Below are positions 1 through 64,000 of a stretch of 64,000 nt of DNA, one piece after another. Origin of the DNA: a virus; IMG/VR virus record IMGVR_UViG_3300028829_002760, positions 45,935 to 109,934 of that record; one strand, 5' to 3'. The notes beneath the pieces were generated by a model. That model was not told where the DNA came from, did not search any database, and was given only the letters and a program-made list of their open reading frames with translations. Position 1 is the first letter of the stretch; each line of letters starts with the position of its first letter. Made by a program: the position numbers and the translations under genes.

Positions 1-40
1 TTCATTGTTAGCTATATATTATTAAATATTATTTATTTAG

Positions 41-66
41 TTTAAATGTTTTGCTTTAAATGTTTT
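41..66. repeat. 12-bp direct repeat upstream of the first gene
   Basis: The 12-mer TTTAAATGTTTT occurs at 41-52 and again at 55-66, separated by GC. It lies just upstream of the first gene in an otherwise simple AT-rich leader. The two copies are about one helical turn apart, which would suit a tandem operator or a phage RNA polymerase recognition site, but chance in AT-rich DNA is also possible. Confidence 0.4.
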
Positions 67-95
67 ATTTTTATCTAAATATTTATTTACCTAAA

Positions 96-350
96 ATGTT
101 GTATCAACTTCCAAGTGGAAAAGTAGTTTATTTAAGTGTAGAAGAATTTCTAGACTTAACAGATGAAGATGAGCAATATTTAATGTCTTTAGACTATGGT
201 GATTATATAGTAAATCCTTTTAGTGGATCTGCAATACAAAAAAATACTAAAGAAAAGTATTATGATTTTGGGTATATAAACCCAGATGATACAGAAGATA
301 ATATGTCAGATAAAGGTGACATAGATTTCCAGAATGATATGGATACATAG
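96..350 (+). CDS. Small acidic conserved phage protein
   Basis: An 84-residue protein starting MLYQLPSGKVVYLSVEEF. The frame is open further upstream to an ATG at base 60, but the extra 12 residues are low-complexity Phe/Tyr/Leu, and the protein start I recognise from small proteins of crAss-like phages is the internal methionine at 96. The body has the pattern LSVEEFLDLTDEDEQYL followed by GDYIVNPFSGSAI, then a strongly acidic C-terminus rich in Asp and Glu. No catalytic motif, signal peptide or membrane segment is visible. It is the first gene of the rightward block and ends about 110 bases before the next one. Function unknown; the family impression is from memory. Confidence 0.7.
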   Translation: MLYQLPSGKVVYLSVEEFLDLTDEDEQYLMSLDYGDYIVNPFSGSAIQKNTKEKYYDFGYINPDDTEDNMSDKGDIDFQNDMDT

Positions 351-458
351 TTTATAGTTGCAAATATAAACTATCACTTATTCTTAAATGAGTTGCTAAG
401 AATAGAGTACAGAGAACTCAAACAATCAATTATTTATTTATTTATTAAAAATTAAGTT

Positions 459-944
459 ATGAACTCAAAAATCACAGTATTAGCTGATGAGGCAACAGGA
501 ACTGTTGTAAATGTATCACAAAACAACCCTGATTACGGATATATCCGTGTTCAGCAAATTAGAACCATGATTGATGATAATGGTTTCTTACGTAGAAAAC
601 CAGTATCTGCATTAATCCCAGGAACTGTTGATGAATTAAAAGCAACAGGTTTCTTTGCCAATCAACAATTAGATGGTAAAATAGTAGTGGAAGAATCATT
701 AGAGCCATTTAATGATAAAGAACCTACTAGAGATCTTAAAGTTGCTGGTGAAACTGGTATTGTATGTACTTTAGGAGGATTACCAATCTACCGAAGAACA
801 AAAATGAGCTTTGATGGTACATCTGCTGATACTTTAGTTAAGCACGATAACATTGAAGAATTGCGTCAAGCATATCAAAATGCTTCTAAAGCAAATTCAG
901 ATGTTTTGAAAGAAGCTGGTAAGAATACAGAATTTAGTGTATAA
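459..944 (+). CDS. Conserved hypothetical protein, monocistronic
   Basis: A 161-residue soluble protein with no motif I can name. It starts MNSKITVLADEATGTVVNVS and contains a segment (about residues 24-46) with the look of a small beta-rich domain, plus a Lys/Ala-rich helical C-terminus. The gene stands alone: 108 non-coding bases precede it, with a long AT leader running straight into the ATG (TTTATTTATTAAAAATTAAG), and a strong intrinsic terminator follows. A dedicated leader and terminator suggest its own, probably high, level of expression, as for an abundant early DNA-binding or host-takeover protein. That is inference from layout only. Confidence 0.75.
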   Translation: MNSKITVLADEATGTVVNVSQNNPDYGYIRVQQIRTMIDDNGFLRRKPVSALIPGTVDELKATGFFANQQLDGKIVVEESLEPFNDKEPTRDLKVAGETGIVCTLGGLPIYRRTKMSFDGTSADTLVKHDNIEELRQAYQNASKANSDVLKEAGKNTEFSV

Positions 945-968
945 TCACTAATTCTTTATGAGAAGGTT

Positions 969-1001
969 AAAAGGGGGATGTAATGTCCCCCTTTTATTAT
1001 T
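969..1001 (+). terminator. Intrinsic terminator
   Basis: Perfect 10-bp stem AAAAGGGGGA (969-978) and TCCCCCTTTT (986-995) with a 7-base loop, followed by ATTATTT. It lies 25 bases after the stop of the gene at 459-944 and before the next start at 1018, so it ends that transcript. Confidence 0.85.
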
Positions 1002-1017
1002 TATGAATTAAAATTGT

Positions 1018-1509
1018 ATGATTAAAATGGGAAATTTACAAGAGCAGATTAAAAAATATCAATTGCAAAAAGGTAAAACTTATATGCAATATGAACAAGA
1101 CAAGTATTCTAAATATCAAAATTATTTGTATAAAAGAGCTTTATATGGAATTAACAGTCTTTCTAAAGAAGAAGTGACTAAAATGTGTGAAAGAAAAAAG
1201 AGAAGAATTAATAGTGTTCATTATAGAGCACAAGGTGTACTTAACATTGCAAAGCAAAAAATTAGTATTAACTACACAAACAAGTTCTTTAAAACTTTTT
1301 TTCCAGATTCTAATATTACAAATGATATTATATCGTATAACGAAGTTGATAAAAACTTCAAAAACAAGTTAACTTTTAAAGATTTAAACTTGTCAAAAGA
1401 CGATATAATTAGTATATTTATTGGTGAAGGAATACTACCAAAAAACTTTTTAAGTTTAAAAGATCAACCTATAAGTTTACCAAGTTTAAAAAATGAAAGT
1501 AAAGCTTAA
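1018..1509 (+). CDS. Basic hypothetical protein
   Basis: A 163-residue lysine- and tyrosine-rich protein (MIKMGNLQEQIKKYQLQK...). A second in-frame ATG at residue 4 is an equally good start. The centre, about residues 58-80, is very basic (CERKKRRINSVHYRAQG) and could bind nucleic acid. No enzyme motif is seen. The 3' end overlaps the HNH gene at 1493 by 17 bases, so the two are probably co-translated. It starts directly after the terminator near 1000 and so probably begins a new transcription unit running through the helicase. I do not recognise its family. Confidence 0.65.
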   Translation: MIKMGNLQEQIKKYQLQKGKTYMQYEQDKYSKYQNYLYKRALYGINSLSKEEVTKMCERKKRRINSVHYRAQGVLNIAKQKISINYTNKFFKTFFPDSNITNDIISYNEVDKNFKNKLTFKDLNLSKDDIISIFIGEGILPKNFLSLKDQPISLPSLKNESKA

Positions 1510-1903
1510 AGAATGTGATGGTTGTCAAAAGATGACTGTCATATGGAAGAACCATGAGGGATTTAGATACTGTAAGTATTGCTGGAGTTGCCATTCTAGT
1601 AACAAAAAGTCACAGAAACCAATTAAATCTGTTACCAGAATCCCTCGGGTTTCTTCTAAAAGGAAGAAGAAAGATCAAGAATATCTTAGATTAAGAGAGA
1701 AATATTTAAAAAAAAATCACTTATGTACTGTAAATGTTAAAGGTTGTGCCAATGGTGCAACTGATATACATCATACATATGCTGGTAGTAATAGAGAAGC
1801 ATTTTATTTAGTTCAAAGCACCTGGTTACCAGTGTGTAGGAATTGTCATGATTGGATTCATGCAAATCCTAAAGATGCTAGAATTATGAAATGGTTAAAA
1901 TAG
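1493..1903 (+). CDS. HNH endonuclease-like protein with zinc-ribbon
   Basis: A 136-residue protein. The N-terminus has two cysteine pairs, CDGC (8-11) and CKYC (27-30), that look like a zinc ribbon. A very basic linker (41-75) follows. The C-terminal half has the HNH/McrA-type pattern: Cys78 and Cys85, DIHH at 91-94, then CRNC (115-118) with His119 and His123. Paired cysteines bracketing a DIHH core are typical of ββα-metal phage HNH nucleases. It overlaps the preceding gene by 17 bases and sits 6 bases before an SF2 helicase, so a role in recombination, DNA processing or packaging is more likely than a homing role: it is not inserted inside another gene. Exact substrate unknown. Confidence 0.8.
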   Translation: MKVKLKECDGCQKMTVIWKNHEGFRYCKYCWSCHSSNKKSQKPIKSVTRIPRVSSKRKKKDQEYLRLREKYLKKNHLCTVNVKGCANGATDIHHTYAGSNREAFYLVQSTWLPVCRNCHDWIHANPKDARIMKWLK

Positions 1904-1909
1904 ATTATT

Positions 1910-3007
1910 ATGACAAAAGACGAAGTACAAATAAAAGCCCTTAAAGCAACAGATAATAAACAAAGATGTGGAATAGTATTAGGTACTGGTGTTGGTAAAA
2001 CTTTAGTAGGACTTAATCACATTGAAAACAATACTACATCTTTAATGAAGTGTTTAATTGTAGCACCCAAAAAGTCAATAATCCAATCTTGGATAGATGA
2101 AGCGGGTAAATTTAATAAAGAACACTTACTAAAAAGAATGACATTTAGTACTTATTTAAGTATTAATAAACATGATCCAAATAATTATGATGCTGTTTAC
2201 TTAGATGAATGTCATAGCTTATTAGATAATCATAGAGGGTTTTTACAACTCTACAAAGGTAAAATACTTGGTTTAACTGGTACACCACCTAAAAGAATTT
2301 ATTCTGAAAAAGGTAAGTTAGTTAATGAATTTTGCCCTATAGTATTTACTTTCAAAGCAGATGATGCTATTGAAAATAATATACTTAATGATTATCAAAT
2401 CATTGTACACCAAATAAATCTATCATCAGAAAAGAATTATTGTGTTAAAATGAAAAACAGAAAATCTTGGATGACTACTGAAGAACAAAATTATACTTAT
2501 TGGTCACGAAGAATTGATGTTGGATCGGGAAATATGCATATGCTCAGAGTAATGAGAATGAAAGCAATGATGGAGTATCCAAGTAAAGAAAAATATACTA
2601 AAATTTTACTTAGGAATATTCCTACAAAATGTATTGTATTTGCAAATACTCAAGAACAAGCTGATAAATTATGTAGTCATAGTTATCACAGTAATAATTC
2701 TGATTCAGAAGAAAATCTTATTGCATTTAAGGAAGATAAAATAGATAAATTATCTTGTGTATTACAATTAAGTGAAGGTGTAAACATCCCAAATCTTAAG
2801 CAAGGTATTATTTTACATTCATATGGTAATGAGAGAAAAGCAAGTCAAAGGATTGGTAGACTTCTAAGATTAAACCCTAATGATAAAGCTATTGTGCATA
2901 TATTATGTTATATGAATACAATAGATGAAAAATGGGTTAAAGATGCCTTAGAAGGGTTTGACCAGTCTAAAATTTTATGGAAAGATTATAAGGTAGGCTT
3001 AAGCTAA
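1910..3007 (+). CDS. Superfamily 2 DEAD/DECH-box helicase
   Basis: A 365-residue helicase that uses ATP to remodel or translocate on DNA. Motif I (Walker A) is GTGVGKT at 25-31, motif II is DECH at 99-102, motif III is the LTGTPPK segment near 123-129, and motif VI is QRIGRLLR at 313-320, with the arginine finger. Both RecA-like lobes are present, but the protein is short for the family and has no extra nuclease or accessory domain. It belongs with the SNF2/DEAD-like helicases found near the start of crAss-like replication blocks. It is co-oriented with the HNH gene 6 bases upstream. Likely jobs are replication initiation or recombination. Confidence 0.92.
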   Translation: MTKDEVQIKALKATDNKQRCGIVLGTGVGKTLVGLNHIENNTTSLMKCLIVAPKKSIIQSWIDEAGKFNKEHLLKRMTFSTYLSINKHDPNNYDAVYLDECHSLLDNHRGFLQLYKGKILGLTGTPPKRIYSEKGKLVNEFCPIVFTFKADDAIENNILNDYQIIVHQINLSSEKNYCVKMKNRKSWMTTEEQNYTYWSRRIDVGSGNMHMLRVMRMKAMMEYPSKEKYTKILLRNIPTKCIVFANTQEQADKLCSHSYHSNNSDSEENLIAFKEDKIDKLSCVLQLSEGVNIPNLKQGIILHSYGNERKASQRIGRLLRLNPNDKAIVHILCYMNTIDEKWVKDALEGFDQSKILWKDYKVGLS

Positions 3008-3036
3008 CCTTATAATTTTTTATTATATTATAGTAT

Positions 3037-3291
3037 ATGATTAATGAAAAAACACACAAATTAGTATTATTTAATGATGACATGCATGATTTTGCATATG
3101 TTACAGCATCTTTAATAAAATACTGTGATCATACAAATTTACAAGCCGAACAATGCGTAGTTATAGCAGATGGAGTTGGTAATTGTACAGTTAAAGAAGG
3201 TAGTTTTTTAGATATGATGGAAATTAAAACCAGTCTAGAAAGATTAGAATTGATAACAGAAATTGAAGATCATGAAAGTTATATGTATTAA
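3037..3291 (+). CDS. clpS: ClpS-like adaptor of the Clp protease
   Basis: An 84-residue protein covering the whole ClpS core: HKLVLFNDDMHDF at 7-19 matches the family's VLxNDDxxxxxxV start, followed by the helix-strand pattern ending TEIED. ClpS delivers N-degron proteins to ClpAP/ClpCP. Asn13, Asp14 and Asp15 line up with the substrate-binding N-D-D of E. coli ClpS. The following VH..G motif reads IADGVG here, so the His that grips the substrate alpha-amino group appears replaced, probably by Asp45. The phage encodes no Clp ATPase in this window, so the partner would be the host chaperone. The next gene overlaps it by 20 bases. Confidence 0.75.
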   Translation: MINEKTHKLVLFNDDMHDFAYVTASLIKYCDHTNLQAEQCVVIADGVGNCTVKEGSFLDMMEIKTSLERLELITEIEDHESYMY

Positions 3292-3580
3292 TTCACAAGG
3301 TAAACCTGATAATATATCATTTAATGAATGGATCCAAGAAGGTGCCGTTTATACAGTATATCAAATAGATAAAATGGGTTTACAACATGGTAAAATAGGT
3401 TTTAAATTAGAAGAAATAGAACTCACAGATGAATCATTTCCTTATGAGTTTTATGATGCTGAAAGATTTAAACCTGTCACTCCCGAAATTTTAGAAACAC
3501 TAAAACAAATGTTTGACTCTTTAACAGAATTAGAACAAACTGATTTTGGAGAAGAAGATGCAGATTTAAATAAAATATGA
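3272..3580 (+). CDS. Small acidic hypothetical protein
   Basis: A 102-residue protein starting MKVICINSQGKPDN at the ATG at 3272. The frame can be read three codons further upstream, but only from a TTG, so the ATG is preferred. It overlaps the 3' end of the ClpS-like gene by 20 bases. The first 70 residues look like a small beta barrel (VYTVYQI ... GFKLEEIEL ... FYDAERFKPV), a layout common among short phage and Bacteroidota proteins. The tail is acidic and helical. No catalytic residues are recognisable. The stop overlaps the next start as ATGA. Confidence 0.65.
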   Translation: MKVICINSQGKPDNISFNEWIQEGAVYTVYQIDKMGLQHGKIGFKLEEIELTDESFPYEFYDAERFKPVTPEILETLKQMFDSLTELEQTDFGEEDADLNKI

Positions 3581-4026
3581 GAGATTATACTATTGAAGAA
3601 GTAGTTAAATCTTTATCAGAAATCAAGAAAAAATCCAGAAAAAGAGTATTAGTAGACCAAAGAAGTTATTTAATTGGCATTCTTGTACACAGATTTCGTC
3701 TTACAGAACATAATGTAGCTAGATTAACTGGTTATAATAGAGATACAATCCATTATAATAAAAAATTACCTATAAGATTGTGTTCTGATTCTATATATAA
3801 ATCAAACGTATGTATTTTTGCAAATTTATATCCGTTTGATTTTGAAATATATTCAAAAACTCTAGAAGAAGAGAAAGAATTAAAAAAAAATATAAGTGTA
3901 TCTCTAGTAATAGATGCTAAAACTTATAAAAGACTAAAATCTGCTGGATGGTTGAGAGGACATAAAGATGTAAGAACTACAATTAAACAATTAATTGATA
4001 AAACATTAAGAGTATGGGACGAATGA
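3577..4026 (+). CDS. DnaA C-terminal-like helix-turn-helix protein
   Basis: A 149-residue basic protein. Residues 25-63 (DQRSYLIGILVHRFRLTEHN..RLTGYNRDTIHYNKK) follow the pattern of DnaA domain IV, which reads DnaA boxes: an Arg-rich helix, then a turn, then a G-x-x-R-D-T/H-x-x-x-H signature. The AAA+ part of DnaA is missing, so this is only a stand-alone DNA-binding module. The C-terminal half (about 95-145) is a second helical region with a basic KRLKSAGWLRGHKD segment. It could be an origin-binding or regulatory protein. The ATGA junction at each end suggests translational coupling with its neighbours. Confidence 0.6.
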   Translation: MRDYTIEEVVKSLSEIKKKSRKRVLVDQRSYLIGILVHRFRLTEHNVARLTGYNRDTIHYNKKLPIRLCSDSIYKSNVCIFANLYPFDFEIYSKTLEEEKELKKNISVSLVIDAKTYKRLKSAGWLRGHKDVRTTIKQLIDKTLRVWDE

Positions 4027-4271
4027 AAGAATTGTATATAAAAATATTAGAAGCAAATAATGATAAATTACCATATAATTTGACCTTATCAGATGTTTCT
4101 AAAATGAAAGAATTAGATATTTACGAATGGTATGCATATAATAAAGCTATTTCTAAAGAAAGTAGTTTTCATATAAAAGACAAATTTGAAGTTTATATAA
4201 ATGAAGATTCAATAAAAATTAGAAAAGATCATGAATCTAATTTAAGAAGAAAAAATGAGTCTGGTTACTAA
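4023..4271 (+). CDS. Small hypothetical protein
   Basis: An 82-residue charged protein, MKELYIKILEANNDKLP..., with a helical middle and a basic C-terminus. An ATG at 4014 would add three residues. The ATG at 4023 is chosen because it makes the four-base ATGA overlap with the previous stop that is the commonest junction in this part of the genome. It overlaps the radical SAM gene by 17 bases. No domain recognised. Confidence 0.55.
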   Translation: MKELYIKILEANNDKLPYNLTLSDVSKMKELDIYEWYAYNKAISKESSFHIKDKFEVYINEDSIKIRKDHESNLRRKNESGY

Positions 4272-5121
4272 AGTTACCAGAAAGTCTATGGTAATTAGAC
4301 CTTCTGGTAGATCTACAGATTTTATTTCACCAAGTTTTGGACACGGCTGTCTTTACAATTGTAACTACTGTTATATGAAAAGACACAAACCTGAAGGATT
4401 AAACATAGCAAAGAATTATACAGATATATTATCTGAAATAAATTCACATGCTACTTTTGATACTACAGAAAAACCTAATCAAACTCATGATGAGTATATT
4501 ACTTATGATATAAGTTGTAATGAAGATTTTGCATTACATTCTAAATATCATAAATGGAAAAAAATATTTGATTTTTTCCTAGAACACCCTAAAGCAATGG
4601 GATCATTTGCAACAAAGTATGTTAATAAAGACTTTCTTAATTATGATCCTAAAGGTAAAATTAGAGTTAGGTTCAGTCTTATGCCTGAAAAATGGAGAAA
4701 GATATTAGAGCCAAATACATCTACTACATTTGATAGAATTATGGCAATTGACTATTTTATAGAAGCTGGTTATGATGTTCATATAAACTTTAGTCCTGTT
4801 ATAGTAAATAATGATTGGTTAAAAGAATACAAAGTTTTATTTGAAAACATTAATTATTCTGTAAATAATAAATACAAAGACAGAGTAAAAGCTGAAGTAA
4901 TATTTCTTACTCATAATGAAAGTAGACACAAATATAATTTAGATAATAAATTACCTGGAGAAGATTTAATTTGGGATCCTGAAATACAGGAAACTAAAAA
5001 ATCTCAATATGGTGGGAAAAATTTAAGATACAAACATGATTTCAAAGCAGAGTATATTAAACAATGGACAGAGGTTCATAATAATATTATACCCTGGAAT
5101 ACAATAAGATATATATTTTAG
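4255..5121 (+). CDS. Radical SAM enzyme, spore photoproduct lyase-like DNA repair
   Basis: A 288-residue protein with the radical SAM cluster motif CLYNCNYC (Cys32, Cys36, Cys39), which binds a [4Fe-4S] cluster and S-adenosylmethionine. Downstream features match spore photoproduct lyase (SplB), which reverses thymine photodimers: the segment around Cys88 (ITYDISCNEDF) lines up with the SPL region carrying the H-atom-donor cysteine (Cys141 in B. subtilis), then KIRVRFSLMPE, EPNTSTTFDRI, EAGYDVHINFSPVIV and a C-terminal LRYKHDFK. It is somewhat shorter than bacterial SPL at the N-terminus. A phage of non-sporulating Bacteroidota would not need SPL for spores, so it presumably repairs a UV or other pyrimidine lesion in phage DNA. 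Confidence 0.82.
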   Translation: MSLVTKVTRKSMVIRPSGRSTDFISPSFGHGCLYNCNYCYMKRHKPEGLNIAKNYTDILSEINSHATFDTTEKPNQTHDEYITYDISCNEDFALHSKYHKWKKIFDFFLEHPKAMGSFATKYVNKDFLNYDPKGKIRVRFSLMPEKWRKILEPNTSTTFDRIMAIDYFIEAGYDVHINFSPVIVNNDWLKEYKVLFENINYSVNNKYKDRVKAEVIFLTHNESRHKYNLDNKLPGEDLIWDPEIQETKKSQYGGKNLRYKHDFKAEYIKQWTEVHNNIIPWNTIRYIF

Positions 5122-5123
5122 TT

Positions 5124-5522
5124 ATGATAACACATTTTAAAGACAAACAATTAAAAAAACTTGTAGAAGATATAGCAAAAGAACATTATGATATAACTAG
5201 TGATTTAGGTTTATCTAATTTATCATATTTATGGTTTATGTACGCTAATGGATCTAAGAAAGGTGATTTTAAACCTTTTATATTTTTAGCCGAAGTTAAT
5301 TTATTAGTTAGATTAAATTATCTAGATAATGAAGAAAAAAGAAACATAATAGGGTTAATGGTTAGTTCTGATGAAGATAACATATACATAGCAGGCTTAT
5401 CTATCCTTGAATTAAGGAAACAAAGAATAAAAGATTTGGGAAAATATACTAAAGATAATAAACACTATGAGTTAGTAGATTATCATAAAGAAGTAATAAA
5501 TACTGATGATTTTAAACATTAA
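5124..5522 (+). CDS. Hypothetical protein
   Basis: A 132-residue soluble, mostly helical protein (MITHFKDKQLKKLVEDIAKE...). It begins 2 bases after the radical SAM stop, so the two are surely co-transcribed. No cysteines, signal peptide or known motif. Charged Lys/Glu-rich helices and the segment LDNEEKRNIIGLMVSSDEDN suggest a small binding protein. I do not recognise it. Confidence 0.6.
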   Translation: MITHFKDKQLKKLVEDIAKEHYDITSDLGLSNLSYLWFMYANGSKKGDFKPFIFLAEVNLLVRLNYLDNEEKRNIIGLMVSSDEDNIYIAGLSILELRKQRIKDLGKYTKDNKHYELVDYHKEVINTDDFKH

Positions 5523-5549
5523 TAATAAAAATTATAATCTAAAATAAAA

Positions 5550-5636
5550 ATGAGTAAAAAACTATACATAAAAAGAAGATGGATAAGACATCTAATAAAA
5601 GTAAGTAATAAACTCAGTTTTAGATCAAAATTATAA
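5550..5636 (+). CDS. Very small basic peptide
   Basis: A 28-codon frame (MSKKLYIKRRWIRHLIKVSN...) with 11 Lys/Arg residues, filling the gap between two genes. The start has the ATGAGTAAA context shared by several real genes in this block, and the frame is preceded by an A-rich leader. Too short for family assignment; chance is not excluded. Confidence 0.4.
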   Translation: MSKKLYIKRRWIRHLIKVSNKLSFRSKL

Positions 5637-5648
5637 AAAAGTTAAAAT

Positions 5649-5762
5649 ATGGATAAACCTTGTTACAGTTGTCATGTTATAAAAGACACATCAGACATGG
5701 AAGAACTTGGAGTATGGGTGTGTAAAGATTGTTTAAAGAAAAAAAAGACAAAAAGTAAATGA
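5649..5762 (+). CDS. Mini zinc-ribbon protein
   Basis: A 37-residue protein with two cysteine pairs, CYSC at 5-8 and CKDC at 25-28, spaced like a zinc ribbon, and a lysine tail (KKKKTKSK). The stop overlaps the next start as ATGA. Paired cysteines, a clean coupled junction and a lack of alternative coding make it a likely real gene. Probable small nucleic-acid- or protein-binding zinc module; target unknown. Confidence 0.6.
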   Translation: MDKPCYSCHVIKDTSDMEELGVWVCKDCLKKKKTKSK

Positions 5763-5950
5763 GCAAGGGTAGAAAAAAAGGTAGTAAAAATAATGTAAGG
5801 AATGCTTCTAAAATAATTAAGAACTCTAAAACTAAGAAAATAGATAAAGAAAAAATTAAAAAGTTAATAGAGTTAGCAAATGCTATTATTATTCCAGCAT
5901 CTGAAATCTTACCTGAAACTTATAAAAAAAATATAAAATATGAGAGATAA
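5759..5950 (+). CDS. Small lysine-rich protein
   Basis: A 63-residue strongly basic protein. The first 35 residues are dense in Lys, Arg, Asn and Ser (MSKGRKKGSKNNVRNASK) and probably disordered or DNA/RNA-binding. The rest is a hydrophobic-basic helix with LIELANAIIIPASEILPE. It overlaps the upstream gene as ATGA and the downstream lipoprotein by 11 bases. Function unknown. Confidence 0.55.
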   Translation: MSKGRKKGSKNNVRNASKIIKNSKTKKIDKEKIKKLIELANAIIIPASEILPETYKKNIKYER

Positions 5951-6275
5951 ACTAATCATTATAATAGAAAAACATGGTCTATGGTTCTTTGCTTTATGGT
6001 GTGTATTTTTAGTAATTGCTTTAACGAGTTGTTCAGAAAGATTTCAAAATTCAGATCAAAGATTAGAGAAAAGAAATAATGCTGAGGTAATTAATGCAAA
6101 GATTTATAAAACTGAGATTCATTCAGACATTATAGAAACATTTGAAATGGATGGCTATAAAGTTATATTATGGCATAACGGATATGGTAGTGATATGGAA
6201 GTTATTCCAATTGAAAATTCTACAATTAATAGTAATTGCTTTAACAAGCTAAACCAAAACAAAGATGGTGAGTAA
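5940..6275 (+). CDS. Putative lipoprotein
   Basis: A 111-residue protein with a short charged N-terminus, one hydrophobic segment at about 14-28 (LWFFALWCVFLVIAL) and a lipobox-like ALTSC ending at Cys31, followed by SER. This is the pattern of signal peptidase II cleavage and lipid attachment. The mature part is small (about 80 residues) and hydrophilic. Phage lipoproteins of this size often act at the envelope, for example in superinfection exclusion; that role is only inferred here. The gene overlaps both neighbours, and its 3' end carries the copied leader of the next gene. Confidence 0.65.
   Translation: MRDKLIIIIEKHGLWFFALWCVFLVIALTSCSERFQNSDQRLEKRNNAEVINAKIYKTEIHSDIIETFEMDGYKVILWHNGYGSDMEVIPIENSTINSNCFNKLNQNKDGE
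6250..6268 (+). repeat. Copy 1 of gene-junction leader repeat
   Basis: TAAACCAAAACAAAGATGG, identical over 19 bases to the copy at 6635-6653. It spans the end of one gene and the ATG (6265) of the next. Confidence 0.8.
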
Positions 6276-6657
6276 AGAATTTATACCATATGAAGAAGCA
6301 TTAGCTTTGAAAGAGTTAGGATTTAATGAAAAAGAATGTTTGGGATTTTGGAGTAAAATTCACGGGTTGTTCATTACCAAAACAACAGGTGAGTTAAATG
6401 AAAATGCTGGTGAATGTAAAGCACCACTATACCAACAAGCATTTAGATGGTTTAGAGAAAAACATAGTCTATTTCATGTTATCACAATAGCAGATCTTGG
6501 AAAATATGAGACAGGTGATCCTGACTTTCAGTGTGCTATTTATAGTAAAGATCCTGTAGTAATTACAAATATAGATACTTGTAATACATATGAAGAAGCA
6601 GAACTTGAATGTCTTAGAAAACTAATTGAAATTGTAAACCAAAACAAAGATGGGTAA
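6265..6657 (+). CDS. Conserved hypothetical phage protein
   Basis: A 130-residue protein with the pattern IPYEEALALKELGFNEKECLGFW at the start, APLYQQAFRWFREKH in the middle (about 51-65) and YEEAELECLRKLIEI near the end. I recall this architecture from many short Bacteroidota phage and prophage proteins; it has no assigned function. It is aromatic-rich with a Trp/Phe core, and there are no obvious catalytic residues. The start lies in a leader sequence repeated before three other genes of this block, and both ends overlap neighbours by 8-11 bases. Confidence 0.7.
   Translation: MVSKEFIPYEEALALKELGFNEKECLGFWSKIHGLFITKTTGELNENAGECKAPLYQQAFRWFREKHSLFHVITIADLGKYETGDPDFQCAIYSKDPVVITNIDTCNTYEEAELECLRKLIEIVNQNKDG
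6635..6653 (+). repeat. Copy 2 of gene-junction leader repeat
   Basis: Exact second copy of the 19-mer at 6250-6268. It contains the ATG (6650) of the next gene and encodes the end (NQNKDG) of the previous one, as copy 1 does (NQNKDGE). Confidence 0.8.
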
Positions 6658-7063
6658 AGAAACATTATTAGAGTTTAGATTAAGATTAAATAAAGACGTA
6701 CCAGCGTATCACCAAAAGGGTTATGAAGATACTTTCTATATTAGTATTGAAAGTTTAGCAAGAGTACCAATAGATAACCACTGGGATATTATTAGTGTGA
6801 TGGGTAAACTAATTCTAAAAAGAAAATTAAAAAATTTGTATATAGAAATCCAAAATTACAAGGGGTATGATTGTGGGCATAAAATGATGTTAATTATTAG
6901 TAGTGACTACTATAATTTAGTAAAGTCATTTAATGACGTAGCAGATAAACTGTCTAAAATGGATAAAGACTGTCCTAAATTTAGATTTGAATTAGAAGAT
7001 AGAACTGCTGATATTGATGAAGATATGCCAGGAGAATTTGTAAAAATAAAAGAAGATGAGTAA
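6650..7063 (+). CDS. Hypothetical protein
   Basis: A 137-residue soluble alpha/beta protein (MGKETLLEFRLRLNKDVPAY...) with an acidic C-terminus (RTADIDEDMPGEF...). No motif, signal or membrane segment. Start at the ATG inside the repeated leader. The 3' end overlaps the next small gene by 8 bases. Confidence 0.6.
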   Translation: MGKETLLEFRLRLNKDVPAYHQKGYEDTFYISIESLARVPIDNHWDIISVMGKLILKRKLKNLYIEIQNYKGYDCGHKMMLIISSDYYNLVKSFNDVADKLSKMDKDCPKFRFELEDRTADIDEDMPGEFVKIKEDE

Positions 7064-7199
7064 ATTATATTTAACAGCAAATAAAGAAGAGTTATTAAAA
7101 AAATATCCTAAAATGACACTTAAAGAATTGTATAAAAATAAAATGATACAGGATAAACCATTTATAGAACAAACAGGTAAACCAATAAAACCAAAATAA
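7056..7199 (+). CDS. Very small lysine-rich protein
   Basis: A 47-residue frame (MSKLYLTANKEELLKKYPKM...) overlapping the previous gene by 8 bases. It is helical and basic and ends TGKPIKPK. The C-terminal codons are again built from a copy of the junction repeat. Good start context (GATGAGTAAA); no family recognised. Confidence 0.55.
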   Translation: MSKLYLTANKEELLKKYPKMTLKELYKNKMIQDKPFIEQTGKPIKPK

Positions 7200-7204
7200 A
7201 GATG
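7189..7204 (+). repeat. Copy 3 (one mismatch) of gene-junction leader repeat
   Basis: AACCAAAATAAAGATG, one substitution from the core AACCAAAACAAAGATG. It ends in the ATG at 7202. Confidence 0.65.
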
Positions 7205-7321
7205 AGTGAATTAATAAGTCTTTGTTGTAATGAGGAATTAATTTTAGTTGCATCTATTGATACAAGAAGATTATATAAATGTAGTAAATGCAAAAACTAC
7301 ACAAAACCAAAACAAAGATGA
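7202..7321 (+). CDS. Mini zinc-binding protein
   Basis: A 39-residue protein with CC at 8-9 and CSKC at 27-30, a minimal zinc-ribbon arrangement (MSELISLCCNEELILV...YKCSKCKNY). It overlaps the following start as ATGA. The second such zinc mini-protein in this block. Confidence 0.5.
   Translation: MSELISLCCNEELILVASIDTRRLYKCSKCKNYTKPKQR
7305..7320 (+). repeat. Copy 4 of gene-junction leader repeat
   Basis: Exact AACCAAAACAAAGATG core ending in the ATG at 7318. Confidence 0.75.
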
Positions 7322-7401
7322 CTGAATATAAAACAGTATTTAAATTTAACATATTGGGTTATAAAATAAGGATCTATAAAAAAAGATATAAAGATGGCTG
7401 A
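7318..7401 (+). CDS. Very small basic peptide
   Basis: A 27-residue frame (MTEYKTVFKFNILGYKIRIY...) starting in leader copy 4. It overlaps the gene before it by 4 bases and the one after by 8. Coupled junctions on both sides favour translation; the content is only basic/aromatic and not diagnostic. Confidence 0.4.
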   Translation: MTEYKTVFKFNILGYKIRIYKKRYKDG

Positions 7402-7744
7402 TAAAGATGTTATAAAAATGTGGACTGATAAAGACATGTTAGATTTTGCACGTATTTCTACTGAAGGTCCTTACGGTGACTATAGTGGTTGCAGAACAAT
7501 AGAAAGTAAGTTAAGTAGGTATAAAAAAATACAGAAAGAAATGATTAACAGTGGTAAAGAATGGAATTGGATGGATAATTATCCTAATAACTATCTTAAG
7601 TTAAAAAAAGAAAAAAAAGAAAAGGAGATAGTTGAACTAGCAGAAGAGATTAGTTTTAGACTATTAGCTACAAAAAAACATCCAGAACATAAATGGCTAA
7701 TTAAAAAATTAAGTAAGGTTATTAAATCATTAGAAGATAAATAG
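7394..7744 (+). CDS. Hypothetical charged helical protein
   Basis: A 116-residue protein. The N-terminal part, MADKDVIKMWTDKDMLDFARIS, includes the segment EGPYGDYSGCRTIESKL, followed by a long Lys/Glu helix probably forming a coiled coil (about 70-116). No known domain. It is the last gene of the tightly packed mini-gene run; a 90-base non-coding gap follows. Confidence 0.6.
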   Translation: MADKDVIKMWTDKDMLDFARISTEGPYGDYSGCRTIESKLSRYKKIQKEMINSGKEWNWMDNYPNNYLKLKKEKKEKEIVELAEEISFRLLATKKHPEHKWLIKKLSKVIKSLEDK

Positions 7745-7788
7745 AAGAACACAAAGAAAAAAAGCTTACTTATTTGCTTGCATTAGTT

Positions 7789-7796
7789 TATTTTTG
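7789..7796 (+). promoter_or_regulatory. Possible Bacteroidota-type -7 promoter element
   Basis: TATTTTTG fits the Bacteroidota -7 consensus TAnnTTTG and lies 38 bases before the ATG at 7834, in the only sizeable gap of this block (7745-7833). A convincing -33 TTTG at the usual spacing is not seen, so this is weak. Confidence 0.25.
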
Positions 7797-7833
7797 AAGA
7801 TTATTATAATGTATTTAATTTTAACTAGATAGT

Positions 7834-8010
7834 ATGGATGAAATAAAAATAGAAATTCAAATTAAACAATTAAAAAGTAAACTAACAGGAAATTTACTTA
7901 TTGACTCAGAAATTCATCAAGAAATTTATGAGCTAAAGAAAATTTTAAATCCTAAAATTGTTGAACAACCCGAGCTAGATGATGATGAATGTCTTTCATG
8001 TGGTTCATAA
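7834..8010 (+). CDS. Small protein with C-terminal CxxC
   Basis: A 58-residue protein: an amphipathic helix (MDEIKIEIQIKQLKSKL), a second helix, an acidic DDDE stretch and a terminal CLSC motif two residues before the end. A CxxC at the very end can hold a metal or a redox disulfide when dimerised. It is the first gene after the 90-base gap, so it may begin a sub-operon. Family unknown. Confidence 0.55.
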   Translation: MDEIKIEIQIKQLKSKLTGNLLIDSEIHQEIYELKKILNPKIVEQPELDDDECLSCGS

Positions 8011-8020
8011 TATTTAAAGT

Positions 8021-8413
8021 ATGAGTAAAAATCAGAAATCAAGTAATAAACAATATAATGAGCATGGTAGAGAATATGCTCCATATAATGATGATATTAT
8101 TATTGCACATTTAAATGGAATGTCAGATTTAGAAATAGCTAATGTTTTAGAGAGAAAAGTAAAAAATCTTTCTAAACAAAGAACAAGAGTAATTCGTGAT
8201 TTTGTATTAAATAATATAAGATCAATGAACTATTTTGTTTGGATGGCACATAAGCATAAGTTGGAAAATGATTTATTAATTGAAAAATTAAATGCTGTTG
8301 GAATTAAAATTGAAGTTGAAGTTTGTGATAAAGATATATCAGATGATATTAAAAATAATTTTAATACTGTTTCAAATGGTAAAAAAATTAAAGATCCAAA
8401 ATGGGAAGTATAG
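8021..8413 (+). CDS. Putative helix-turn-helix DNA-binding protein
   Basis: A 130-residue protein. Residues 15-55 (REYAPYNDDIIIAHLNGMSDLEIANVLERKVKNLSKQR) have the rhythm of a Myb/SANT-like or sigma-4-like helix-turn-helix: the pattern 'I..hlnG.sD.eIA..L.R....l..R' is common in small phage regulators. A helical C-terminal half is rich in Lys and Asp. It could regulate the operon; target unknown. It overlaps the next gene by 13 bases. Confidence 0.55.
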   Translation: MSKNQKSSNKQYNEHGREYAPYNDDIIIAHLNGMSDLEIANVLERKVKNLSKQRTRVIRDFVLNNIRSMNYFVWMAHKHKLENDLLIEKLNAVGIKIEVEVCDKDISDDIKNNFNTVSNGKKIKDPKWEV

Positions 8414-8661
8414 CAGAAACAGATTTAATTAAACTTGGCTTTGAAAAAATCATAGTTAAGAATGAAGAAAGTCAAAACGGTTTTGATTACTATTATTATA
8501 TTAAAGAGGTTTGTAAAAATGTCTTACTACATAGTACAGATAGTAAGGATGTTAAAAATGATAACTGGGAACTTAAATGTTATGAGATCCCTAGTATTAA
8601 AATTTCTAATATTTATAATTTTAATCAATTTATAGAAGTGTTGAACAATATAATTTGTTAA
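8401..8661 (+). CDS. Small conserved hypothetical protein
   Basis: An 86-residue protein with an alternating beta pattern: DLIKLGFEKI, then FDYYYYIKEV, LLHSTDS, WELKCYE, IKISNIYNFNQFIEVLNNI. Similar short proteins with a 'LGFe ... yyY ... l.S ... w.v' pattern are frequent in Bacteroidota phages and prophages without known function. It overlaps the upstream gene by 13 bases and ends 2 bases before the next ATG. Confidence 0.6.
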   Translation: MGSIAETDLIKLGFEKIIVKNEESQNGFDYYYYIKEVCKNVLLHSTDSKDVKNDNWELKCYEIPSIKISNIYNFNQFIEVLNNIIC

Positions 8662-8663
8662 TA

Positions 8664-9017
8664 ATGTTTAGTGGAAAATTTATAAAGAAAGACGGTAAAA
8701 TTGTATATGATTCCCCAAAAGATAAATTATCCTATGAGATTTTTATAGGTAAGTTAAAAGAGGGTCAAAAAGTTGAAATGTATATAGATTTGGCTAGTTC
8801 AGATAAAAGTACAGCACAACTTGCAAAAGTACATGCGTGTATTAGAGAATTAGCAAAAGAATCTGGTAATACATTTGACGATATGAAAAATATTATAAAG
8901 AAAGAAGCAGGATTTGAAGATAAATCTTTTGCTGACTGTAGTAAAGATGAATTAATGTTTGCTATTGAAGCTTGTATAGATTTAGGTAAAAATTATTTTA
9001 ATCTAAACCTTCATTAG
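8664..9017 (+). CDS. NinB-like recombination protein (tentative)
   Basis: A 117-residue protein starting MFSGKFIKKDGKIVYDSPKD. The frame could begin three codons upstream at a TTG, but the ATG at 8664 is preferred. The middle, STAQLAKVHACIRELAKESG then DDMKNIIKKEAGFED and SKDELMFAIEACIDLGKN, resembles the lambda NinB/Orf family that loads recombinases on single strands. This is a resemblance in helix pattern, not a proven match. It precedes the replication core, which fits. Its last 20 bases overlap the 3' end of an opposite-strand gene. Confidence 0.45.
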   Translation: MFSGKFIKKDGKIVYDSPKDKLSYEIFIGKLKEGQKVEMYIDLASSDKSTAQLAKVHACIRELAKESGNTFDDMKNIIKKEAGFEDKSFADCSKDELMFAIEACIDLGKNYFNLNLH

Positions 9018-9333
9018 ATTCAAGTTTAGGTTCTTCATATCCTTCATCACCAGGTTGAAGAACTTCTTTTTCTATAAATAAGTTATTTTCAGTAGCTTGT
9101 TTTTCTATTTCAGCTAGTAAAAGAACAATAGTATAAAATGCTCGTTGATCATCATCAAGATTTTCATATTTATCATTCATGATTTTCTTAAAATACTCAT
9201 CACCATTTTCTTTATCTGGAATATTCATTCCTTTTAATATTGTGTAAGATGCTGCTTTTGCCATCATATAGTAACTTTTATTTACTTTTACGTCAAGCAT
9301 TGCATCATCTTTTAACTCTTTTACTTTTATCAT
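8998..9333 (-). CDS. Lone opposite-strand conserved protein
   Basis: A 111-residue protein, MIKVKELKDDAMLDVKVNKS then YYMMAKAASYTILKGMNI and an acidic tail (EVLQPGDEGYEEPK). The open frame extends 45 codons further upstream, but that part is the antisense of the UDG N-terminus; the methionine at 9333 is the sensible start. I recall small proteins with the 'KVNKxxYxMxKA' pattern in crAss-like genomes, without a known function. It is the only leftward gene in the first 25.5 kb. It overlaps the previous rightward gene tail-to-tail by 20 bases and starts 4 bases from the UDG start, leaving almost no room for a private promoter. Confidence 0.7.
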   Translation of the reverse strand: MIKVKELKDDAMLDVKVNKSYYMMAKAASYTILKGMNIPDKENGDEYFKKIMNDKYENLDDDQRAFYTIVLLLAEIEKQATENNLFIEKEVLQPGDEGYEEPKLESNEGLD

Positions 9334-9337
9334 AATA

Positions 9338-10063
9338 ATGAATTTTAACAAAAATAATAAAAATATGCAATTAGAAGAAATTAAACTTAAATTGTTTGAA
9401 AAATTAAAACCTAGTGGGTGGGATAGAGTATTTAAATCTTTTATATTTAGTAGTGACTTTGACAACATAATTAAAAAATTATGGGATCTCAGTCAATCAG
9501 ATAAAAGATTTACTCCTCCATTAAAACAAGTCTTTAGAGCATTTGAAGAATGTCCTTATAATGATTTAAAAGTTGTTATGATAGGACAAGATCCCTACCC
9601 TCAATTAGGAGTTGCAGATGGTATAGCTTTTTCTTGTTCTAATACAGGAAAAGAAAAACCATCTTTAAGATATATTTTTAAAGCAGTTGAAGACACTGTT
9701 TATCCTGGTGAAGGTCATTCTTGGGATCCAGATCTTAAAAGATGGTCTAATCAAGGTATTCTTATGTTAAACACAGCGTTAACAGTTGAGGTAGGTAAAA
9801 TAGGTAGTCATTATGATATATGGAAACCTTTTACTGCTTATTTACTTGATTGGTTAACTAATTATAATACTGGATTAATTTATGCCTATATGGGAAAAAA
9901 AGCTGAAGAATGGTCTGAACTTACTAATGACAATAATCATAAGTTTTTTGTTAAACATCCTGCTTCTGCTGCTTATAACGGGTCTAAGTGGGATTGTGAT
10001 AATCTATTTACTAAAGTATCTAGCTTATCGAATAAATTAAATGGAGAACCTATAATTTGGTAA
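9338..10063 (+). CDS. ung: Uracil-DNA glycosylase, family 1
   Basis: A 241-residue enzyme that removes uracil from DNA in base-excision repair. Motif A GQDPYP is at 83-88 with the catalytic Asp85, followed by the VADGIAFS pocket. The middle motif LMLNTALTV lines up with the family's LLLNTVLTV, and the C-terminal motif is KHPASAA with catalytic His207. Length is normal for the family. The first 15-20 residues are Asn/Lys-rich; a second ATG at residue 10 is an alternative start. UDG is a frequent member of crAss-like replication blocks. It lies 2 bases before the next gene. Confidence 0.93.
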   Translation: MNFNKNNKNMQLEEIKLKLFEKLKPSGWDRVFKSFIFSSDFDNIIKKLWDLSQSDKRFTPPLKQVFRAFEECPYNDLKVVMIGQDPYPQLGVADGIAFSCSNTGKEKPSLRYIFKAVEDTVYPGEGHSWDPDLKRWSNQGILMLNTALTVEVGKIGSHYDIWKPFTAYLLDWLTNYNTGLIYAYMGKKAEEWSELTNDNNHKFFVKHPASAAYNGSKWDCDNLFTKVSSLSNKLNGEPIIW

Positions 10064-10065
10064 TT

Positions 10066-10653
10066 ATGAATGAAATATTTAATTTATTGATTAAAGAGAA
10101 TTTAACACCAAATTCTTTTTATATTTTATATTGTATAAAAGAAAATATAGTACCCTCTAAAATAGTATCTAAAGAGCTAGAATGTAAGAGGTTAAGTAAT
10201 CAAGAATGGATTGATGATAATTTGGAATTGACTACGAAAAGTATTATTTTTATGACTAAGATTGATGCTTACTTTAAGAAATCTAAGAAGAAAACTTCTA
10301 AAATTTTAATGGGTGATAATTTCATGCAGAATATAGATGCATATGTAAAATTATTCCCTAATAAAAAGTTATCATCTGGTAAATATGCAAGAGTACCTGC
10401 TAAAAGTTTGGAAAATGCTTTTAGATGGTTCTTTGAGAATTATGAATATGATTGGCAAACTATATTTTCTGCAACTCAGAAGTATATTGGTGAATATGAA
10501 ACTAAGAATTATGATTATATGAGGACATCTCGTTACTTTATTAGAAAACAGAATGTGGATAAATCTTGGGACTCTGATCTAGCTGTCTATTGTGAGTATT
10601 TAAATGATGCTCCTGAAAATGATGAAAACCCTTTTGAAGAATTAATTATATAA
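10066..10653 (+). CDS. Replication-block protein of unknown function
   Basis: A 195-residue protein starting MNEIFNLLIKENLTPNSF. The upstream frame extends three codons to a TTG, but the ATG 2 bases after the UDG stop is preferred. It has a winged-helix-like N-terminus and a conserved-looking centre, LFPNKKLSSGKYARVPAKSL followed by ENAFRWFFENYEYDW and an aromatic TSRYFIRKQ segment. The acidic C-terminus ends FEELII. Its place directly before DnaB suggests a helicase loader or a replication initiator, but no known loader signature is visible. Confidence 0.6.
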   Translation: MNEIFNLLIKENLTPNSFYILYCIKENIVPSKIVSKELECKRLSNQEWIDDNLELTTKSIIFMTKIDAYFKKSKKKTSKILMGDNFMQNIDAYVKLFPNKKLSSGKYARVPAKSLENAFRWFFENYEYDWQTIFSATQKYIGEYETKNYDYMRTSRYFIRKQNVDKSWDSDLAVYCEYLNDAPENDENPFEELII

Positions 10654-10663
10654 ACAAATTAAT

Positions 10664-11671
10664 ATGCCAAAACTCTTTGATGGTGCTAAGCACTTATTAC
10701 CAGTTAGTGAAAGAGAGAGTCTAGAAAAAGGTCTTATTAAAATGAAAGCAAGAAGAGAAGGTAAACTACCTTCTTTAATAAGTTCTTGGCCTAAATTTAA
10801 TGATGCTTTTTGTGATGGACTTGAATGGAAAACAATTACTGTAGTGGGTGCAAGACCTGGTACTGGTAAAACACTTTTTATGGACCAATTAGTTTCAGAT
10901 ATTGTTAAGATAAACACTAATCAAGTGTTTAGAATTCTTAAGTTCCAAATGGAAATGGTAGATGAAACTAGTGCTATAAGAAAGTTTGGTCTGATTACAG
11001 GTGCTGATTATAATACATTAATGAGTAAAGATGGAAAATTAGTTGATAGAGGTATTTATGACAAGTGTGTAGATTATTATAAAGAAAGTTCTAGGAATGA
11101 TATTATAAATGTAATCTATGATGTATGTACTGTTAAAGAGATGTGCGCTTCAATTCATTATGAATTTGAAAGACATAAAAAATCTAATGGTGCATATCAG
11201 AACATGCTAGTTACAATAGATCATTCAGCTTTATTTGCTGTAGACTTTGGTCAGAAAGATAAATTTGCAATGTTAAATGCATTAGGAGAAGCATTGACTA
11301 TGATGAAGAAAAACTATCCTGTTGCTTTTGTAGTATTAAGTCAATTAAATAGGAATATTGATGATCCCAAAAGACAGATAGAAGGTACGTATGGAAACTA
11401 TGTTTTAGATTCTGATATTTATGGTTCAGATGCTTTATTACAACATGCAGATATAGTAATGGGGATAAATAAACCTTCTATAAGAAAAATAAGAAAGTAT
11501 GGACCTGAAAAATTTATCATTGAAGACCCTGATACTTTAGTGTTTCATTTCTTAAAATCACGTAATGGTCTTATTAGAACTAGTTTTTTCAAATTAGATA
11601 GAACTACAATGAGAATAGAAGAAATGAATACTCCAGGTAGAGAAACAATAAAAACAATGAACCAATACTAA
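10664..11671 (+). CDS. dnaB: DnaB-family replicative helicase
   Basis: A 335-residue RecA-fold helicase that unwinds DNA at the fork. Walker A GARPGTGKT is at 62-70, Walker B is VTIDH with Asp186, and motif H3 VVLSQLNRN has Gln227. The KFQMEM segment near 97-102 corresponds to the EM/SLEM motif. The bacterial DnaB N-terminal primase-binding domain is missing; only about 45 residues precede the helicase core, as in many phage versions. Flanked by other replication genes and probably acts with the primase at 13755. Confidence 0.93.
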   Translation: MPKLFDGAKHLLPVSERESLEKGLIKMKARREGKLPSLISSWPKFNDAFCDGLEWKTITVVGARPGTGKTLFMDQLVSDIVKINTNQVFRILKFQMEMVDETSAIRKFGLITGADYNTLMSKDGKLVDRGIYDKCVDYYKESSRNDIINVIYDVCTVKEMCASIHYEFERHKKSNGAYQNMLVTIDHSALFAVDFGQKDKFAMLNALGEALTMMKKNYPVAFVVLSQLNRNIDDPKRQIEGTYGNYVLDSDIYGSDALLQHADIVMGINKPSIRKIRKYGPEKFIIEDPDTLVFHFLKSRNGLIRTSFFKLDRTTMRIEEMNTPGRETIKTMNQY

Positions 11672-11681
11672 ATACTATGAA

Positions 11682-12278
11682 ATGAGTAAAAGAAAAGAAA
11701 AAGAAAGAGAATTTTATACACAACATATGGATGCTTTTAAAGCAATAGGTATTGCTGATCCATTTTTTACTATTAAAACAGCCTTTTTTAAGAAAGGTAA
11801 ATATGGTAGACAATGTCAATTTTTTGAATGGGAATTGAAAAAAGAAGAGGATATATATATTGAGTTCTATGATAATGTTTATGATGATAATGGGAAGAGT
11901 ACAGATATGATCCCCATGAATGATGATAGACAGTTATTTAAGCTAAAGTATAATCCGTACTATAATGAAGAATATGATTGCATTGAACAATATGATTCTA
12001 AAGGTAATCCAGATAAGAAGTTTCTGGTACCCGTAAATGAAATGTCAGTAGTATTAAGAAGTGGGCAAGAAATTAGTCATAGCTTATATGAAAAAAGAAA
12101 AGAAGATGCTAAATCAGAAATTCCTGAACTACAAAAATCTACTACATTGTTTCCTGATTTTGAAGAAGAGTTTCCATCTAATAAAGTAATAAATGATGAT
12201 GAATTTAAAAAAGCTTTAATAGATTTTGCACATAATTTGAAAAATGCAAGTGATGAATTAATAAAAAGAATATCATGA
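11682..12278 (+). CDS. Hypothetical protein in replication operon
   Basis: A 198-residue acidic protein. The N-terminus is charged (MSKRKEKEREFYTQHMDAFK), then a beta-rich central region with many Tyr and Asp residues (FYDNVYDDNG, YNPYYNEEYDCIEQYD), and a helical acidic tail. No motif recognised. It sits between DnaB and the RecA-like ATPase and overlaps the latter by 4 bases (ATGA), so it very likely works in replication or recombination. Confidence 0.6.
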   Translation: MSKRKEKEREFYTQHMDAFKAIGIADPFFTIKTAFFKKGKYGRQCQFFEWELKKEEDIYIEFYDNVYDDNGKSTDMIPMNDDRQLFKLKYNPYYNEEYDCIEQYDSKGNPDKKFLVPVNEMSVVLRSGQEISHSLYEKRKEDAKSEIPELQKSTTLFPDFEEEFPSNKVINDDEFKKALIDFAHNLKNASDELIKRIS

Positions 12279-12997
12279 GTACAATAGTATTACCAACAAA
12301 AAAAGTAAAAGCTGAAAGAGTAAATCCAAAAAGATTATTAGTTTATTCTAAGCCTAAAACAGGTAAGACAACTGCATTTGCAGGTCTTAAGGATAATTTA
12401 ATTTTGGATTTAGAAAATGGTGCTGAATATGTAGAAGCATTAAAAATAAAAATTACTGATCTGCAAGAACTATTAGATACTGGTAAAGCAATTAAAGAAG
12501 CTGATAAACCATATAAATATGTAACTGTAGATACTGTAACAGCATTGGAAGAAATGATAATGCCTTTAGCAATAAAACAATATAAACAAACTCCCATGGG
12601 TAAAAACTATAGTGGAGATAATTTAACTACCTTAGCAAATGGTGCAGGATATTTATATATCCGTCAAGCATTTTTTCAAGTTTTAGATTTTATTGATACT
12701 TTAGCACCCACAATTATTTTATCTGGACACATCAAAGACAAAGTTGTTGATGATAAAGGAGAAATGGTTATGTCTGCTAATATTGATCTTACAGGTAAAA
12801 TTAAATCTTTAATTTGTGCCAATTCAGATGCAATAGGGTATATGTATAGAAAGGGTAACCAAACTATTATGTCTTTTAAGACTAATGATGAAGTTACGTG
12901 CGGAGCTCGTCCAGAACACTTACGTAATGAAGAAATAGTAATTACCGAAATGATTGATGGTGTTATAAAAACATCATGGGATAAAGTTTTTGTTTAA
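12275..12997 (+). CDS. Sak4/RecA-like single-strand annealing ATPase (AAA_24)
   Basis: A 240-residue minimal RecA-core ATPase. Walker A SKPKTGKTT is at 25-33, the LDLENGAE strand is at 44-51 and Walker B YVTVDTVTALEE has Asp86. The sequence matches the phage AAA_24 family that includes Sak4, which promotes single-strand annealing and homologous recombination together with an SSB. That SSB partner is apparently the next gene, 23 bases downstream. The length is normal for the family. Confidence 0.82.
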   Translation: MSTIVLPTKKVKAERVNPKRLLVYSKPKTGKTTAFAGLKDNLILDLENGAEYVEALKIKITDLQELLDTGKAIKEADKPYKYVTVDTVTALEEMIMPLAIKQYKQTPMGKNYSGDNLTTLANGAGYLYIRQAFFQVLDFIDTLAPTIILSGHIKDKVVDDKGEMVMSANIDLTGKIKSLICANSDAIGYMYRKGNQTIMSFKTNDEVTCGARPEHLRNEEIVITEMIDGVIKTSWDKVFV

Positions 12998-13020
12998 TAA
13001 TTAAAAAAAAAGAAAAAAGT

Positions 13021-13698
13021 ATGGCTTTAAGTACAGAAGACTTGGGAACTGGATCTGGATCTGGTTTACCAAAAACAATTAGTCCAGGAAATAACATTTT
13101 AAAAATTAATAGCATTACACTAGATGTATTTAAATTTATTGATAATGCTTATCATTTAATGTTACATGTAGAAACTAAACCTATTGATGGGTTTGATGGT
13201 TTTTCTATTGATCGTAATAATCCAGATGCAGGAAATTATTCTGGACAAATTGGTAGAGTAAAAGCTAGTCAATATGCATTTGCAGATGGTGAAACTAAAT
13301 CTGGGATTAAAATCCAAAGAGATAGATCTATTCTAATATTCCTACAAAATCTTTGTAAGAATTTAGGTATAAATGATTGGATGGCTAATCAGCATAATGA
13401 GCATGAAACAATTGAAGATTTTGTTAAAGCGTTTAATGATGAAGCACCATTTAAAGATAAATATCTTGAATACTGTGTGGCAGGTAAAGAATATGTAGGT
13501 AAAACAGGTTATACTAATTATGACATGTGGTTACCAAAAGCACAAAATGGAAAGTATGCATTTGGTCAAGTTGAAAATGGTAAAGTTATTACCTATGATG
13601 AGAATACTCATTTAAAAAAACTTGAAAATAAACCAGTAGAAAGTTTTGGGGATGACTTTTCTAAAAAGAAATCTAATAAAGATTTTTCTCTAGACTAA
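13021..13698 (+). CDS. Single-stranded DNA-binding protein (phage type)
   Basis: A 225-residue protein with a Gly/Ser-rich N-terminus, a beta-barrel-like core (NILKINSITLDVF, YHLMLHVETKPI, GQIGRVKASQYAF) and a charged tail (DDFSKKKSNKDFSLD). The pairing with a Sak4-like ATPase, which typically lies next to its SSB, and the OB-fold-like strand pattern support the call. The length and tail are unlike bacterial SSB, so this is a phage-specific family. It is the last gene before a strong terminator. Confidence 0.65.
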   Translation: MALSTEDLGTGSGSGLPKTISPGNNILKINSITLDVFKFIDNAYHLMLHVETKPIDGFDGFSIDRNNPDAGNYSGQIGRVKASQYAFADGETKSGIKIQRDRSILIFLQNLCKNLGINDWMANQHNEHETIEDFVKAFNDEAPFKDKYLEYCVAGKEYVGKTGYTNYDMWLPKAQNGKYAFGQVENGKVITYDENTHLKKLENKPVESFGDDFSKKKSNKDFSLD

Positions 13699-13711
13699 TA
13701 AATTAAGTATA

Positions 13712-13742
13712 GAGGGGAATCATATGGTTCCCCTCAACTTTT
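13712..13742 (+). terminator. Intrinsic terminator after SSB gene
   Basis: Perfect 8-bp stem GAGGGGAA (13712-13719) and TTCCCCTC (13728-13735) with an 8-base loop, then AACTTTTAAAA. It closes the DnaB-to-SSB operon; the primase starts 13 bases later and presumably has its own promoter or is reached by readthrough. Confidence 0.8.
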
Positions 13743-13754
13743 AAAATTTAGTCT

Positions 13755-14732
13755 ATGATTTCAACAAAAATAATTATTAATGACCTTAATCAAATACCTA
13801 GAGAATGGGTGTTTGAATTTTATTTAAATCTTACTGAAAGACTTTCTGGTCAGAGTTTAAAGATTAAATCTGTATTTAGTAGTAAAGATAAAGTACCTTC
13901 TATGTGTATCTATATTGATAACAATGGAAGATATAAATTTAAAGATTTTTCATCAGGATATGGTGGGGACGGTTTAAATTTAGTTATGCATTTATTCAAC
14001 CTAGAAAATAGAGGTAGAGCTTCTTTTAAGGTAATGGATGATTATAACGAGTATATTTCTAATAATACTTATGTACCTCTTGAATATAAACCTGAAAGTA
14101 AATATGCAATTTCTGATTATGAAATTAGACACTGGACAACATTAGATAAATCTTATTGGCAGATTTATAAATTAAATTCTACTGTTTTAGGTAATTATAA
14201 TGTTCATCCGTTGTCTTTCTATAAAATGATTAAAGAAGATGAAGGTAGAATATTAGACTCCTTTAGTATAAAAGGTAATTTTATTTATGGATATTTTAGA
14301 GAAGATGGTTCTTTATATAAGATCTATACTCCTAAAAATAAAGACAACAAGTTTATTAAAGTTTCTGATTATATACAAGGTAGTGATCAAATAAAATTTG
14401 ATTTTAAATATCTTATAATACTTTCATCACTGAAAGATTTAATGTGTTTTAAATTATTGCAAATTGGTAATACTGAATGTATTGCTCCAGATAGTGAGAA
14501 TAGTATAATCCCTACTAATTTTATGAAAACTTATTTAGATAAGTTTAGTAAAATTATTGTATTGTTTGATAATGATGAGCCTGGTATTAAATCAGCCAAA
14601 AAATATCAAAAACAATATAAGATAGATTATATAAATCTAGAATTATCAAAAGATCTTTCAGATTCTATAAAAGATCATGGTATAGATAAAGTTAGATCAG
14701 AAGTATTTCAATTACTAAAAAATAAATTATGA
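13755..14732 (+). CDS. DnaG-type primase with TOPRIM domain
   Basis: A 325-residue primase that makes RNA primers. The N-terminal part (about 40-95) has the DnaG zinc-domain layout, VPSMCIYIDNNGRYKFKDFS then GYGGDGLNLVMHL, but lacks the cysteine set, so metal binding there is lost or degenerate. The TOPRIM core has IILSSLKDLM near 219 in place of the usual EG-D motif and LFDNDEPG with Asp272 and Asp274 as metal ligands. The C-terminal helicase-binding domain is short. It overlaps the next gene as ATGA. Confidence 0.82.
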   Translation: MISTKIIINDLNQIPREWVFEFYLNLTERLSGQSLKIKSVFSSKDKVPSMCIYIDNNGRYKFKDFSSGYGGDGLNLVMHLFNLENRGRASFKVMDDYNEYISNNTYVPLEYKPESKYAISDYEIRHWTTLDKSYWQIYKLNSTVLGNYNVHPLSFYKMIKEDEGRILDSFSIKGNFIYGYFREDGSLYKIYTPKNKDNKFIKVSDYIQGSDQIKFDFKYLIILSSLKDLMCFKLLQIGNTECIAPDSENSIIPTNFMKTYLDKFSKIIVLFDNDEPGIKSAKKYQKQYKIDYINLELSKDLSDSIKDHGIDKVRSEVFQLLKNKL

Positions 14733-15157
14733 GTTGGTTGTATAAAGCAGTAGAATTTACTGATGAAATGATTCCTGAAGAAGCTATAGGTTTTGTATAT
14801 GAGATGGAAGCAATTGTTGATGGTAAACCTGTACGTTATATAGGTAAAAAAAACTTTTTTAGTAATAGAAAGAAAAAATTTGGTAAAAAGAAATTAGCTG
14901 CTGTTAAAGATAAACGTAGTAAAAAGTATGAAATAATTACCAAGTTAAGTTATCAAAACTATTATAGTAGTAATAAAGTTTTACAAGATGCACATAAAGC
15001 AGGAGTCCCGATAAAAAGATATATAGTAAGAATATGTTTTTCTAAAACAGAATTAACATATTATGAAACTAAATTTCAATTTCAAAGGGAAGTCTTAGAA
15101 AAAGAAGAATACCTAAATGGAAACATATTAGGTAAATTTTACAAATTTAAATCATAA
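14729..15157 (+). CDS. GIY-YIG-like endonuclease (tentative)
   Basis: A 142-residue very basic protein. GFVYEMEAIVDGKPVRYIGK at about 21-40 fits a GIY-YIG nuclease in which the two tripeptides are FVY and YIG. A basic helix follows, then YYSSNKVLQDA and, near the C-terminus, TYYETKFQFQRE, whose Glu fits the catalytic position. The ending GNILGKFYKF resembles Seg-like phage proteins. It is not inside another gene, so a repair, resolvase or host-DNA-degrading role is possible rather than homing. Confidence 0.6.
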   Translation: MSWLYKAVEFTDEMIPEEAIGFVYEMEAIVDGKPVRYIGKKNFFSNRKKKFGKKKLAAVKDKRSKKYEIITKLSYQNYYSSNKVLQDAHKAGVPIKRYIVRICFSKTELTYYETKFQFQREVLEKEEYLNGNILGKFYKFKS

Positions 15158-15163
15158 AAAGTT

Positions 15164-15592
15164 ATGGAAAAAAAGGTTATAGAAGAAACAGATATTATGG
15201 CAATCCTATTTGAACTTCATCAAGCAGGTGTTACAGGAGTAAATATATATTATGAAGGTAGTGGGGATAGTGGTTGTATTGAATCTGCAGTGTTTACAAA
15301 AAATAAATTAAGTGATGTTGAAGATACGGCATTTGATGAAATAACTCAAATAGATGCGTGGGATGGTGCAGGAAGTTTAGGTAAAGTATTTCCAGAGATA
15401 TATGTAAAATTAGAAGAATTTGTTACTGATTGTATCTTAGATGATATTGAAGATTGGTGGAACAATGATGGTGGGTATGGTACTTTATGTATAATAGTTC
15501 CTTCTGGTAAATATAAAGTATATAATAGTATACGTTATACTAAAACAGAAGACTATTACCATGAAGGTGAGCTACTTGAAAAAACAAACTAA
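15164..15592 (+). CDS. DUF6878-like protein
   Basis: A 142-residue acidic protein. It has the pattern ILFELHQAGVTGVNIYYEGS followed by GDSGCIESAVF, then DDIEDWWNNDGGYGTLCIIV and a C-terminal YHEGELLEKTN. The combination of a 'Y.GsGDsG' loop and a 'W.n.dGgyG' strand is what I associate with DUF6878, a family seen in phages and beside VWA/MoxR-type genes. Function unknown; the two Gly-Asp loops could bind metal. It starts the five-gene run up to the MoxR-like ATPase. Confidence 0.6.
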   Translation: MEKKVIEETDIMAILFELHQAGVTGVNIYYEGSGDSGCIESAVFTKNKLSDVEDTAFDEITQIDAWDGAGSLGKVFPEIYVKLEEFVTDCILDDIEDWWNNDGGYGTLCIIVPSGKYKVYNSIRYTKTEDYYHEGELLEKTN

Positions 15593-15594
15593 TT

Positions 15595-15936
15595 ATGGCA
15601 CATCCTAACATACATGCTAAATCCTCTGTAAAAAAATGGGGTGGTAAACCTGAAGATTATATTCATATACACGAATGGTTTGATGCAACTAAAGCCTGGA
15701 TAGGTCATAGTAAGCATAGAATGTTTAGACATCATTCAGAAGGTATATTTGAATGTGAAGAATATTTTGGTAAATCATTTACAAATTCAGATGGTAAAAC
15801 TGTATATACAAGATATGTTGGGGAACAACATGTAAAAGAAGACTGTAATAACTACATACCTTCTGCAAAAGAATGGGTAGATAATATTAATGAACCTGTT
15901 AAATGGATGGTTAAAACACTAAAAATTGAAGATTAA
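15595..15936 (+). CDS. DUF6915 protein
   Basis: A 113-residue protein. MAHPNIHAKSSVKKWGGKPE and DYIHIHEWFDATKAWIG, then HRMFRHHSEGIFECEE and VGEQHVKEDCNNYIPSAKEW, follow the DUF6915 pattern closely. Its His-rich centre (HRMFRHH) and conserved Glu/His residues suggest a metal site, and the family has no known function. The stop and next start share TAATG. It is next to a DUF6878-like gene and two genes before a VWA protein. Confidence 0.75.
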   Translation: MAHPNIHAKSSVKKWGGKPEDYIHIHEWFDATKAWIGHSKHRMFRHHSEGIFECEEYFGKSFTNSDGKTVYTRYVGEQHVKEDCNNYIPSAKEWVDNINEPVKWMVKTLKIED

Positions 15937-16328
15937 TGATTTTTGACAAAGAAGAAACAAGAAATATTTTAAATATGTTAAGATCTCCAGATAAGGAGAA
16001 TCATACAATTGCATTTGAAACATTAAAAAATGCTGATTTTAATAAATACATGGGAGAGTTAATTGTGATATACAAGTATAGTGGTCATTTACTTGAGTAT
16101 TGGCAAGAAGGCTGTCTTGATGCATATAAAATTTTAATTAATACCGTACCTGATCATTCATTAACAAGTCCTAAAACGTTAAGTCTTGTTAAAGAAATGA
16201 AAGGTTCTTCTACTGCAGTAGAAGTTTTTATGGAATATTTTATTAAAGATATGACTAAAATGTTACATGCAATTGGATATCCAACTGATGCGTTTGAAGT
16301 TAATATAAAATTAAAAGAAAATGAATAA
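15936..16328 (+). CDS. Small helical protein, paralogous to part of the 438-residue protein
   Basis: A 130-residue helical protein. Residues 13-48 (NMLRSPDKENHTIAFETLKN...) align with residues 225-265 of the protein at 18962-20278 (MFDSSDTDNHILAMEILANS): both read 'S.D.[ED]NH..A.E.L.N'. Function unknown, probably a protein-protein interaction helix bundle. It overlaps the VWA gene by 8 bases and is likely part of the same complex. Confidence 0.6.
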   Translation: MIFDKEETRNILNMLRSPDKENHTIAFETLKNADFNKYMGELIVIYKYSGHLLEYWQEGCLDAYKILINTVPDHSLTSPKTLSLVKEMKGSSTAVEVFMEYFIKDMTKMLHAIGYPTDAFEVNIKLKENE

Positions 16329-17502
16329 ACAAAGAAGTTTAAGTAAAGTTAGTAAAGATTTAATGCTTAAAGAACCTTATTATGGGTTCTTTCTTATTAT
16401 GCTTAATAAAGTATGGAGTAATAATCTTCCTACAGCAGGTGTAAGTAAACAAAATATAAATTTTCAACTTGCAATTAACCCTGAATTTTGGGAAAGTTTA
16501 TCTGAAAATCATATGATGGGTTTATTAAAACATGAACTACTTCATATTGCTTTTAATCATCTTACTACATTTAGTATGTTTCAAGATAAAAAACTTGCTA
16601 ATATAGCAATGGACATGGAGATCAATCAATATATTGATAAAGACTATTTACCTGAAGGTGGTATTGATATAGATACTTATTCACCTGAATTAGATCTTGA
16701 TAGACGTGCTGGTAGTAGATATTATTATGATAAACTAAAACAATTCCAAGATAAAAAAGATCAAAATGGTAGTTGTGGTTGTGAAGATATGGATGGTTTA
16801 TTAGATGATGTAAAAAATGGTAAAGGTCCTGATCATAGTACTTGGGAAGAATTTGAAGACTTACCAGAAGCTGAGAAAAAGTTAATTGAAAAACAATTAC
16901 AAAAAGTTCTTAGTGATGCTAAAGAACAAACTATTAAAAAACAAGGCAATATTCCAGGTGAAATGCAAGGTAGAATTATTGTAGAAGAAATAATTCCACC
17001 CAAATTTGATTGGAGAGGGTTTATTAGGAGGTTTACAGGTGTAAGTACCAAAGTTTTTACTAAAAAGATTAGAAGAAAAGAGAATCGTAGATTTGACGAT
17101 AATCCTGGTCTTAAAGTAAAAATGAGACAGCATATGTTATTAGGTATTGATACTTCAGGATCTGTAAGTAATAATGAACTTAAAGAATTTATGAATGAAA
17201 TTCATCATATTTATAAATGTGGTGTGGACATAACCATAGTTCAATGCGATACTCAAATTAAATCAATTGAACCTTACAAAGGTAAAAATGATTTAGAAGT
17301 ATTAGGTAGAGGAGGGACTTATTTTGACCCTGTTTTAGAATATTTTAATGCTAATCTAGGCAAGTATACAAGTCTTGTATATTTTACTGATGGTGAAGCA
17401 ACTGCATATGTAAAACCTAGAGGTCATGTGTTATGGGTTCTATCCGAGCAATCTTATTTAAATGAAGATTTACCAGGTAAAGTAATAAAATTAGAATTAT
17501 GA
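16321..17502 (+). CDS. VWA-domain protein with N-terminal metallopeptidase-like domain (DUF2201-type)
   Basis: A 393-residue protein. The N-terminal domain has HELLH at 71-75 with downstream acidic residues (Asp98, Glu100) as in the putative metallopeptidase domain of the DUF2201 family. The C-terminal VWA domain has an intact MIDAS: DTSGS at 277-281 and later GGTYFDP and YFTDGEA. In bacteria such VWA proteins work with MoxR-type AAA+ ATPases, encoded here 190 bases downstream, to insert metal cofactors or remodel protein complexes. A Gly/Asp-rich acidic linker lies between the domains. It overlaps both neighbours. Confidence 0.85.
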   Translation: MNKQRSLSKVSKDLMLKEPYYGFFLIMLNKVWSNNLPTAGVSKQNINFQLAINPEFWESLSENHMMGLLKHELLHIAFNHLTTFSMFQDKKLANIAMDMEINQYIDKDYLPEGGIDIDTYSPELDLDRRAGSRYYYDKLKQFQDKKDQNGSCGCEDMDGLLDDVKNGKGPDHSTWEEFEDLPEAEKKLIEKQLQKVLSDAKEQTIKKQGNIPGEMQGRIIVEEIIPPKFDWRGFIRRFTGVSTKVFTKKIRRKENRRFDDNPGLKVKMRQHMLLGIDTSGSVSNNELKEFMNEIHHIYKCGVDITIVQCDTQIKSIEPYKGKNDLEVLGRGGTYFDPVLEYFNANLGKYTSLVYFTDGEATAYVKPRGHVLWVLSEQSYLNEDLPGKVIKLEL

Positions 17503-17687
17503 TTTGTTGTATATGTGATAATGAATTTGACCAATATGAAGAAACAACTATTGGTCAAATGACAGTTAGAAATAAAGGTGGACATAATCCTTCTCCTGTT
17601 AAAGAAGAAGGAAGATGTTGCACAAAATGTAATTTTGAAGTAGTCATTCCAAAAAGACTAGAAGTAATAACTAATACAGAAAAATAA
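17499..17687 (+). CDS. Small zinc-finger protein
   Basis: A 62-residue protein with CCIC at 3-6 and CCTKC near residue 40-44, separated by a GGHNPSPV loop: two cysteine knuckles that together can bind zinc. The 'GhNP.Pv...GrCC..Cn' arrangement is common in small phage and bacterial zinc proteins of unknown role. It overlaps the VWA stop as ATGA and sits between the VWA and MoxR genes, so it may join their complex. Confidence 0.7.
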   Translation: MICCICDNEFDQYEETTIGQMTVRNKGGHNPSPVKEEGRCCTKCNFEVVIPKRLEVITNTEK

Positions 17688-17691
17688 TAAA

Positions 17692-18864
17692 ATGAGTGAT
17701 CAAACACAATTAAACGTAGGAGAATTAAAAGACTTTATTAAACACATGGTTAAGAATAACCAGCAAATACAAGCTGAAGGTAAAGTTCCTGTAGCTATTA
17801 ATATTGAAGGTGATGCGGGTCTTGGTAAGACTTCTGCTATTATGCAACTTGGTAATGAATTAGAAATGCAAGTTGTAAAGTTGAATTTATCACAGTTAGA
17901 AGAATTAGGTGACCTTGTTGGTTTTCCTGTAAAAGAATTTCAAATTCAAAATAAAGAAGGTCAAACTACTTGGATCAATGAATCTCAAATAAATGCGGCA
18001 AGTACAAAAGGTTACAAAGTAATTAGTAAAAGAATGTCTCATGCAGCACCTGAATGGATTGAAGGTAAAGGTGAAGGTGGGTTTTTAATTCTTGATGATT
18101 ATACTCGTGCTGATGCAAGATTTATGCAAGCAACTATGGAAATCTTAGATAGACAAGAATATGTCTCTTGGAAACTTCCAAAGAACTGGCATGTAATCTT
18201 AACTACTAATCCAGATAACGGAGACTATAATGTAACAAGTCTTGATGTAGCTCAGAAGACTAGATTTATATCTGTAGAGTTAAAATATGATGCTGAAATT
18301 TGGGCTAAGTGGGCAGAGCATGCAAGTATTGATGGTAGATGTATAAACTTTATGTTAATGCATCCAGAATTAGTTACTCAAAGAGTAAATCCAAGATCTA
18401 TTACTACATTTTTTAATGCAATTAGTTCTGTTGGGAAGTTTGATGAAGAACTCCCTCTTATTCAAATGATCGGTGAAGGTTCTGTTGGTGTTGATTTTAG
18501 TTCAATCTTTACTAGCTTTATTAATAATAAGCTAGATAAGATTATTGGTCCTAAAGACATCCTGGAAAAAGATGAACAATATGTATTAAATACATTAGTA
18601 TCTGCTGTGGGTAAAGATGATGCATTTAGAGCTGATATTTCTAGTGTTATTGCTACCCGTGTAATTAACTATTCTTTAACTTTAGCTGAGAAAGGTTCAA
18701 TAGGAAAAGACGTAATTGATAGATTAGCATTACTTTCTACAGAATCTGAGTCTTTTACAGATGATCTAAAATACTATATGATTAAAGAAATAGTAAACGG
18801 AAACAAATCTAAATTCCAGAAATTGATGATGAATCAAAAGGTGGTGAAGATGGCTGTAAAGTAA
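17692..18864 (+). CDS. MoxR-type AAA+ ATPase
   Basis: A 390-residue AAA+ ATPase. Walker A GDAGLGKTS is at 40-48, Walker B GGFLILDDYTRAD is near 124-136 and sensor 1 TTNPDNGDYNVTS is near 167-179. The insertion of loops before Walker B (residues about 70-105) and an all-helical C-terminal lid are MoxR features. MoxR proteins act as chaperones with VWA proteins; the VWA gene lies just upstream. Start at the ATG 4 bases after the zinc-finger stop. Closed by a terminator 55 bases downstream. Confidence 0.85.
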   Translation: MSDQTQLNVGELKDFIKHMVKNNQQIQAEGKVPVAINIEGDAGLGKTSAIMQLGNELEMQVVKLNLSQLEELGDLVGFPVKEFQIQNKEGQTTWINESQINAASTKGYKVISKRMSHAAPEWIEGKGEGGFLILDDYTRADARFMQATMEILDRQEYVSWKLPKNWHVILTTNPDNGDYNVTSLDVAQKTRFISVELKYDAEIWAKWAEHASIDGRCINFMLMHPELVTQRVNPRSITTFFNAISSVGKFDEELPLIQMIGEGSVGVDFSSIFTSFINNKLDKIIGPKDILEKDEQYVLNTLVSAVGKDDAFRADISSVIATRVINYSLTLAEKGSIGKDVIDRLALLSTESESFTDDLKYYMIKEIVNGNKSKFQKLMMNQKVVKMAVK

Positions 18865-18919
18865 ATCAACCATAGAAGGTTACCACTTTAAAGAATCAAA
18901 ATTATAATTAAAAACTAAG

Positions 18920-18949
18920 ATAAAGGGGGGTAATTCCCCCTTTATTTAT
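18920..18949 (+). terminator. Intrinsic terminator after MoxR-like gene
   Basis: Perfect 10-bp stem ATAAAGGGGG (18920-18929) and CCCCCTTTAT (18936-18945) with a 6-base loop, then TTATT. It lies in the 97-base gap between the MoxR-like gene and the next gene. Confidence 0.85.
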
Positions 18950-18961
18950 TAATAAATAAAA

Positions 18962-20278
18962 ATGACAAAAGCTTTTAAATTATCTATATCATGTGATTCA
19001 GATCTTAACTCTGTTGATTGGATTGAATGTAACACATTTATTATTGAGGATGATAATAAAAACATACTCGATATATCTGAAAAAGAATATATTCCTACAA
19101 AAGGAGACAAGTTTTATTTCTTACCTGGTGTAAGTATACCAAGAGTAAAACTGAAGGATTTAACAAAGGATTATGGTATAAAAAGTACCAGATTATTAAA
19201 AGATGCAACGCATATATTTGCAGGTAGAAGTACTACAAATAAAGTTTGTGAAAGACTATGGTCATATAGAATACCTACATCAGCAATTGAAATGTTATAC
19301 AATCATCTAAAAGAAAAAGAACTTGATAAGTATTACTTAGAAAAACTTGAAACTGCATTATTATATAATGAACATGACTTTGTATATATAGATTATAGTG
19401 TAGCTGGAATATTTAGAAATAATCAAACTGAAATTTTTGAAACGATTCGTGAAACACCAGAAATATTGAATCTTTTAAAAGGTAGTGATTACATAACTAC
19501 AATAGACTCTGATTATGTAGAAGATTTACTTGAAATAGAATCTTTGCAAATACCTATTCTAGATGAATCAGAACTATTAAAACATATAAATGGTGAAGAT
19601 GCTACTACTATAGATGAGGATGTGTATTCACAACTTAAAACTATGTTTGATAGTAGTGATACTGATAATCATATATTAGCAATGGAAATTCTAGCAAATT
19701 CAAATTACATAGATAGTTTGATGTATATAGAAATGTTATTTAAAACTCATGCGTTTTGTATGGAAGGATCTAGAACTAAAAATCATGTGAATTTTAAAGG
19801 TTTATTAGCATTTTTAGGTAAAGATAGAAGTAATATGAGTACATCAATAGATGACATCGTAAATTCTTTACGTCTTAATAATGTATTAACTATAGATAAG
19901 TTAAAGTATTTATTAAATGAATATTCTGATGAAATATCTAACGGGGGTAGTACAGAGGTGTTTAAAATTAAAACAATAACTGTTAATGAAGATATACTAA
20001 AAGAAATAGATCATAATTTTAAGTATAAATTAATTGATGATTATGTTTCTGAAAATAGTGCTGAATTATTTGATGAAAATGCAGAGTATCATAAACTTCA
20101 GCCTGAAAATGAAGATGAGATCCTAGAAGAGGTAATTGAAAATAACACTAATGAAGATACTATAGATCCATTAGACGTTAATCAAGATACAGTAGACATA
20201 ATAGAAGTTAATGAAATTACAGGACCGTCCCTGGAAACAAATACAAATAATGATGAACAAAACTTTGATTGGTTCTGA
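18962..20278 (+). CDS. Hypothetical protein with acidic, SSB-tip-like C-terminus
   Basis: A 438-residue protein. The N-terminal region (1-110) starts MTKAFKLSISCDSDLNSVDW and has beta strands; the middle (225-265) carries the helical segment shared with the small protein at 15936. The last 60 residues are highly acidic and end DEQNFDWF. The tail includes VIENNTNEDT (391-400), identical to a stretch in the protein at 24278. An acidic tail ending in aromatics resembles protein-interaction tips of SSBs and T7 gp2.5. First gene after a terminator. No enzyme motif seen. Confidence 0.65.
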   Translation: MTKAFKLSISCDSDLNSVDWIECNTFIIEDDNKNILDISEKEYIPTKGDKFYFLPGVSIPRVKLKDLTKDYGIKSTRLLKDATHIFAGRSTTNKVCERLWSYRIPTSAIEMLYNHLKEKELDKYYLEKLETALLYNEHDFVYIDYSVAGIFRNNQTEIFETIRETPEILNLLKGSDYITTIDSDYVEDLLEIESLQIPILDESELLKHINGEDATTIDEDVYSQLKTMFDSSDTDNHILAMEILANSNYIDSLMYIEMLFKTHAFCMEGSRTKNHVNFKGLLAFLGKDRSNMSTSIDDIVNSLRLNNVLTIDKLKYLLNEYSDEISNGGSTEVFKIKTITVNEDILKEIDHNFKYKLIDDYVSENSAELFDENAEYHKLQPENEDEILEEVIENNTNEDTIDPLDVNQDTVDIIEVNEITGPSLETNTNNDEQNFDWF

Positions 20279-21287
20279 AGAGCTCGACAAGTTCTATAAA
20301 GATAAATTTTATTTTAGTTATAGTGGTTTAAATAAACTACTATACTCCCCTACATTGTTTTATACTCATTATATACTCAGAGAAAGAGAAGATAGTGTTG
20401 ACCCCCACCTCGTAGGAGGTAGGGTCTTACACTGTTTACTATTTGAGCCTGATAAATATGATGAAAACTTTATTTCCTTAAATGGAAAACTGCCAACTGA
20501 TAGCCAAAGAAAAATTATTGATAATATTTTTAGAAATTACTTAAATATTGAAAATAATTATTTACTTTTGGAAGACTACTCACAAGATATACTTACAGAA
20601 TTACTTTACGCAAATCTTTATCAATCATTAAAAGATACCAAAGATGGTACTGGTGATGAGAAACGTTTAAAAAAGATTCTTACACAAGAAAATAAAGAAT
20701 ACTTTAAATTTCTTATAAATAGTCAAGGTAAAACTATAGTAGATCAGCCAACTTTAGATAGTTCTAAAGAACGGGTTGAGATACTAAAAAATAATAGTGA
20801 TGTAAGAGCATTACTACAACTTGACAAAACTACAGAAGATACTCATATAGAAGTTTATAATGAACTATTTCATAAAATGGATCACGAAAAGTTACCTTTT
20901 GGTTTACACGGTGTTCTAGATAATGTTGTAGTTGACTCAGATTCTAAGACAATATTTATTAATGACTTAAAAACAACTGGTAAATCAATTGGAGATTTTG
21001 CTGATGCTGTTGAATATTACAAATATTGGATACAAGGTGCTATATATTTTATATTAGCAGGCAACAAATTTTTAAAAGATTTACCAAACCCTGACACTTG
21101 GAATATACAGGTTACGTTTATTGTAATAGATAAATATAATTTAGTGTACCCTTTTCAAGTTTCAGAAGAAACTATGAGTGTATGGAATACAAATTTTCTT
21201 GAAATTATTAATATTGCCACATGGCATTATGATAACAAAAGATATGATCTTCCATATGAATTAGCAAAAGGTAACTTTAAATTGTAA
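20253..21287 (+). CDS. PD-(D/E)XK exonuclease, RecE/Cas4-like
   Basis: A 344-residue nuclease starting MNKTLIGSEELDKFY. In-frame ATGs also lie at 20250 and 20211; the one at 20253 gives the smallest overlap (26 bases) with the upstream gene. The start FSYSGLNKLLYSPTLFYTHY resembles the RecE-type PDDEXK fold (S-x-S-x-L-x-x-L...P..F). The catalytic set is Asp223 in GVLDNVV, then Asp238-Leu-Lys240 in NDLKTTGK, followed by YYKYWIQGAIYF. Such enzymes make 3' single-stranded tails for annealing by a Sak4-type recombinase, which is encoded at 12275. Confidence 0.8.
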   Translation: MNKTLIGSEELDKFYKDKFYFSYSGLNKLLYSPTLFYTHYILREREDSVDPHLVGGRVLHCLLFEPDKYDENFISLNGKLPTDSQRKIIDNIFRNYLNIENNYLLLEDYSQDILTELLYANLYQSLKDTKDGTGDEKRLKKILTQENKEYFKFLINSQGKTIVDQPTLDSSKERVEILKNNSDVRALLQLDKTTEDTHIEVYNELFHKMDHEKLPFGLHGVLDNVVVDSDSKTIFINDLKTTGKSIGDFADAVEYYKYWIQGAIYFILAGNKFLKDLPNPDTWNIQVTFIVIDKYNLVYPFQVSEETMSVWNTNFLEIINIATWHYDNKRYDLPYELAKGNFKL

Positions 21288-21295
21288 AATAAACT

Positions 21296-21892
21296 ATGGC
21301 TTTAACTTCTATTTATAGTAAATACTTTCAAAAGTCAAAAGTGTTTTTATATCCACTTTTAGGCATTAAACGAGGTTTAAGTGTTGTTCCCAAAGAAACA
21401 TATATAGCTTGGGAAGGGCACTACAAACCTGAAGATATGAAACTAATATGTGTTTATGATTATAGAAAAGATGAAGAATATCAAAAGATTGAAAAGAATC
21501 TTCTTTTAGAACACAATAGATTATCTGATTATAAAAGAGTTAAAAAAGAAGCTATTATTGTATTTGATTTTTCTGATTTAGATGACAACTGGTTTCATTT
21601 TATAAATGGTAAGTTTAGTCAGATAGAAATAAAAGTCAAACAGAAAATTTTAGGATTTTTTGATGTACATGGTGGAAATTATGCTTATATGCATAGTTAT
21701 TTAATACCTGAAAAATATTATGATAATTATTCAGAAATTTTAGGTATAGACACTGAAGTATTAAAAGAAGTTGTAGAATTATGTGACAAACCAAACATTA
21801 ATAAGGAAACATTGATTTTAGATATTGCTGATTTAAATAACATACAAGAAAATAATTTGTTAAATTTGACAAAACCAAAAGAAAATGAGTAA
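21296..21892 (+). CDS. Conserved hypothetical protein
   Basis: A 198-residue protein starting MALTSIYSKYFQKSKVFLYP. It has a beta-rich first half (TYIAWEGHY..., MKLICVYDYR) and a second half with GFFDVHGGNYAYMHSYLIPE, then helices. The sequence type recurs in Bacteroidota phages in my memory but has no assigned function. Its last 8 bases overlap the following gene, and the AACCAAAA leader seen in the 6-7 kb block recurs here in a shorter form (21873-21880). Confidence 0.6.
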   Translation: MALTSIYSKYFQKSKVFLYPLLGIKRGLSVVPKETYIAWEGHYKPEDMKLICVYDYRKDEEYQKIEKNLLLEHNRLSDYKRVKKEAIIVFDFSDLDDNWFHFINGKFSQIEIKVKQKILGFFDVHGGNYAYMHSYLIPEKYYDNYSEILGIDTEVLKEVVELCDKPNINKETLILDIADLNNIQENNLLNLTKPKENE

Positions 21893-22250
21893 ATCAATGA
21901 TGCTAGTAAAATCATCTTGGCAAGATGATGAGACATTTAAACTAATGCCTATCACCGAATCATGTCCATATGTAGAATGTATTTTTGATCCACAATCAAA
22001 AGTTTTTGTGGTAATATCAAAAATTGTAAAGTCAAGTCTACACATGCTACCTAAGTTAGATGATTATGGTCAACCAATGAGTGGTGCAAAAGGCGGCAAA
22101 CAAACAAGAAATAAAATAGATGTATTTCAAGAATTTTATATTGGAGATACAGAAGCAATAGAAGAAATAATTAATTTATTTGCAATAAATTCAGAAAAAT
22201 TTGATTATAAGTCTTTTATGAAAAAAAAGAAAATAACAGAAAAAAAGTAA
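21885..22250 (+). CDS. Conserved hypothetical protein
   Basis: A 121-residue protein: MSKSMMLVKSSWQDDETFKL, CPYVECIFDPQSKVFVVIS, then a helical Lys-rich C-terminus. I remember similar proteins next to DNA polymerase in crAss-like genomes, without a known role. No catalytic motif. It ends 20 bases before a terminator and so closes this transcript. Confidence 0.6.
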   Translation: MSKSMMLVKSSWQDDETFKLMPITESCPYVECIFDPQSKVFVVISKIVKSSLHMLPKLDDYGQPMSGAKGGKQTRNKIDVFQEFYIGDTEAIEEIINLFAINSEKFDYKSFMKKKKITEKK

Positions 22251-22270
22251 CTATTTACAGATATAGTGAA

Positions 22271-22304
22271 AGAGAGGGTAAATTACATACCCTCTCTTTT
22301 TTTC
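22271..22304 (+). terminator. Intrinsic terminator before DNA polymerase
   Basis: Perfect 10-bp stem AGAGAGGGTA (22271-22280) and TACCCTCTCT (22288-22297), 7-base loop, then seven Ts. The outer AGTGAA and TTTCACT can extend the stem. The following gap to 22341 shows no clear promoter elements. Confidence 0.85.
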
Positions 22305-22341
22305 ACTAAAATTGGGGGAACAGCTTAACTGAACAAATCTT

Positions 22342-24276
22342 ATGAGAACACATTGGGTAATGGACTATGAAACTATGGCCAATTTATATGTAGCCGTGTT
22401 TCAAGATTATGTTTCTAACGAAACACACATTTTCAAAATACATTCTTCTTTATATAACGATATCAAACCTTTAATAAAGTTTCTTAAAAGAAATAAAAGT
22501 CTTAAAGAGAAACATATATCTTTTAATGGATTATCATTTGACTCTCAGATAACTGAGTTTATTATGAGAAATTCTAATAGATTAATTAAAATGGATCAAG
22601 CAGATATTGTTGATGAGATTTATGCAACTGCACAAGAAACAATAGAACTAAGTAATAGTGGTGAGTTTTCTAAGTATCCTGAATGGAAATTAAGTATTGA
22701 TCAAATTGACGTATTTAAAATTAATCACTGGGATAACCGTAATAAAAGAACAAGTTTAAAATGGACTCAGTTTAGTATGGATTGGCCCAACTTACAAGAC
22801 ATGCCAATTCATCATACTACTAAAGTGACTACTATTGAAGAGATAGATATGATTACTGACTATTGTATAAATGATGTAGAATCAACTAAAAAGATTTTAC
22901 ATTTATCTAAACCCCTAATTAATGTAAGAAGAAAAATTAAAGAAAAGTATGGTCTTGAATGTATGAATTTTTCTAATACTAAACTTGGATCACAATTATT
23001 ATTAGGACTTTATTGTAATGCAACAGAACGTGAGAAAAGAGAAGTAAAAGATTTAAGGACATATAGAAATGGCATTCCTATAAAAGATATTTTATTTGAT
23101 TATATATCATTTCAAACTGCACCTTTTCAAACTTTTCTAGAAAAATTAAAAAATAAAACAATTTACAATACTAAAAGTGACTTTAAATTTAAACTTAAAT
23201 TCAAAGGATATGATTTTTATTATGGTGCGGGTGGTATTCACCAATGCATTAAACCAGATAAATACCTTGCTGAAGGTGATATTATAATTAAAGACTTAGA
23301 TGTTGCATCACTATATCCTAGTATTGCTTGTATGAATAACATGTCTCCTGCTCATTTAGGAGATGAGTTTTTTCAAGTTTATAAAAAAGATATTGTTGAT
23401 GTCAGACTTGCAGAAAAACAAAAATCTAAAGAAGACAGAGATGTTGCTATTATTGAAGGATTTAAAGAAGCCGCTAATGCATCTTATGGTAATAGTAATA
23501 GTGAATATTCTTGGTTATTTGATCCTCAATATACTATGCAAACAACCATTAATGGTCAGTTGTTATTAAGTATGCTTGTTGAAGATATACTAATTAACAT
23601 ACCTGACTCAGTATTATTACAAACTAATACTGATGGTGCAACTTTCCAGTTTGATAAAAAATATATAGACAAATACAATCAGATTTGTAAATTATGGGAA
23701 GAGAAAACTAAATTAGTTCTTGAGTTTGCAGATTATTCTGCAATGTATATCTGGGATGTAAATAATTATATTAGTGTTTATACTAATGGAAATACCAAAT
23801 GTAAAGGTAGATTTGAGTGGGAAGATTTACAAAATCATAAATACACTCACTTACATAAAAATAAAAGTCATCTAGTTGTAGCAAAAGCTATTTATAATTA
23901 TTTTGTAAATGGACTTGATCCTGAAACTTATGTAAAAAAACACAATAATATTTATGATTTTTGCGCAGGTGTTAAAATTAAAGGAAACTGGACATTTTAT
24001 AGATCTGCAATTGAAGAAAATAAACATGTATATGAATCTCTACAAAAAACTCTGAGGTATTATGTATCCAATAAAGGTTCTAAAATCTTAAAAATTAATA
24101 ATAGTGATAAAAGAGAAATACAAGTAGAAGCGGGAAGATGGCAACAAACTATTTTTAATAATTACATAGAAAAGCCATTTGAAGAATATGATATAAATTA
24201 TGATTATTATCTAGGAAATATAAAGAAAGAAATAGAAATCCTAGAACCTATATTTAAGCAATTAAAATTATTTTAA
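22342..24276 (+). CDS. Family B DNA polymerase
   Basis: A compact 644-residue polymerase with exonuclease and polymerase domains. Exo I is MDYET (Asp8, Glu10), Exo II is FNGLSFDSQI near 52-61 and Exo III is YCINDVES near 174-181, so proofreading looks intact. Polymerase motif A is LDVASLYPSI with Asp320, motif B is KEAANASYG near 375-383 and motif C is TNTDGA with Asp431 replacing the usual YxDTDS. No N-terminal domain and no large TPR2-type insertion is obvious. This replaces the PolA found in other crAss-like groups. The next gene starts 1 base after its stop. Confidence 0.9.
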   Translation: MRTHWVMDYETMANLYVAVFQDYVSNETHIFKIHSSLYNDIKPLIKFLKRNKSLKEKHISFNGLSFDSQITEFIMRNSNRLIKMDQADIVDEIYATAQETIELSNSGEFSKYPEWKLSIDQIDVFKINHWDNRNKRTSLKWTQFSMDWPNLQDMPIHHTTKVTTIEEIDMITDYCINDVESTKKILHLSKPLINVRRKIKEKYGLECMNFSNTKLGSQLLLGLYCNATEREKREVKDLRTYRNGIPIKDILFDYISFQTAPFQTFLEKLKNKTIYNTKSDFKFKLKFKGYDFYYGAGGIHQCIKPDKYLAEGDIIIKDLDVASLYPSIACMNNMSPAHLGDEFFQVYKKDIVDVRLAEKQKSKEDRDVAIIEGFKEAANASYGNSNSEYSWLFDPQYTMQTTINGQLLLSMLVEDILINIPDSVLLQTNTDGATFQFDKKYIDKYNQICKLWEEKTKLVLEFADYSAMYIWDVNNYISVYTNGNTKCKGRFEWEDLQNHKYTHLHKNKSHLVVAKAIYNYFVNGLDPETYVKKHNNIYDFCAGVKIKGNWTFYRSAIEENKHVYESLQKTLRYYVSNKGSKILKINNSDKREIQVEAGRWQQTIFNNYIEKPFEEYDINYDYYLGNIKKEIEILEPIFKQLKLF

Positions 24277-24277
24277 C

Positions 24278-25531
24278 ATGCCAAGAAAAATTGAAAATAC
24301 AACAAAAGCACACTTAATTAGTGTGCCATTACCACAACATGGTGCTACTTATACTGTAATTAGTCATCAATTTGTTATGGATTATGCAGTTCAGCAGCTA
24401 CAAACTGCTGGATTTACTATTTCAGATGCACAGTACAGATGTACTGCTGATGGACAGATTGCTCAAGGTATCTATAGATTAAGTTATAATCAAGATCCTG
24501 AGTTATCAATGATGTTTGCTTGGACAAACAGTTATAACAAACAAGTAAAATTTAAGTGTGTAGTTGGTGCTTATATAAATAACACAGGATCCGTGATGGT
24601 ATCAGGTGATATTGGTAATTGGGTTAGAAAACATACAGGTACTGCAGACACTGAAACTAAAGATACTATAGATGATTATATTACTAATGCACATATGTAT
24701 TATAATCAATTATTATCTGATAAAAAAGTTATGGAATCAATAGATCTTAATAGGAGAAAACAATCTCAATTATTAGGTGTGTTGTTTGCTGAATATGAAA
24801 TCCTTACTACAGAACAAGCAAGTATGGTTAGAGACCAAATGAAAAAACCTTTACATGTATTTGCAAGCTCTGATAGTTTATGGGCATTTTATAATTATGT
24901 AACCGTAGCTCTTCAGAAATCTCATCCTAGAACTTGGATGGAAGATCAAAGAATTCTACATTTCTTTATATCTACAATTGGAAAATTTGAAACAATAGCA
25001 CAGCCTCAAGTTTCACAACCTGTAACGACTCCTGTTATTGAAAATAATACAAATGAAGACACTGAAGAATTTGTAGACCCAAATCAAACATCAATTTTAG
25101 ATCAGATTGATTCAGTAGATGTAGAAGAAGCTGACGAAGAAGTTGGTGAACTTATAGTTACTGGAGATGCTGTACTTGATACAGAAGAAAATGTAGTTGA
25201 TCTTGATGCTGAAGAAGATGTTACATCTGATAACGATGATAATTGGGATTTAGAAAACCCCGTATATGATGAAGATCAGATTGCAGAACGTATCAGAGAA
25301 GATAAAGCAAGAGAACAAGAAGCTACAGAAGTTGTTGTTGAAGAAGCAACAGCAGAAGCTGATTTTAATGCTGATGTTGAAATGCAAGAGATAAAAACTG
25401 AAGAGGTTATTAAAGAAAAAATAACTGAAGATGAAGTTATAGATGAAAAATTTGCAATAAAAGATGATTTTAGTCTAGACTTCAATGAAGAAACTGATAG
25501 TGATCAGGATAACGTACCTGATTTCTTTTAG
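24278..25531 (+). CDS. DUF932-like protein with long acidic tail
   Basis: A 417-residue protein. Residues 1-245 form a globular part (MPRKIENTTKAHLISVPLPQ, QYRCTADGQIAQGIYRL, FKCVVGAYINNTGSVM) that resembles the DUF932 phage/plasmid family of unknown function; this is a tentative match. Residues 250-417 are extremely rich in Glu and Asp and end DQDNVPDFF. VIENNTNEDT at 253-262 is identical to the tail of the protein at 18962. The terminal PDFF resembles the last residues of SSBs, which recruit partners. It follows the DNA polymerase by 1 base. Confidence 0.6.
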   Translation: MPRKIENTTKAHLISVPLPQHGATYTVISHQFVMDYAVQQLQTAGFTISDAQYRCTADGQIAQGIYRLSYNQDPELSMMFAWTNSYNKQVKFKCVVGAYINNTGSVMVSGDIGNWVRKHTGTADTETKDTIDDYITNAHMYYNQLLSDKKVMESIDLNRRKQSQLLGVLFAEYEILTTEQASMVRDQMKKPLHVFASSDSLWAFYNYVTVALQKSHPRTWMEDQRILHFFISTIGKFETIAQPQVSQPVTTPVIENNTNEDTEEFVDPNQTSILDQIDSVDVEEADEEVGELIVTGDAVLDTEENVVDLDAEEDVTSDNDDNWDLENPVYDEDQIAERIREDKAREQEATEVVVEEATAEADFNADVEMQEIKTEEVIKEKITEDEVIDEKFAIKDDFSLDFNEETDSDQDNVPDFF

Positions 25532-25549
25532 TGTGTAAATTAATGTTTC

Positions 25550-25582
25550 AAAGGGAGCCCTAACGGGTTCCCTTTTTTTTTT
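25550..25582. terminator. Terminator between the two convergent gene blocks
   Basis: Stem AAAGGGAGCCC (25550-25560) and GGGTTCCCTTT (25565-25575), 4-base loop, one G-T pair, then a run of Ts to 25582. It terminates the rightward block and, read leftward, lies just after the last leftward gene (its stop is at 25582-25584), with an A-run ahead, so it may stop both transcripts. Confidence 0.85.
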
Positions 25583-25728
25583 CAGTCCCAATTAAACTGT
25601 ATACTTATTATTGTAAAGAATAATTCAAAAGTATGATAATTTTCTTCATCGTCAGGTTCTAAGTAACTCCAACCTAATAAACATCTTGAATGAGGCCATG
25701 TAATATGTATACGTATGTCATATCCCAT
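25582..25728 (-). CDS. Small hypothetical protein at the end of the late operon
   Basis: A 48-residue protein on the leftward strand, MGYDIRIHITWPHSRCLLGW then SYLEPDDEENYHTFELFFTI and a C-terminal FNWD. Its ATG overlaps the stop of the 2553-residue giant as TAATG, so it is coupled to it. Small proteins of the pattern 'W..CLLGWsYfeP...yHTfeL' exist in Bacteroidota phages as far as I recall. Amphipathic/aromatic; could be a late accessory protein. No function assigned. Confidence 0.6.
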   Translation of the reverse strand: MGYDIRIHITWPHSRCLLGWSYLEPDDEENYHTFELFFTIISIQFNWD

Positions 25729-28700
25729 TATTGTCCTAATCTAGTTTGTGATTTTATCATATTTTTTATAGTATATTCTGGATCTTCAGAAGAACCTGTA
25801 CGTCCAAATACTTTACGGAACTTAGCCCATATTTTAAGGTCTCCTTTTTCTTTCCAACTCATTGTACCTACATCTCTCTTGTATCTATCCATCTCAGAAA
25901 AAGTTACAAAGTCTAAAACGTCCCCCATTATATCTGCATAAAGAACTATTGTATTATACCAAGCACTAGTTGTTTGTGTTATCATTTTAGTATAATCATC
26001 CATACCCAGGTTAAGACCTTTTATAGATGGTAGTGGAACAAATGCAGATGACTCAGCTTGAGCACCCAGTATTAGTAAAAGCATATGGTTAGATAAAAAT
26101 CCATAAGTATTAAATGTATCTTGTCCATATGCACCTGATCTCTTTTTAATTTTATCCCATTTATCATCATCTTCTGGATCAAATCCAAATAACATTAAAG
26201 CAAGTAAACTTAATCCTATTACTGCCATTCCTTCCCCAGCCATTTTTCTTAGTGATACTTTTTCTTCTGTAGATAAGTAAGCTGCATTTCTACCTGCAGA
26301 TTTTATTGTTTTAACTAAGGCCTGAAATGCTGTAACATAAAAACCTTTACCATATGATGTAGTTGCCCAATCATATCGTTCCCCTCCACGAGTCCATGTT
26401 GCAGTTTTAGAATCAAATCCAAATCTATTCATAAACATTGGAGTAAACCATTTTCTCATAAAGAAAAACATTTTATAAAGTAGTAACTTATTACCTTCAG
26501 CTTGTCCTATTGCATCATATGTACCAAATAGTTTACGTGATGTACCTTGAATTCTATTTTTTAATCCAAGAAATTTTTCTGACTTAGCAATAATTATTTC
26601 TTGACCATCTTCTAACTGTACAGCAGTTTTAATTCTATTTTTAGCTTTAAGTTCTTCTACAGGTATGTAATACTTTTTAGCTATCTCTTCTAAAGTTTCC
26701 CCTCTTTGATACTCATGAAATACTGGAAGATTACTCCACCCAGGATGTATCCCAGACTTTAATCTAATAATACCTTCCGCATCTTTTTCCCAAGCATCTA
26801 TATATCTCATTGTTTTTTTAGTACCATCAGTAAGAAGTTGATCTATTTTTTGACCAAACATAAAGGCCCCAAATAGAGAAACAGACACTTGCATCTCACC
26901 AAATTTTCTGTGCATATACATCCACTCCCCATTAGCTAGATCTTTTATTAATGATCTTTCTATTTCTTTACCAAACTGATCTTTAGATTTAAATACAGGA
27001 TCAAAAAATTGAATTAATTGAGTAGAGATGGCCCCTGGTCCAGTTTGATAAATTCCTTTAGTAGTCCACTCTAACATGGATTTTTCTGCCCAAGGTCTTG
27101 CAAGTGCAAAATCTTTAAGTGTAATAAATTCAGCTCCTAAACCTTCAATAAGAACTTGAACATATGCTCCATACTTGTTTTTTAAATCCGATGGGATATT
27201 AACCGCGAGAGATCCCATTGCAGATAAACCTTGCAAAGTTCCCATCATTTTACCAAACACAGGATGAGTTTCTTCAATACCTTCTACCAATCTACCAAAG
27301 TATTCTCTTTCTATTAAAGATTTAACTTGACCTAATCTATTGTTAGTAGAAAATTTCTTTTTAGCTTTTTGCAGCTGTCCTTTTAAGTTAAAGATACCTT
27401 TATCAAATTTTTCTAATTCTTTAGGAGCATTAGCTGGATCTTCTAATGTATCTAAGATAGAGTTAACAAGAGGTAAGCTTTCTAATAATTTAGATTGTGT
27501 TTGTACAGACAATGCATATCTAAATAATCCACTGAATGTATCTGCATCAGTAATTTCTTGATCTATATTATATATACCTGAAACAGGAACATAAGTAATT
27601 TGATTACCATCAAGATTAGTATTTACTAAGTTATTTTTAGCATCATAATTAAAATCTAATTCAGCATCCACTTTTGTTTTTACAAAAGATTGTCTAACCC
27701 ATTCTTTTACATTTCTACCAAGCTCTCCAAATCTTTTACCATAAGTTCCTTTTTGCATAGCTTGCCAAATATCACCTCTTTTTAAAGCATATCTAGGCAT
27801 ATCTAAGTAAAGCTTACTATAATTACTTACACCTTCTTGATTAGCTAAATGATATTCTGTAATAGCATCAATTAATTTATATTCAGCGTTGTTAGCTGAT
27901 TTCATCTGGAAGTATTTTTCATTTATAAACCTTCCATCTTTAGCACTATACTTTTGACCTGGTTGATATAATCTAGGTAACCATTGATTTTTATTATCTA
28001 TATACTTACCTACATAATCTGCTTTTTTAGCACCAAATGGTATAGTTCTGTATTCATCTTTAACTTCATTTCTTGAATGTCTAATACCAGGAGCTCCTTT
28101 TAATAAAATTGGCTCACCTGTATTTTTATCAATGATTTCAGTAAACTTAATGTATTTTTCATCAGTTGGTGATGATACGTTATTTGCAGAGGTTCTTTTA
28201 AAATAACTTTCATATGCTTTAGTTTCTCTATTATACTTTTGTATTGTATAATGATTTATTTCAAACCACTCTCTAAGCTTTTGATCTTCTTCTAATAGTT
28301 CTTGAAACTCATCTCCATTAACTACATCTTCAACTTCATCTTCTGATACTTCTTCTATATCTAATCTTGATAAATTATAGTTTAATGCTTCCATGTAATA
28401 TATAGTAGGAAGTTTCTCAGTCATTGATCCTAACTCAGCTATAATTTGATTCATTCTAGTAACATCCTGTCCAGATATACCAGTCTCTTCTACTTTATCA
28501 AGTAAATAAAAATATCTTTCTGCTTCAGGACTTCCACTTTCCAATGCACCGTCCGTGGCTTTTTGTGATAATCTATTAAACTCATCTGCATCATCTCTAG
28601 TTAATCCAGTTCTACTATCTATATTTGCTCTATAATCAGATATTTCTTGTTCTAGATCTCTAACTCTTTCAAGTCTATCATTACCCATATCAGAACTGTT

Positions 28701-31700
28701 TGGTTCTCCAGCTTGATCTTTATAAGTAAAAACTAAGTCTCCAATTATTTTATAAGCACCTGCTACATCAAACTGATTTCTACCAGTTTCTTGTATTCTT
28801 TCTTGTATTTCTCTAAGCTCAGTGAGAAGATCATTTTTCATTTCCCAATACTCAGGATCAATATCCATTCTTAGGTTTTGTCTTTCCCACATTTTCATTT
28901 CACGTTTATACTCTTTATCACCTGGAAGTATGTCTTTAGTAGCTAATAGATCTACAAATTCATTGTATGCACTTTGTAGCATTCCTTCCATAGGTCTCCG
29001 CTCATAAAATTCTTTTGTAGCTTCTCTGTGTTCTTGAAGTACATTTGCAATACTTAAATCATATATACCTTTAGCTTCATCATCTACTTTAGGTGTGCCA
29101 TCTTCATATGTTAATGCAAATAATTGTTGGTACTCTCTAAATGCTGCTTTTATAGTTGAGTATTCTTGAAACCTTTCTAACTCATTTTCCATTGAGTTTA
29201 CAAGGTTGTTATATGCAGCTAGTTTTTGTTTTCTTACATAGTATGCTAATTTACCTGCTTTAGATTGTTTAAATATATCATCTTTTTCATAAAACTCTGG
29301 AACAAAATCTTGCCACATATAATCTTTTTTAAATGTGTCAAATTCAAATTGTGCATCAGCAATTTTATTTACATCTTCACTCTTTTTAGCTTCTTCTAAA
29401 TTATATTCTAATAGATCGTAATGATATCTATAATCTTTAAAAGCCCCGTGATAAGACCATATTTTTTTTTCAATAGGTTTACCTTCTTTATCTACCCAAA
29501 ATACTGTATCTAAAAACCCTAACTTTTCCCTCATAGCAGGAGAATTTAATTTGGAAAATCCTACAGCAGGTAGTAGTTTTTCAAGTTTTTTTCTAAATTT
29601 TAGAGACTTTTCCCAAACAATATTTTCTACCTGTGACTTTTCATTCTCTATAAACATAGATAATGGGCCCACAACTACATCATTAGAAGAACTATAACTT
29701 TCTAACCATCTATTAAACCAAGTTATATCATGTGCTCCTCCAGTAAGTGCTTCAGTTATTTTATCTTTATCTATAACAATATCTTTGTATTCTTGTAAAA
29801 AACCTTTTAGTATATCTTTAGGAACTCCTTTTTCAATTAATGCGTCTATATCAGAATCTTCAATTGTATTTGTAGTTACTTTATAATAAAGATCATTTAC
29901 AGCATTTTCTAATTCAACAGGGTTTAATGCTCTTTTTAAAGCTGTACCAAGATTTTCTCTAAGTCTTTTTTCAACATACTCAGACATGTATCCTGTAATC
30001 TCTACATAAAACTGTACGTTGTTAGTTTTTAATAAGTTTGCAATATTAGTATTTACCCTAGTTATATTTTGTACAATTTCATTTAGATTGTTATAAAATG
30101 GATTTGATGAATCTATTATCTTTCCATCTATACTCAATGCTTCATTTATCTCTTCAACCATCTTTAACCAGGCTTTAGAGTTCTGCTTGTACAACATTAA
30201 TAAAGCTATAGTACTTCTATTATTAATGTTAGACTTATTTATCTTATTAATGTTGGACAGCATATTTTTTAACATGCTGTTTGTAGTGTCTAAAGTATTT
30301 ACTAATGCAGTTGCTCGTTGAAGATCTGCATCTAAAGATTCTTTTACGGCATCCAGTGCATTTTGAATTTTTTCATTTTCATCAAACTCCTCTACATCCG
30401 TGTTAAGGTAATCTTTTAATGTGCTAGTTACTTCTCTTAAGTATCTAGTAGTTCCTTTTTGAAATAATGTTTCTTTTAACATTGTTCTAGAAACCTTATC
30501 TCCTTTAAAATTTTCAGCCTCAGTTAAAACTCGTTTAGTGGTCTCATAAATCTGATCTATCATTTTTTGCATAGATTCTTTATCAGAGAACTTATCTAAT
30601 TCTTTAGCTCTAGCAAGTACATCTCTACCGAACATCACAAGATCTTCCTCTTTTAAGTTATTGGGAATATCTATATCTATTTCTTTTTCAAGGAGCATTT
30701 CAGATAAATCCTCTATTGAAGTATCCACATCTAGTTTAGAAATTTTTACTTTACTACCAAAAACTTTTCTAAGTATTTGCTTGATTGCGTTCAGTAATCT
30801 ATTAATAAAACTATCAAATCCCTCTGTGTTGATTTGATCGTTCATCTTATTGATTGCTTTTAATTGTAGTGCGTATGCTAATACTTCCTCCTTAAATAGA
30901 TCAGTATTTTGATCTAGTTCAGGGTATTGAGATTCTACATAAAATTTTATACCTTGACCCTCCTCAGTTGAGATAGCTTCTTTATAAAGTTTTTGGAATA
31001 AGATATTGTTCTTCATTCTTAATCCTTGAAGCAGCGGGTGTGAAAACTCATGTAATACTGTTCTAGGAGTTATGTTTTCTCCTACTAGATATACAGTACC
31101 TGCGTAATAGAAACCAGGTTCACCGTTATATTTGACCTGTCTGTTTTGTAATATCTTTGAGGCTTCTTCCTTAGTTATATTTTCGTATCTTACATCTAAA
31201 CCTACCGATAACCTTTGTGCAAGCATTTCAGCTAGTTGTTTTGATCTTTGATTTTGCAATTGTTCTACATTTAGTGATACAAAATCTACCCCATAAATAG
31301 CAGTATCTGTAACTTCTTTTGTAGTTTCTTTAGATTTAACTTTTTGATTAGCCGATATATCACCTTTTTTAATTTTAGCTAAAGTTTCATTAGCTTCTTT
31401 TAAAGCTTCTTCTTTAGATAGTCCAAGGTCATTTTGAAAACTCATTGTAGCCTGAATAACATCTTCTAATTGTTCTAATGCATTAGAATAATTATTTATA
31501 TTAAATAACCTTCTTATAAAGTCTAATAGTTCTTCAAATAAATTAGAAAACTCTTTTTTATTCATTGGAGGAACTTGTCTTAATAGCTCCTGAAACTCTG
31601 GATTTGTTAATGCTTCTGCAAATAATTCATCTGTATTTGTAAACCCATAAGGCATTGAAAACTGATATGCACCCATTAAAGATTTATCTTGCAATATTAT

Positions 31701-33389
31701 TACTTGATCTTTTAAGTACTTTAAAAACTTATCATAAGGATTTCTATCTGCTCCCTGCAATTTTTCCCTTCTTGTTTTATTAGGTAGTGCATCAAATTCT
31801 TTTTTCTTAAGTGTATCAACTCTATAGGATTCTGCTGCAATTGCAATTGTACTTAGTGAATGAACAATTTCATGCATTACTAATCTTTCTGGATCTACTC
31901 TAAATCTTTCACTATTATGATGTAGGTTTATATATTGTCCTGTAATATAACTAGCTTCAACATCAGCTATAAATGTATATTTATCATTTAATCTTTTAAC
32001 TTTAGCATTATAATATGCTGCAGTACCTTTCTTTTCTTCTGAAAATAAATGTAATACGTTTATAGGAATATTATTTTTTTCAGCAAATGGAATTAATTTT
32101 TTAGCTAAATCTTTATATTCACTATCAGGGTTATTAGCTATGTTTTGTAATATAGTTACAGTATCTGAAGTAGCAGGAATATGTAGGGATGAGTCATAAT
32201 CTGGAAATATTTTTTTAATCTTTTCTTTAGCCTCAATAGGAAGTACATCTTTTTTGCTAAACTCTATTTCTTGATTCATCCATGTTGAAGCCTGAAACAA
32301 CTTCCTCATTAAAATAGCCTTCTCTATATTAGGATTTTGTTGTAACTCTCTATTTTTAAATTCTAAAATTCTTGTTACCTGATTGTCAATTCTATCATTG
32401 ACTAATTGTTTCCAGTTAGGTATAATTTTTATAAAATTAGATAAGGTTTCAAGTTTTTTAGTTTTAGATTTTATAGCATTGCTATAAGTAAAAACTTTAT
32501 TTTTTGTAAATTTAATATTAGATTTTATTTTTTTTACAGCATTTCTACCTAAAAAAGCAATTGCTTGAGCATCACTTTTGAATTTATTTTCTTCATATAA
32601 AGATTTAAAATATTTTTTAATTGTAGCTTGATTCTTTTTTGAATAACTAGATATCTTACTTTTGTCTTTATATTTAATAAAACCATTTATAACATTTAAT
32701 TCTAATTCAAGTTCTTCAACTGCTTTTTTAGTATTATCTATTGCTTCTTTTAGATAATAATCATTTGATTTTATATCTTTTAATGCTTCTTTTATAGCAT
32801 TTGGAATTTCAGTAGATTTATTAAAAGCTTCTAGTCTTTCAGTAAGAGAAGACTTTCTATCTAATTGTTGAAGTTTTGTTTGTCTTAAAACTTCTCGACC
32901 AAATATATTTTCAAGTAAATTTTCTACTATAGTAGACATAACATAAGCGTCATCGTTATACCAAATATCTCTTTTAATACCTTTTCTATTTCTCATGTAA
33001 TAAGGTCTTTCTTTTAAAGAAAGCTTATTCATTATCATATTTGATACATCTTCTACTTCATCAAAAGACATTATAGATCTAACATCTTCTTCAGACATAA
33101 ACTTAATTCCAGGTGCAATTTTTTGAGATACATTTATAGAATTAAACTGAACTGAATTAAAATTATCCTGAAAAATTTCAAAAAGAGCTTCATTGGGAAC
33201 TGCTTCTGATAATCTTAAATTAAATAGTTTTTCACCAAGTGGTCTTAAACCATACTTTATCTCTGCTAAAGATGTCATCTTATCATTTAGATCATCAAAT
33301 AGCTTTTCATCGACTACTTTATTAACTTCATCAATAGCTCCTTGCTTTTGTAGATAGTTTACTGAATTTATTTGTACTTCACAGGCCAT
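25728..33389 (-). CDS. Giant virion protein with two zincins, LysM and membrane segment
   Basis: A 2553-residue protein. Two zincin-like motifs: HEIVH at 506-510 with a probable third ligand Glu588 (DELFAEAL), and HEFSH at 780-784 with Glu835 (EVLAYAL); each is followed by a basic amphipathic helix. A long helical middle follows. Near the C-terminus is a LysM-like peptidoglycan-binding segment at 2227-2270 (GETLEEIAKKYYIPVEELK), then a hydrophobic segment at about 2380-2397 (MAVIGLSLLALMLFGF). Start MAC, 1 base after the upstream stop. In crAss-like phages such giants are packaged cargo that leaves with the DNA. Likely roles are wall contact, proteolysis and transcription support. Confidence 0.75.
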   Translation of the reverse strand: MACEVQINSVNYLQKQGAIDEVNKVVDEKLFDDLNDKMTSLAEIKYGLRPLGEKLFNLRLSEAVPNEALFEIFQDNFNSVQFNSINVSQKIAPGIKFMSEEDVRSIMSFDEVEDVSNMIMNKLSLKERPYYMRNRKGIKRDIWYNDDAYVMSTIVENLLENIFGREVLRQTKLQQLDRKSSLTERLEAFNKSTEIPNAIKEALKDIKSNDYYLKEAIDNTKKAVEELELELNVINGFIKYKDKSKISSYSKKNQATIKKYFKSLYEENKFKSDAQAIAFLGRNAVKKIKSNIKFTKNKVFTYSNAIKSKTKKLETLSNFIKIIPNWKQLVNDRIDNQVTRILEFKNRELQQNPNIEKAILMRKLFQASTWMNQEIEFSKKDVLPIEAKEKIKKIFPDYDSSLHIPATSDTVTILQNIANNPDSEYKDLAKKLIPFAEKNNIPINVLHLFSEEKKGTAAYYNAKVKRLNDKYTFIADVEASYITGQYINLHHNSERFRVDPERLVMHEIVHSLSTIAIAAESYRVDTLKKKEFDALPNKTRREKLQGADRNPYDKFLKYLKDQVIILQDKSLMGAYQFSMPYGFTNTDELFAEALTNPEFQELLRQVPPMNKKEFSNLFEELLDFIRRLFNINNYSNALEQLEDVIQATMSFQNDLGLSKEEALKEANETLAKIKKGDISANQKVKSKETTKEVTDTAIYGVDFVSLNVEQLQNQRSKQLAEMLAQRLSVGLDVRYENITKEEASKILQNRQVKYNGEPGFYYAGTVYLVGENITPRTVLHEFSHPLLQGLRMKNNILFQKLYKEAISTEEGQGIKFYVESQYPELDQNTDLFKEEVLAYALQLKAINKMNDQINTEGFDSFINRLLNAIKQILRKVFGSKVKISKLDVDTSIEDLSEMLLEKEIDIDIPNNLKEEDLVMFGRDVLARAKELDKFSDKESMQKMIDQIYETTKRVLTEAENFKGDKVSRTMLKETLFQKGTTRYLREVTSTLKDYLNTDVEEFDENEKIQNALDAVKESLDADLQRATALVNTLDTTNSMLKNMLSNINKINKSNINNRSTIALLMLYKQNSKAWLKMVEEINEALSIDGKIIDSSNPFYNNLNEIVQNITRVNTNIANLLKTNNVQFYVEITGYMSEYVEKRLRENLGTALKRALNPVELENAVNDLYYKVTTNTIEDSDIDALIEKGVPKDILKGFLQEYKDIVIDKDKITEALTGGAHDITWFNRWLESYSSSNDVVVGPLSMFIENEKSQVENIVWEKSLKFRKKLEKLLPAVGFSKLNSPAMREKLGFLDTVFWVDKEGKPIEKKIWSYHGAFKDYRYHYDLLEYNLEEAKKSEDVNKIADAQFEFDTFKKDYMWQDFVPEFYEKDDIFKQSKAGKLAYYVRKQKLAAYNNLVNSMENELERFQEYSTIKAAFREYQQLFALTYEDGTPKVDDEAKGIYDLSIANVLQEHREATKEFYERRPMEGMLQSAYNEFVDLLATKDILPGDKEYKREMKMWERQNLRMDIDPEYWEMKNDLLTELREIQERIQETGRNQFDVAGAYKIIGDLVFTYKDQAGEPNSSDMGNDRLERVRDLEQEISDYRANIDSRTGLTRDDADEFNRLSQKATDGALESGSPEAERYFYLLDKVEETGISGQDVTRMNQIIAELGSMTEKLPTIYYMEALNYNLSRLDIEEVSEDEVEDVVNGDEFQELLEEDQKLREWFEINHYTIQKYNRETKAYESYFKRTSANNVSSPTDEKYIKFTEIIDKNTGEPILLKGAPGIRHSRNEVKDEYRTIPFGAKKADYVGKYIDNKNQWLPRLYQPGQKYSAKDGRFINEKYFQMKSANNAEYKLIDAITEYHLANQEGVSNYSKLYLDMPRYALKRGDIWQAMQKGTYGKRFGELGRNVKEWVRQSFVKTKVDAELDFNYDAKNNLVNTNLDGNQITYVPVSGIYNIDQEITDADTFSGLFRYALSVQTQSKLLESLPLVNSILDTLEDPANAPKELEKFDKGIFNLKGQLQKAKKKFSTNNRLGQVKSLIEREYFGRLVEGIEETHPVFGKMMGTLQGLSAMGSLAVNIPSDLKNKYGAYVQVLIEGLGAEFITLKDFALARPWAEKSMLEWTTKGIYQTGPGAISTQLIQFFDPVFKSKDQFGKEIERSLIKDLANGEWMYMHRKFGEMQVSVSLFGAFMFGQKIDQLLTDGTKKTMRYIDAWEKDAEGIIRLKSGIHPGWSNLPVFHEYQRGETLEEIAKKYYIPVEELKAKNRIKTAVQLEDGQEIIIAKSEKFLGLKNRIQGTSRKLFGTYDAIGQAEGNKLLLYKMFFFMRKWFTPMFMNRFGFDSKTATWTRGGERYDWATTSYGKGFYVTAFQALVKTIKSAGRNAAYLSTEEKVSLRKMAGEGMAVIGLSLLALMLFGFDPEDDDKWDKIKKRSGAYGQDTFNTYGFLSNHMLLLILGAQAESSAFVPLPSIKGLNLGMDDYTKMITQTTSAWYNTIVLYADIMGDVLDFVTFSEMDRYKRDVGTMSWKEKGDLKIWAKFRKVFGRTGSSEDPEYTIKNMIKSQTRLGQ

Positions 33390-33390
33390 G

Positions 33391-36300
33391 TTATGAACAT
33401 TTAAATGGATCTTCTTCTAGCTCCAATTGTAATAATATTTCTTCATCGGTGATACCTTGTACGATACCAACCATTTTATTTATTTCTTCAAACTTAGTTG
33501 AACCAGGGTTTACGAACTGAAAGTCTTCAAACAACCTCTTACTTAAATATACGAATAATTCTTGAGGCATTGTATTTCTATCTCCTAAACCATACTCAGG
33601 AAATGCTATTTTACCATTTTTTTCTTGAATCTTTTTTACAGTGGCAATTCTATTTTCCCAAATCTTTTTTAGATTATCATATTCACTAGGAGGTAATTCT
33701 ACTTTACGTCCATCTTTAATATGACTGTATAGATCAGTTGGGAAGTTTATAGACATGTCTCCTACCTCTGTCATAAAGTATGATGATCCACCTAACACAA
33801 TTCCATTATCTTTTTGTTCTGGTCTAATCTCAAAAACACTTGTATTATGTAAAAATACTACGTCTGGATTATTTTTAGATATATTAGAGTAATAGAAGGT
33901 ATTAGTTGCATTATTATCATTGTAAGTATAAACATCAGTTTCTTCTGTATTTCTCAAACCTAATCTTCTTTTAACAACTTCAGTATCCATATTAGTAGTG
34001 TCTATAACAGTTTTAGCACCTCTATCTAGTAAAGCATTTTGTGCAAGTTTCAATCCTTCTAGAAAAGCTTTATCAATAACATAATTTGTGTTATGAGTAA
34101 ATTTTTCATATTGTAATAATTTTGTAGCAGCTTCAGAATTACGATTTTGTAAAAATGATTCTACTACAAGATCTTTCATAAGTTGTAAATTATCAAAACT
34201 TTTTTTAACCTTTTTACCTCTTATTTTAGTACCGTATCCACCAGCATCAATATATTTATCATATGTTGATTGATCAAACTCACCTGATTTATTAGATTGA
34301 TATGCATGCTCTACACTTCCATATTCTCTACCTTCCCAAGTAAATGTTCTTGGTGCAAGATTAGATAATATTTTTGTAGAAGTTTTAGATTCAGCTTGAC
34401 CCCAATATACATTAATAGTTCCTGTTGGTTTAACACCAGTTTCTAATTCAGTTGTTTCAGTTGTTTCAGTTGATTTAACAGTATCAAGTTCCATATCTGA
34501 TATATAATCCTTAAATCTGTTTTTATTTTGATTTGTTCTAGCATTAATATCAAGGAACATATCATAGAAATTACTTAATATACCCTGACCATTTTTTTCT
34601 AATGCTGAAATAAAGTCTTTAGATTCATTTTCAAGTATTGATAAAAAGTTATTATAGTCTACTACATTTGTAAAGTTTAACTTTGTTTTATTTAAACCTG
34701 TTTGTAAAAAAGAATATAAGTTTAAGTAATCAAACATCTTACTTATTCTTAAATTTTCAATTGGATCCTCAACTTTAGAATATCCAGGGTTAGCTAATTT
34801 TTTTAGATCATCAGTATATAAGTTAGACTTATCACTATCAAAATCTTTATCTGCTAAATATATATTGTAAACACCATCTTCCTTACCACCATCTAATTTG
34901 AATTTCTTAACTACGTTATATGTTCTACCTAGTTCAGGATTATCTTGTAACATAATCATAAATCTAATAGCAAATGCATTTTCACTCTCAAATAAATGGA
35001 ACATATTAAATGAATTATCTAATGCTTCAATAGCTAATAGTTTTTCATAAGCATATCTTACAGCTTTTTCTTGAGTTAATTCAGGCATTATTTCTTTAGT
35101 AAGATTTAACTCATCTTTAAAAGTTTTAGTTTTAGCATAATCTTTAGTAAGAGGGTTTAGATACCTTAAATATTCACGTTGAGCTACAAATTTTAAGTAT
35201 TCATCGAAATTTGTTTGAGAATTAGTTCTAAAAGTTGAAGGGTGTAATGGATATAATCCACGATCTTCATATGAATTTTTCACATCAGAATCTTCTTCCC
35301 ACGCACTTTTCTTAAATTCTTTTTCAAGTTGTTTCATGTCCATATACAGAACACCATCTTTTATAAAAGCACCTCTATTAAGCTTTTTAACTAATTTAGT
35401 AGGTATTTTAGTTTGAAGATCTAAAGACATAAAACCGTCTTTACTATTATATTTTCTTATAGCATTTTGTAGTATAAAGCTTACTATATCATTTCTAAAT
35501 ACATTACTAAACATTTCCACATTTTGACCTGGGAATGTATTTTCTAGATCCATTCTAATACTATCTTTTTTAGATATTAAGAACCTACTGATCTCAGGAT
35601 GATATCTTAATTCAAATAGTGGTCTACTTACTGCTAATGCTAGTGGTCCATTAAAGAATGATCTTAATATTGAGTCATTCCTCATAGCATTTACAACTTC
35701 CAAAGGCACTCTTGAATCATAGAATAATTCATCTAAATTAGCTTCAGTTTGCTCTACATCAGATAAAGTAGTCTTAGTACTTGTATCTGGATTAGATGCC
35801 ATTTTAAGTTTAGTATATCCACCAATCTGTTGTTCAAGTTCTAAATAATGTAAAAACATTGATTTAACTAAATCACTCTCTGTATCATTTTCCTTAATAG
35901 CTTTAAGCATTTGAGATTCAGTAAAATGATTTTTTCTTTTTTTACTAAAGAATTTATCAAGTAATTGTTGACCTTTATTATATCTAGCATCATTTTTACT
36001 TCTAGGTGACAACTCATCAAAATCAAAATATTTACGTATTACTTCAGATGCAGCTTTATATTTTGCTAATCCAGATGCACCAACATCTTTTCCTAATGCT
36101 TCAGCAAATGTAGATTTAAATAAACGTTGCTCAGTTACATAATCTCTAACTAGTGGATTAGATACAAAGTATATTGCTTCTTTAACAGGTACACCAGCTT
36201 TAATCATATATAACAATGTTGGAGCTACTTCATAGTTACCTTGTATAAAGAATACCCATGCATCTTTCTCAACATCAACCCAACCGTTCATCATTTGAGA

Positions 36301-39300
36301 TATAACATCAGCAACTTTATTTACACCATCAACATCATACATATCTGATATAGATATTACTTCATCACCATTTTTACTGGTCATTTTATTATGTCTCAGT
36401 CTCATGTTACTTTCCCTTAATACTTCTTTAATTTTATAAGTATTAGGCATGTATGCTCCAATGGCATTCATAATAACATTAAATGTATTTTCTATAGCAC
36501 CAAGACCAAGTGTCTTTTTACCTACAATATTTGACTCATGTTTATATACATTATATAATGCTTCTAAAACTCTGGTAGGACTCATCTCACCAGTATCTTT
36601 AGTCATTTTATTTTTCTTAGGATTGTATTTAGAAACATATTGAGCAAGTTGATCAGCAATACCCTTTAATATAAAAGTACCGTTAGGCATAATAAGTGAT
36701 GCGTAGTTATCTGGTAATTCTAAAATTTCTTTAATATCATTTATAAGTTCATTTTCTAATGCTGCTTTTTGATTTTTCACAGCTCCTAGAAAATTATCTG
36801 TACCTCTTAAATCTTTTATAGATTGTAAATCACTATAAGATCTTTTTATAACTGAACCATCTTCATCTAAAGTGTTCATAAAAATTGTCAACTTATCAAT
36901 ATCAAAGTCACCCCCTGATTTAGCAACTATTTCTGCTGGAGGTACTATAATATTTCCTGCTTGTGGAGGTAAGAATTCAAATACTTCAGCAAATTCCATA
37001 GAGTTAAGACCCTGAACTGGTATTCTAACACCTACTAATGTTATTGCTTTTCTGTTAGCTCCATTATTAGCATCTAACCAAGAATCATCTTTAATTTTTT
37101 CATTTAATCTTTCTAAAGATTTGTCCATATTAAGTTCATTATCTTCATTATAAACACCTATACTTTCATCATTCTCATATTCTAAATTAAATAGATTATA
37201 ATAAGTACCTTGCATAGCTATCATAACTTTAGCTGCTGCAGTATATCCATCTGATTTTTTATGATAAGTTGGTAACAAGTAAGATGCTGAAGCCCACTTA
37301 GCTATTTCATCTTTAGTTGCTTTTCTTAAATCAGGTTTAGCAAACTGATTTTGGAACATTCCAACTGAAACTTGTACTAATGGTTCCCCATTTACTTTTT
37401 GTTTAATTACTCTCTTATTAATCATAGAGAGAATTAACTTTTCTATTTTACCAGACTCTGGATGGAAAGATAAATCATGTTGTATTTTACCTGAGTTATC
37501 AAATACATCTATAAATTCAATTAAATCATCACTAAGAACATCTTCTCTTTCAAGATTTGTTCTAATTATATTTAAAAGCTTAGCTGTACTTGATTTATCT
37601 TTTGCTTTATATTGACCTGGGCTTGTTTCTTCATAACCCATTTCTTCTAAAAGCTCAAGCTTTAATAGTTCTGTATATTCTTCTACATGATCTATATAAC
37701 GTTTAACTCTTTCATTTGTAATCTCTTCATACTTAGTAGATTTAATTACACCTCTTTCATAAAGTCCTTCTAGAATTAATTTACGTAACTGTGTAGAGAA
37801 TATAGTTTTAAATTTATACTCTGAATTAACTTCTGTCTGATTCTTTAAAAATTCTGCATATATTGTATTTACTGTAAACTCAGAGTCTTTATTAAAACTA
37901 CCATCTTCATTAAGTACTACATCACCTGTTCCTATATGAGATACTTTAGAACCTGATTCCATTAATACATAATCCATTTGATCTTTCATCATTTTTTGAT
38001 GTAAATCATATAATGGTGTACCAGCTTTTGCTACTCCAGGTATTAATGGTGCAAGTGAAAACTTATGAAATGAATTAACAGGTAGTCCTGTAGCCTCTAT
38101 ATTTCCAAAGTATTGCAGCTTATATGATGGGAAAAATTCTACTATATCTTCAGCTGTAATATTTTCTCCCATAGCAACTCTTCTATATAATTGCTCTTGT
38201 TCTGTACTCCAATTACTTTCAAGTTCTTTTAATTGTCTATATGTTTCAAATGAAATCCATCCTTGACCATCAGCAATATCCATTTTACCATACTCTTCTA
38301 TAGCTTTATCTGCTATATTTTTAGCAACAGTTTTACTACCAGTTCTTTCATATACAGAATCATAAATAGACTTTCTATATTCGTCAAACATTTCAGACTT
38401 TATAGTAATTTCCTTTAAGATTGCTGTTCTAAAAGTTCCGTCATAATTTCTTGACTCATAACCTAATCTATCTGCATAATATTTCTTTAAAGAACTTACA
38501 TATATTTGCGCTCTTTGATCAGCTCTAAATCCTTTTCCACCTGATGCAAGACCTGCATTTCTTTTATGAAATTCTTCTTTAGCATGATTATACTGTACTA
38601 GATCACCATATGCTAAAGCTACAGTTTCCATTTTATGAATAAAAGAGTTATATGTATATGCTGACATTAATGAAGTTTCTATATCCTTTTGAGTTAAACC
38701 TGGGTTAATAAGTTCAAATCTTTGATATAATCCTTCGTCTATATATTTAGCTTCTTGTAATCTTTCATAATTTTCTTTAGTGTCCTTACTAAAATATTCA
38801 TAAACATTACTTCTAATTTTTTCTCTTAAATCAAATTGGTCATCTAATTCATCCATTAGATTAAAATTATTATTAACATCTTTAGAAGCTTTATCTAATA
38901 TTTTATATAACTCATCTTGAACGTCTTCCTTTAAAACATCATCAAATGCTGTAAATGCTTGACCTGCCATTACAGTGGTTTTATTCTCATCTTTTCTTTT
39001 AACTTTTCTATTATACCCAGCATAGTTTTTAAACTTATCTTTCTGTTGCTGAAATCTTACTATTCTATTAGCTTCTGCAGCAATATATCCTTCAATAATA
39101 TCATATGCTTTTATTTCACCATCAGAATATCCTACAAAAGATTCTATGTCTACATAAAGTTTATTGTCTTTTTTACCGTTATATGTTTGGATAGTACCAT
39201 CTACTGTCATTCCTAATGCAGTATTTTTGGAAGCATGTCTCATAAACTCCTCAACTCCATTCAATAACATTGTATGGATTTCTTGTAAAAATTTACTTGT

Positions 39301-42300
39301 TGCATCCATAGAAGCTGTACTATCACCAGTATAATTTCCTTTAACTTTAGTCTGTGTACCTGCTACATGTTGTAATGTAATTTTAGTATCAGATAGTTTT
39401 TCTCCATATGTACTTGACATTGGATTTAAGTCAAAGATAGAACCAAGTAATTTTGAAAATACACTAAATGTATTATTAGCTTCATTTAACCACCTCATAT
39501 GTTTAAACTTACCGTTTAAATCTGCTTCATCAGTAGTTAACTCTTGCCAGTTCTTAGCAGTATTAATTGCATTAACAATTCTTGTTACTGAGCTATCTAC
39601 CATATGTTCCCAAACTCTTGTTCCTTCAGGAGTTTGAACACTAAAATTAGAATAGGAATCAGAAAACATACTTTGTATTTCTGCTAGTGTTCTAAGTCTA
39701 CTAGATACATCTTGACTTTGAGATTCATCTTCTCTTAATGATTCTGGTAAACCAGTCATAAGCATTGATATAGGATCTTTTTTAAAGTCAAGAGCTGCGG
39801 GCTCATCACTTTTATTTACAATCTTAACAACCTCATACATTCTATCTACACCAAACCTGGTACTAAATGGGTTTTCAGTGCTTTCTATTATTTCTTCTAT
39901 GGCTATGGAAGATTCATCTAGTACAATACCAATAGCTTTAAGAAAGTCATTTGCTTTCCTGTAATTAAATACACCATTTTTTCCAAAGTCTTTTACAACT
40001 TTAGCTGTATTTAATATATTAGTTTCAATACCATTTACACGAACCGTTTCTATGTATGGATTTGAAATAGGATCAGAAGTAATAAAATTAGATTTCCAAT
40101 CTCTAGTAACTTGATATGTATCAAAATTAGCTCTACCTAACTTAGCTTTATATTCATTGTCTTCATCTTTTTCTAAGTTAAGTTGTATATAAGGTATTCT
40201 TGGCTTTTTAAAGTCCTGCCAAAAAGCAGTTTCTAATTTAAACTCTTCTCTTGATGAATATTCTGGTCCATTTAAAACTCTAAATGGGTTTGGTAATACA
40301 TCTAGTAATTGTTGAAGCTCTGGATAGTTATCCATATTATCAAATATTCTAATGTACATATCCATTTCATCATATGAACCTTCTAATATTTTTGCAAGCC
40401 TGTTCCAAGTTATATCTACATCTTGAAGTTCAGGTAATCCAAATAAACCTCTTTTTCTTACAGATTGATCATTTTCTATTTCTGTTTTAAATAAACTAGC
40501 TAACAACATCATAGTTTCTTCCTTAGCTAATTTTTTAGCTGAAACACTATTATCATCTTTTAATTTAAATAAACTACTTTCACTAATATTAGTAGGATCT
40601 TCTACTTCAGTATATTGATCTCTTAATACCTTAAATCTAGATTTTTCTAAATGATATGCTATAACATTCTCTTTTTCACCGCCTTCAAATACATCATTAG
40701 GACCTATATAATTATCTGTAATCTTATCTAATAATTCTAATTCTTCAAGAAATTTAGGATCAGAAATTACTTCTATATCCTCCTCAACTTTTTTGATATA
40801 TGACAATCGAAGTCTTTCAAATTTGTCATAGATATCTCTATAGAGTTCTTTTTTATTATCCTCATCTTTAAGTAAATCAAATGCTCCTGTTGTAGTATTA
40901 AAATCTTGGTTATACTGTTCAAATATAAGAGATGCCATGCTATCCATAGCATCAACTACTTGTTTTGACTCTTGTATAGAAAAGTTTTCATTAATAGTTT
41001 TGGCTCTATTTAATTCACCAAACATTACATTATCCATAGAGGGTGTAAGGTTTGATAATAGTTCAGGATTCTCAGATGCTCTATATAGTTTATCGTAAAG
41101 TTCTTTTACAGATTCTACATTCATTAGATCTGTAGTAACCTCATTCTTAGTTGTCTTACCAAATAATCTTTGTAAAAATTTATAAATCTTATCAAAAATT
41201 CTAGCTAGGAAACCTTTTACTTTACCTTTACCTTTTGATTTAGCATATGTTCTAAATTGTTCAGCAAGATCTTCTTCTATTTGAAAGAAGCTTTTGTTTT
41301 TGTATTTATCTAAAGATTTTATTTCTTGATATAAATTTACTTTCTCATCTTTAGTTAAAAATAATTGTGAAAAACCATGCCATGCCTCATGATAAACATC
41401 TACTGAAGTACCACCATCTCCTTCAAATAATGTAATACCATAACCAGACCATCTAGCAAATGCATTAGAGTTTGTTATTTCAGTAATTCTTTCTAGGCTA
41501 ATATATTTACTTAATGGAGAACTTGCCCACCACTTTTCTGCTGCTTTTCTATCTGCTTTAGATGTGAATATTTTATCAAGATACATGTCTTTAGCTCTGT
41601 CTAATCCTTTTTTCTTGTAACGTGTCTCACTAGACTTACTGTCTTTCAAAACATCATCAAGTAAATGATTTCTAGTAGCTGGATTATCTTTTATATCTTG
41701 TTCTTTTGCTTGAGATTCAGTTTCATCTTCACTAAGCCTTCTTTTAAAACCTATTTTCTTTTTCTTTTTAGACTTAGGAGCTACCTTATCTTTATCTGTT
41801 TTAGGTTTCCTTTTACGTTTAACTGTAAATCTTTTACCAGTATTTTTCTTTTTAGGTGTAGTCTTTTTTTCTCTTAGTACCCTTGCTCTACCTACTTCTA
41901 TATCAGTAACATCTTCTAATAGTCCTTCTGGTATAGTATAATTTAAATATGCATTTAGACCTTTTTCATAATCTAAAAGATCTTCAGTATATTCTAGTTT
42001 AATGTATTTTTTAATTGCATCAAAATGTTTTACAGTTTGTGTTTTAATTACATCACCCTCAAAAATATAATCAGTAAAAGTTTTACCTTTTAATGAATTT
42101 TTATAATGTACATTAGCAGGGAAGTATCCATTTTCTCCTTCTTTCTTTTGACCCGCTTTTAATTTTTTAGGTATTGCATTTAATAAATGATTCTTAATCA
42201 TTTGTTTACCTTCTTCAGTAAACAAAACATCATTTGAAATTGGTTTACCGTTTATATATACTTTATAATCTTTTCTTTTAAGTTTTTCTAAAACCTTAAC

Positions 42301-43764
42301 TTGGATTCTATCTCTATTTATGTTAGAATTTTCTACTCTAGCATTATTGATAAAGATTTCAAAATAATCTTTTCTTTCTTCAGGTGTTAACTCTCTACCT
42401 TTTAATTTAGCTGTAGTAGTAAGAACTTCTGCAATTTTATCTGCTAATTGCTCATCCATATCTCCTCTTTGAAGTTGGAGTTTAAATGGTTCAGTATTTT
42501 CAGTTCCAGGTATTTTTCTTTGTACAATAATATATTGACTACCTTGTCTTTTACCTACTGTTTCTGCAGTATAGTTTTTTAATTCTTCTTCAGTTACATT
42601 AGCTTCTTGTAAAGTTACAGCAACCTTTTTACGATTAGATTGTCCTAATGTTCCAGATACAATAGGTAATATAATAGTCATGTCGTCATTTTCCTCAATC
42701 GTTGTTCTTAAAGCATAAAGAGTATTTAACTCTATCTTTTGACGTTCAGCTATTACATCTTCTAATTTTTGTAATTGTTTCTCAGTTACTTTACCACCAT
42801 TATTTTCTATAAGTTCTGCTTGTTGTTGAGCTAATACTTTTGGCTCTACCATATTGTATTTTCTATAAGCAGTGTTTGATAATAAAAGTTTACCTTTTTC
42901 CTTAACAACTCTTCTAAGATATTGATATACAATTCTTCCCTCTTCTGGATTATCAGTTAAAGTGCCATCTTCTCTAAAATAAAGAAAGTTACCTTCTTTA
43001 TCAGTTATAACAGCAGTAATACCTCGACTTTTAGTCTCTTTGTTAAGATATGCTTCATCCGATGTAGTTAATAGTTTAGGATCAATATTTCTTGTTTGCA
43101 TAGCAGTTAATGCTATTTCAACATCCTCATACATAATAGGTTCAGTAATATCACTTCTGTTCCTAGCTATAAGACCTATTGCCTTTACTACGTCTGAAAA
43201 TAATTTTTTTTCTGGATCAATTCTATCTTTATCTTCTTCTGAAACAGTTTCTGGATTAGCAGCTATAGCAATTTGATATGTGGTTGTCCATGCACTTGTT
43301 ACTTTTGCACCATTAAATTGATTAAATGACCAAAATAATAATTCGTCAATTGGAGGATTTGGATCTATAGATGTATCTTTTCTTGTCTTATTAGCATCTT
43401 TTATTTCAGCATCTATTTCATCTTTAGATTTTTTTTTGGTTGCTAATGCTTTACCAACTTCAGTAAGATCTTTAAAATTTTTCCTTTGTTTATTAAGGGC
43501 TGTAAAATCAAAATCTTTATCAACCAGATAATCATTTACTTCTTCATCAAGATTTACTAAGTTAAAGATGTCTGGAATAGCTTGAGCATAGTACAAAGCT
43601 TTTACCTCATCCTCTGAAGCTTCTTTAACTGCAGCATAGATATCTTTTATAGTTTGATCTAAATCAAACTTAGGCAGTCTGTTATCATTAATTCTATCTA
43701 TTATTTCTCCATATAGAATTTTATATACATCTCCTACTTGCTTTTCATTTAAACTACAGGCCAT
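33391..43764 (-). CDS. Giant virion RNA polymerase-like protein with zincin and NADAR-like domain
   Basis: A 3457-residue protein. A lysine-rich linker lies at about 625-680. A zincin HEAWH is at 792-796 with Glu831 as third ligand, followed by a basic helix. The core motif GGDFDIDK (Asp2286, Asp2288, Asp2290) matches the catalytic metal-binding motif of multi-subunit-type RNA polymerases as found in single-chain crAss-like and YonO-type enzymes, with an upstream VRIPVQGLNS segment as in the beta-prime RxP motif. The C-terminus has a NADAR-like domain (about 3116-3255, SVEHAYQSNK with Glu3152) and a possible macro-like domain (about 3300-3425). It probably enters the host and transcribes early genes. 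Confidence 0.8.
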   Translation of the reverse strand: MACSLNEKQVGDVYKILYGEIIDRINDNRLPKFDLDQTIKDIYAAVKEASEDEVKALYYAQAIPDIFNLVNLDEEVNDYLVDKDFDFTALNKQRKNFKDLTEVGKALATKKKSKDEIDAEIKDANKTRKDTSIDPNPPIDELLFWSFNQFNGAKVTSAWTTTYQIAIAANPETVSEEDKDRIDPEKKLFSDVVKAIGLIARNRSDITEPIMYEDVEIALTAMQTRNIDPKLLTTSDEAYLNKETKSRGITAVITDKEGNFLYFREDGTLTDNPEEGRIVYQYLRRVVKEKGKLLLSNTAYRKYNMVEPKVLAQQQAELIENNGGKVTEKQLQKLEDVIAERQKIELNTLYALRTTIEENDDMTIILPIVSGTLGQSNRKKVAVTLQEANVTEEELKNYTAETVGKRQGSQYIIVQRKIPGTENTEPFKLQLQRGDMDEQLADKIAEVLTTTAKLKGRELTPEERKDYFEIFINNARVENSNINRDRIQVKVLEKLKRKDYKVYINGKPISNDVLFTEEGKQMIKNHLLNAIPKKLKAGQKKEGENGYFPANVHYKNSLKGKTFTDYIFEGDVIKTQTVKHFDAIKKYIKLEYTEDLLDYEKGLNAYLNYTIPEGLLEDVTDIEVGRARVLREKKTTPKKKNTGKRFTVKRKRKPKTDKDKVAPKSKKKKKIGFKRRLSEDETESQAKEQDIKDNPATRNHLLDDVLKDSKSSETRYKKKGLDRAKDMYLDKIFTSKADRKAAEKWWASSPLSKYISLERITEITNSNAFARWSGYGITLFEGDGGTSVDVYHEAWHGFSQLFLTKDEKVNLYQEIKSLDKYKNKSFFQIEEDLAEQFRTYAKSKGKGKVKGFLARIFDKIYKFLQRLFGKTTKNEVTTDLMNVESVKELYDKLYRASENPELLSNLTPSMDNVMFGELNRAKTINENFSIQESKQVVDAMDSMASLIFEQYNQDFNTTTGAFDLLKDEDNKKELYRDIYDKFERLRLSYIKKVEEDIEVISDPKFLEELELLDKITDNYIGPNDVFEGGEKENVIAYHLEKSRFKVLRDQYTEVEDPTNISESSLFKLKDDNSVSAKKLAKEETMMLLASLFKTEIENDQSVRKRGLFGLPELQDVDITWNRLAKILEGSYDEMDMYIRIFDNMDNYPELQQLLDVLPNPFRVLNGPEYSSREEFKLETAFWQDFKKPRIPYIQLNLEKDEDNEYKAKLGRANFDTYQVTRDWKSNFITSDPISNPYIETVRVNGIETNILNTAKVVKDFGKNGVFNYRKANDFLKAIGIVLDESSIAIEEIIESTENPFSTRFGVDRMYEVVKIVNKSDEPAALDFKKDPISMLMTGLPESLREDESQSQDVSSRLRTLAEIQSMFSDSYSNFSVQTPEGTRVWEHMVDSSVTRIVNAINTAKNWQELTTDEADLNGKFKHMRWLNEANNTFSVFSKLLGSIFDLNPMSSTYGEKLSDTKITLQHVAGTQTKVKGNYTGDSTASMDATSKFLQEIHTMLLNGVEEFMRHASKNTALGMTVDGTIQTYNGKKDNKLYVDIESFVGYSDGEIKAYDIIEGYIAAEANRIVRFQQQKDKFKNYAGYNRKVKRKDENKTTVMAGQAFTAFDDVLKEDVQDELYKILDKASKDVNNNFNLMDELDDQFDLREKIRSNVYEYFSKDTKENYERLQEAKYIDEGLYQRFELINPGLTQKDIETSLMSAYTYNSFIHKMETVALAYGDLVQYNHAKEEFHKRNAGLASGGKGFRADQRAQIYVSSLKKYYADRLGYESRNYDGTFRTAILKEITIKSEMFDEYRKSIYDSVYERTGSKTVAKNIADKAIEEYGKMDIADGQGWISFETYRQLKELESNWSTEQEQLYRRVAMGENITAEDIVEFFPSYKLQYFGNIEATGLPVNSFHKFSLAPLIPGVAKAGTPLYDLHQKMMKDQMDYVLMESGSKVSHIGTGDVVLNEDGSFNKDSEFTVNTIYAEFLKNQTEVNSEYKFKTIFSTQLRKLILEGLYERGVIKSTKYEEITNERVKRYIDHVEEYTELLKLELLEEMGYEETSPGQYKAKDKSSTAKLLNIIRTNLEREDVLSDDLIEFIDVFDNSGKIQHDLSFHPESGKIEKLILSMINKRVIKQKVNGEPLVQVSVGMFQNQFAKPDLRKATKDEIAKWASASYLLPTYHKKSDGYTAAAKVMIAMQGTYYNLFNLEYENDESIGVYNEDNELNMDKSLERLNEKIKDDSWLDANNGANRKAITLVGVRIPVQGLNSMEFAEVFEFLPPQAGNIIVPPAEIVAKSGGDFDIDKLTIFMNTLDEDGSVIKRSYSDLQSIKDLRGTDNFLGAVKNQKAALENELINDIKEILELPDNYASLIMPNGTFILKGIADQLAQYVSKYNPKKNKMTKDTGEMSPTRVLEALYNVYKHESNIVGKKTLGLGAIENTFNVIMNAIGAYMPNTYKIKEVLRESNMRLRHNKMTSKNGDEVISISDMYDVDGVNKVADVISQMMNGWVDVEKDAWVFFIQGNYEVAPTLLYMIKAGVPVKEAIYFVSNPLVRDYVTEQRLFKSTFAEALGKDVGASGLAKYKAASEVIRKYFDFDELSPRSKNDARYNKGQQLLDKFFSKKRKNHFTESQMLKAIKENDTESDLVKSMFLHYLELEQQIGGYTKLKMASNPDTSTKTTLSDVEQTEANLDELFYDSRVPLEVVNAMRNDSILRSFFNGPLALAVSRPLFELRYHPEISRFLISKKDSIRMDLENTFPGQNVEMFSNVFRNDIVSFILQNAIRKYNSKDGFMSLDLQTKIPTKLVKKLNRGAFIKDGVLYMDMKQLEKEFKKSAWEEDSDVKNSYEDRGLYPLHPSTFRTNSQTNFDEYLKFVAQREYLRYLNPLTKDYAKTKTFKDELNLTKEIMPELTQEKAVRYAYEKLLAIEALDNSFNMFHLFESENAFAIRFMIMLQDNPELGRTYNVVKKFKLDGGKEDGVYNIYLADKDFDSDKSNLYTDDLKKLANPGYSKVEDPIENLRISKMFDYLNLYSFLQTGLNKTKLNFTNVVDYNNFLSILENESKDFISALEKNGQGILSNFYDMFLDINARTNQNKNRFKDYISDMELDTVKSTETTETTELETGVKPTGTINVYWGQAESKTSTKILSNLAPRTFTWEGREYGSVEHAYQSNKSGEFDQSTYDKYIDAGGYGTKIRGKKVKKSFDNLQLMKDLVVESFLQNRNSEAATKLLQYEKFTHNTNYVIDKAFLEGLKLAQNALLDRGAKTVIDTTNMDTEVVKRRLGLRNTEETDVYTYNDNNATNTFYYSNISKNNPDVVFLHNTSVFEIRPEQKDNGIVLGGSSYFMTEVGDMSINFPTDLYSHIKDGRKVELPPSEYDNLKKIWENRIATVKKIQEKNGKIAFPEYGLGDRNTMPQELFVYLSKRLFEDFQFVNPGSTKFEEINKMVGIVQGITDEEILLQLELEEDPFKCS

Positions 43765-43765
43765 T

Positions 43766-46700
43766 TTAACATTCTTTAGAATTATCTTTTAAATCATTGA
43801 ATCTAGAATTAACATCAGAGTTTCTAGAGTCCTCTTTAAGTTTATTAGTTAATTTAGTGTCATTAGCTAAATCTTTTACAATATCTTTTGACTCATTTGA
43901 TCCCTCTATATCTACTGGATCTACCTCTACTTCTGGAATAGGTTGAGTTGCTTCTTTTGTTGTTTTATCAAAATTATTCATTAGATCTTCTTCTTTAATG
44001 GTAATCTGTTCATTACTTAATATATTTCTTAAACGTACAGATTGTTTGTTGACTCTTACAATTTCAAAAATTGTATTTTCTTCGTTGTCAAAGATAGGAT
44101 TTTTAAGAATAAGATACTCACCTTTACTCACAGTATCTAAAGACATCTGTGTATTTAATTGCTCTATCCTAGCATCATATGCATCTTTAAGAACACCAGC
44201 ATTTTCTTTATTTTTTAATACCTCTAAAACAGCTGCTTGATAGACTTCTTTAATATTATCTAGGTTAGCACTATTAATCTTTTCAACTAACTTATCAATG
44301 TCTGTCTCTGTTTTTATAGGTTCAGATTCTGTTGATAAAGTTGGATCTACTTGAGTTCTTGCTCCTTTTACTATCTTTTTGAGTTCTTCTCTTGAAGATT
44401 GTCCAGGAACGTCCTCTGGTTTTCCTGATTCAGTCCTTTCATTCTTAGATACACGAGTCCTTTTCTGTACTTTTTGCTCTCCTGTGAAGATTTTTTGGAC
44501 TTTTCTGAAGTTTTTGATTTTGCCATCTTTTGTTAATTTAATTAGTTCAAGATCATTTTGTAATTCTAATAAAGCATTTATTTGATTTTGTATGTCATCA
44601 GTAAGATCACCTCTATTTAATATACTATATCCTAATTGATATAGTTGCTCTACTGTATCTTCTATCCATAATTGAATTTTAAGTAAATCTGTAGAATATA
44701 CAGGAGACTTAACATTTCCATCTAATAATCTATCTAATGCTTCTGGATAATTCTCTGCTAGTATTTCAGTAATAGATTTAGATACAGCAGCAGACAAAGA
44801 TAACTTATCTATTTCTTTTAAGTCTTGTATTTCATCTAGTTTATTAGACTTAGCAGTTAATCTTTGGAAATTATTAGGTAATCTGTTTAATGCAAAAATA
44901 TAATTGTCAGCATTAGAACCATATATATATGTTTTCTTATTACTGTCGTATAAAGATTTTCTTCTAGAACTTAAAGAATCTATTTCAGATTTTAATTCTG
45001 ATATCCTACTTAAAATTTTATTTCTTTTAAACTCATCTGTTTCGTTCTGAAAATTAGATCTAAGTCTTCCAATCTTATTACCTAATTCACCAATTTCTTT
45101 ATCTATTTTAGACATATCAGCATCATTAGACATATATGACAATGCTGTGATTTCTCCTGTTTGATTTCTTAGTACATCATATCTTACACCATTAATACTT
45201 GCTACAGTATCTTCTGCATTAGAAAATGATGCATCTACAACCTCTCCTTCAATAACAGATACTTGACCAATATTTTCTACTGGTGCCATTATTTGCAATC
45301 CTACATCAGCAAGTGTAAGTTTTTCATTAACTATATTGACATTTAGCTTTTCTATTGGGAATACTTCAAATAAACCTTCCTGAGACTCAATTGCTTTTTC
45401 AAGTTTCTCTATCGTAGAATCAAGTTCATCTAACTCTTCTTTACTTCCATATTCTTGTGCTGCAATTCTATCTAATTTAAAAGTATCTAAAGTCATTTGC
45501 ACTAACTCTAGATCTACTTTAGTAGCAACTTCAATAGCAAATGTTCCATCTGCCATTTGAATAAGTTTCCCTACACGTCCTTTGTACATTACATTTTTAC
45601 CTATATTATCTTCTAATGTAAGTTTTGAAGGATCTGTTCCCTCATATCCTGGGGTAGATTTAGTAGTTTCTTTAGTTCGGACAACAAGATTTTCAGGTTC
45701 AGTTTTTACTACACCAAACTCTTCTATTTCAGGTAAGTATTCTAGATCAACTGTATCTTGACCAGTAGGAACTATACCTGCTAATTCTATATCCTCTATA
45801 TAACCAACTCTTTTCTTTTTAGTTTTATCTAATGTAAGACTAAAAGGCATTAGTTTCAATTCTGGAGTAATTCCAGTACTATTATGGAACATATAACCAT
45901 ATATAGATTGCTGTGCCCTAAAATATATAGACTTCTCATATTTACTTTGATCTGGCTTACCAAAATTTTGCCACTTTCTTTCAGTACTTGTTTTAATATC
46001 TACAATAGCAACTGTACCATCTTCCTTAACAAGAATTAAATCAACCTCACCAGTAATACCATTATCTCTTAAAGTTCTATCAAATAGTTTTACATTCTCC
46101 GATAATATTATATAACTACCATCAACAATACCAAGTCTAAATCTAGTTACAATACCACCACCACTTTCTGTAGATACTGGAGCAAATAATTTATCAAATG
46201 CTTTTCTTGACATAACATCTGATATTTTTGTCATTTTACCTTTTATCTCTAACTCAGAGTCATAAGTAAATTCACTAAAGTTAGATTTAGTAGATGCATT
46301 AGGAGTTAGAAATATTCTTATTAAATCATCAACAACATTACCTGCATCAGAAGATTCCCTAAATGCTTCTCTTTTTAAGATTTCTTTTAACCCTTTAAAA
46401 CTACCATCTGTTTCTAATGAATTTCTAATAGCAGCAAGTTTTTCTGGATAAGCAAATGCAGGATAACCTGGACTTTCTCTAGTACCTTTACGATAAACTC
46501 TTTCTTCAAAAGCTATCATAAATGCATTTACCTTATCTTCTGGAGCTACACTATCATCATTAAAAATTTGATCATACAGTTTTTCTATTGGGGACTTTTT
46601 AAGAATTTCACCCGTCTCTTCATCTACTTCATCTTTTAACCCTTGGTAGATAAAAGCATCTGTTTGTTTTATATCATTCTCAACTTCTTCTGCTACTTTA

Positions 46701-49700
46701 GTTGTTCTTTCAGGTCGTGCTTCTGAGTCTTTAAACTTTCTCCCAATCTGATTACCATCTTCATCATAAATAGGTTCAAGCTCATCTTGCTTGTTAATAA
46801 TGTTATCTTGTATAAGATTTACAGTTTCCTCTGCAATATTTCTTGGTGCAGCAACATCTACTCTTGCTTTTAAATATCCTTTTAATGAAGCTAAATCTGA
46901 TTCAATATCTTTAATATTTGCTTTAGTAAGTTTTACTTTTTTACCTGATTTATTAGGATATGATCCATCTTTAAGAAACTTTTCAAATATTTTTATTACT
47001 TGAGCTATTTCATATGTAGTATTTTCAGCACCAATCTGTTTATTAATAAACTTTAACTTAGGAGGTTCAGCTAATCTTTTTGCTTTTTCTTCAGCTTGAA
47101 GTTTAGATTTTTCATTGATGTTTGTAATCAATTCTCCCTGACCCTCTAACCAATTTTTTCTTAATCTTTCATATTGAATCGGATCATTATCTTTAAGTTC
47201 TATATCCTCTTCTAAAGTATCTACTAAATACTCATCAAACAGTTTTGTTATCTCATCTTGATACTCTTGATCAAAATCATCAAATTCTGTTTTAGTAGTA
47301 TATACTTTAGGAGTAAATTCATCTACACCTTCTTTTTCAAACTCAGCTTTAACATCTGCTATAAGTTGATCATATTTTTCATTTATTTGATCAACAGCTT
47401 CTTGAAACTTAATATAAGGTTCAGTTTCTTCAATGTTAATTGTTTTTTTAGAAGGTTCTTTATTTAGCTCTAACTCTACTTCAGATAATTTGTTAGCTGC
47501 ATAATCTCTATATTCTAAAGCCAATAAAGTAGTAGTAACCCTTGTATCAGTATCAGTAATATTTTCAAATTTTAAACTTAACTCTTGTGCTTCTTTTATT
47601 CTTTCTGGATTATTTGCAAACTCACGTTCTTTTTGTGCAAGAAATTCAGGACCTTTTATATTGTCCTTTCTCATTATTTTATCTGCAATAACGTCAGCAG
47701 CTGCTTGTATTTCTACAGCATCAATAGATTCTCGTAATGTTTTTAATGCATCTTCTAAAATCTTTTTATCAGCTTCAAGTTCTGCTCTCCTATCTTCATT
47801 AAGAGTTTCACCTGCAATACGTTTTTTCTCTTCAGACTCATATTCATCTTGAGTTATTCCAAACTTCTCTTCAAACTCTTTGTTGTATTTATCTGTCTCT
47901 TTTTTAATTAAAAGATTTCTTTCATCATTTAATTCTTCAATTTTTTTATCTAACTTTTCTCTTAAACTAAGTTTTTCACCAGCAGGTCTTTTTTCATCTA
48001 ATATTGCAGCACGTCTTAAAACATCCATGTAATCTTCATATAGAAGACTACCTTTATTAATCATTCTATTAGTCTTTACGTCTATAAAATATTCTGGATA
48101 ATAATTATGATCCTCAACCCATTTAGCAAATTCTTCTAAGTCTAGATAAATACCTTGGTCAGCCAAAGTGTTTAAAAGAGTGTTTCTTTCTATGGCAGAA
48201 ATTTCTTGATTAACTATATCTTTAACGAGATCTTCTCTATTATCGTATAGTTTTTTCATAAACCTGAAGTTTCTAACTACATGTTCATAAAAACCATTTG
48301 GACTAGATAGTAATGTTACATAACTATTTAGTACAGAATTTTCATTTCTTAAAAGAAGACTATCAAGTAATGCGTCATACATAACATCTATACCACCTTG
48401 ACTATCAATCTCATTTTGTATGTTAAGTCTATCTTGATTAGTCTCACCTAAACCAATTAATAAATTTTTAAATGATTCCTTAAATGTATCTTTATTTTTA
48501 GTTGATCCTTTTTCAAATTCATCAAGAATTTCTTTAAAGATTTTTAAACTTACTTCTTCATCTTTACCTTTAACATCATCAAGCTGTTCAATTTCCTCTA
48601 TTTTCTTTTTTAGAAGTTCACTACTGGTAAATAGTTTATATGCTCCTTCTAAATTTTCATTATATCTAGTATATAATTCTAAAAGTTCTCTTTTATTACT
48701 TAATTCAGCAATTGCTTCTTGTGTTGTTACAGACTCTAAAGTTTCTATATCAGTTTTTAACATTTCAATTTCTCTAACTAAACCTTGAGGATCAATTAAA
48801 ACACTCATGTCATTCATAGGTGTTTGTCCCAAACTAGTTATAGAATTAAACTGTTTATAAAGTGAATTAATTCTACCTAAGTTATCATCAAAAGACTCAT
48901 GTAAAAAAGTATATGTATTCAGCGCAAGACTAAATGCTTTATTATATACTTGAGCCATTCTATATTCCTCAGTATCTTTCTCATAATTATTAAGATCAAT
49001 TCTGAGATCTTTCATTTTTTCTTTAGCTGTGTTATATCTAAATGCAGTTTTTTCTGCTTCTTTCAATGTTTTACCAAATCTTTCTAAAGCTTTTTCACCT
49101 TGTCCTGGTTGTAAATCCCATGCTTCTTCAATATCACGTGCAGAAGCTTGTTCATATTTTTTATAATGTTCCAAGAACATATTGAATGTGCCTCTTTCTA
49201 AAGATGAATATAATGCAGACTGAAATGCTGCAAACTCAGTATCTCTTATTTCTTTTGTAGTATGTTCTTCAGGATTATCAATTACTTTGGACATTAGTCC
49301 TTGTTGAGCATGATTACTAATTCTAGGATCAAAAAAGAAATTTGCATTTTTATATAGAGTATTTAATTCACTTACTATATCATCTGCCATCTGCTCTCTA
49401 TCATTCATGTAAGTTTTAAACTGAGCATCTTTTTTAAAGTAATCATTATACCCAACTGTAGCATATGATTTAATTTTACCAGGAGCTTGTAGTATTGTAC
49501 CCATTAAAAAACCTGACATAAATACTTCAAATCCTTGAGCACTCCATTGTTTAGCAATAGCATCTCCTAGTATACCTGATGCATATCTTATGTTTCTAGA
49601 ATCAGGATTTTTAAAAGCTTCTAAATAATAATGTTGTGTAGCTTCTTGTAAAACATCTTGAGCAACCTCTTGAACACCTTCCATTACATTAGCTTTAAAG

Positions 49701-51139
49701 TAATTTAAACCTACTTTACCATATGTAGATGGTTTAACTAATGATTTTATAGCATTAACTAAATTAATCTTTTGTTTTACAAATTGACCTTCTAAAGCTT
49801 TTTTACCAGGTTCAAATAATACTTGATACTCTTTACCTACAGTAGTTATAGTTTTACCAAATGCAAACTTAGGTACACCTTTTAAAAAACTAGCTTTTGT
49901 TATAGAAGGGAAAACTAACTTATTAGTATAGTATATTAAAGCAGTATTATTATGTGTATTCCACCAAGATCCTGCTGAAGACTCAAGCATTAACTTTTCC
50001 TGCTCTTCTAAATTTGGAGCTCTATTTTCTTTTTCTACAAATGCATTATATAACTTATCATATAATTCATTTTTTGTAAAACCACCTTCTAATTTACCTT
50101 CTGACAATGCTAAGTTCATAGCCATAACATCATGCCAAAATGCACCAGCAGTTGTAGTACTTCTTGCTACATTACTTAAATTACTAGTATTTTTTAAAGC
50201 AGTAGCTGTATTTTGTAAGGGGTTTGCAAAATTACCAAAGTTTGTACCAGCTTTTTTCCAATATTCTTTTGCTTTAGATATATTAGTATAAGATTTAACA
50301 TCGTCTAATAGTTTAGCTGTACCTTTTGCAAGATTTGCAAAACCTTTTGGTAAGTTTAATAATTTTCTTAAACCAGTAGAAGCACCAGCTGCAGCACCAC
50401 CAGGTCCTCCAAATAAACTACCAATTAATGCACCCTCCATAGCACCTTCTGTTAAGATACCCATAGAATAAGATGCAGAGTTTAAAAGATTTACTGTAAA
50501 TCCTCCAAATCCACCTTTAGTAGATTGAGCTAATGCATTATAGTATTGATAATCTCTAGCTCCTTCAGGATCAGCTGCAAATAATCCATCACCACTTATT
50601 ATACTTTTGTAAGATTTAATAGGATCAATTATACCTTTAGTAAACATTGGCCAAGCAGAGTGTGTTGCCCATCTACTTAAATCATCACCAAATGTAGTAT
50701 TTTGATTAAACCAGGTTTCATTATCTATTAAAGGGTGGAAACCTACTTTATTAAATGTTTCTTGACCGTAAGCTTTATATCTATCTCTAAATGTACCAGT
50801 AGGTGATGCATCATAAGCATAGGGTTCAGCATAGTTACTATAATCTGTAAGACTATTTATATTTTGCTGTTGTTTAGCAATCATAGAAGCAAAAGGTGAC
50901 ATTGCACCTTGTTGACTTAATTGATTTATAGCAGATGGAGGTACATTAGGTGATACACCTGCAGTACCATCTTTAATAAAATTGGTAGGATTGACAAAAT
51001 TATCCTGCCACTTTAAAGTTGGATCTATAGGTTGCTCAATTTTAGCAGGATCTAAAAAATCACTTTGTGCTGCTAATTGATTAATTTGAGCATTTTGATT
51101 ACCTAAGTTTTCTGCACCTTCTATTGTTTCTTCAGCCAT
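43766..51139 (-). CDS. Giant virion protein with PD-(D/E)XK-like nuclease motif
   Basis: A 2457-residue protein starting MAEETIEGAENLGN. A glycine-rich hydrophobic segment near 235-260 (MEGALIGSLFGGPGGAAAGA) could insert into a membrane. The long centre (about 600-1350) is charged and coiled-coil-like. Residues 1698-1716 read EVDLILVK...VAIVDIKTST: Asp1700, Asp1714 and Lys1716 fit the PD-(D/E)XK nuclease core, a resemblance not proven by structure. A basic, disordered-looking region (about 2200-2270) follows. It is the first of the three giants in the leftward operon, 1 base before the polymerase-like gene. Packaged cargo or ejection protein is the likely role. Confidence 0.7.
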   Translation of the reverse strand: MAEETIEGAENLGNQNAQINQLAAQSDFLDPAKIEQPIDPTLKWQDNFVNPTNFIKDGTAGVSPNVPPSAINQLSQQGAMSPFASMIAKQQQNINSLTDYSNYAEPYAYDASPTGTFRDRYKAYGQETFNKVGFHPLIDNETWFNQNTTFGDDLSRWATHSAWPMFTKGIIDPIKSYKSIISGDGLFAADPEGARDYQYYNALAQSTKGGFGGFTVNLLNSASYSMGILTEGAMEGALIGSLFGGPGGAAAGASTGLRKLLNLPKGFANLAKGTAKLLDDVKSYTNISKAKEYWKKAGTNFGNFANPLQNTATALKNTSNLSNVARSTTTAGAFWHDVMAMNLALSEGKLEGGFTKNELYDKLYNAFVEKENRAPNLEEQEKLMLESSAGSWWNTHNNTALIYYTNKLVFPSITKASFLKGVPKFAFGKTITTVGKEYQVLFEPGKKALEGQFVKQKINLVNAIKSLVKPSTYGKVGLNYFKANVMEGVQEVAQDVLQEATQHYYLEAFKNPDSRNIRYASGILGDAIAKQWSAQGFEVFMSGFLMGTILQAPGKIKSYATVGYNDYFKKDAQFKTYMNDREQMADDIVSELNTLYKNANFFFDPRISNHAQQGLMSKVIDNPEEHTTKEIRDTEFAAFQSALYSSLERGTFNMFLEHYKKYEQASARDIEEAWDLQPGQGEKALERFGKTLKEAEKTAFRYNTAKEKMKDLRIDLNNYEKDTEEYRMAQVYNKAFSLALNTYTFLHESFDDNLGRINSLYKQFNSITSLGQTPMNDMSVLIDPQGLVREIEMLKTDIETLESVTTQEAIAELSNKRELLELYTRYNENLEGAYKLFTSSELLKKKIEEIEQLDDVKGKDEEVSLKIFKEILDEFEKGSTKNKDTFKESFKNLLIGLGETNQDRLNIQNEIDSQGGIDVMYDALLDSLLLRNENSVLNSYVTLLSSPNGFYEHVVRNFRFMKKLYDNREDLVKDIVNQEISAIERNTLLNTLADQGIYLDLEEFAKWVEDHNYYPEYFIDVKTNRMINKGSLLYEDYMDVLRRAAILDEKRPAGEKLSLREKLDKKIEELNDERNLLIKKETDKYNKEFEEKFGITQDEYESEEKKRIAGETLNEDRRAELEADKKILEDALKTLRESIDAVEIQAAADVIADKIMRKDNIKGPEFLAQKEREFANNPERIKEAQELSLKFENITDTDTRVTTTLLALEYRDYAANKLSEVELELNKEPSKKTINIEETEPYIKFQEAVDQINEKYDQLIADVKAEFEKEGVDEFTPKVYTTKTEFDDFDQEYQDEITKLFDEYLVDTLEEDIELKDNDPIQYERLRKNWLEGQGELITNINEKSKLQAEEKAKRLAEPPKLKFINKQIGAENTTYEIAQVIKIFEKFLKDGSYPNKSGKKVKLTKANIKDIESDLASLKGYLKARVDVAAPRNIAEETVNLIQDNIINKQDELEPIYDEDGNQIGRKFKDSEARPERTTKVAEEVENDIKQTDAFIYQGLKDEVDEETGEILKKSPIEKLYDQIFNDDSVAPEDKVNAFMIAFEERVYRKGTRESPGYPAFAYPEKLAAIRNSLETDGSFKGLKEILKREAFRESSDAGNVVDDLIRIFLTPNASTKSNFSEFTYDSELEIKGKMTKISDVMSRKAFDKLFAPVSTESGGGIVTRFRLGIVDGSYIILSENVKLFDRTLRDNGITGEVDLILVKEDGTVAIVDIKTSTERKWQNFGKPDQSKYEKSIYFRAQQSIYGYMFHNSTGITPELKLMPFSLTLDKTKKKRVGYIEDIELAGIVPTGQDTVDLEYLPEIEEFGVVKTEPENLVVRTKETTKSTPGYEGTDPSKLTLEDNIGKNVMYKGRVGKLIQMADGTFAIEVATKVDLELVQMTLDTFKLDRIAAQEYGSKEELDELDSTIEKLEKAIESQEGLFEVFPIEKLNVNIVNEKLTLADVGLQIMAPVENIGQVSVIEGEVVDASFSNAEDTVASINGVRYDVLRNQTGEITALSYMSNDADMSKIDKEIGELGNKIGRLRSNFQNETDEFKRNKILSRISELKSEIDSLSSRRKSLYDSNKKTYIYGSNADNYIFALNRLPNNFQRLTAKSNKLDEIQDLKEIDKLSLSAAVSKSITEILAENYPEALDRLLDGNVKSPVYSTDLLKIQLWIEDTVEQLYQLGYSILNRGDLTDDIQNQINALLELQNDLELIKLTKDGKIKNFRKVQKIFTGEQKVQKRTRVSKNERTESGKPEDVPGQSSREELKKIVKGARTQVDPTLSTESEPIKTETDIDKLVEKINSANLDNIKEVYQAAVLEVLKNKENAGVLKDAYDARIEQLNTQMSLDTVSKGEYLILKNPIFDNEENTIFEIVRVNKQSVRLRNILSNEQITIKEEDLMNNFDKTTKEATQPIPEVEVDPVDIEGSNESKDIVKDLANDTKLTNKLKEDSRNSDVNSRFNDLKDNSKEC

Positions 51140-51144
51140 TTTAA

Positions 51145-51156
51145 TTAACTAGTTAA
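51145..51156. repeat. 12-bp palindrome at gene junction
   Basis: TTAACTAGTTAA, a perfect palindrome covering the stop codon of the 1056-residue gene, between it and the giant at 43766-51139. Confidence 0.5.
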
Positions 51157-54100
51157 TAAGCCCAAAAAGACTTGTTTATTGATGTACCAAAAGCTTGTTC
51201 AGCTTTTTCTTTAGCTTCGGCATCACCACTATTTACTATATTTCTAAATGTTTGGAAATTTGCTTCGGTAGCTAATTGAATTGTTTTCCACATTTCTAAC
51301 TCTCTAGAATCTATTTCTTTACCAGATTTACTATCTAGGTCAAAATTCAATGAGTGTTCTATAATGCTTCCATCAGGTGTCAATTCTTTGTACACTCCTG
51401 TACCCATATAATTACCTTCACCTGCTACTTTTGTTATTTTATAAAAACCATTACCAGCTGGATCTTCATATGTTATAGGTTGATTTTTTAATACTATTTC
51501 AGTAGCTGTTGGGAATTGTTTACTATACAAAGGATTCCCTAACCATACTGATTCTGGTGCAATAAATGTTAAACCATTTTGAGATATACTATCTATATAA
51601 GTACTTATAGCAGTTCCATTAACACCATCTCCTAAACCTTCTATAACTTCTTTTAGTAATTTCTTTGGTGCATATAATGTCATTGAACCAAGATCTTTAC
51701 TTTCCATAGATACGGAACTTGCTCCAATACTAAATGGATCTAAATCTTGATTCTTTTTTAACATTCTACTTCTAAGTGCTCTAATAATAGAAAGTGCTTG
51801 TTGTTGAGTTATCCCAGAATCGTCTTCAATATCTTCAGGTCTTATATTACCTTGAGTTGTAACTCTATATTTAGTATTATCCTGATTCCAATTAGTACCT
51901 AATACAATGTCAAACATATTTCTTGCTGCAACATTACCTGGATCAACCCACACACTTGGTGATACCTGCATAACTGTACTCTCAGATGCTATACCAAATC
52001 TATCTGAAGTAGATTCATCCATCTTACTTCTTATTTCATCTGCAAAATATGAATTTAATTGACCTTCAGAATTAGGGTTAAGTATTTTTTGTTCATATGC
52101 TAAATCATAAATATCTTTAACCCATGAAGCTGGTTTTTTAGTATCTGTCCTATCTCCTTGAAACATACCCGTCCACGGCATAACATAATTATACCATTTT
52201 GCATCTCTTTCTGCATTAACATTCATTGCAATATTAAACCCAAGAATATTATTAACTTCATCATCTACTTCAGCAGCCATTTGATCAAATGCAGTTTGAT
52301 CTCCTTTAGAGTCAAGAGTATATCTAGTCATTAATACATCTACAGCAGCATCAATTCTTTCCTGATTATATACAATGTTAGGATTAGAGTCAGCTGCCAT
52401 TTTTGTAATGTCTTGTATAGATTTAGTTACCTCTTCTTCAATTAATGTATAATTCTTAATATCTATATCTTGCATTGCAATATCCATTCTATTAAGTTGT
52501 TCCATTTTTAACATTGCTTGATCTGACAAATATGTATTTGATATGCCTGAACCTTTATGTTTACCAACCCAATTTTGTAATGATTTATTTAAAACATGTA
52601 TTCTACCATCTTTAACAACATTTTTACTAAACTTACTTGGATTTGAAATATAGTCACTAAATATATTATCCCATACTTTTTTAATATCTTGATAAGTACC
52701 TTTAGAACCTTTACTATCTAATATTAATCTAGCTGTTCTATCACTAGGGTTAATTTGTTCTATAAATTGTGCTAATTGAGCTTTACTAAATGATTTCTTT
52801 TCATCAACTCCTGTTTGAATCATTTTCATTATATGATCAACTCCATTAGTAGCATCATATTTAGCCATTACTCTATCAAATGATCTTTCTTGAAGTTCCT
52901 GAAAAGACATTTCATCCCCTTCTCTACCACCAGTACTTTGACCAGGATCTCCAGCTTCTTCTGTAGCTAAGTTAAACCCATTCATTTGTGGAGATTTAAT
53001 AACTTTTCCTCTAAAGTCACGATGCCAATATCCTTTTTTAAGCATATCATCTTCCATTTTTTGATATGCTTTATTACTAGCTATTTTATCAATTTCTTTA
53101 TTTCTTAAATCAGATCTATATTTAGCTAGTCCAACTTGATTTACTTTGTATGTAGATGAGCTAGTTATATCTGCATAATTTCTTGCTGCTTCTAATATAT
53201 CTTGTTCAGCAAATATAGATGCGTAACCAGCATCAACTTTCATTCTTGCTAAATCTATATCTCCAATATCATTAGAGTCTTGATAACCTTGTACAGTTGC
53301 TGTAGATTGATCATCATTTAATTGATCATTTATCCTTCTAGTATCATCAGCTATTGATGCTTCTACAGCAAACAGTTCTTCAAGAGATTTTCCATAGTTA
53401 GTTTGTTGTGGGTTTACATGACCACTTTTAACTTGTTGTTCTAATTGACCTTGTAAATCTTGTGTAGTTTCTAAATTATCTTGTGCCGTGTTATTTTTTA
53501 TTGAGGCATTCTTTCTTAACCAATCCATCTTACCACGGATATAATCTTTTTCAGCTTCTGCAGAATTACCAAACTTTTCTGAATTTTGATATGCATAATT
53601 CATTCTTTCAACAAATGCTTTTTCTCTATACATATCTTGTATGTCAGGTCTATTAGCATATTCAGCTGAAAACATTTGTTGTAAAGTTGGTAAAATAACT
53701 TCACCATTTTTCTTTCTAACATAATATAATCCAGAAGGATGTGGTATATCTACAGTTTTGCTAACGTTATACTTCTTAGCTAAATCCATGTACTCTGTTA
53801 CAGCATTTACAAAAGGGGTATACTGTGCATTTTTAAAATTTAAAGTCTCTTCAATATTAGAATCTTTAAACATTTGTCTTCTTAACTCTAATCCTTGTAC
53901 ACCTGTAGACCAGTATTGTTTTCTCTGATCTTTATCTTGTGATGTTTTTAAAGCATTAGAACTATTATAAGTATTTACCCAGTTTTTAGTCCAAGCCATA
54001 TCTTTCATAAGATATTTATCCTCATAAAAAGGTCTAAATACTTGCATAGCTTGATTAACATTTTGCTCTAATGATAAATCTAAACCAGAAACTCTTTTTA

Positions 54101-54323
54101 AATTAAAATCAATTTGTTTTATTAATTCATCTTTCTTTTTAATATTAGTATCATGAGTAAGTTCAGAACTATATAATTGACCATATAAATTATTTAATTG
54201 TTTCCAATTAGTATCATATTGTGTTTGCTTTGCTTGTAAAGCATTAGCATAGAAATTATAATCAGGTTGAAAAGGCTGATAATCTGGTATAAAATCTGTT
54301 ACTCCTTGTAAATACGTTGCCAT
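51153..54323 (-). CDS. Structural protein of crAss-like type
   Basis: A 1056-residue protein starting MATYLQGVTDFIPDYQPFQP, an N-terminus that I recall from structural proteins of crAss-like phages. The first 120 residues form helices with heptad-like periodicity; the rest is helical and charged, with beta-rich parts near the C-terminus. No catalytic motif, signal peptide or membrane segment. It lies between a 1046-residue structural protein and the giants, so a virion role (tail, portal-side or cargo) is likely. The coding end overlaps a 12-bp palindrome. Confidence 0.65.
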   Translation of the reverse strand: MATYLQGVTDFIPDYQPFQPDYNFYANALQAKQTQYDTNWKQLNNLYGQLYSSELTHDTNIKKKDELIKQIDFNLKRVSGLDLSLEQNVNQAMQVFRPFYEDKYLMKDMAWTKNWVNTYNSSNALKTSQDKDQRKQYWSTGVQGLELRRQMFKDSNIEETLNFKNAQYTPFVNAVTEYMDLAKKYNVSKTVDIPHPSGLYYVRKKNGEVILPTLQQMFSAEYANRPDIQDMYREKAFVERMNYAYQNSEKFGNSAEAEKDYIRGKMDWLRKNASIKNNTAQDNLETTQDLQGQLEQQVKSGHVNPQQTNYGKSLEELFAVEASIADDTRRINDQLNDDQSTATVQGYQDSNDIGDIDLARMKVDAGYASIFAEQDILEAARNYADITSSSTYKVNQVGLAKYRSDLRNKEIDKIASNKAYQKMEDDMLKKGYWHRDFRGKVIKSPQMNGFNLATEEAGDPGQSTGGREGDEMSFQELQERSFDRVMAKYDATNGVDHIMKMIQTGVDEKKSFSKAQLAQFIEQINPSDRTARLILDSKGSKGTYQDIKKVWDNIFSDYISNPSKFSKNVVKDGRIHVLNKSLQNWVGKHKGSGISNTYLSDQAMLKMEQLNRMDIAMQDIDIKNYTLIEEEVTKSIQDITKMAADSNPNIVYNQERIDAAVDVLMTRYTLDSKGDQTAFDQMAAEVDDEVNNILGFNIAMNVNAERDAKWYNYVMPWTGMFQGDRTDTKKPASWVKDIYDLAYEQKILNPNSEGQLNSYFADEIRSKMDESTSDRFGIASESTVMQVSPSVWVDPGNVAARNMFDIVLGTNWNQDNTKYRVTTQGNIRPEDIEDDSGITQQQALSIIRALRSRMLKKNQDLDPFSIGASSVSMESKDLGSMTLYAPKKLLKEVIEGLGDGVNGTAISTYIDSISQNGLTFIAPESVWLGNPLYSKQFPTATEIVLKNQPITYEDPAGNGFYKITKVAGEGNYMGTGVYKELTPDGSIIEHSLNFDLDSKSGKEIDSRELEMWKTIQLATEANFQTFRNIVNSGDAEAKEKAEQAFGTSINKSFWAY

Positions 54324-54364
54324 AACTTTCTTTCTGTAAAAATATTAAAATTTTATAAGTTTAT

Positions 54365-54381
54365 TAAACTTGTAAAGTTTA
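54365..54381. repeat. Short inverted repeat at gene junction
   Basis: TAAACTT (54365-54371) and AAGTTTA (54375-54381) with a GTA loop. It covers the stop codon of the 1046-residue gene; an additional AAGTTT copy upstream forms alternative pairings. Weak hairpin, possibly an RNA processing or regulatory site. Confidence 0.45.
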
Positions 54382-57300
54382 CATGTCTTCATTAAACCAT
54401 GGATTAAAATATACATAACCTGCATTAACTTCACCACCATCTCTAAACTCTCCTGGATACATATTTGGATGCATTGCTGGTGAAGAGTTACTATTACCTT
54501 TTTGCACATTTATCATTCTTTGAGCACATGCAGAAGGATTACTATCACCATTATCCTTACACCATTGAAATGCTTCTTGGAAGGTCATACCTCCTGAAGT
54601 TGGACTAGGTTTTCTATAATTAGGTGTATGATGCATTTGCCCACCTATTGAAGGATCTACAGCATAGTCTGGATACATCTGATTCATAGCATCTGTTTTC
54701 CATCTATTTGTAATTGCATTAGTATAATGATTTCTTACATTGTTTCTCATAGCTAACTTAGCATTATCAAACTGTTGGTTAGCAACTGTATTCTGATCAT
54801 ATAATCTTTGATTAGTTGCTTGTCTCAACATGCTTTCCTGATTTCTAACATCAGTTGCTTTAAGTTCAAATTGATTTGCTATGTTAACATTAGCATTATT
54901 ATACTTAGATAATACATCTGCAGCATTTTTAGCAGCTTGTCCTTGTATACCAGATGATCTTGCAGATAATGCTTGAGGTCCAGCAAACTGTGCCATACCT
55001 TGTGTTTGTATATTTGCTTGTTCTGCATTAGCTGCCAACTCTCTAGTAGGATCTAAAAATGTAGGTCTTGGTTCTTCCAAGTCTACACCTGGTGCCCACG
55101 GCATATATTTTTTAATACCCATTAAGTCTCCAAAAGCACCTGTAGTTTTTATAGTATCTTGCAACCACCATGGTGCATATCCTCCTGGAGTTTCTATTGT
55201 CACATCCTCTTCACAAGGAGGACACTCTCCAGTATTTGGATCAGGTGTCATTTCTATAGTTCTACCATCAGGATATTGACATGGGCATTTTTTAGCTTTT
55301 GTTGTATCTTCACAAGTACAATCTCCATTATCATCTTTATAAGGTGAATAGTTAGGAGCTTGAGGATCATCACATTGACAATTTTCAGGTACAAAATCTT
55401 CAAACTTAAGTCCGTGATGTGCTACAATCTCTCCTTGTGATGTATTGTTATATTCACCATCAATTGGTGATATATTTATTTCATCCATACTAGTTTCATC
55501 CCTGAAACCAACTTGTTTACCATAAGGTTGATATCCTGCAAAACTTGTAATACCCAATAAAGCATATCTTTCCTTATCGTTAAACCCTGTACCATCATCT
55601 GATTCAAGCTTTTTCATTAACTTATCTGCAGCAATAAATCCAGCTTGTTGTAAATAAGCTTCTTCATTATTAACACCAGAAGTCATAGGTAAACCTATAT
55701 CACTTGAAATTTGACTAAGACTTTTATATTCATTTATATTAAGAGCATCATACATTGATTCAGCTTCAGCTCTGGTTATACCAGAGTCTGCTTGCATAAC
55801 TGCTTCTACAAAACCTAAATTATCACCTGTACCTGTACCTGTCTTTTTTCTTAAGTCACTACTACCATCTTTATACATCCAAGAACCAAAAGGATATTGT
55901 TTACCATCTGCACGAGGAGAAAGTCCTGCAAAAGCTTTACTACCCATGGTAGTTGTCTTAAGGTTTCTTTCTTGCATCCTTAAGAATTTATCAACTATCT
56001 CCTGATCACTTAAATCATCTACAGAACCAAATCTATCTGCATAGGTAGGAGAATACCTCCCACTCTTTCCCTTATAGTTTTCTTCATTTTTTAATGCAGT
56101 TCTTACTTGGTTTGCAAAAATTGTTTTAGCTTCATCATTCTCAAAAGTTTGCTTCATTGCTGTAAAAGTTGCAGCAGCAACTTGGTTATCATTCCATGCA
56201 GATGATAAATCTGAACCAGTATATTCTGTATGACCTGTAGCAGATATATTTTGTCTATATCTTTTACCATCACTTTTTACGACATATACTGTACCTTTTG
56301 AACCTACTTCAGCATAAGCTCTTCTTAATGCTTCTTGAAATCCTGCAGTATCTCCAGCATAATCTTCTTCTTTAACTTCTATTTCTCCTCCATACGGCAT
56401 CATTGTCATACCATACTTTGCCATAGGTTGTTGAGGTGCTTGTTGTTGCTGTTGTTGTGCAGCAGCCATAGATTGTTCTACCAATCCTACTGCTTCTTCT
56501 TGTGATGCACCTAATTGAGTAAATATACCCACTATAGTTTCAGGTGGAACTTGATCATGTAATAATGCTTGTATAACTTGTTCTGGAGCAGCACCTTGTT
56601 CTAATGCAGATTGCACTTGTTGTGCAAGTTGCATCGTTTGTTGCTCAGCAGCTTGTTGTTGTTGCATTTGTTGTCTATACACATCAGAATAACCACCCCC
56701 ATCTTGCATCATAGGTTGTGGTGCAGGTTGAATTTGTTGAGGAGGTCCCTGCATAGGTTGAGGTTCAGCTACAGGTCTTCCTTGGTTCATACCCATAGCT
56801 TCATTAAGCATATTTTCATTACCACCTTGAGATTGAGCCTGTTCTTGTTCCTTTTGTTTTTCTAATTGATTTTTAAGTGCTTCTAATTCTTTACTAGGTA
56901 GAATATCTTCTTCTGCAATTCCTTTAGCTTCCATACAAGGTTTTGCTACAATAGGTATACCCTGTGGAAAACCTTTCATAGATTCTTGTTTTAATGCAAG
57001 ACATCCTAGCTTAACTACATAATTTTTGATCATTAATTCAGCAGTCTTTCTTTCTACTGCATTAGAATCAGGATCTTCTAATATAAGTCTATATTTTTGT
57101 ATATCATATTGCTTAGCAAGTTCTGCTGGTGTATATGATTTTTTACCACATGGTTTACCAAACATAGTTAAGATTTCACAATCTTTTATTTTCATTGATC
57201 TTGTATCACTAAAAATAAAAGTATCTTCAGGAAGATTTAGTGGTACACCACCTTGAGCATGTCTTGGTCCTTTAATAATTTGTGCTTCAGGAAAAAAGTC

Positions 57301-57519
57301 ACCATTAATGTCTCCATATACTATTTCCCCTCCTTCAGCTTCTACATTAGATTCTTCTCTAGGATCTGCAGTAATATATCTACTTTCTCTAAGTTTAGGG
57401 GCACTTGTACTTTTGTTATAATCTGCACCACCCATTGGGGCAATGTCATTAGCAAGAGCACCATCTACTTGATAACCTGTCTTAGCTTTAACTTGTTTTT
57501 TAATTCTTACTTTTATCAT
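54379..57519 (-). CDS. Structural protein with four CxC/CxxC pairs
   Basis: A 1046-residue protein. Residues 1-160 have a beta-rich domain (EGGEIVYGDINGDFF then GPRHAQGGVPLNLPEDTFIF), a type I recall from tail or baseplate-associated proteins of Bacteroidota phages. Residues about 240-365 are Gln/Pro-rich and disordered. Residues about 712-772 hold four close cysteine pairs (CQC, CTC, CPC, CPPC) separated by Asp/Asn/Gly loops. The end is GGEVNAGYVYFNPWFNEDM. The hexamers VKAKTG (10-15) and PMAKYG (365-370) match a motif repeated in the next genes. No enzyme motif. Confidence 0.7.
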   Translation of the reverse strand: MIKVRIKKQVKAKTGYQVDGALANDIAPMGGADYNKSTSAPKLRESRYITADPREESNVEAEGGEIVYGDINGDFFPEAQIIKGPRHAQGGVPLNLPEDTFIFSDTRSMKIKDCEILTMFGKPCGKKSYTPAELAKQYDIQKYRLILEDPDSNAVERKTAELMIKNYVVKLGCLALKQESMKGFPQGIPIVAKPCMEAKGIAEEDILPSKELEALKNQLEKQKEQEQAQSQGGNENMLNEAMGMNQGRPVAEPQPMQGPPQQIQPAPQPMMQDGGGYSDVYRQQMQQQQAAEQQTMQLAQQVQSALEQGAAPEQVIQALLHDQVPPETIVGIFTQLGASQEEAVGLVEQSMAAAQQQQQQAPQQPMAKYGMTMMPYGGEIEVKEEDYAGDTAGFQEALRRAYAEVGSKGTVYVVKSDGKRYRQNISATGHTEYTGSDLSSAWNDNQVAAATFTAMKQTFENDEAKTIFANQVRTALKNEENYKGKSGRYSPTYADRFGSVDDLSDQEIVDKFLRMQERNLKTTTMGSKAFAGLSPRADGKQYPFGSWMYKDGSSDLRKKTGTGTGDNLGFVEAVMQADSGITRAEAESMYDALNINEYKSLSQISSDIGLPMTSGVNNEEAYLQQAGFIAADKLMKKLESDDGTGFNDKERYALLGITSFAGYQPYGKQVGFRDETSMDEINISPIDGEYNNTSQGEIVAHHGLKFEDFVPENCQCDDPQAPNYSPYKDDNGDCTCEDTTKAKKCPCQYPDGRTIEMTPDPNTGECPPCEEDVTIETPGGYAPWWLQDTIKTTGAFGDLMGIKKYMPWAPGVDLEEPRPTFLDPTRELAANAEQANIQTQGMAQFAGPQALSARSSGIQGQAAKNAADVLSKYNNANVNIANQFELKATDVRNQESMLRQATNQRLYDQNTVANQQFDNAKLAMRNNVRNHYTNAITNRWKTDAMNQMYPDYAVDPSIGGQMHHTPNYRKPSPTSGGMTFQEAFQWCKDNGDSNPSACAQRMINVQKGNSNSSPAMHPNMYPGEFRDGGEVNAGYVYFNPWFNEDM

Positions 57520-57525
57520 TGGTTT

Positions 57526-60500
57526 TTAGTATAAGTATTCAACTTGTCCACCAGCGGCAAGATAATTATCTAATTCTTCTTGAGTCATATAAGTTACCTC
57601 ATCTTGTTCATAATGTTTATGATCTGAGTTACGCATATTCAAACCATTGTACATTTTATGAGTTCCACCTTGTCCCATAATATATCCTCCAAACTGAGTC
57701 ACATCAGATGACACACCACTTGCATCTTGACCCGTTTGATCAAATCTAAATGCTCCATGCTGTGGCCCCATAGTAGCAATATAATTACCTTTATTTCTTC
57801 CAGTTGTAGTTGGAGCATTTGCTTCAGTAGACATTTTTCCCATCATGTAAGTTTTATTGCTATTTGCATTTTTATTTTTATCTAAATAGCCAGCAATCGG
57901 TCTTGCAATAACATTATTAAATACATTAAGACCAGCTTGAAAATCTACTGGCCTCATTCTTTTACTTTCCTTATCTACACCTATTAAACCTGGATTATAA
58001 CATTCACTAGTAGGGTCCATTAATTCTTCTTCAGTAGCATTAGCACAAGGAGTTTCTTTTTGTGGAATTACATTTTGTGCTTGTTGATTTAAAGTTGCTC
58101 CAGTATCTCTTGTTTCAGCATATGAACCTGTACCTGTTGGTGTAATAAATGAGAAAGGGTTAAGATTTTGATTATTAGCTCCCCAAGTATCTCCTCCAGA
58201 CAATTCATTTTCAAATTCAGTTTGTGGAGAAAATTGATTATATGCAGATGATTTATCACCCATACCAACACCAAAACCTGTATTAGAATCAAATGCACCA
58301 AACCTAGCTTGAGGTAAATATCCTCCTAGTTGTTGTGTATTTAAATTTCTTCTAAGTTTTTTGAGTCTTCTAGCTTCTTGTCTATCTGATCTATTTATCT
58401 CCCTCTCTTTCTCTCTTGTAAGAGAATTTATTTCTCTATCTTCTTGTCTTTGAATAGATCTAGCATCTCTAAATCTTTCTTTATCTTCCCGAGCATATAA
58501 TTTATCTAGTTGTTTTTGACTTTTTGGCCCTGGTATACCATATGGTGTAGCAGAATCAGCAACATATGGATCATACGTTTGATTAGGTGCATGTCTCCTG
58601 TCTTCATCTGCCCAATAATCTTCTCCATATTTATCACCTAAATACTTAGAATATCTTCTATCTTTTCTACTTTGTTTAAAATCTTTTATACCTTCACTAG
58701 CATCTTGAACAAGATTAGTAGCTGCGTCTGATATATTATCAATCATGTTATCATTCTCACCTCTATCTCTTCTTTTACGTCTACCATCACTTTGATTATT
58801 TTGCATAAGTTCAAGCATCTCAGGTGTTATACCTTTACCAGAAGGATCATAATATTCAGTCCACTTTTTAGGTCTTCTACCAAATAATGTAGACTTATGT
58901 ACGTCTTTCATTACCATTGGTCCTAACTCACCTATGTAACCATCACCTGTATTTGTAAAATAAGGAAGACTTGTTTGTTGAGTCCAAGGCATCCCTCTTC
59001 CTATTGATTGATTCCAAGGAGCTAGATTATTAAACAAACCACCCCTTGTTGTTCTACCTCTTTGATAATGTGGATGATATTGCATCATTGGTATACAGCT
59101 ACCATATGTAGGATTATATACATGTCCAGGAGGACAATTTTGTTCCATCCCTTCATGAGCTTGAGGTATATCATATGGTTCATATGACTCTGATTCCATA
59201 CCACCTGAAATAAACCTAGTAAGAGGATTTTCAGAATTCATATTTACAAAGCCTCCACTTTGTGTTTCCATATTATTAAAGTAATTTATATAATCATCCA
59301 TATTTATACCATATTTAGCTGCTTGTATCTGTTGACCCTGATCTTCAGCTAAGTTTTCTTTTAACTGTCCATCAGACATTAATGTTTGCATAATTTCAGG
59401 ATTTCCCTTTGCTAACTCATATATTTCACCTGTCGTAGCTTTATTTGAACCTTCTTTAAGATTGCCTACAAAGTTAGGTACTATTTTTCCAACTTCCCTA
59501 GTTCCAGTATCCATTCTATTACCTTTACCAATAGTATTAGGATCATTTGGATTTGCACCACCTTCTTCATAAAATGATAAAAACTGTTTACTAAACTTTC
59601 TTTTACTAACCTTACCACCTTCTTTTTGATTTTCAGGAATAGTATCCCAATCCATATTATCTAAAGTATTATATCTATTTCTGTTAAAAATTCGTGAATT
59701 AACATAATCATTATTAATACCATTAAGAGAATCGGGAAGTTGTAATTGAAACGGATCATTCATAGGAAACTCTTGAGGTTGAGTTCTAGGTAATAAATTT
59801 CTTAGGGGTCCTAGTGGTTCAGCATCTGGTTCACCATACATAGCATCATAACCTTTATAACCTAAATAAGCACCTAACCCACCTAAAAGAGATGCATTTC
59901 TACCTTTTCTACGGAAGTAGTTTGTATTATTCATAATATCTTCAGCCACATTTACATCATCTAAAGGAGCAGTAATGTTTTTACTAGTATTTCCATATGA
60001 CAATGTAGGCTCACTAATATCTATAATATTTTTACCTCTAGTTCTAAGAGGGTTATATCCTAACATACTTGAAATTGCACCAAAAGGAAATGTTCCGTAT
60101 TGATATCCTAATTGTTCTATACCTCTACCAATTTGATTTTTTGCACTTAAATCACCCCAGGCTTTAGGTGGTATAGATGTTACTTCTTGACGACTAATTA
60201 AACTTCTAGGAAAACCTGAAGTTCTTAATCCAGGTCCTGTACTAATCCCTAACGGGTAAGATGAACCCAAAGTACTACTTGCTTTACTAAATAAACTTTC
60301 ACCAAGTGTTCTACTTAATGAAGGTACTAAAGGTCTAGTTACTTTAAACATGTTATTCATTCCCGTAACTAATGGTTCACCCATACCATCAAATATCTCA
60401 AAAACACCACTTTCACTAGGTTTATAATAGAATCTATTTCTAAACTTAACTGGTTTAGCATCACTAGCAATAGTAAAATAGCTAGTTGGATCACCAGGTT

Positions 60501-62004
60501 TATATGAAGTAGATATGTCAAAGAATTTATTACCAGCATCATCTTGACCCATGCTAATTTTAGACTTTCCAGGATAAATACCACCAATTGTCCCTTCTCC
60601 CTCAACAACATCATCTAAATTAAAAGAAGACCTACCTTCTGTATTACCTTTAGTTATAATGTTTTGTAAATCTTCAGTAGCAAATACTAATCTATCTACA
60701 TTTAATTCTTCAGGGTTAGATAGATTTTTACTAAATAATTCATTACCTGTAGATGTACCTTGAGTAAGGTTTTGAAGTCCTATAATATTTTGACTTAAAT
60801 ATGAATCTTGTTGAGGACCTTTTTTCATTCCAGTCAACCAATTTAAACCTGGCGTTTTATGTAAACCATACCCTAATGCTGTAAATGCAGGTGCAATTTT
60901 TCCTAAAGTAGATACATTTTGAAATTGTGGTAGTTTATTATACCAGTCGTATCCTTTTTTAAGTCCTGAGAATGGTTTTGTAATTAAACCCATGTCGGCT
61001 TTAGGAAGTTCAGGGACTGCACCACCTTTTTTAGCTAACCAGTTTTCATTGTTCCATGAAGCTATAGAATTATAATCAGGTAAATAGCTAGATATGTTTG
61101 TACCTTGTGGATTAAACAACTGTACACCCGCTTGATTCTGAATCATCTTATCTAAAGAAAAGTTAGGTTCATCCATTTGCCCAGCTCTATCATATTGATT
61201 TAAAATAGGATCTTGTGTTGACCCACCTTCATCATAAAAACCACCATAACCAAAGTTTGCATTAACCTTTCTATTATTTTGATATCCTAATCCTGTTTCT
61301 TCTTCTTGTTTATCTTGTTCACTTCTTAGTTTATCAACTAAAGCAGAACCACCAGCAGTACCTGCTAATGCAGCAATTTTTTCTGAATTATTTAAACTTG
61401 CCCATTTATCTTTTAATCTTTTAAAATCAAAAGCTGGTACACTAACGTTTATATTTCCTATTTTTAAAGTATACTTTTTAAATGGAGGATTACTACCACC
61501 AAACTTAAAAGCTTGTTCTTGCATAGATTGCTCATCAAAACTGTCTTCATTAGCATAGTTATATATATGAGAATTATCTTCATCCATTTCAGACATAGCT
61601 AACTCTTCTTCATCTTGTTGTTCTAACATTTCTTCTTCACTAAGTCCTTGTTGAGTTGGTTGACCCTCTTCAGCTGCTTGTTCTCCAGTTTGATTTTGCA
61701 TCTCTTCTGGATTTATATAACCTTCTTTAACTAATTGTTGATATGCACCTTGTATAATCATACCAGCTGTATTAGCATCAACACCATAGTCACGAATAAT
61801 ATCATAATATACAACATCTGCTGGAGCATCATTCATTAAACTATTATATGCAGTTGTAAACATTTGCTGCATTAATTGTTGCTGTTCTCCATTATTGTCA
61901 ACAGACATTCCTGTTTGAGCTTTTTTAAGAAATTGCTTTGTCTTATTTATATAACCAGGAGTCTCTCCTTTTTTTGCTTTTCTTATTTTTACAGTTTTTT
62001 TCAT
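57526..62004 (-). CDS. Large structural protein with repeated PxAxxG motifs
   Basis: A 1492-residue protein. The basic N-terminus has RKAKKG (8-13) and KKAQTG (27-32). A Gln/Glu-rich region follows at about 100-160, then a Gly-rich hydrophobic stretch near 214-226 (AALAGTAGGSALV) and a second one further on (SLLGGLGAYLGYKG). More hexamers: PKADMG (334-339), QAAKYG (894-899), PQAHEG (947-952), PQARFG (1231-1236). Cysteines in CPPGHVYNPTYGSC resemble a small binding knot. A highly charged coiled region lies at about 1090-1215. Ends QVEYLY. Probable tail or capsid-associated protein, function unknown. Confidence 0.65.
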   Translation of the reverse strand: MKKTVKIRKAKKGETPGYINKTKQFLKKAQTGMSVDNNGEQQQLMQQMFTTAYNSLMNDAPADVVYYDIIRDYGVDANTAGMIIQGAYQQLVKEGYINPEEMQNQTGEQAAEEGQPTQQGLSEEEMLEQQDEEELAMSEMDEDNSHIYNYANEDSFDEQSMQEQAFKFGGSNPPFKKYTLKIGNINVSVPAFDFKRLKDKWASLNNSEKIAALAGTAGGSALVDKLRSEQDKQEEETGLGYQNNRKVNANFGYGGFYDEGGSTQDPILNQYDRAGQMDEPNFSLDKMIQNQAGVQLFNPQGTNISSYLPDYNSIASWNNENWLAKKGGAVPELPKADMGLITKPFSGLKKGYDWYNKLPQFQNVSTLGKIAPAFTALGYGLHKTPGLNWLTGMKKGPQQDSYLSQNIIGLQNLTQGTSTGNELFSKNLSNPEELNVDRLVFATEDLQNIITKGNTEGRSSFNLDDVVEGEGTIGGIYPGKSKISMGQDDAGNKFFDISTSYKPGDPTSYFTIASDAKPVKFRNRFYYKPSESGVFEIFDGMGEPLVTGMNNMFKVTRPLVPSLSRTLGESLFSKASSTLGSSYPLGISTGPGLRTSGFPRSLISRQEVTSIPPKAWGDLSAKNQIGRGIEQLGYQYGTFPFGAISSMLGYNPLRTRGKNIIDISEPTLSYGNTSKNITAPLDDVNVAEDIMNNTNYFRRKGRNASLLGGLGAYLGYKGYDAMYGEPDAEPLGPLRNLLPRTQPQEFPMNDPFQLQLPDSLNGINNDYVNSRIFNRNRYNTLDNMDWDTIPENQKEGGKVSKRKFSKQFLSFYEEGGANPNDPNTIGKGNRMDTGTREVGKIVPNFVGNLKEGSNKATTGEIYELAKGNPEIMQTLMSDGQLKENLAEDQGQQIQAAKYGINMDDYINYFNNMETQSGGFVNMNSENPLTRFISGGMESESYEPYDIPQAHEGMEQNCPPGHVYNPTYGSCIPMMQYHPHYQRGRTTRGGLFNNLAPWNQSIGRGMPWTQQTSLPYFTNTGDGYIGELGPMVMKDVHKSTLFGRRPKKWTEYYDPSGKGITPEMLELMQNNQSDGRRKRRDRGENDNMIDNISDAATNLVQDASEGIKDFKQSRKDRRYSKYLGDKYGEDYWADEDRRHAPNQTYDPYVADSATPYGIPGPKSQKQLDKLYAREDKERFRDARSIQRQEDREINSLTREKEREINRSDRQEARRLKKLRRNLNTQQLGGYLPQARFGAFDSNTGFGVGMGDKSSAYNQFSPQTEFENELSGGDTWGANNQNLNPFSFITPTGTGSYAETRDTGATLNQQAQNVIPQKETPCANATEEELMDPTSECYNPGLIGVDKESKRMRPVDFQAGLNVFNNVIARPIAGYLDKNKNANSNKTYMMGKMSTEANAPTTTGRNKGNYIATMGPQHGAFRFDQTGQDASGVSSDVTQFGGYIMGQGGTHKMYNGLNMRNSDHKHYEQDEVTYMTQEELDNYLAAGGQVEYLY

Positions 62005-62047
62005 AAGATATATTATATATTAATATACTAAATTTAAATTTAATCTA

Positions 62048-62064
62048 TAAACTTATATAGTTTA
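62048..62064. repeat. Short inverted repeat at gene junction
   Basis: TAAACT (62048-62053) and AGTTTA (62059-62064), 5-base loop, covering the stop codon of the gene at 62062-64000. Same core as the repeat at 54365-54381. Confidence 0.45.
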
Positions 62065-64000
62065 AACATCCTCTATAATGTAACCATTTTTAGCATACTC
62101 AGCTATTTGGTTTTCATCTAATTTCAAGACCATACCACCCATTTTCTTAGGTTCAATATATTCATCTATTTTTTCATCTATTTTTTCTATAACATTCCCT
62201 ATAGGTTTATATATTTTTTCATTATAGATATCATGAACTGGATTATCACCACCTAACAATGATACTCCAGCACCTGCTGCACCGAGATACCCAAGTCTTT
62301 CAATTAAACTTTGAGTATATCCACCCAACGTTCTCCAATCAAACTCATCAGCTCTAAGTTTATCCATATTAATTGGGGTGTACTTATTAGAAAAAGGAAG
62401 TCTTCTATGTAAAGTTACTCCAGGATCCATAATAGAGTTAAAAGGTTTTCCAAAACCTTCATTAACTAAAACACCATCTCTATCTTTAAATACCTGTGTT
62501 TGTATATTAGATCCAGGTGCATAAGGATCAAAAGCAGCCATAAACACTCCTGGATACTTTTCATTAATATAACCTTCCTCACCCCAGTTACCTTCATTTA
62601 CTATTGTATTTTTACCCATCCTAAATTTAGCTCCATGTTCAGGAGAAATGATACCTGAATTTTTAACACCACCTAGATCATCACCCATTTTTCTAAACAC
62701 TATACCATCTAATTTATTTGATTCACTAGTTGGGTAATGTTGACCATAAAAAGGTAAACTACTTAAAGGACTTCCTGTAAACGGACCTACTCCCTCAATT
62801 GGAGCACCTAGCACAATTGCTCGAGCTGGATGACCCATTACAGGTGCTATTAGTTTAGCAAAACTATTTACAGTACCTAAACTTTGTGTATTTATATCTC
62901 TAAGTAATTTTTTTGTAGAATTAGGAACATATACAGCATTAGCAGCATTTTTAAATTTTTCATAGTCTTTATTAGCCTTAGTAAATACTTTAAGACTCTT
63001 AGTTATTAAACCTTTATCTGCTCTTGGTATTACTCCACCATCTTTTTCTTGATTTTGAAATAAATCATCATCAGAAGGAGGAGGAGAATCTGGAAATATA
63101 AGTTCTTTTAATGACTTTTTAGAATCTGTATATATCTGTTTATCTTTCATGAGCTGTAAACTTTTTGGACCCTCCTTACTAAAAGGATGAAATTGTTGTA
63201 AAGCGTTTAGTTTATCCCACTCACTTGACCAAGCTTTATCATAAATATCCTCCCCTACTTTATTAGCATTATGATATGGTAAAAGTACATCAGTATCATA
63301 AGGATGCTGTACACCAGAAAATTTCCACCCTGGACTTAATCCAAATAGTTTATATGATAAAGGAGAGTCTTTATATGCATCAATTTTTAGTTGATCATTA
63401 GCTTTTTGAAGATTGAATCTATCTAACCAATAATTCATTCCTTCATATTCTGATTTTACAATATTTTGACTTTGATTAGAAATCTTACTTAAAAGTTCAT
63501 AAGGAACATTTTGCATCGTAGATGCTGTAAATGGTACTGGATTCTCACTTATATATTTATTAAATAATGTAATAGCATTTTTATATTCCTCACTATTCTC
63601 TGGATAGGTACGAATAGCATCTGAAAGTTCATTATATATTTTCATATAATCATGAAACTCTTCAGTTGCTTTAGCTTCATATTCATTATAATTATTAATC
63701 TGTAAAGCTTTGTCCTGTAGAAGTTTTTTATCTCGTTTAGCAAAATCTTCCCAAGCAGTAATATTATTTAGCTGCATATCTCCCATCATATTTAATTGGC
63801 CAAGATCTGCTGATGGGTCAAGAAATTTTTTAAAATATGGATTCCATATTTTACCTACATCACCTTTCTTTATTTTTACTCCAGTAAGAGCTGGAACATT
63901 AGTTAAATCTTTTATTTTTTTTAGTGATTTAGTAATTAAACCTTTATCTGCCTTTGGTAATTCACCACCTAAGTCATATCTTTTTCTATTCCACTTATTA
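62062..64000 (-). CDS. Structural protein, N-terminus cut by the window edge
   Basis: The frame is open all the way to the right edge of the window: the ATG at 63789 is internal, because 70 more codons upstream (to base 63999) read sensibly (GGELPKADKGLITKS...). So at least 645 residues, with the real start outside. It has two copies of the motif P[KR]ADKGLITKSLK (DNA 63940-63957 and 63010-63027), a Gly-rich hydrophobic stretch near the C-terminus (YLGAAGAGVSLLGG) and ends MVLKLDENQIAEYAKNGYII. It shares the GLITK motif with the 1492-residue protein, so the two are probably related virion proteins. Confidence 0.65.
   Translation of the reverse strand, partial: NKWNRKRYDLGGELPKADKGLITKSLKKIKDLTNVPALTGVKIKKGDVGKIWNPYFKKFLDPSADLGQLNMMGDMQLNNITAWEDFAKRDKKLLQDKALQINNYNEYEAKATEEFHDYMKIYNELSDAIRTYPENSEEYKNAITLFNKYISENPVPFTASTMQNVPYELLSKISNQSQNIVKSEYEGMNYWLDRFNLQKANDQLKIDAYKDSPLSYKLFGLSPGWKFSGVQHPYDTDVLLPYHNANKVGEDIYDKAWSSEWDKLNALQQFHPFSKEGPKSLQLMKDKQIYTDSKKSLKELIFPDSPPPSDDDLFQNQEKDGGVIPRADKGLITKSLKVFTKANKDYEKFKNAANAVYVPNSTKKLLRDINTQSLGTVNSFAKLIAPVMGHPARAIVLGAPIEGVGPFTGSPLSSLPFYGQHYPTSESNKLDGIVFRKMGDDLGGVKNSGIISPEHGAKFRMGKNTIVNEGNWGEEGYINEKYPGVFMAAFDPYAPGSNIQTQVFKDRDGVLVNEGFGKPFNSIMDPGVTLHRRLPFSNKYTPINMDKLRADEFDWRTLGGYTQSLIERLGYLGAAGAGVSLLGGDNPVHDIYNEKIYKPIGNVIEKIDEKIDEYIEPKKMGGMVLKLDENQIAEYAKNGYIIEDV

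Follow-up and report, generated by a model that had tools for sequence, protein, structure and literature searches.

A giant polymerase protein in a crAss-like phage

The 64,000-nucleotide window that we analyzed comes from an uncultivated virus record of 109,934 bases. The record is from a crAss-like phage: it has matches to the major head protein, the portal, and the large terminase, and the polymerase's matches in the annotated phage collection are mostly crAss-like. These crAss-like late genes (capsid, portal, and terminase matches) are on the same record as the polymerase gene.

The initial annotation of the window described a 3457-residue virion RNA polymerase with ADP-ribose-related domains at its C-terminus. 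This protein is real and intact, as it is encoded by a single unbroken ORF on the minus strand (Table 1), and the motifs that the annotation quoted are located at residues 3133 (LSNLAPRTF), 3153 (HAYQSNK), 3301, 3339, and 3386. The assignment as a virion RNA polymerase also stands: a profile built from 14 relatives aligns with the polymerase of phi14:2 (PDB 6vr4) across 716 positions (E = 1.8e-119), and the match spans the catalytic DFDID motif. Closer to the N-terminus, HEAWH (residues 792-796) is predicted from the motif alone to be a zincin metallopeptidase. The HExxH motif is kept in most of the window-clade relatives whose available sequence covers that part of the protein.

The neighboring genes on both sides also encode giant proteins. 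The 2457-aa protein at 43766-51139 has a weak match to PD-(D/E)XK nucleases (E = 0.0012) at residues 1672-1754, and the 2553-aa protein at 25728-33389 has a LysM at residues 2228-2267. A PADLOC scan of six proteins from the window gave nothing useful.

Table 1. Features of the polymerase gene, in window coordinates (L numbers are our labels for loci)
Feature	Residues	Position	Strand	Basis
Giant virion RNA polymerase protein of crAss-like phage, 3457 aa		33391..43764	-	ORF and profile matches
HExxH motif (YHEAWHG)	791-797	41374..41394	-	Motif only; likened to the MPTase domain of polyvalent proteins (PMC5512222)
RNA polymerase core	1864-2613	35926..38175	-	Homologous to phi14:2 gp66 (PDB 6vr4), E = 1.8e-119
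Catalytic DFDID motif	2286-2290	36895..36909	-	Motif and profile match to 6vr4
Segment missing from close relative L018/L019 (NADAR module and linkers)	about 3098-3251	34012..34473	-	Comparison with relative
NADAR domain	3111-3250	34015..34434	-	Profiles, alignment, and predicted fold
Catalytic Glu3152 (E43 of Phytophthora NADAR, E88 of E. coli C7 NADAR)	3152	34309..34311	-	Invariant in alignment; PMC11543638
Catalytic Lys3159 (K50 of Phytophthora NADAR, K95 of E. coli C7 NADAR)	3159	34288..34290	-	Invariant in alignment; PMC11543638
His3224 (FTH), which marks phage gp30.3-type NADARs and replaces Glu/Asp	3224	34093..34095	-	Invariant in alignment; PMC11543638, PMC11125620
C-terminal DUF7831-type domain	3270-3457	33394..33957	-	Profile via relatives; predicted fold

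Two independent domains at the C-terminus

Several lines of evidence identify residues 3111-3250 as a NADAR domain that, judging from its residues, is equipped for catalysis. When we used the isolated region as the query, it matched phrog_1017 (E = 9e-9), TIGR02464 (E = 2e-4), and Pfam's NADAR family (PF08719, E = 0.004). The isolated region was required: a Pfam scan of the full-length 3457-aa protein had no NADAR match at E ≤ 1. The Pfam and NCBIfam scores fall below the curated cut-offs; for TIGR02464, the riboflavin-intermediate N-glycosidase, which is the best NCBIfam model for the region, the score is 21.5 bits and the cut-off is 73.7. A profile of the 39-sequence NADAR family found E. 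coli YbiA (PDB 2b3w, E = 3e-7). The AlphaFold model of the domain has a pLDDT of 91, and when it was compared by Foldseek to about 350,000 PDB chains, the top two matches were YbiA (probability 0.99, E = 9e-3) and the ADP-ribose-bound NADAR from Phytophthora (8bau, probability 0.87, E = 0.14). Both E-values are above 0.001 and are not significant on their own, and the identity of the matches and their probabilities agree with the sequence evidence. The initial annotation's NADAR/YbiA-like region is thus borne out by above-chance profile matches, by the family profile's link to YbiA, and by a predicted fold that matches NADAR.

NADARs use a catalytic glutamate, a lysine, and a third residue, which is glutamate, aspartate, or (in phage gp30.3-type NADARs) histidine (PMC11543638, PMC11125620). 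Glu3152 does lie in an E-H-x-x-Q motif, as had been noted, and the columns for Glu3152, Lys3159, and His3224 are invariant across the 39 sequences. The glutamate is also kept in a divergent NADAR from the window's sister phage (L089, see below). The NADARs that are associated with DarT1 have aspartate at the third position (PMC11543638). That aspartate is absent from the window's NADAR and from all 39 aligned sequences, which have histidine instead.

The initial annotation took a second region (about residues 3300-3425) to be a diverged macro-type domain, which our results rule out. Pfam's Macro family (PF01661) did not match anything in the record at E ≤ 10, while the control genomes did give matches, and the 50 best PDB matches of the confidently predicted structure (pLDDT 87) include no macro fold. 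The best of those weak matches were dual-specificity phosphatases, with none at E ≤ 0.001. Therefore, there is no tandem of NADAR and macro domains. Instead, residues 3270-3457 are best described as a divergent DUF7831 domain. DUF7831 (PF25176) was matched by 15 of the 31 members of the domain alignment at E ≤ 1 (best E = 1.2e-36). The window's copy gives no DUF7831 match itself, so its membership runs through intermediates. The top five viral-structure matches of the model were all DUF7831 proteins, with probabilities of 1.00 and moderate TM-scores (0.43-0.49 of the query).

In one clade of phages, this polymerase protein regularly ends in a DUF7831-type domain. NADAR is absent from 21 of the 22 records of relatives that share the window's C-terminal domain, so the two domains are independent of each other, and the DUF7831-type domain is the older C-terminus of the protein, present in phages without NADAR. 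We rejected the idea that the two domains were inherited as one fusion, both because of these 21 records and because the two profiles are unrelated. In one relative without NADAR (L098), the polymerase protein ends with DUF7831-type domains in tandem (residues 3168-3320 and 3337-3523).

Gain, replacement, and relocation of NADAR

The window's NADAR shares 61-76% identity with NADARs of phages in which the polymerase has only 19-40% identity to the window's. The domain's position also varies. It is C-terminal of the polymerase in the window and in L002, L003, L004, L008, L013, L030, L035, and L036; it is N-terminal in L006/L007, L009-L012, L024, L029, and L038; it is inside the polymerase in L027 (about 30 residues past the DFDID motif) and L031 (upstream of DFDID); and in L005 and L039 it begins the following gene. 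On the polymerase tree, 12 changes in the presence or position of NADAR are needed, and several long branches make the deep joins unsure. The module in crAss-like polymerases was seen in uncultivated viral contigs, and a tblastn search with the window's NADAR as query hit no crAss-like entry in a collection of about 50,700 annotated phage records. We rejected an assembly artefact as the source of the arrangement, because similar arrangements are present in contigs from many different metagenomes, the G+C content of the window's NADAR module fits that of its ORF (0.290 vs. 0.288), and the reading frame is open throughout.

The evidence is clearest in the window's own clade. L018 is 69% identical to the window's protein over residues 682-3097 and 61% identical over residues 3247-3457, and the NADAR segment between them is absent. 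The sister of the window is L089 (89% identity in the polymerase core, with support of 96 on the polymerase tree), which has a NADAR at the same site that is only 30% identical to the window's and retains the glutamate, lysine, and histidine. The next relatives of this pair, L101 and L018, have no NADAR. A gain followed by a replacement, or two gains at one site, would both fit this history. The presence of two different NADAR lineages at one site in sister phages points to selection for activity. Our best reading of these comparisons is that NADAR is a mobile plug-in module that was acquired by the crAss-like virion RNA polymerase.

To look for recent exchange, we compared the synonymous sites of NADAR, with the polymerase as a control. 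Recent exchange of NADAR was apparent for L009-L012, L004-L008, and L002-L006. For pairs that include the window, the synonymous sites of NADAR are nearly as diverged as those of the polymerase, and with both close to saturation, dS gives no date for the arrival of NADAR in the window. For the window, we therefore dropped high NADAR identity by itself as proof of a recent transfer. In close pairs of NADARs from the relatives, dN/dS was 0.06-0.16, so the domain is under purifying selection in those phages.

NADAR is also found in giant virion proteins beyond the crAss-like polymerases. L045 encodes an N4-type virion RNA polymerase (PDB matches with E ≤ 1e-130), whose ORF also contains a NADAR upstream of the polymerase. 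L040 has a match to the PHROG family for virion RNA polymerase (phrog_2206). NADAR has thus made its way into two kinds of virion polymerase, crAss and N4, that are unrelated to each other. (The N4-related proteins that contain NADAR are at 6350-18175 in L045, 6437-18259 in L050, and 6938-10423 in L040.) Other NADAR-bearing giants match virion structural proteins, and some have no recognized polymerase. Some also contain SLOG (cpYpsA), DUF4326, DUF7831, or AlkB-type domains. Overall, 68 of 75 NADAR ORFs have at least 700 amino acids, which is not a census, as the search started from the window's NADAR family.

The protein of L055 (5138-14914, 3259 aa) has an AlkB-type oxygenase (residues 1344-1479), DUF7831 (1504-1608), and NADAR (about 1620-1775). 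In L012, the NADAR-bearing crAss-like polymerase protein (5288-18148) ends in an AlkB-type 2OG-Fe(II) oxygenase (residues 4086-4251), a further enzyme of nucleic-acid repair on what is presumably a virion protein. In L039 (9893-12547), an insertion of about 100 residues interrupts the NADAR that heads the ORF following the polymerase's (matches at 38-112 and 229-307). Our search for bacterial relatives found only two loci, both of the Endozoicomonas type. This Parendozoicomonas/Endozoicomonas pair (L132, 1419-11237, and L133, 3250-13665) overlaps ORFs of 3272 and 3471 codons and may be of prophage origin.

A hydrolase that travels with the polymerase?

We think that the virion polymerase probably carries an ADP-ribosyl hydrolase module that is packaged and ejected with it and that removes ADP-ribose before phage genes are expressed. 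This explanation draws together what we observed: what the domain is, which catalytic residues it has, that it is under purifying selection in relatives, that it was gained or replaced at this site, and that it recurs in unrelated virion proteins. Most likely, the NADAR would be an active N-glycosidic ADP-ribosyl hydrolase that uses E3152, K3159, and H3224. As part of the polymerase polypeptide, it would be packaged with no separate signal; it would be ejected with the polymerase, in a few copies per virion and ahead of the DNA; and it would refold in the host cytoplasm. There, ahead of all phage gene expression, it would strip ADP-ribose from its target, be this the phage's DNA, its early RNA, or a small ADP-ribose signal. 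The polymerase-associated proteins of phiCrAss001 occur in virions, at an estimated 6 or so copies each, and are believed to leave the particle before the DNA does, in a partially unfolded state (PMC10172136). Because the window's protein is homologous to these virion proteins, it is presumably packaged and ejected in the same way, which would deliver NADAR at the start of infection. We infer that the window's NADAR is enzymatically active and has an anti-defence role. That the same plug-in occurs at differing places in related polymerases suggests that the virus delivers an anti-defence enzyme along with its polymerase.

Several points count against an ejected anti-defence hydrolase. T4's NADAR, gp30.3, did not rescue cells from DarT1 (PMC11125620); about 6 copies per virion are not many for clearing a small-molecule signal; most of the close relatives do without the domain; the dS of the window pairs gives no arrival date; and the Pfam and NCBIfam scores are under the curated cut-offs.

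Guanine-linked ADP-ribose in DNA or RNA is a plausible substrate because T4's NADAR hydrolyzes both in vitro (PMC11125620, PMC11833690). In line with the initial annotation, the module might be a specific eraser of guanine ADP-ribosylation, whether DarT1-like or other, on the incoming genome or on early transcripts. We hold this tentatively: gp30.3 has the same type of histidine, the window's domain retains the full E/K/H set, and the tie to the polymerase puts the domain at the template and the transcript. But the lack of rescue by gp30.3 weighs on this proposal as well, the NADARs that are associated with DarT1 have aspartate where the window has histidine, and NADARs also occur in giant proteins without a recognized polymerase.

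Alternatively, the module might destroy soluble signals or toxins that TIR, sirtuin, or RES-type defences make from NAD (cyclic ADP-ribose variants or ADP-ribose-1''-phosphate). PMC9503650 argues that phage NADARs act mostly on small ADP-ribose derivatives and proposes such a role for them generally. It also places SLOG and DUF4326 in the same network, and some of the NADAR-bearing giants have SLOG (cpYpsA), DUF4326, or DUF7831. We consider this somewhat doubtful, as few copies of the enzyme are expected per virion, none of the cited NADARs was reported to hydrolyze cyclic ADP-ribose variants or ADP-ribose-1''-phosphate, and no TIR, sirtuin, or RES-type host system is known for the window's phage.

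A link to transcription itself seems quite unlikely. In this scenario, a NADAR that is tethered to the polymerase would clear ADP-ribosylated guanines from the template or the nascent RNA and so enable pre-early transcription, and the crAss and N4 types would have converged on transcription-coupled removal of ADP-ribose. The placement that comes closest is in L027, whose NADAR is inserted about 30 residues after the polymerase's active site. Since NADARs are also present in giant virion proteins without a recognized polymerase, delivery probably matters more than any special link to transcription.

It is very unlikely that the module has a metabolic role, either in removing damaged riboflavin or nucleotide intermediates (as a YbiA-like N-glycosidase) or in NAD-dependent RNA repair. 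TIGR02464 is the best NCBIfam model and NADARs have been linked to RNA repair (PMC9503650), but the TIGR02464 score is far below its cut-off, delivery of a few copies in the virion makes little metabolic sense, and among the proteins that we annotated, none was recognized as an RNA-repair protein. Least probable of all is a passive or structural insertion that is tolerated and spreads by recombination without enzymatic use: the many insertion places (even within the polymerase) and the domain's absence from most close relatives would fit, but the invariant catalytic residues in 39 diverse sequences, the low dN/dS in close pairs, and the two NADAR lineages at the same site all speak against it.

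If the NADAR is indeed ejected as a hydrolase, then phages can load the infecting particle in advance with an enzyme that removes ADP-ribose, simply by building it into a polymerase that they must eject anyway, and could so counter defences that act before phage gene expression. That this one enzyme has been gained, replaced, and moved repeatedly in virion polymerases points to strong and changeable pressure from NAD- or ADP-ribose-based immunity on crAss-like and N4-like phages. The near-identical proteins with one NADAR (the window), another NADAR (L089), or none (L018 and L101) are a directly testable set.

T4 gp30.3 is a small separate protein, unlike the window's NADAR, which sits inside the polypeptide of a virion RNA polymerase. 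The two share the NADAR family and the glutamate, lysine, and phage-specific histidine (PMC11125620, PMC11833690). With phi14:2 gp66 (6vr4) and phiCrAss001 gp47/gp49/gp50 (PMC10172136), the window shares a homologous polymerase core, the DFDxD motif, and a crAss-like gene set.

The nearest concept is that of polyvalent proteins, which include the N4 virion RNA polymerase with its MPTase and ART domains (Iyer et al. 2017, PMC5512222). Like them, the window's protein is a giant multi-domain virion-associated protein with a polymerase, an HExxH motif, and an enzyme related to NAD or ADP-ribose, and polyvalent proteins are predicted to be injected (PMC5512222). HEAWH, polymerase, NADAR, and DUF7831 are combined in one ORF, with the peptidase assigned by its motif only and the virion location by homology. 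Unlike polyvalent proteins, the window's protein has a hydrolase that would remove ADP-ribose rather than an ADP-ribosyltransferase, and the position of this domain shifts between relatives. PMC5512222 names no NADAR and no crAss phage.

The idea of packaging NADAR or Macro domains as an early counter to NAD-based defence is shared with the virion-packaged ADP-ribose-processing proteins of large phages, as described in PMC9503650 and PMC7824862. There, outside of RNA-virus polyproteins, these proteins are typically standalone or fused to other ADP-ribose domains, whereas the window has a polymerase fusion; the passages that we consulted contain no mention of fusion to virion RNA polymerases. 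In the open-access papers that we searched, we found no paper that joins NADAR with virion RNA polymerases or crAss phages, beyond unrelated co-mention. The virion packaging of NADARs was proposed earlier (PMC9503650), as were injected polyvalent proteins (PMC5512222); what is new here is the fusion of NADAR to virion RNA polymerases and the mobility of the domain.
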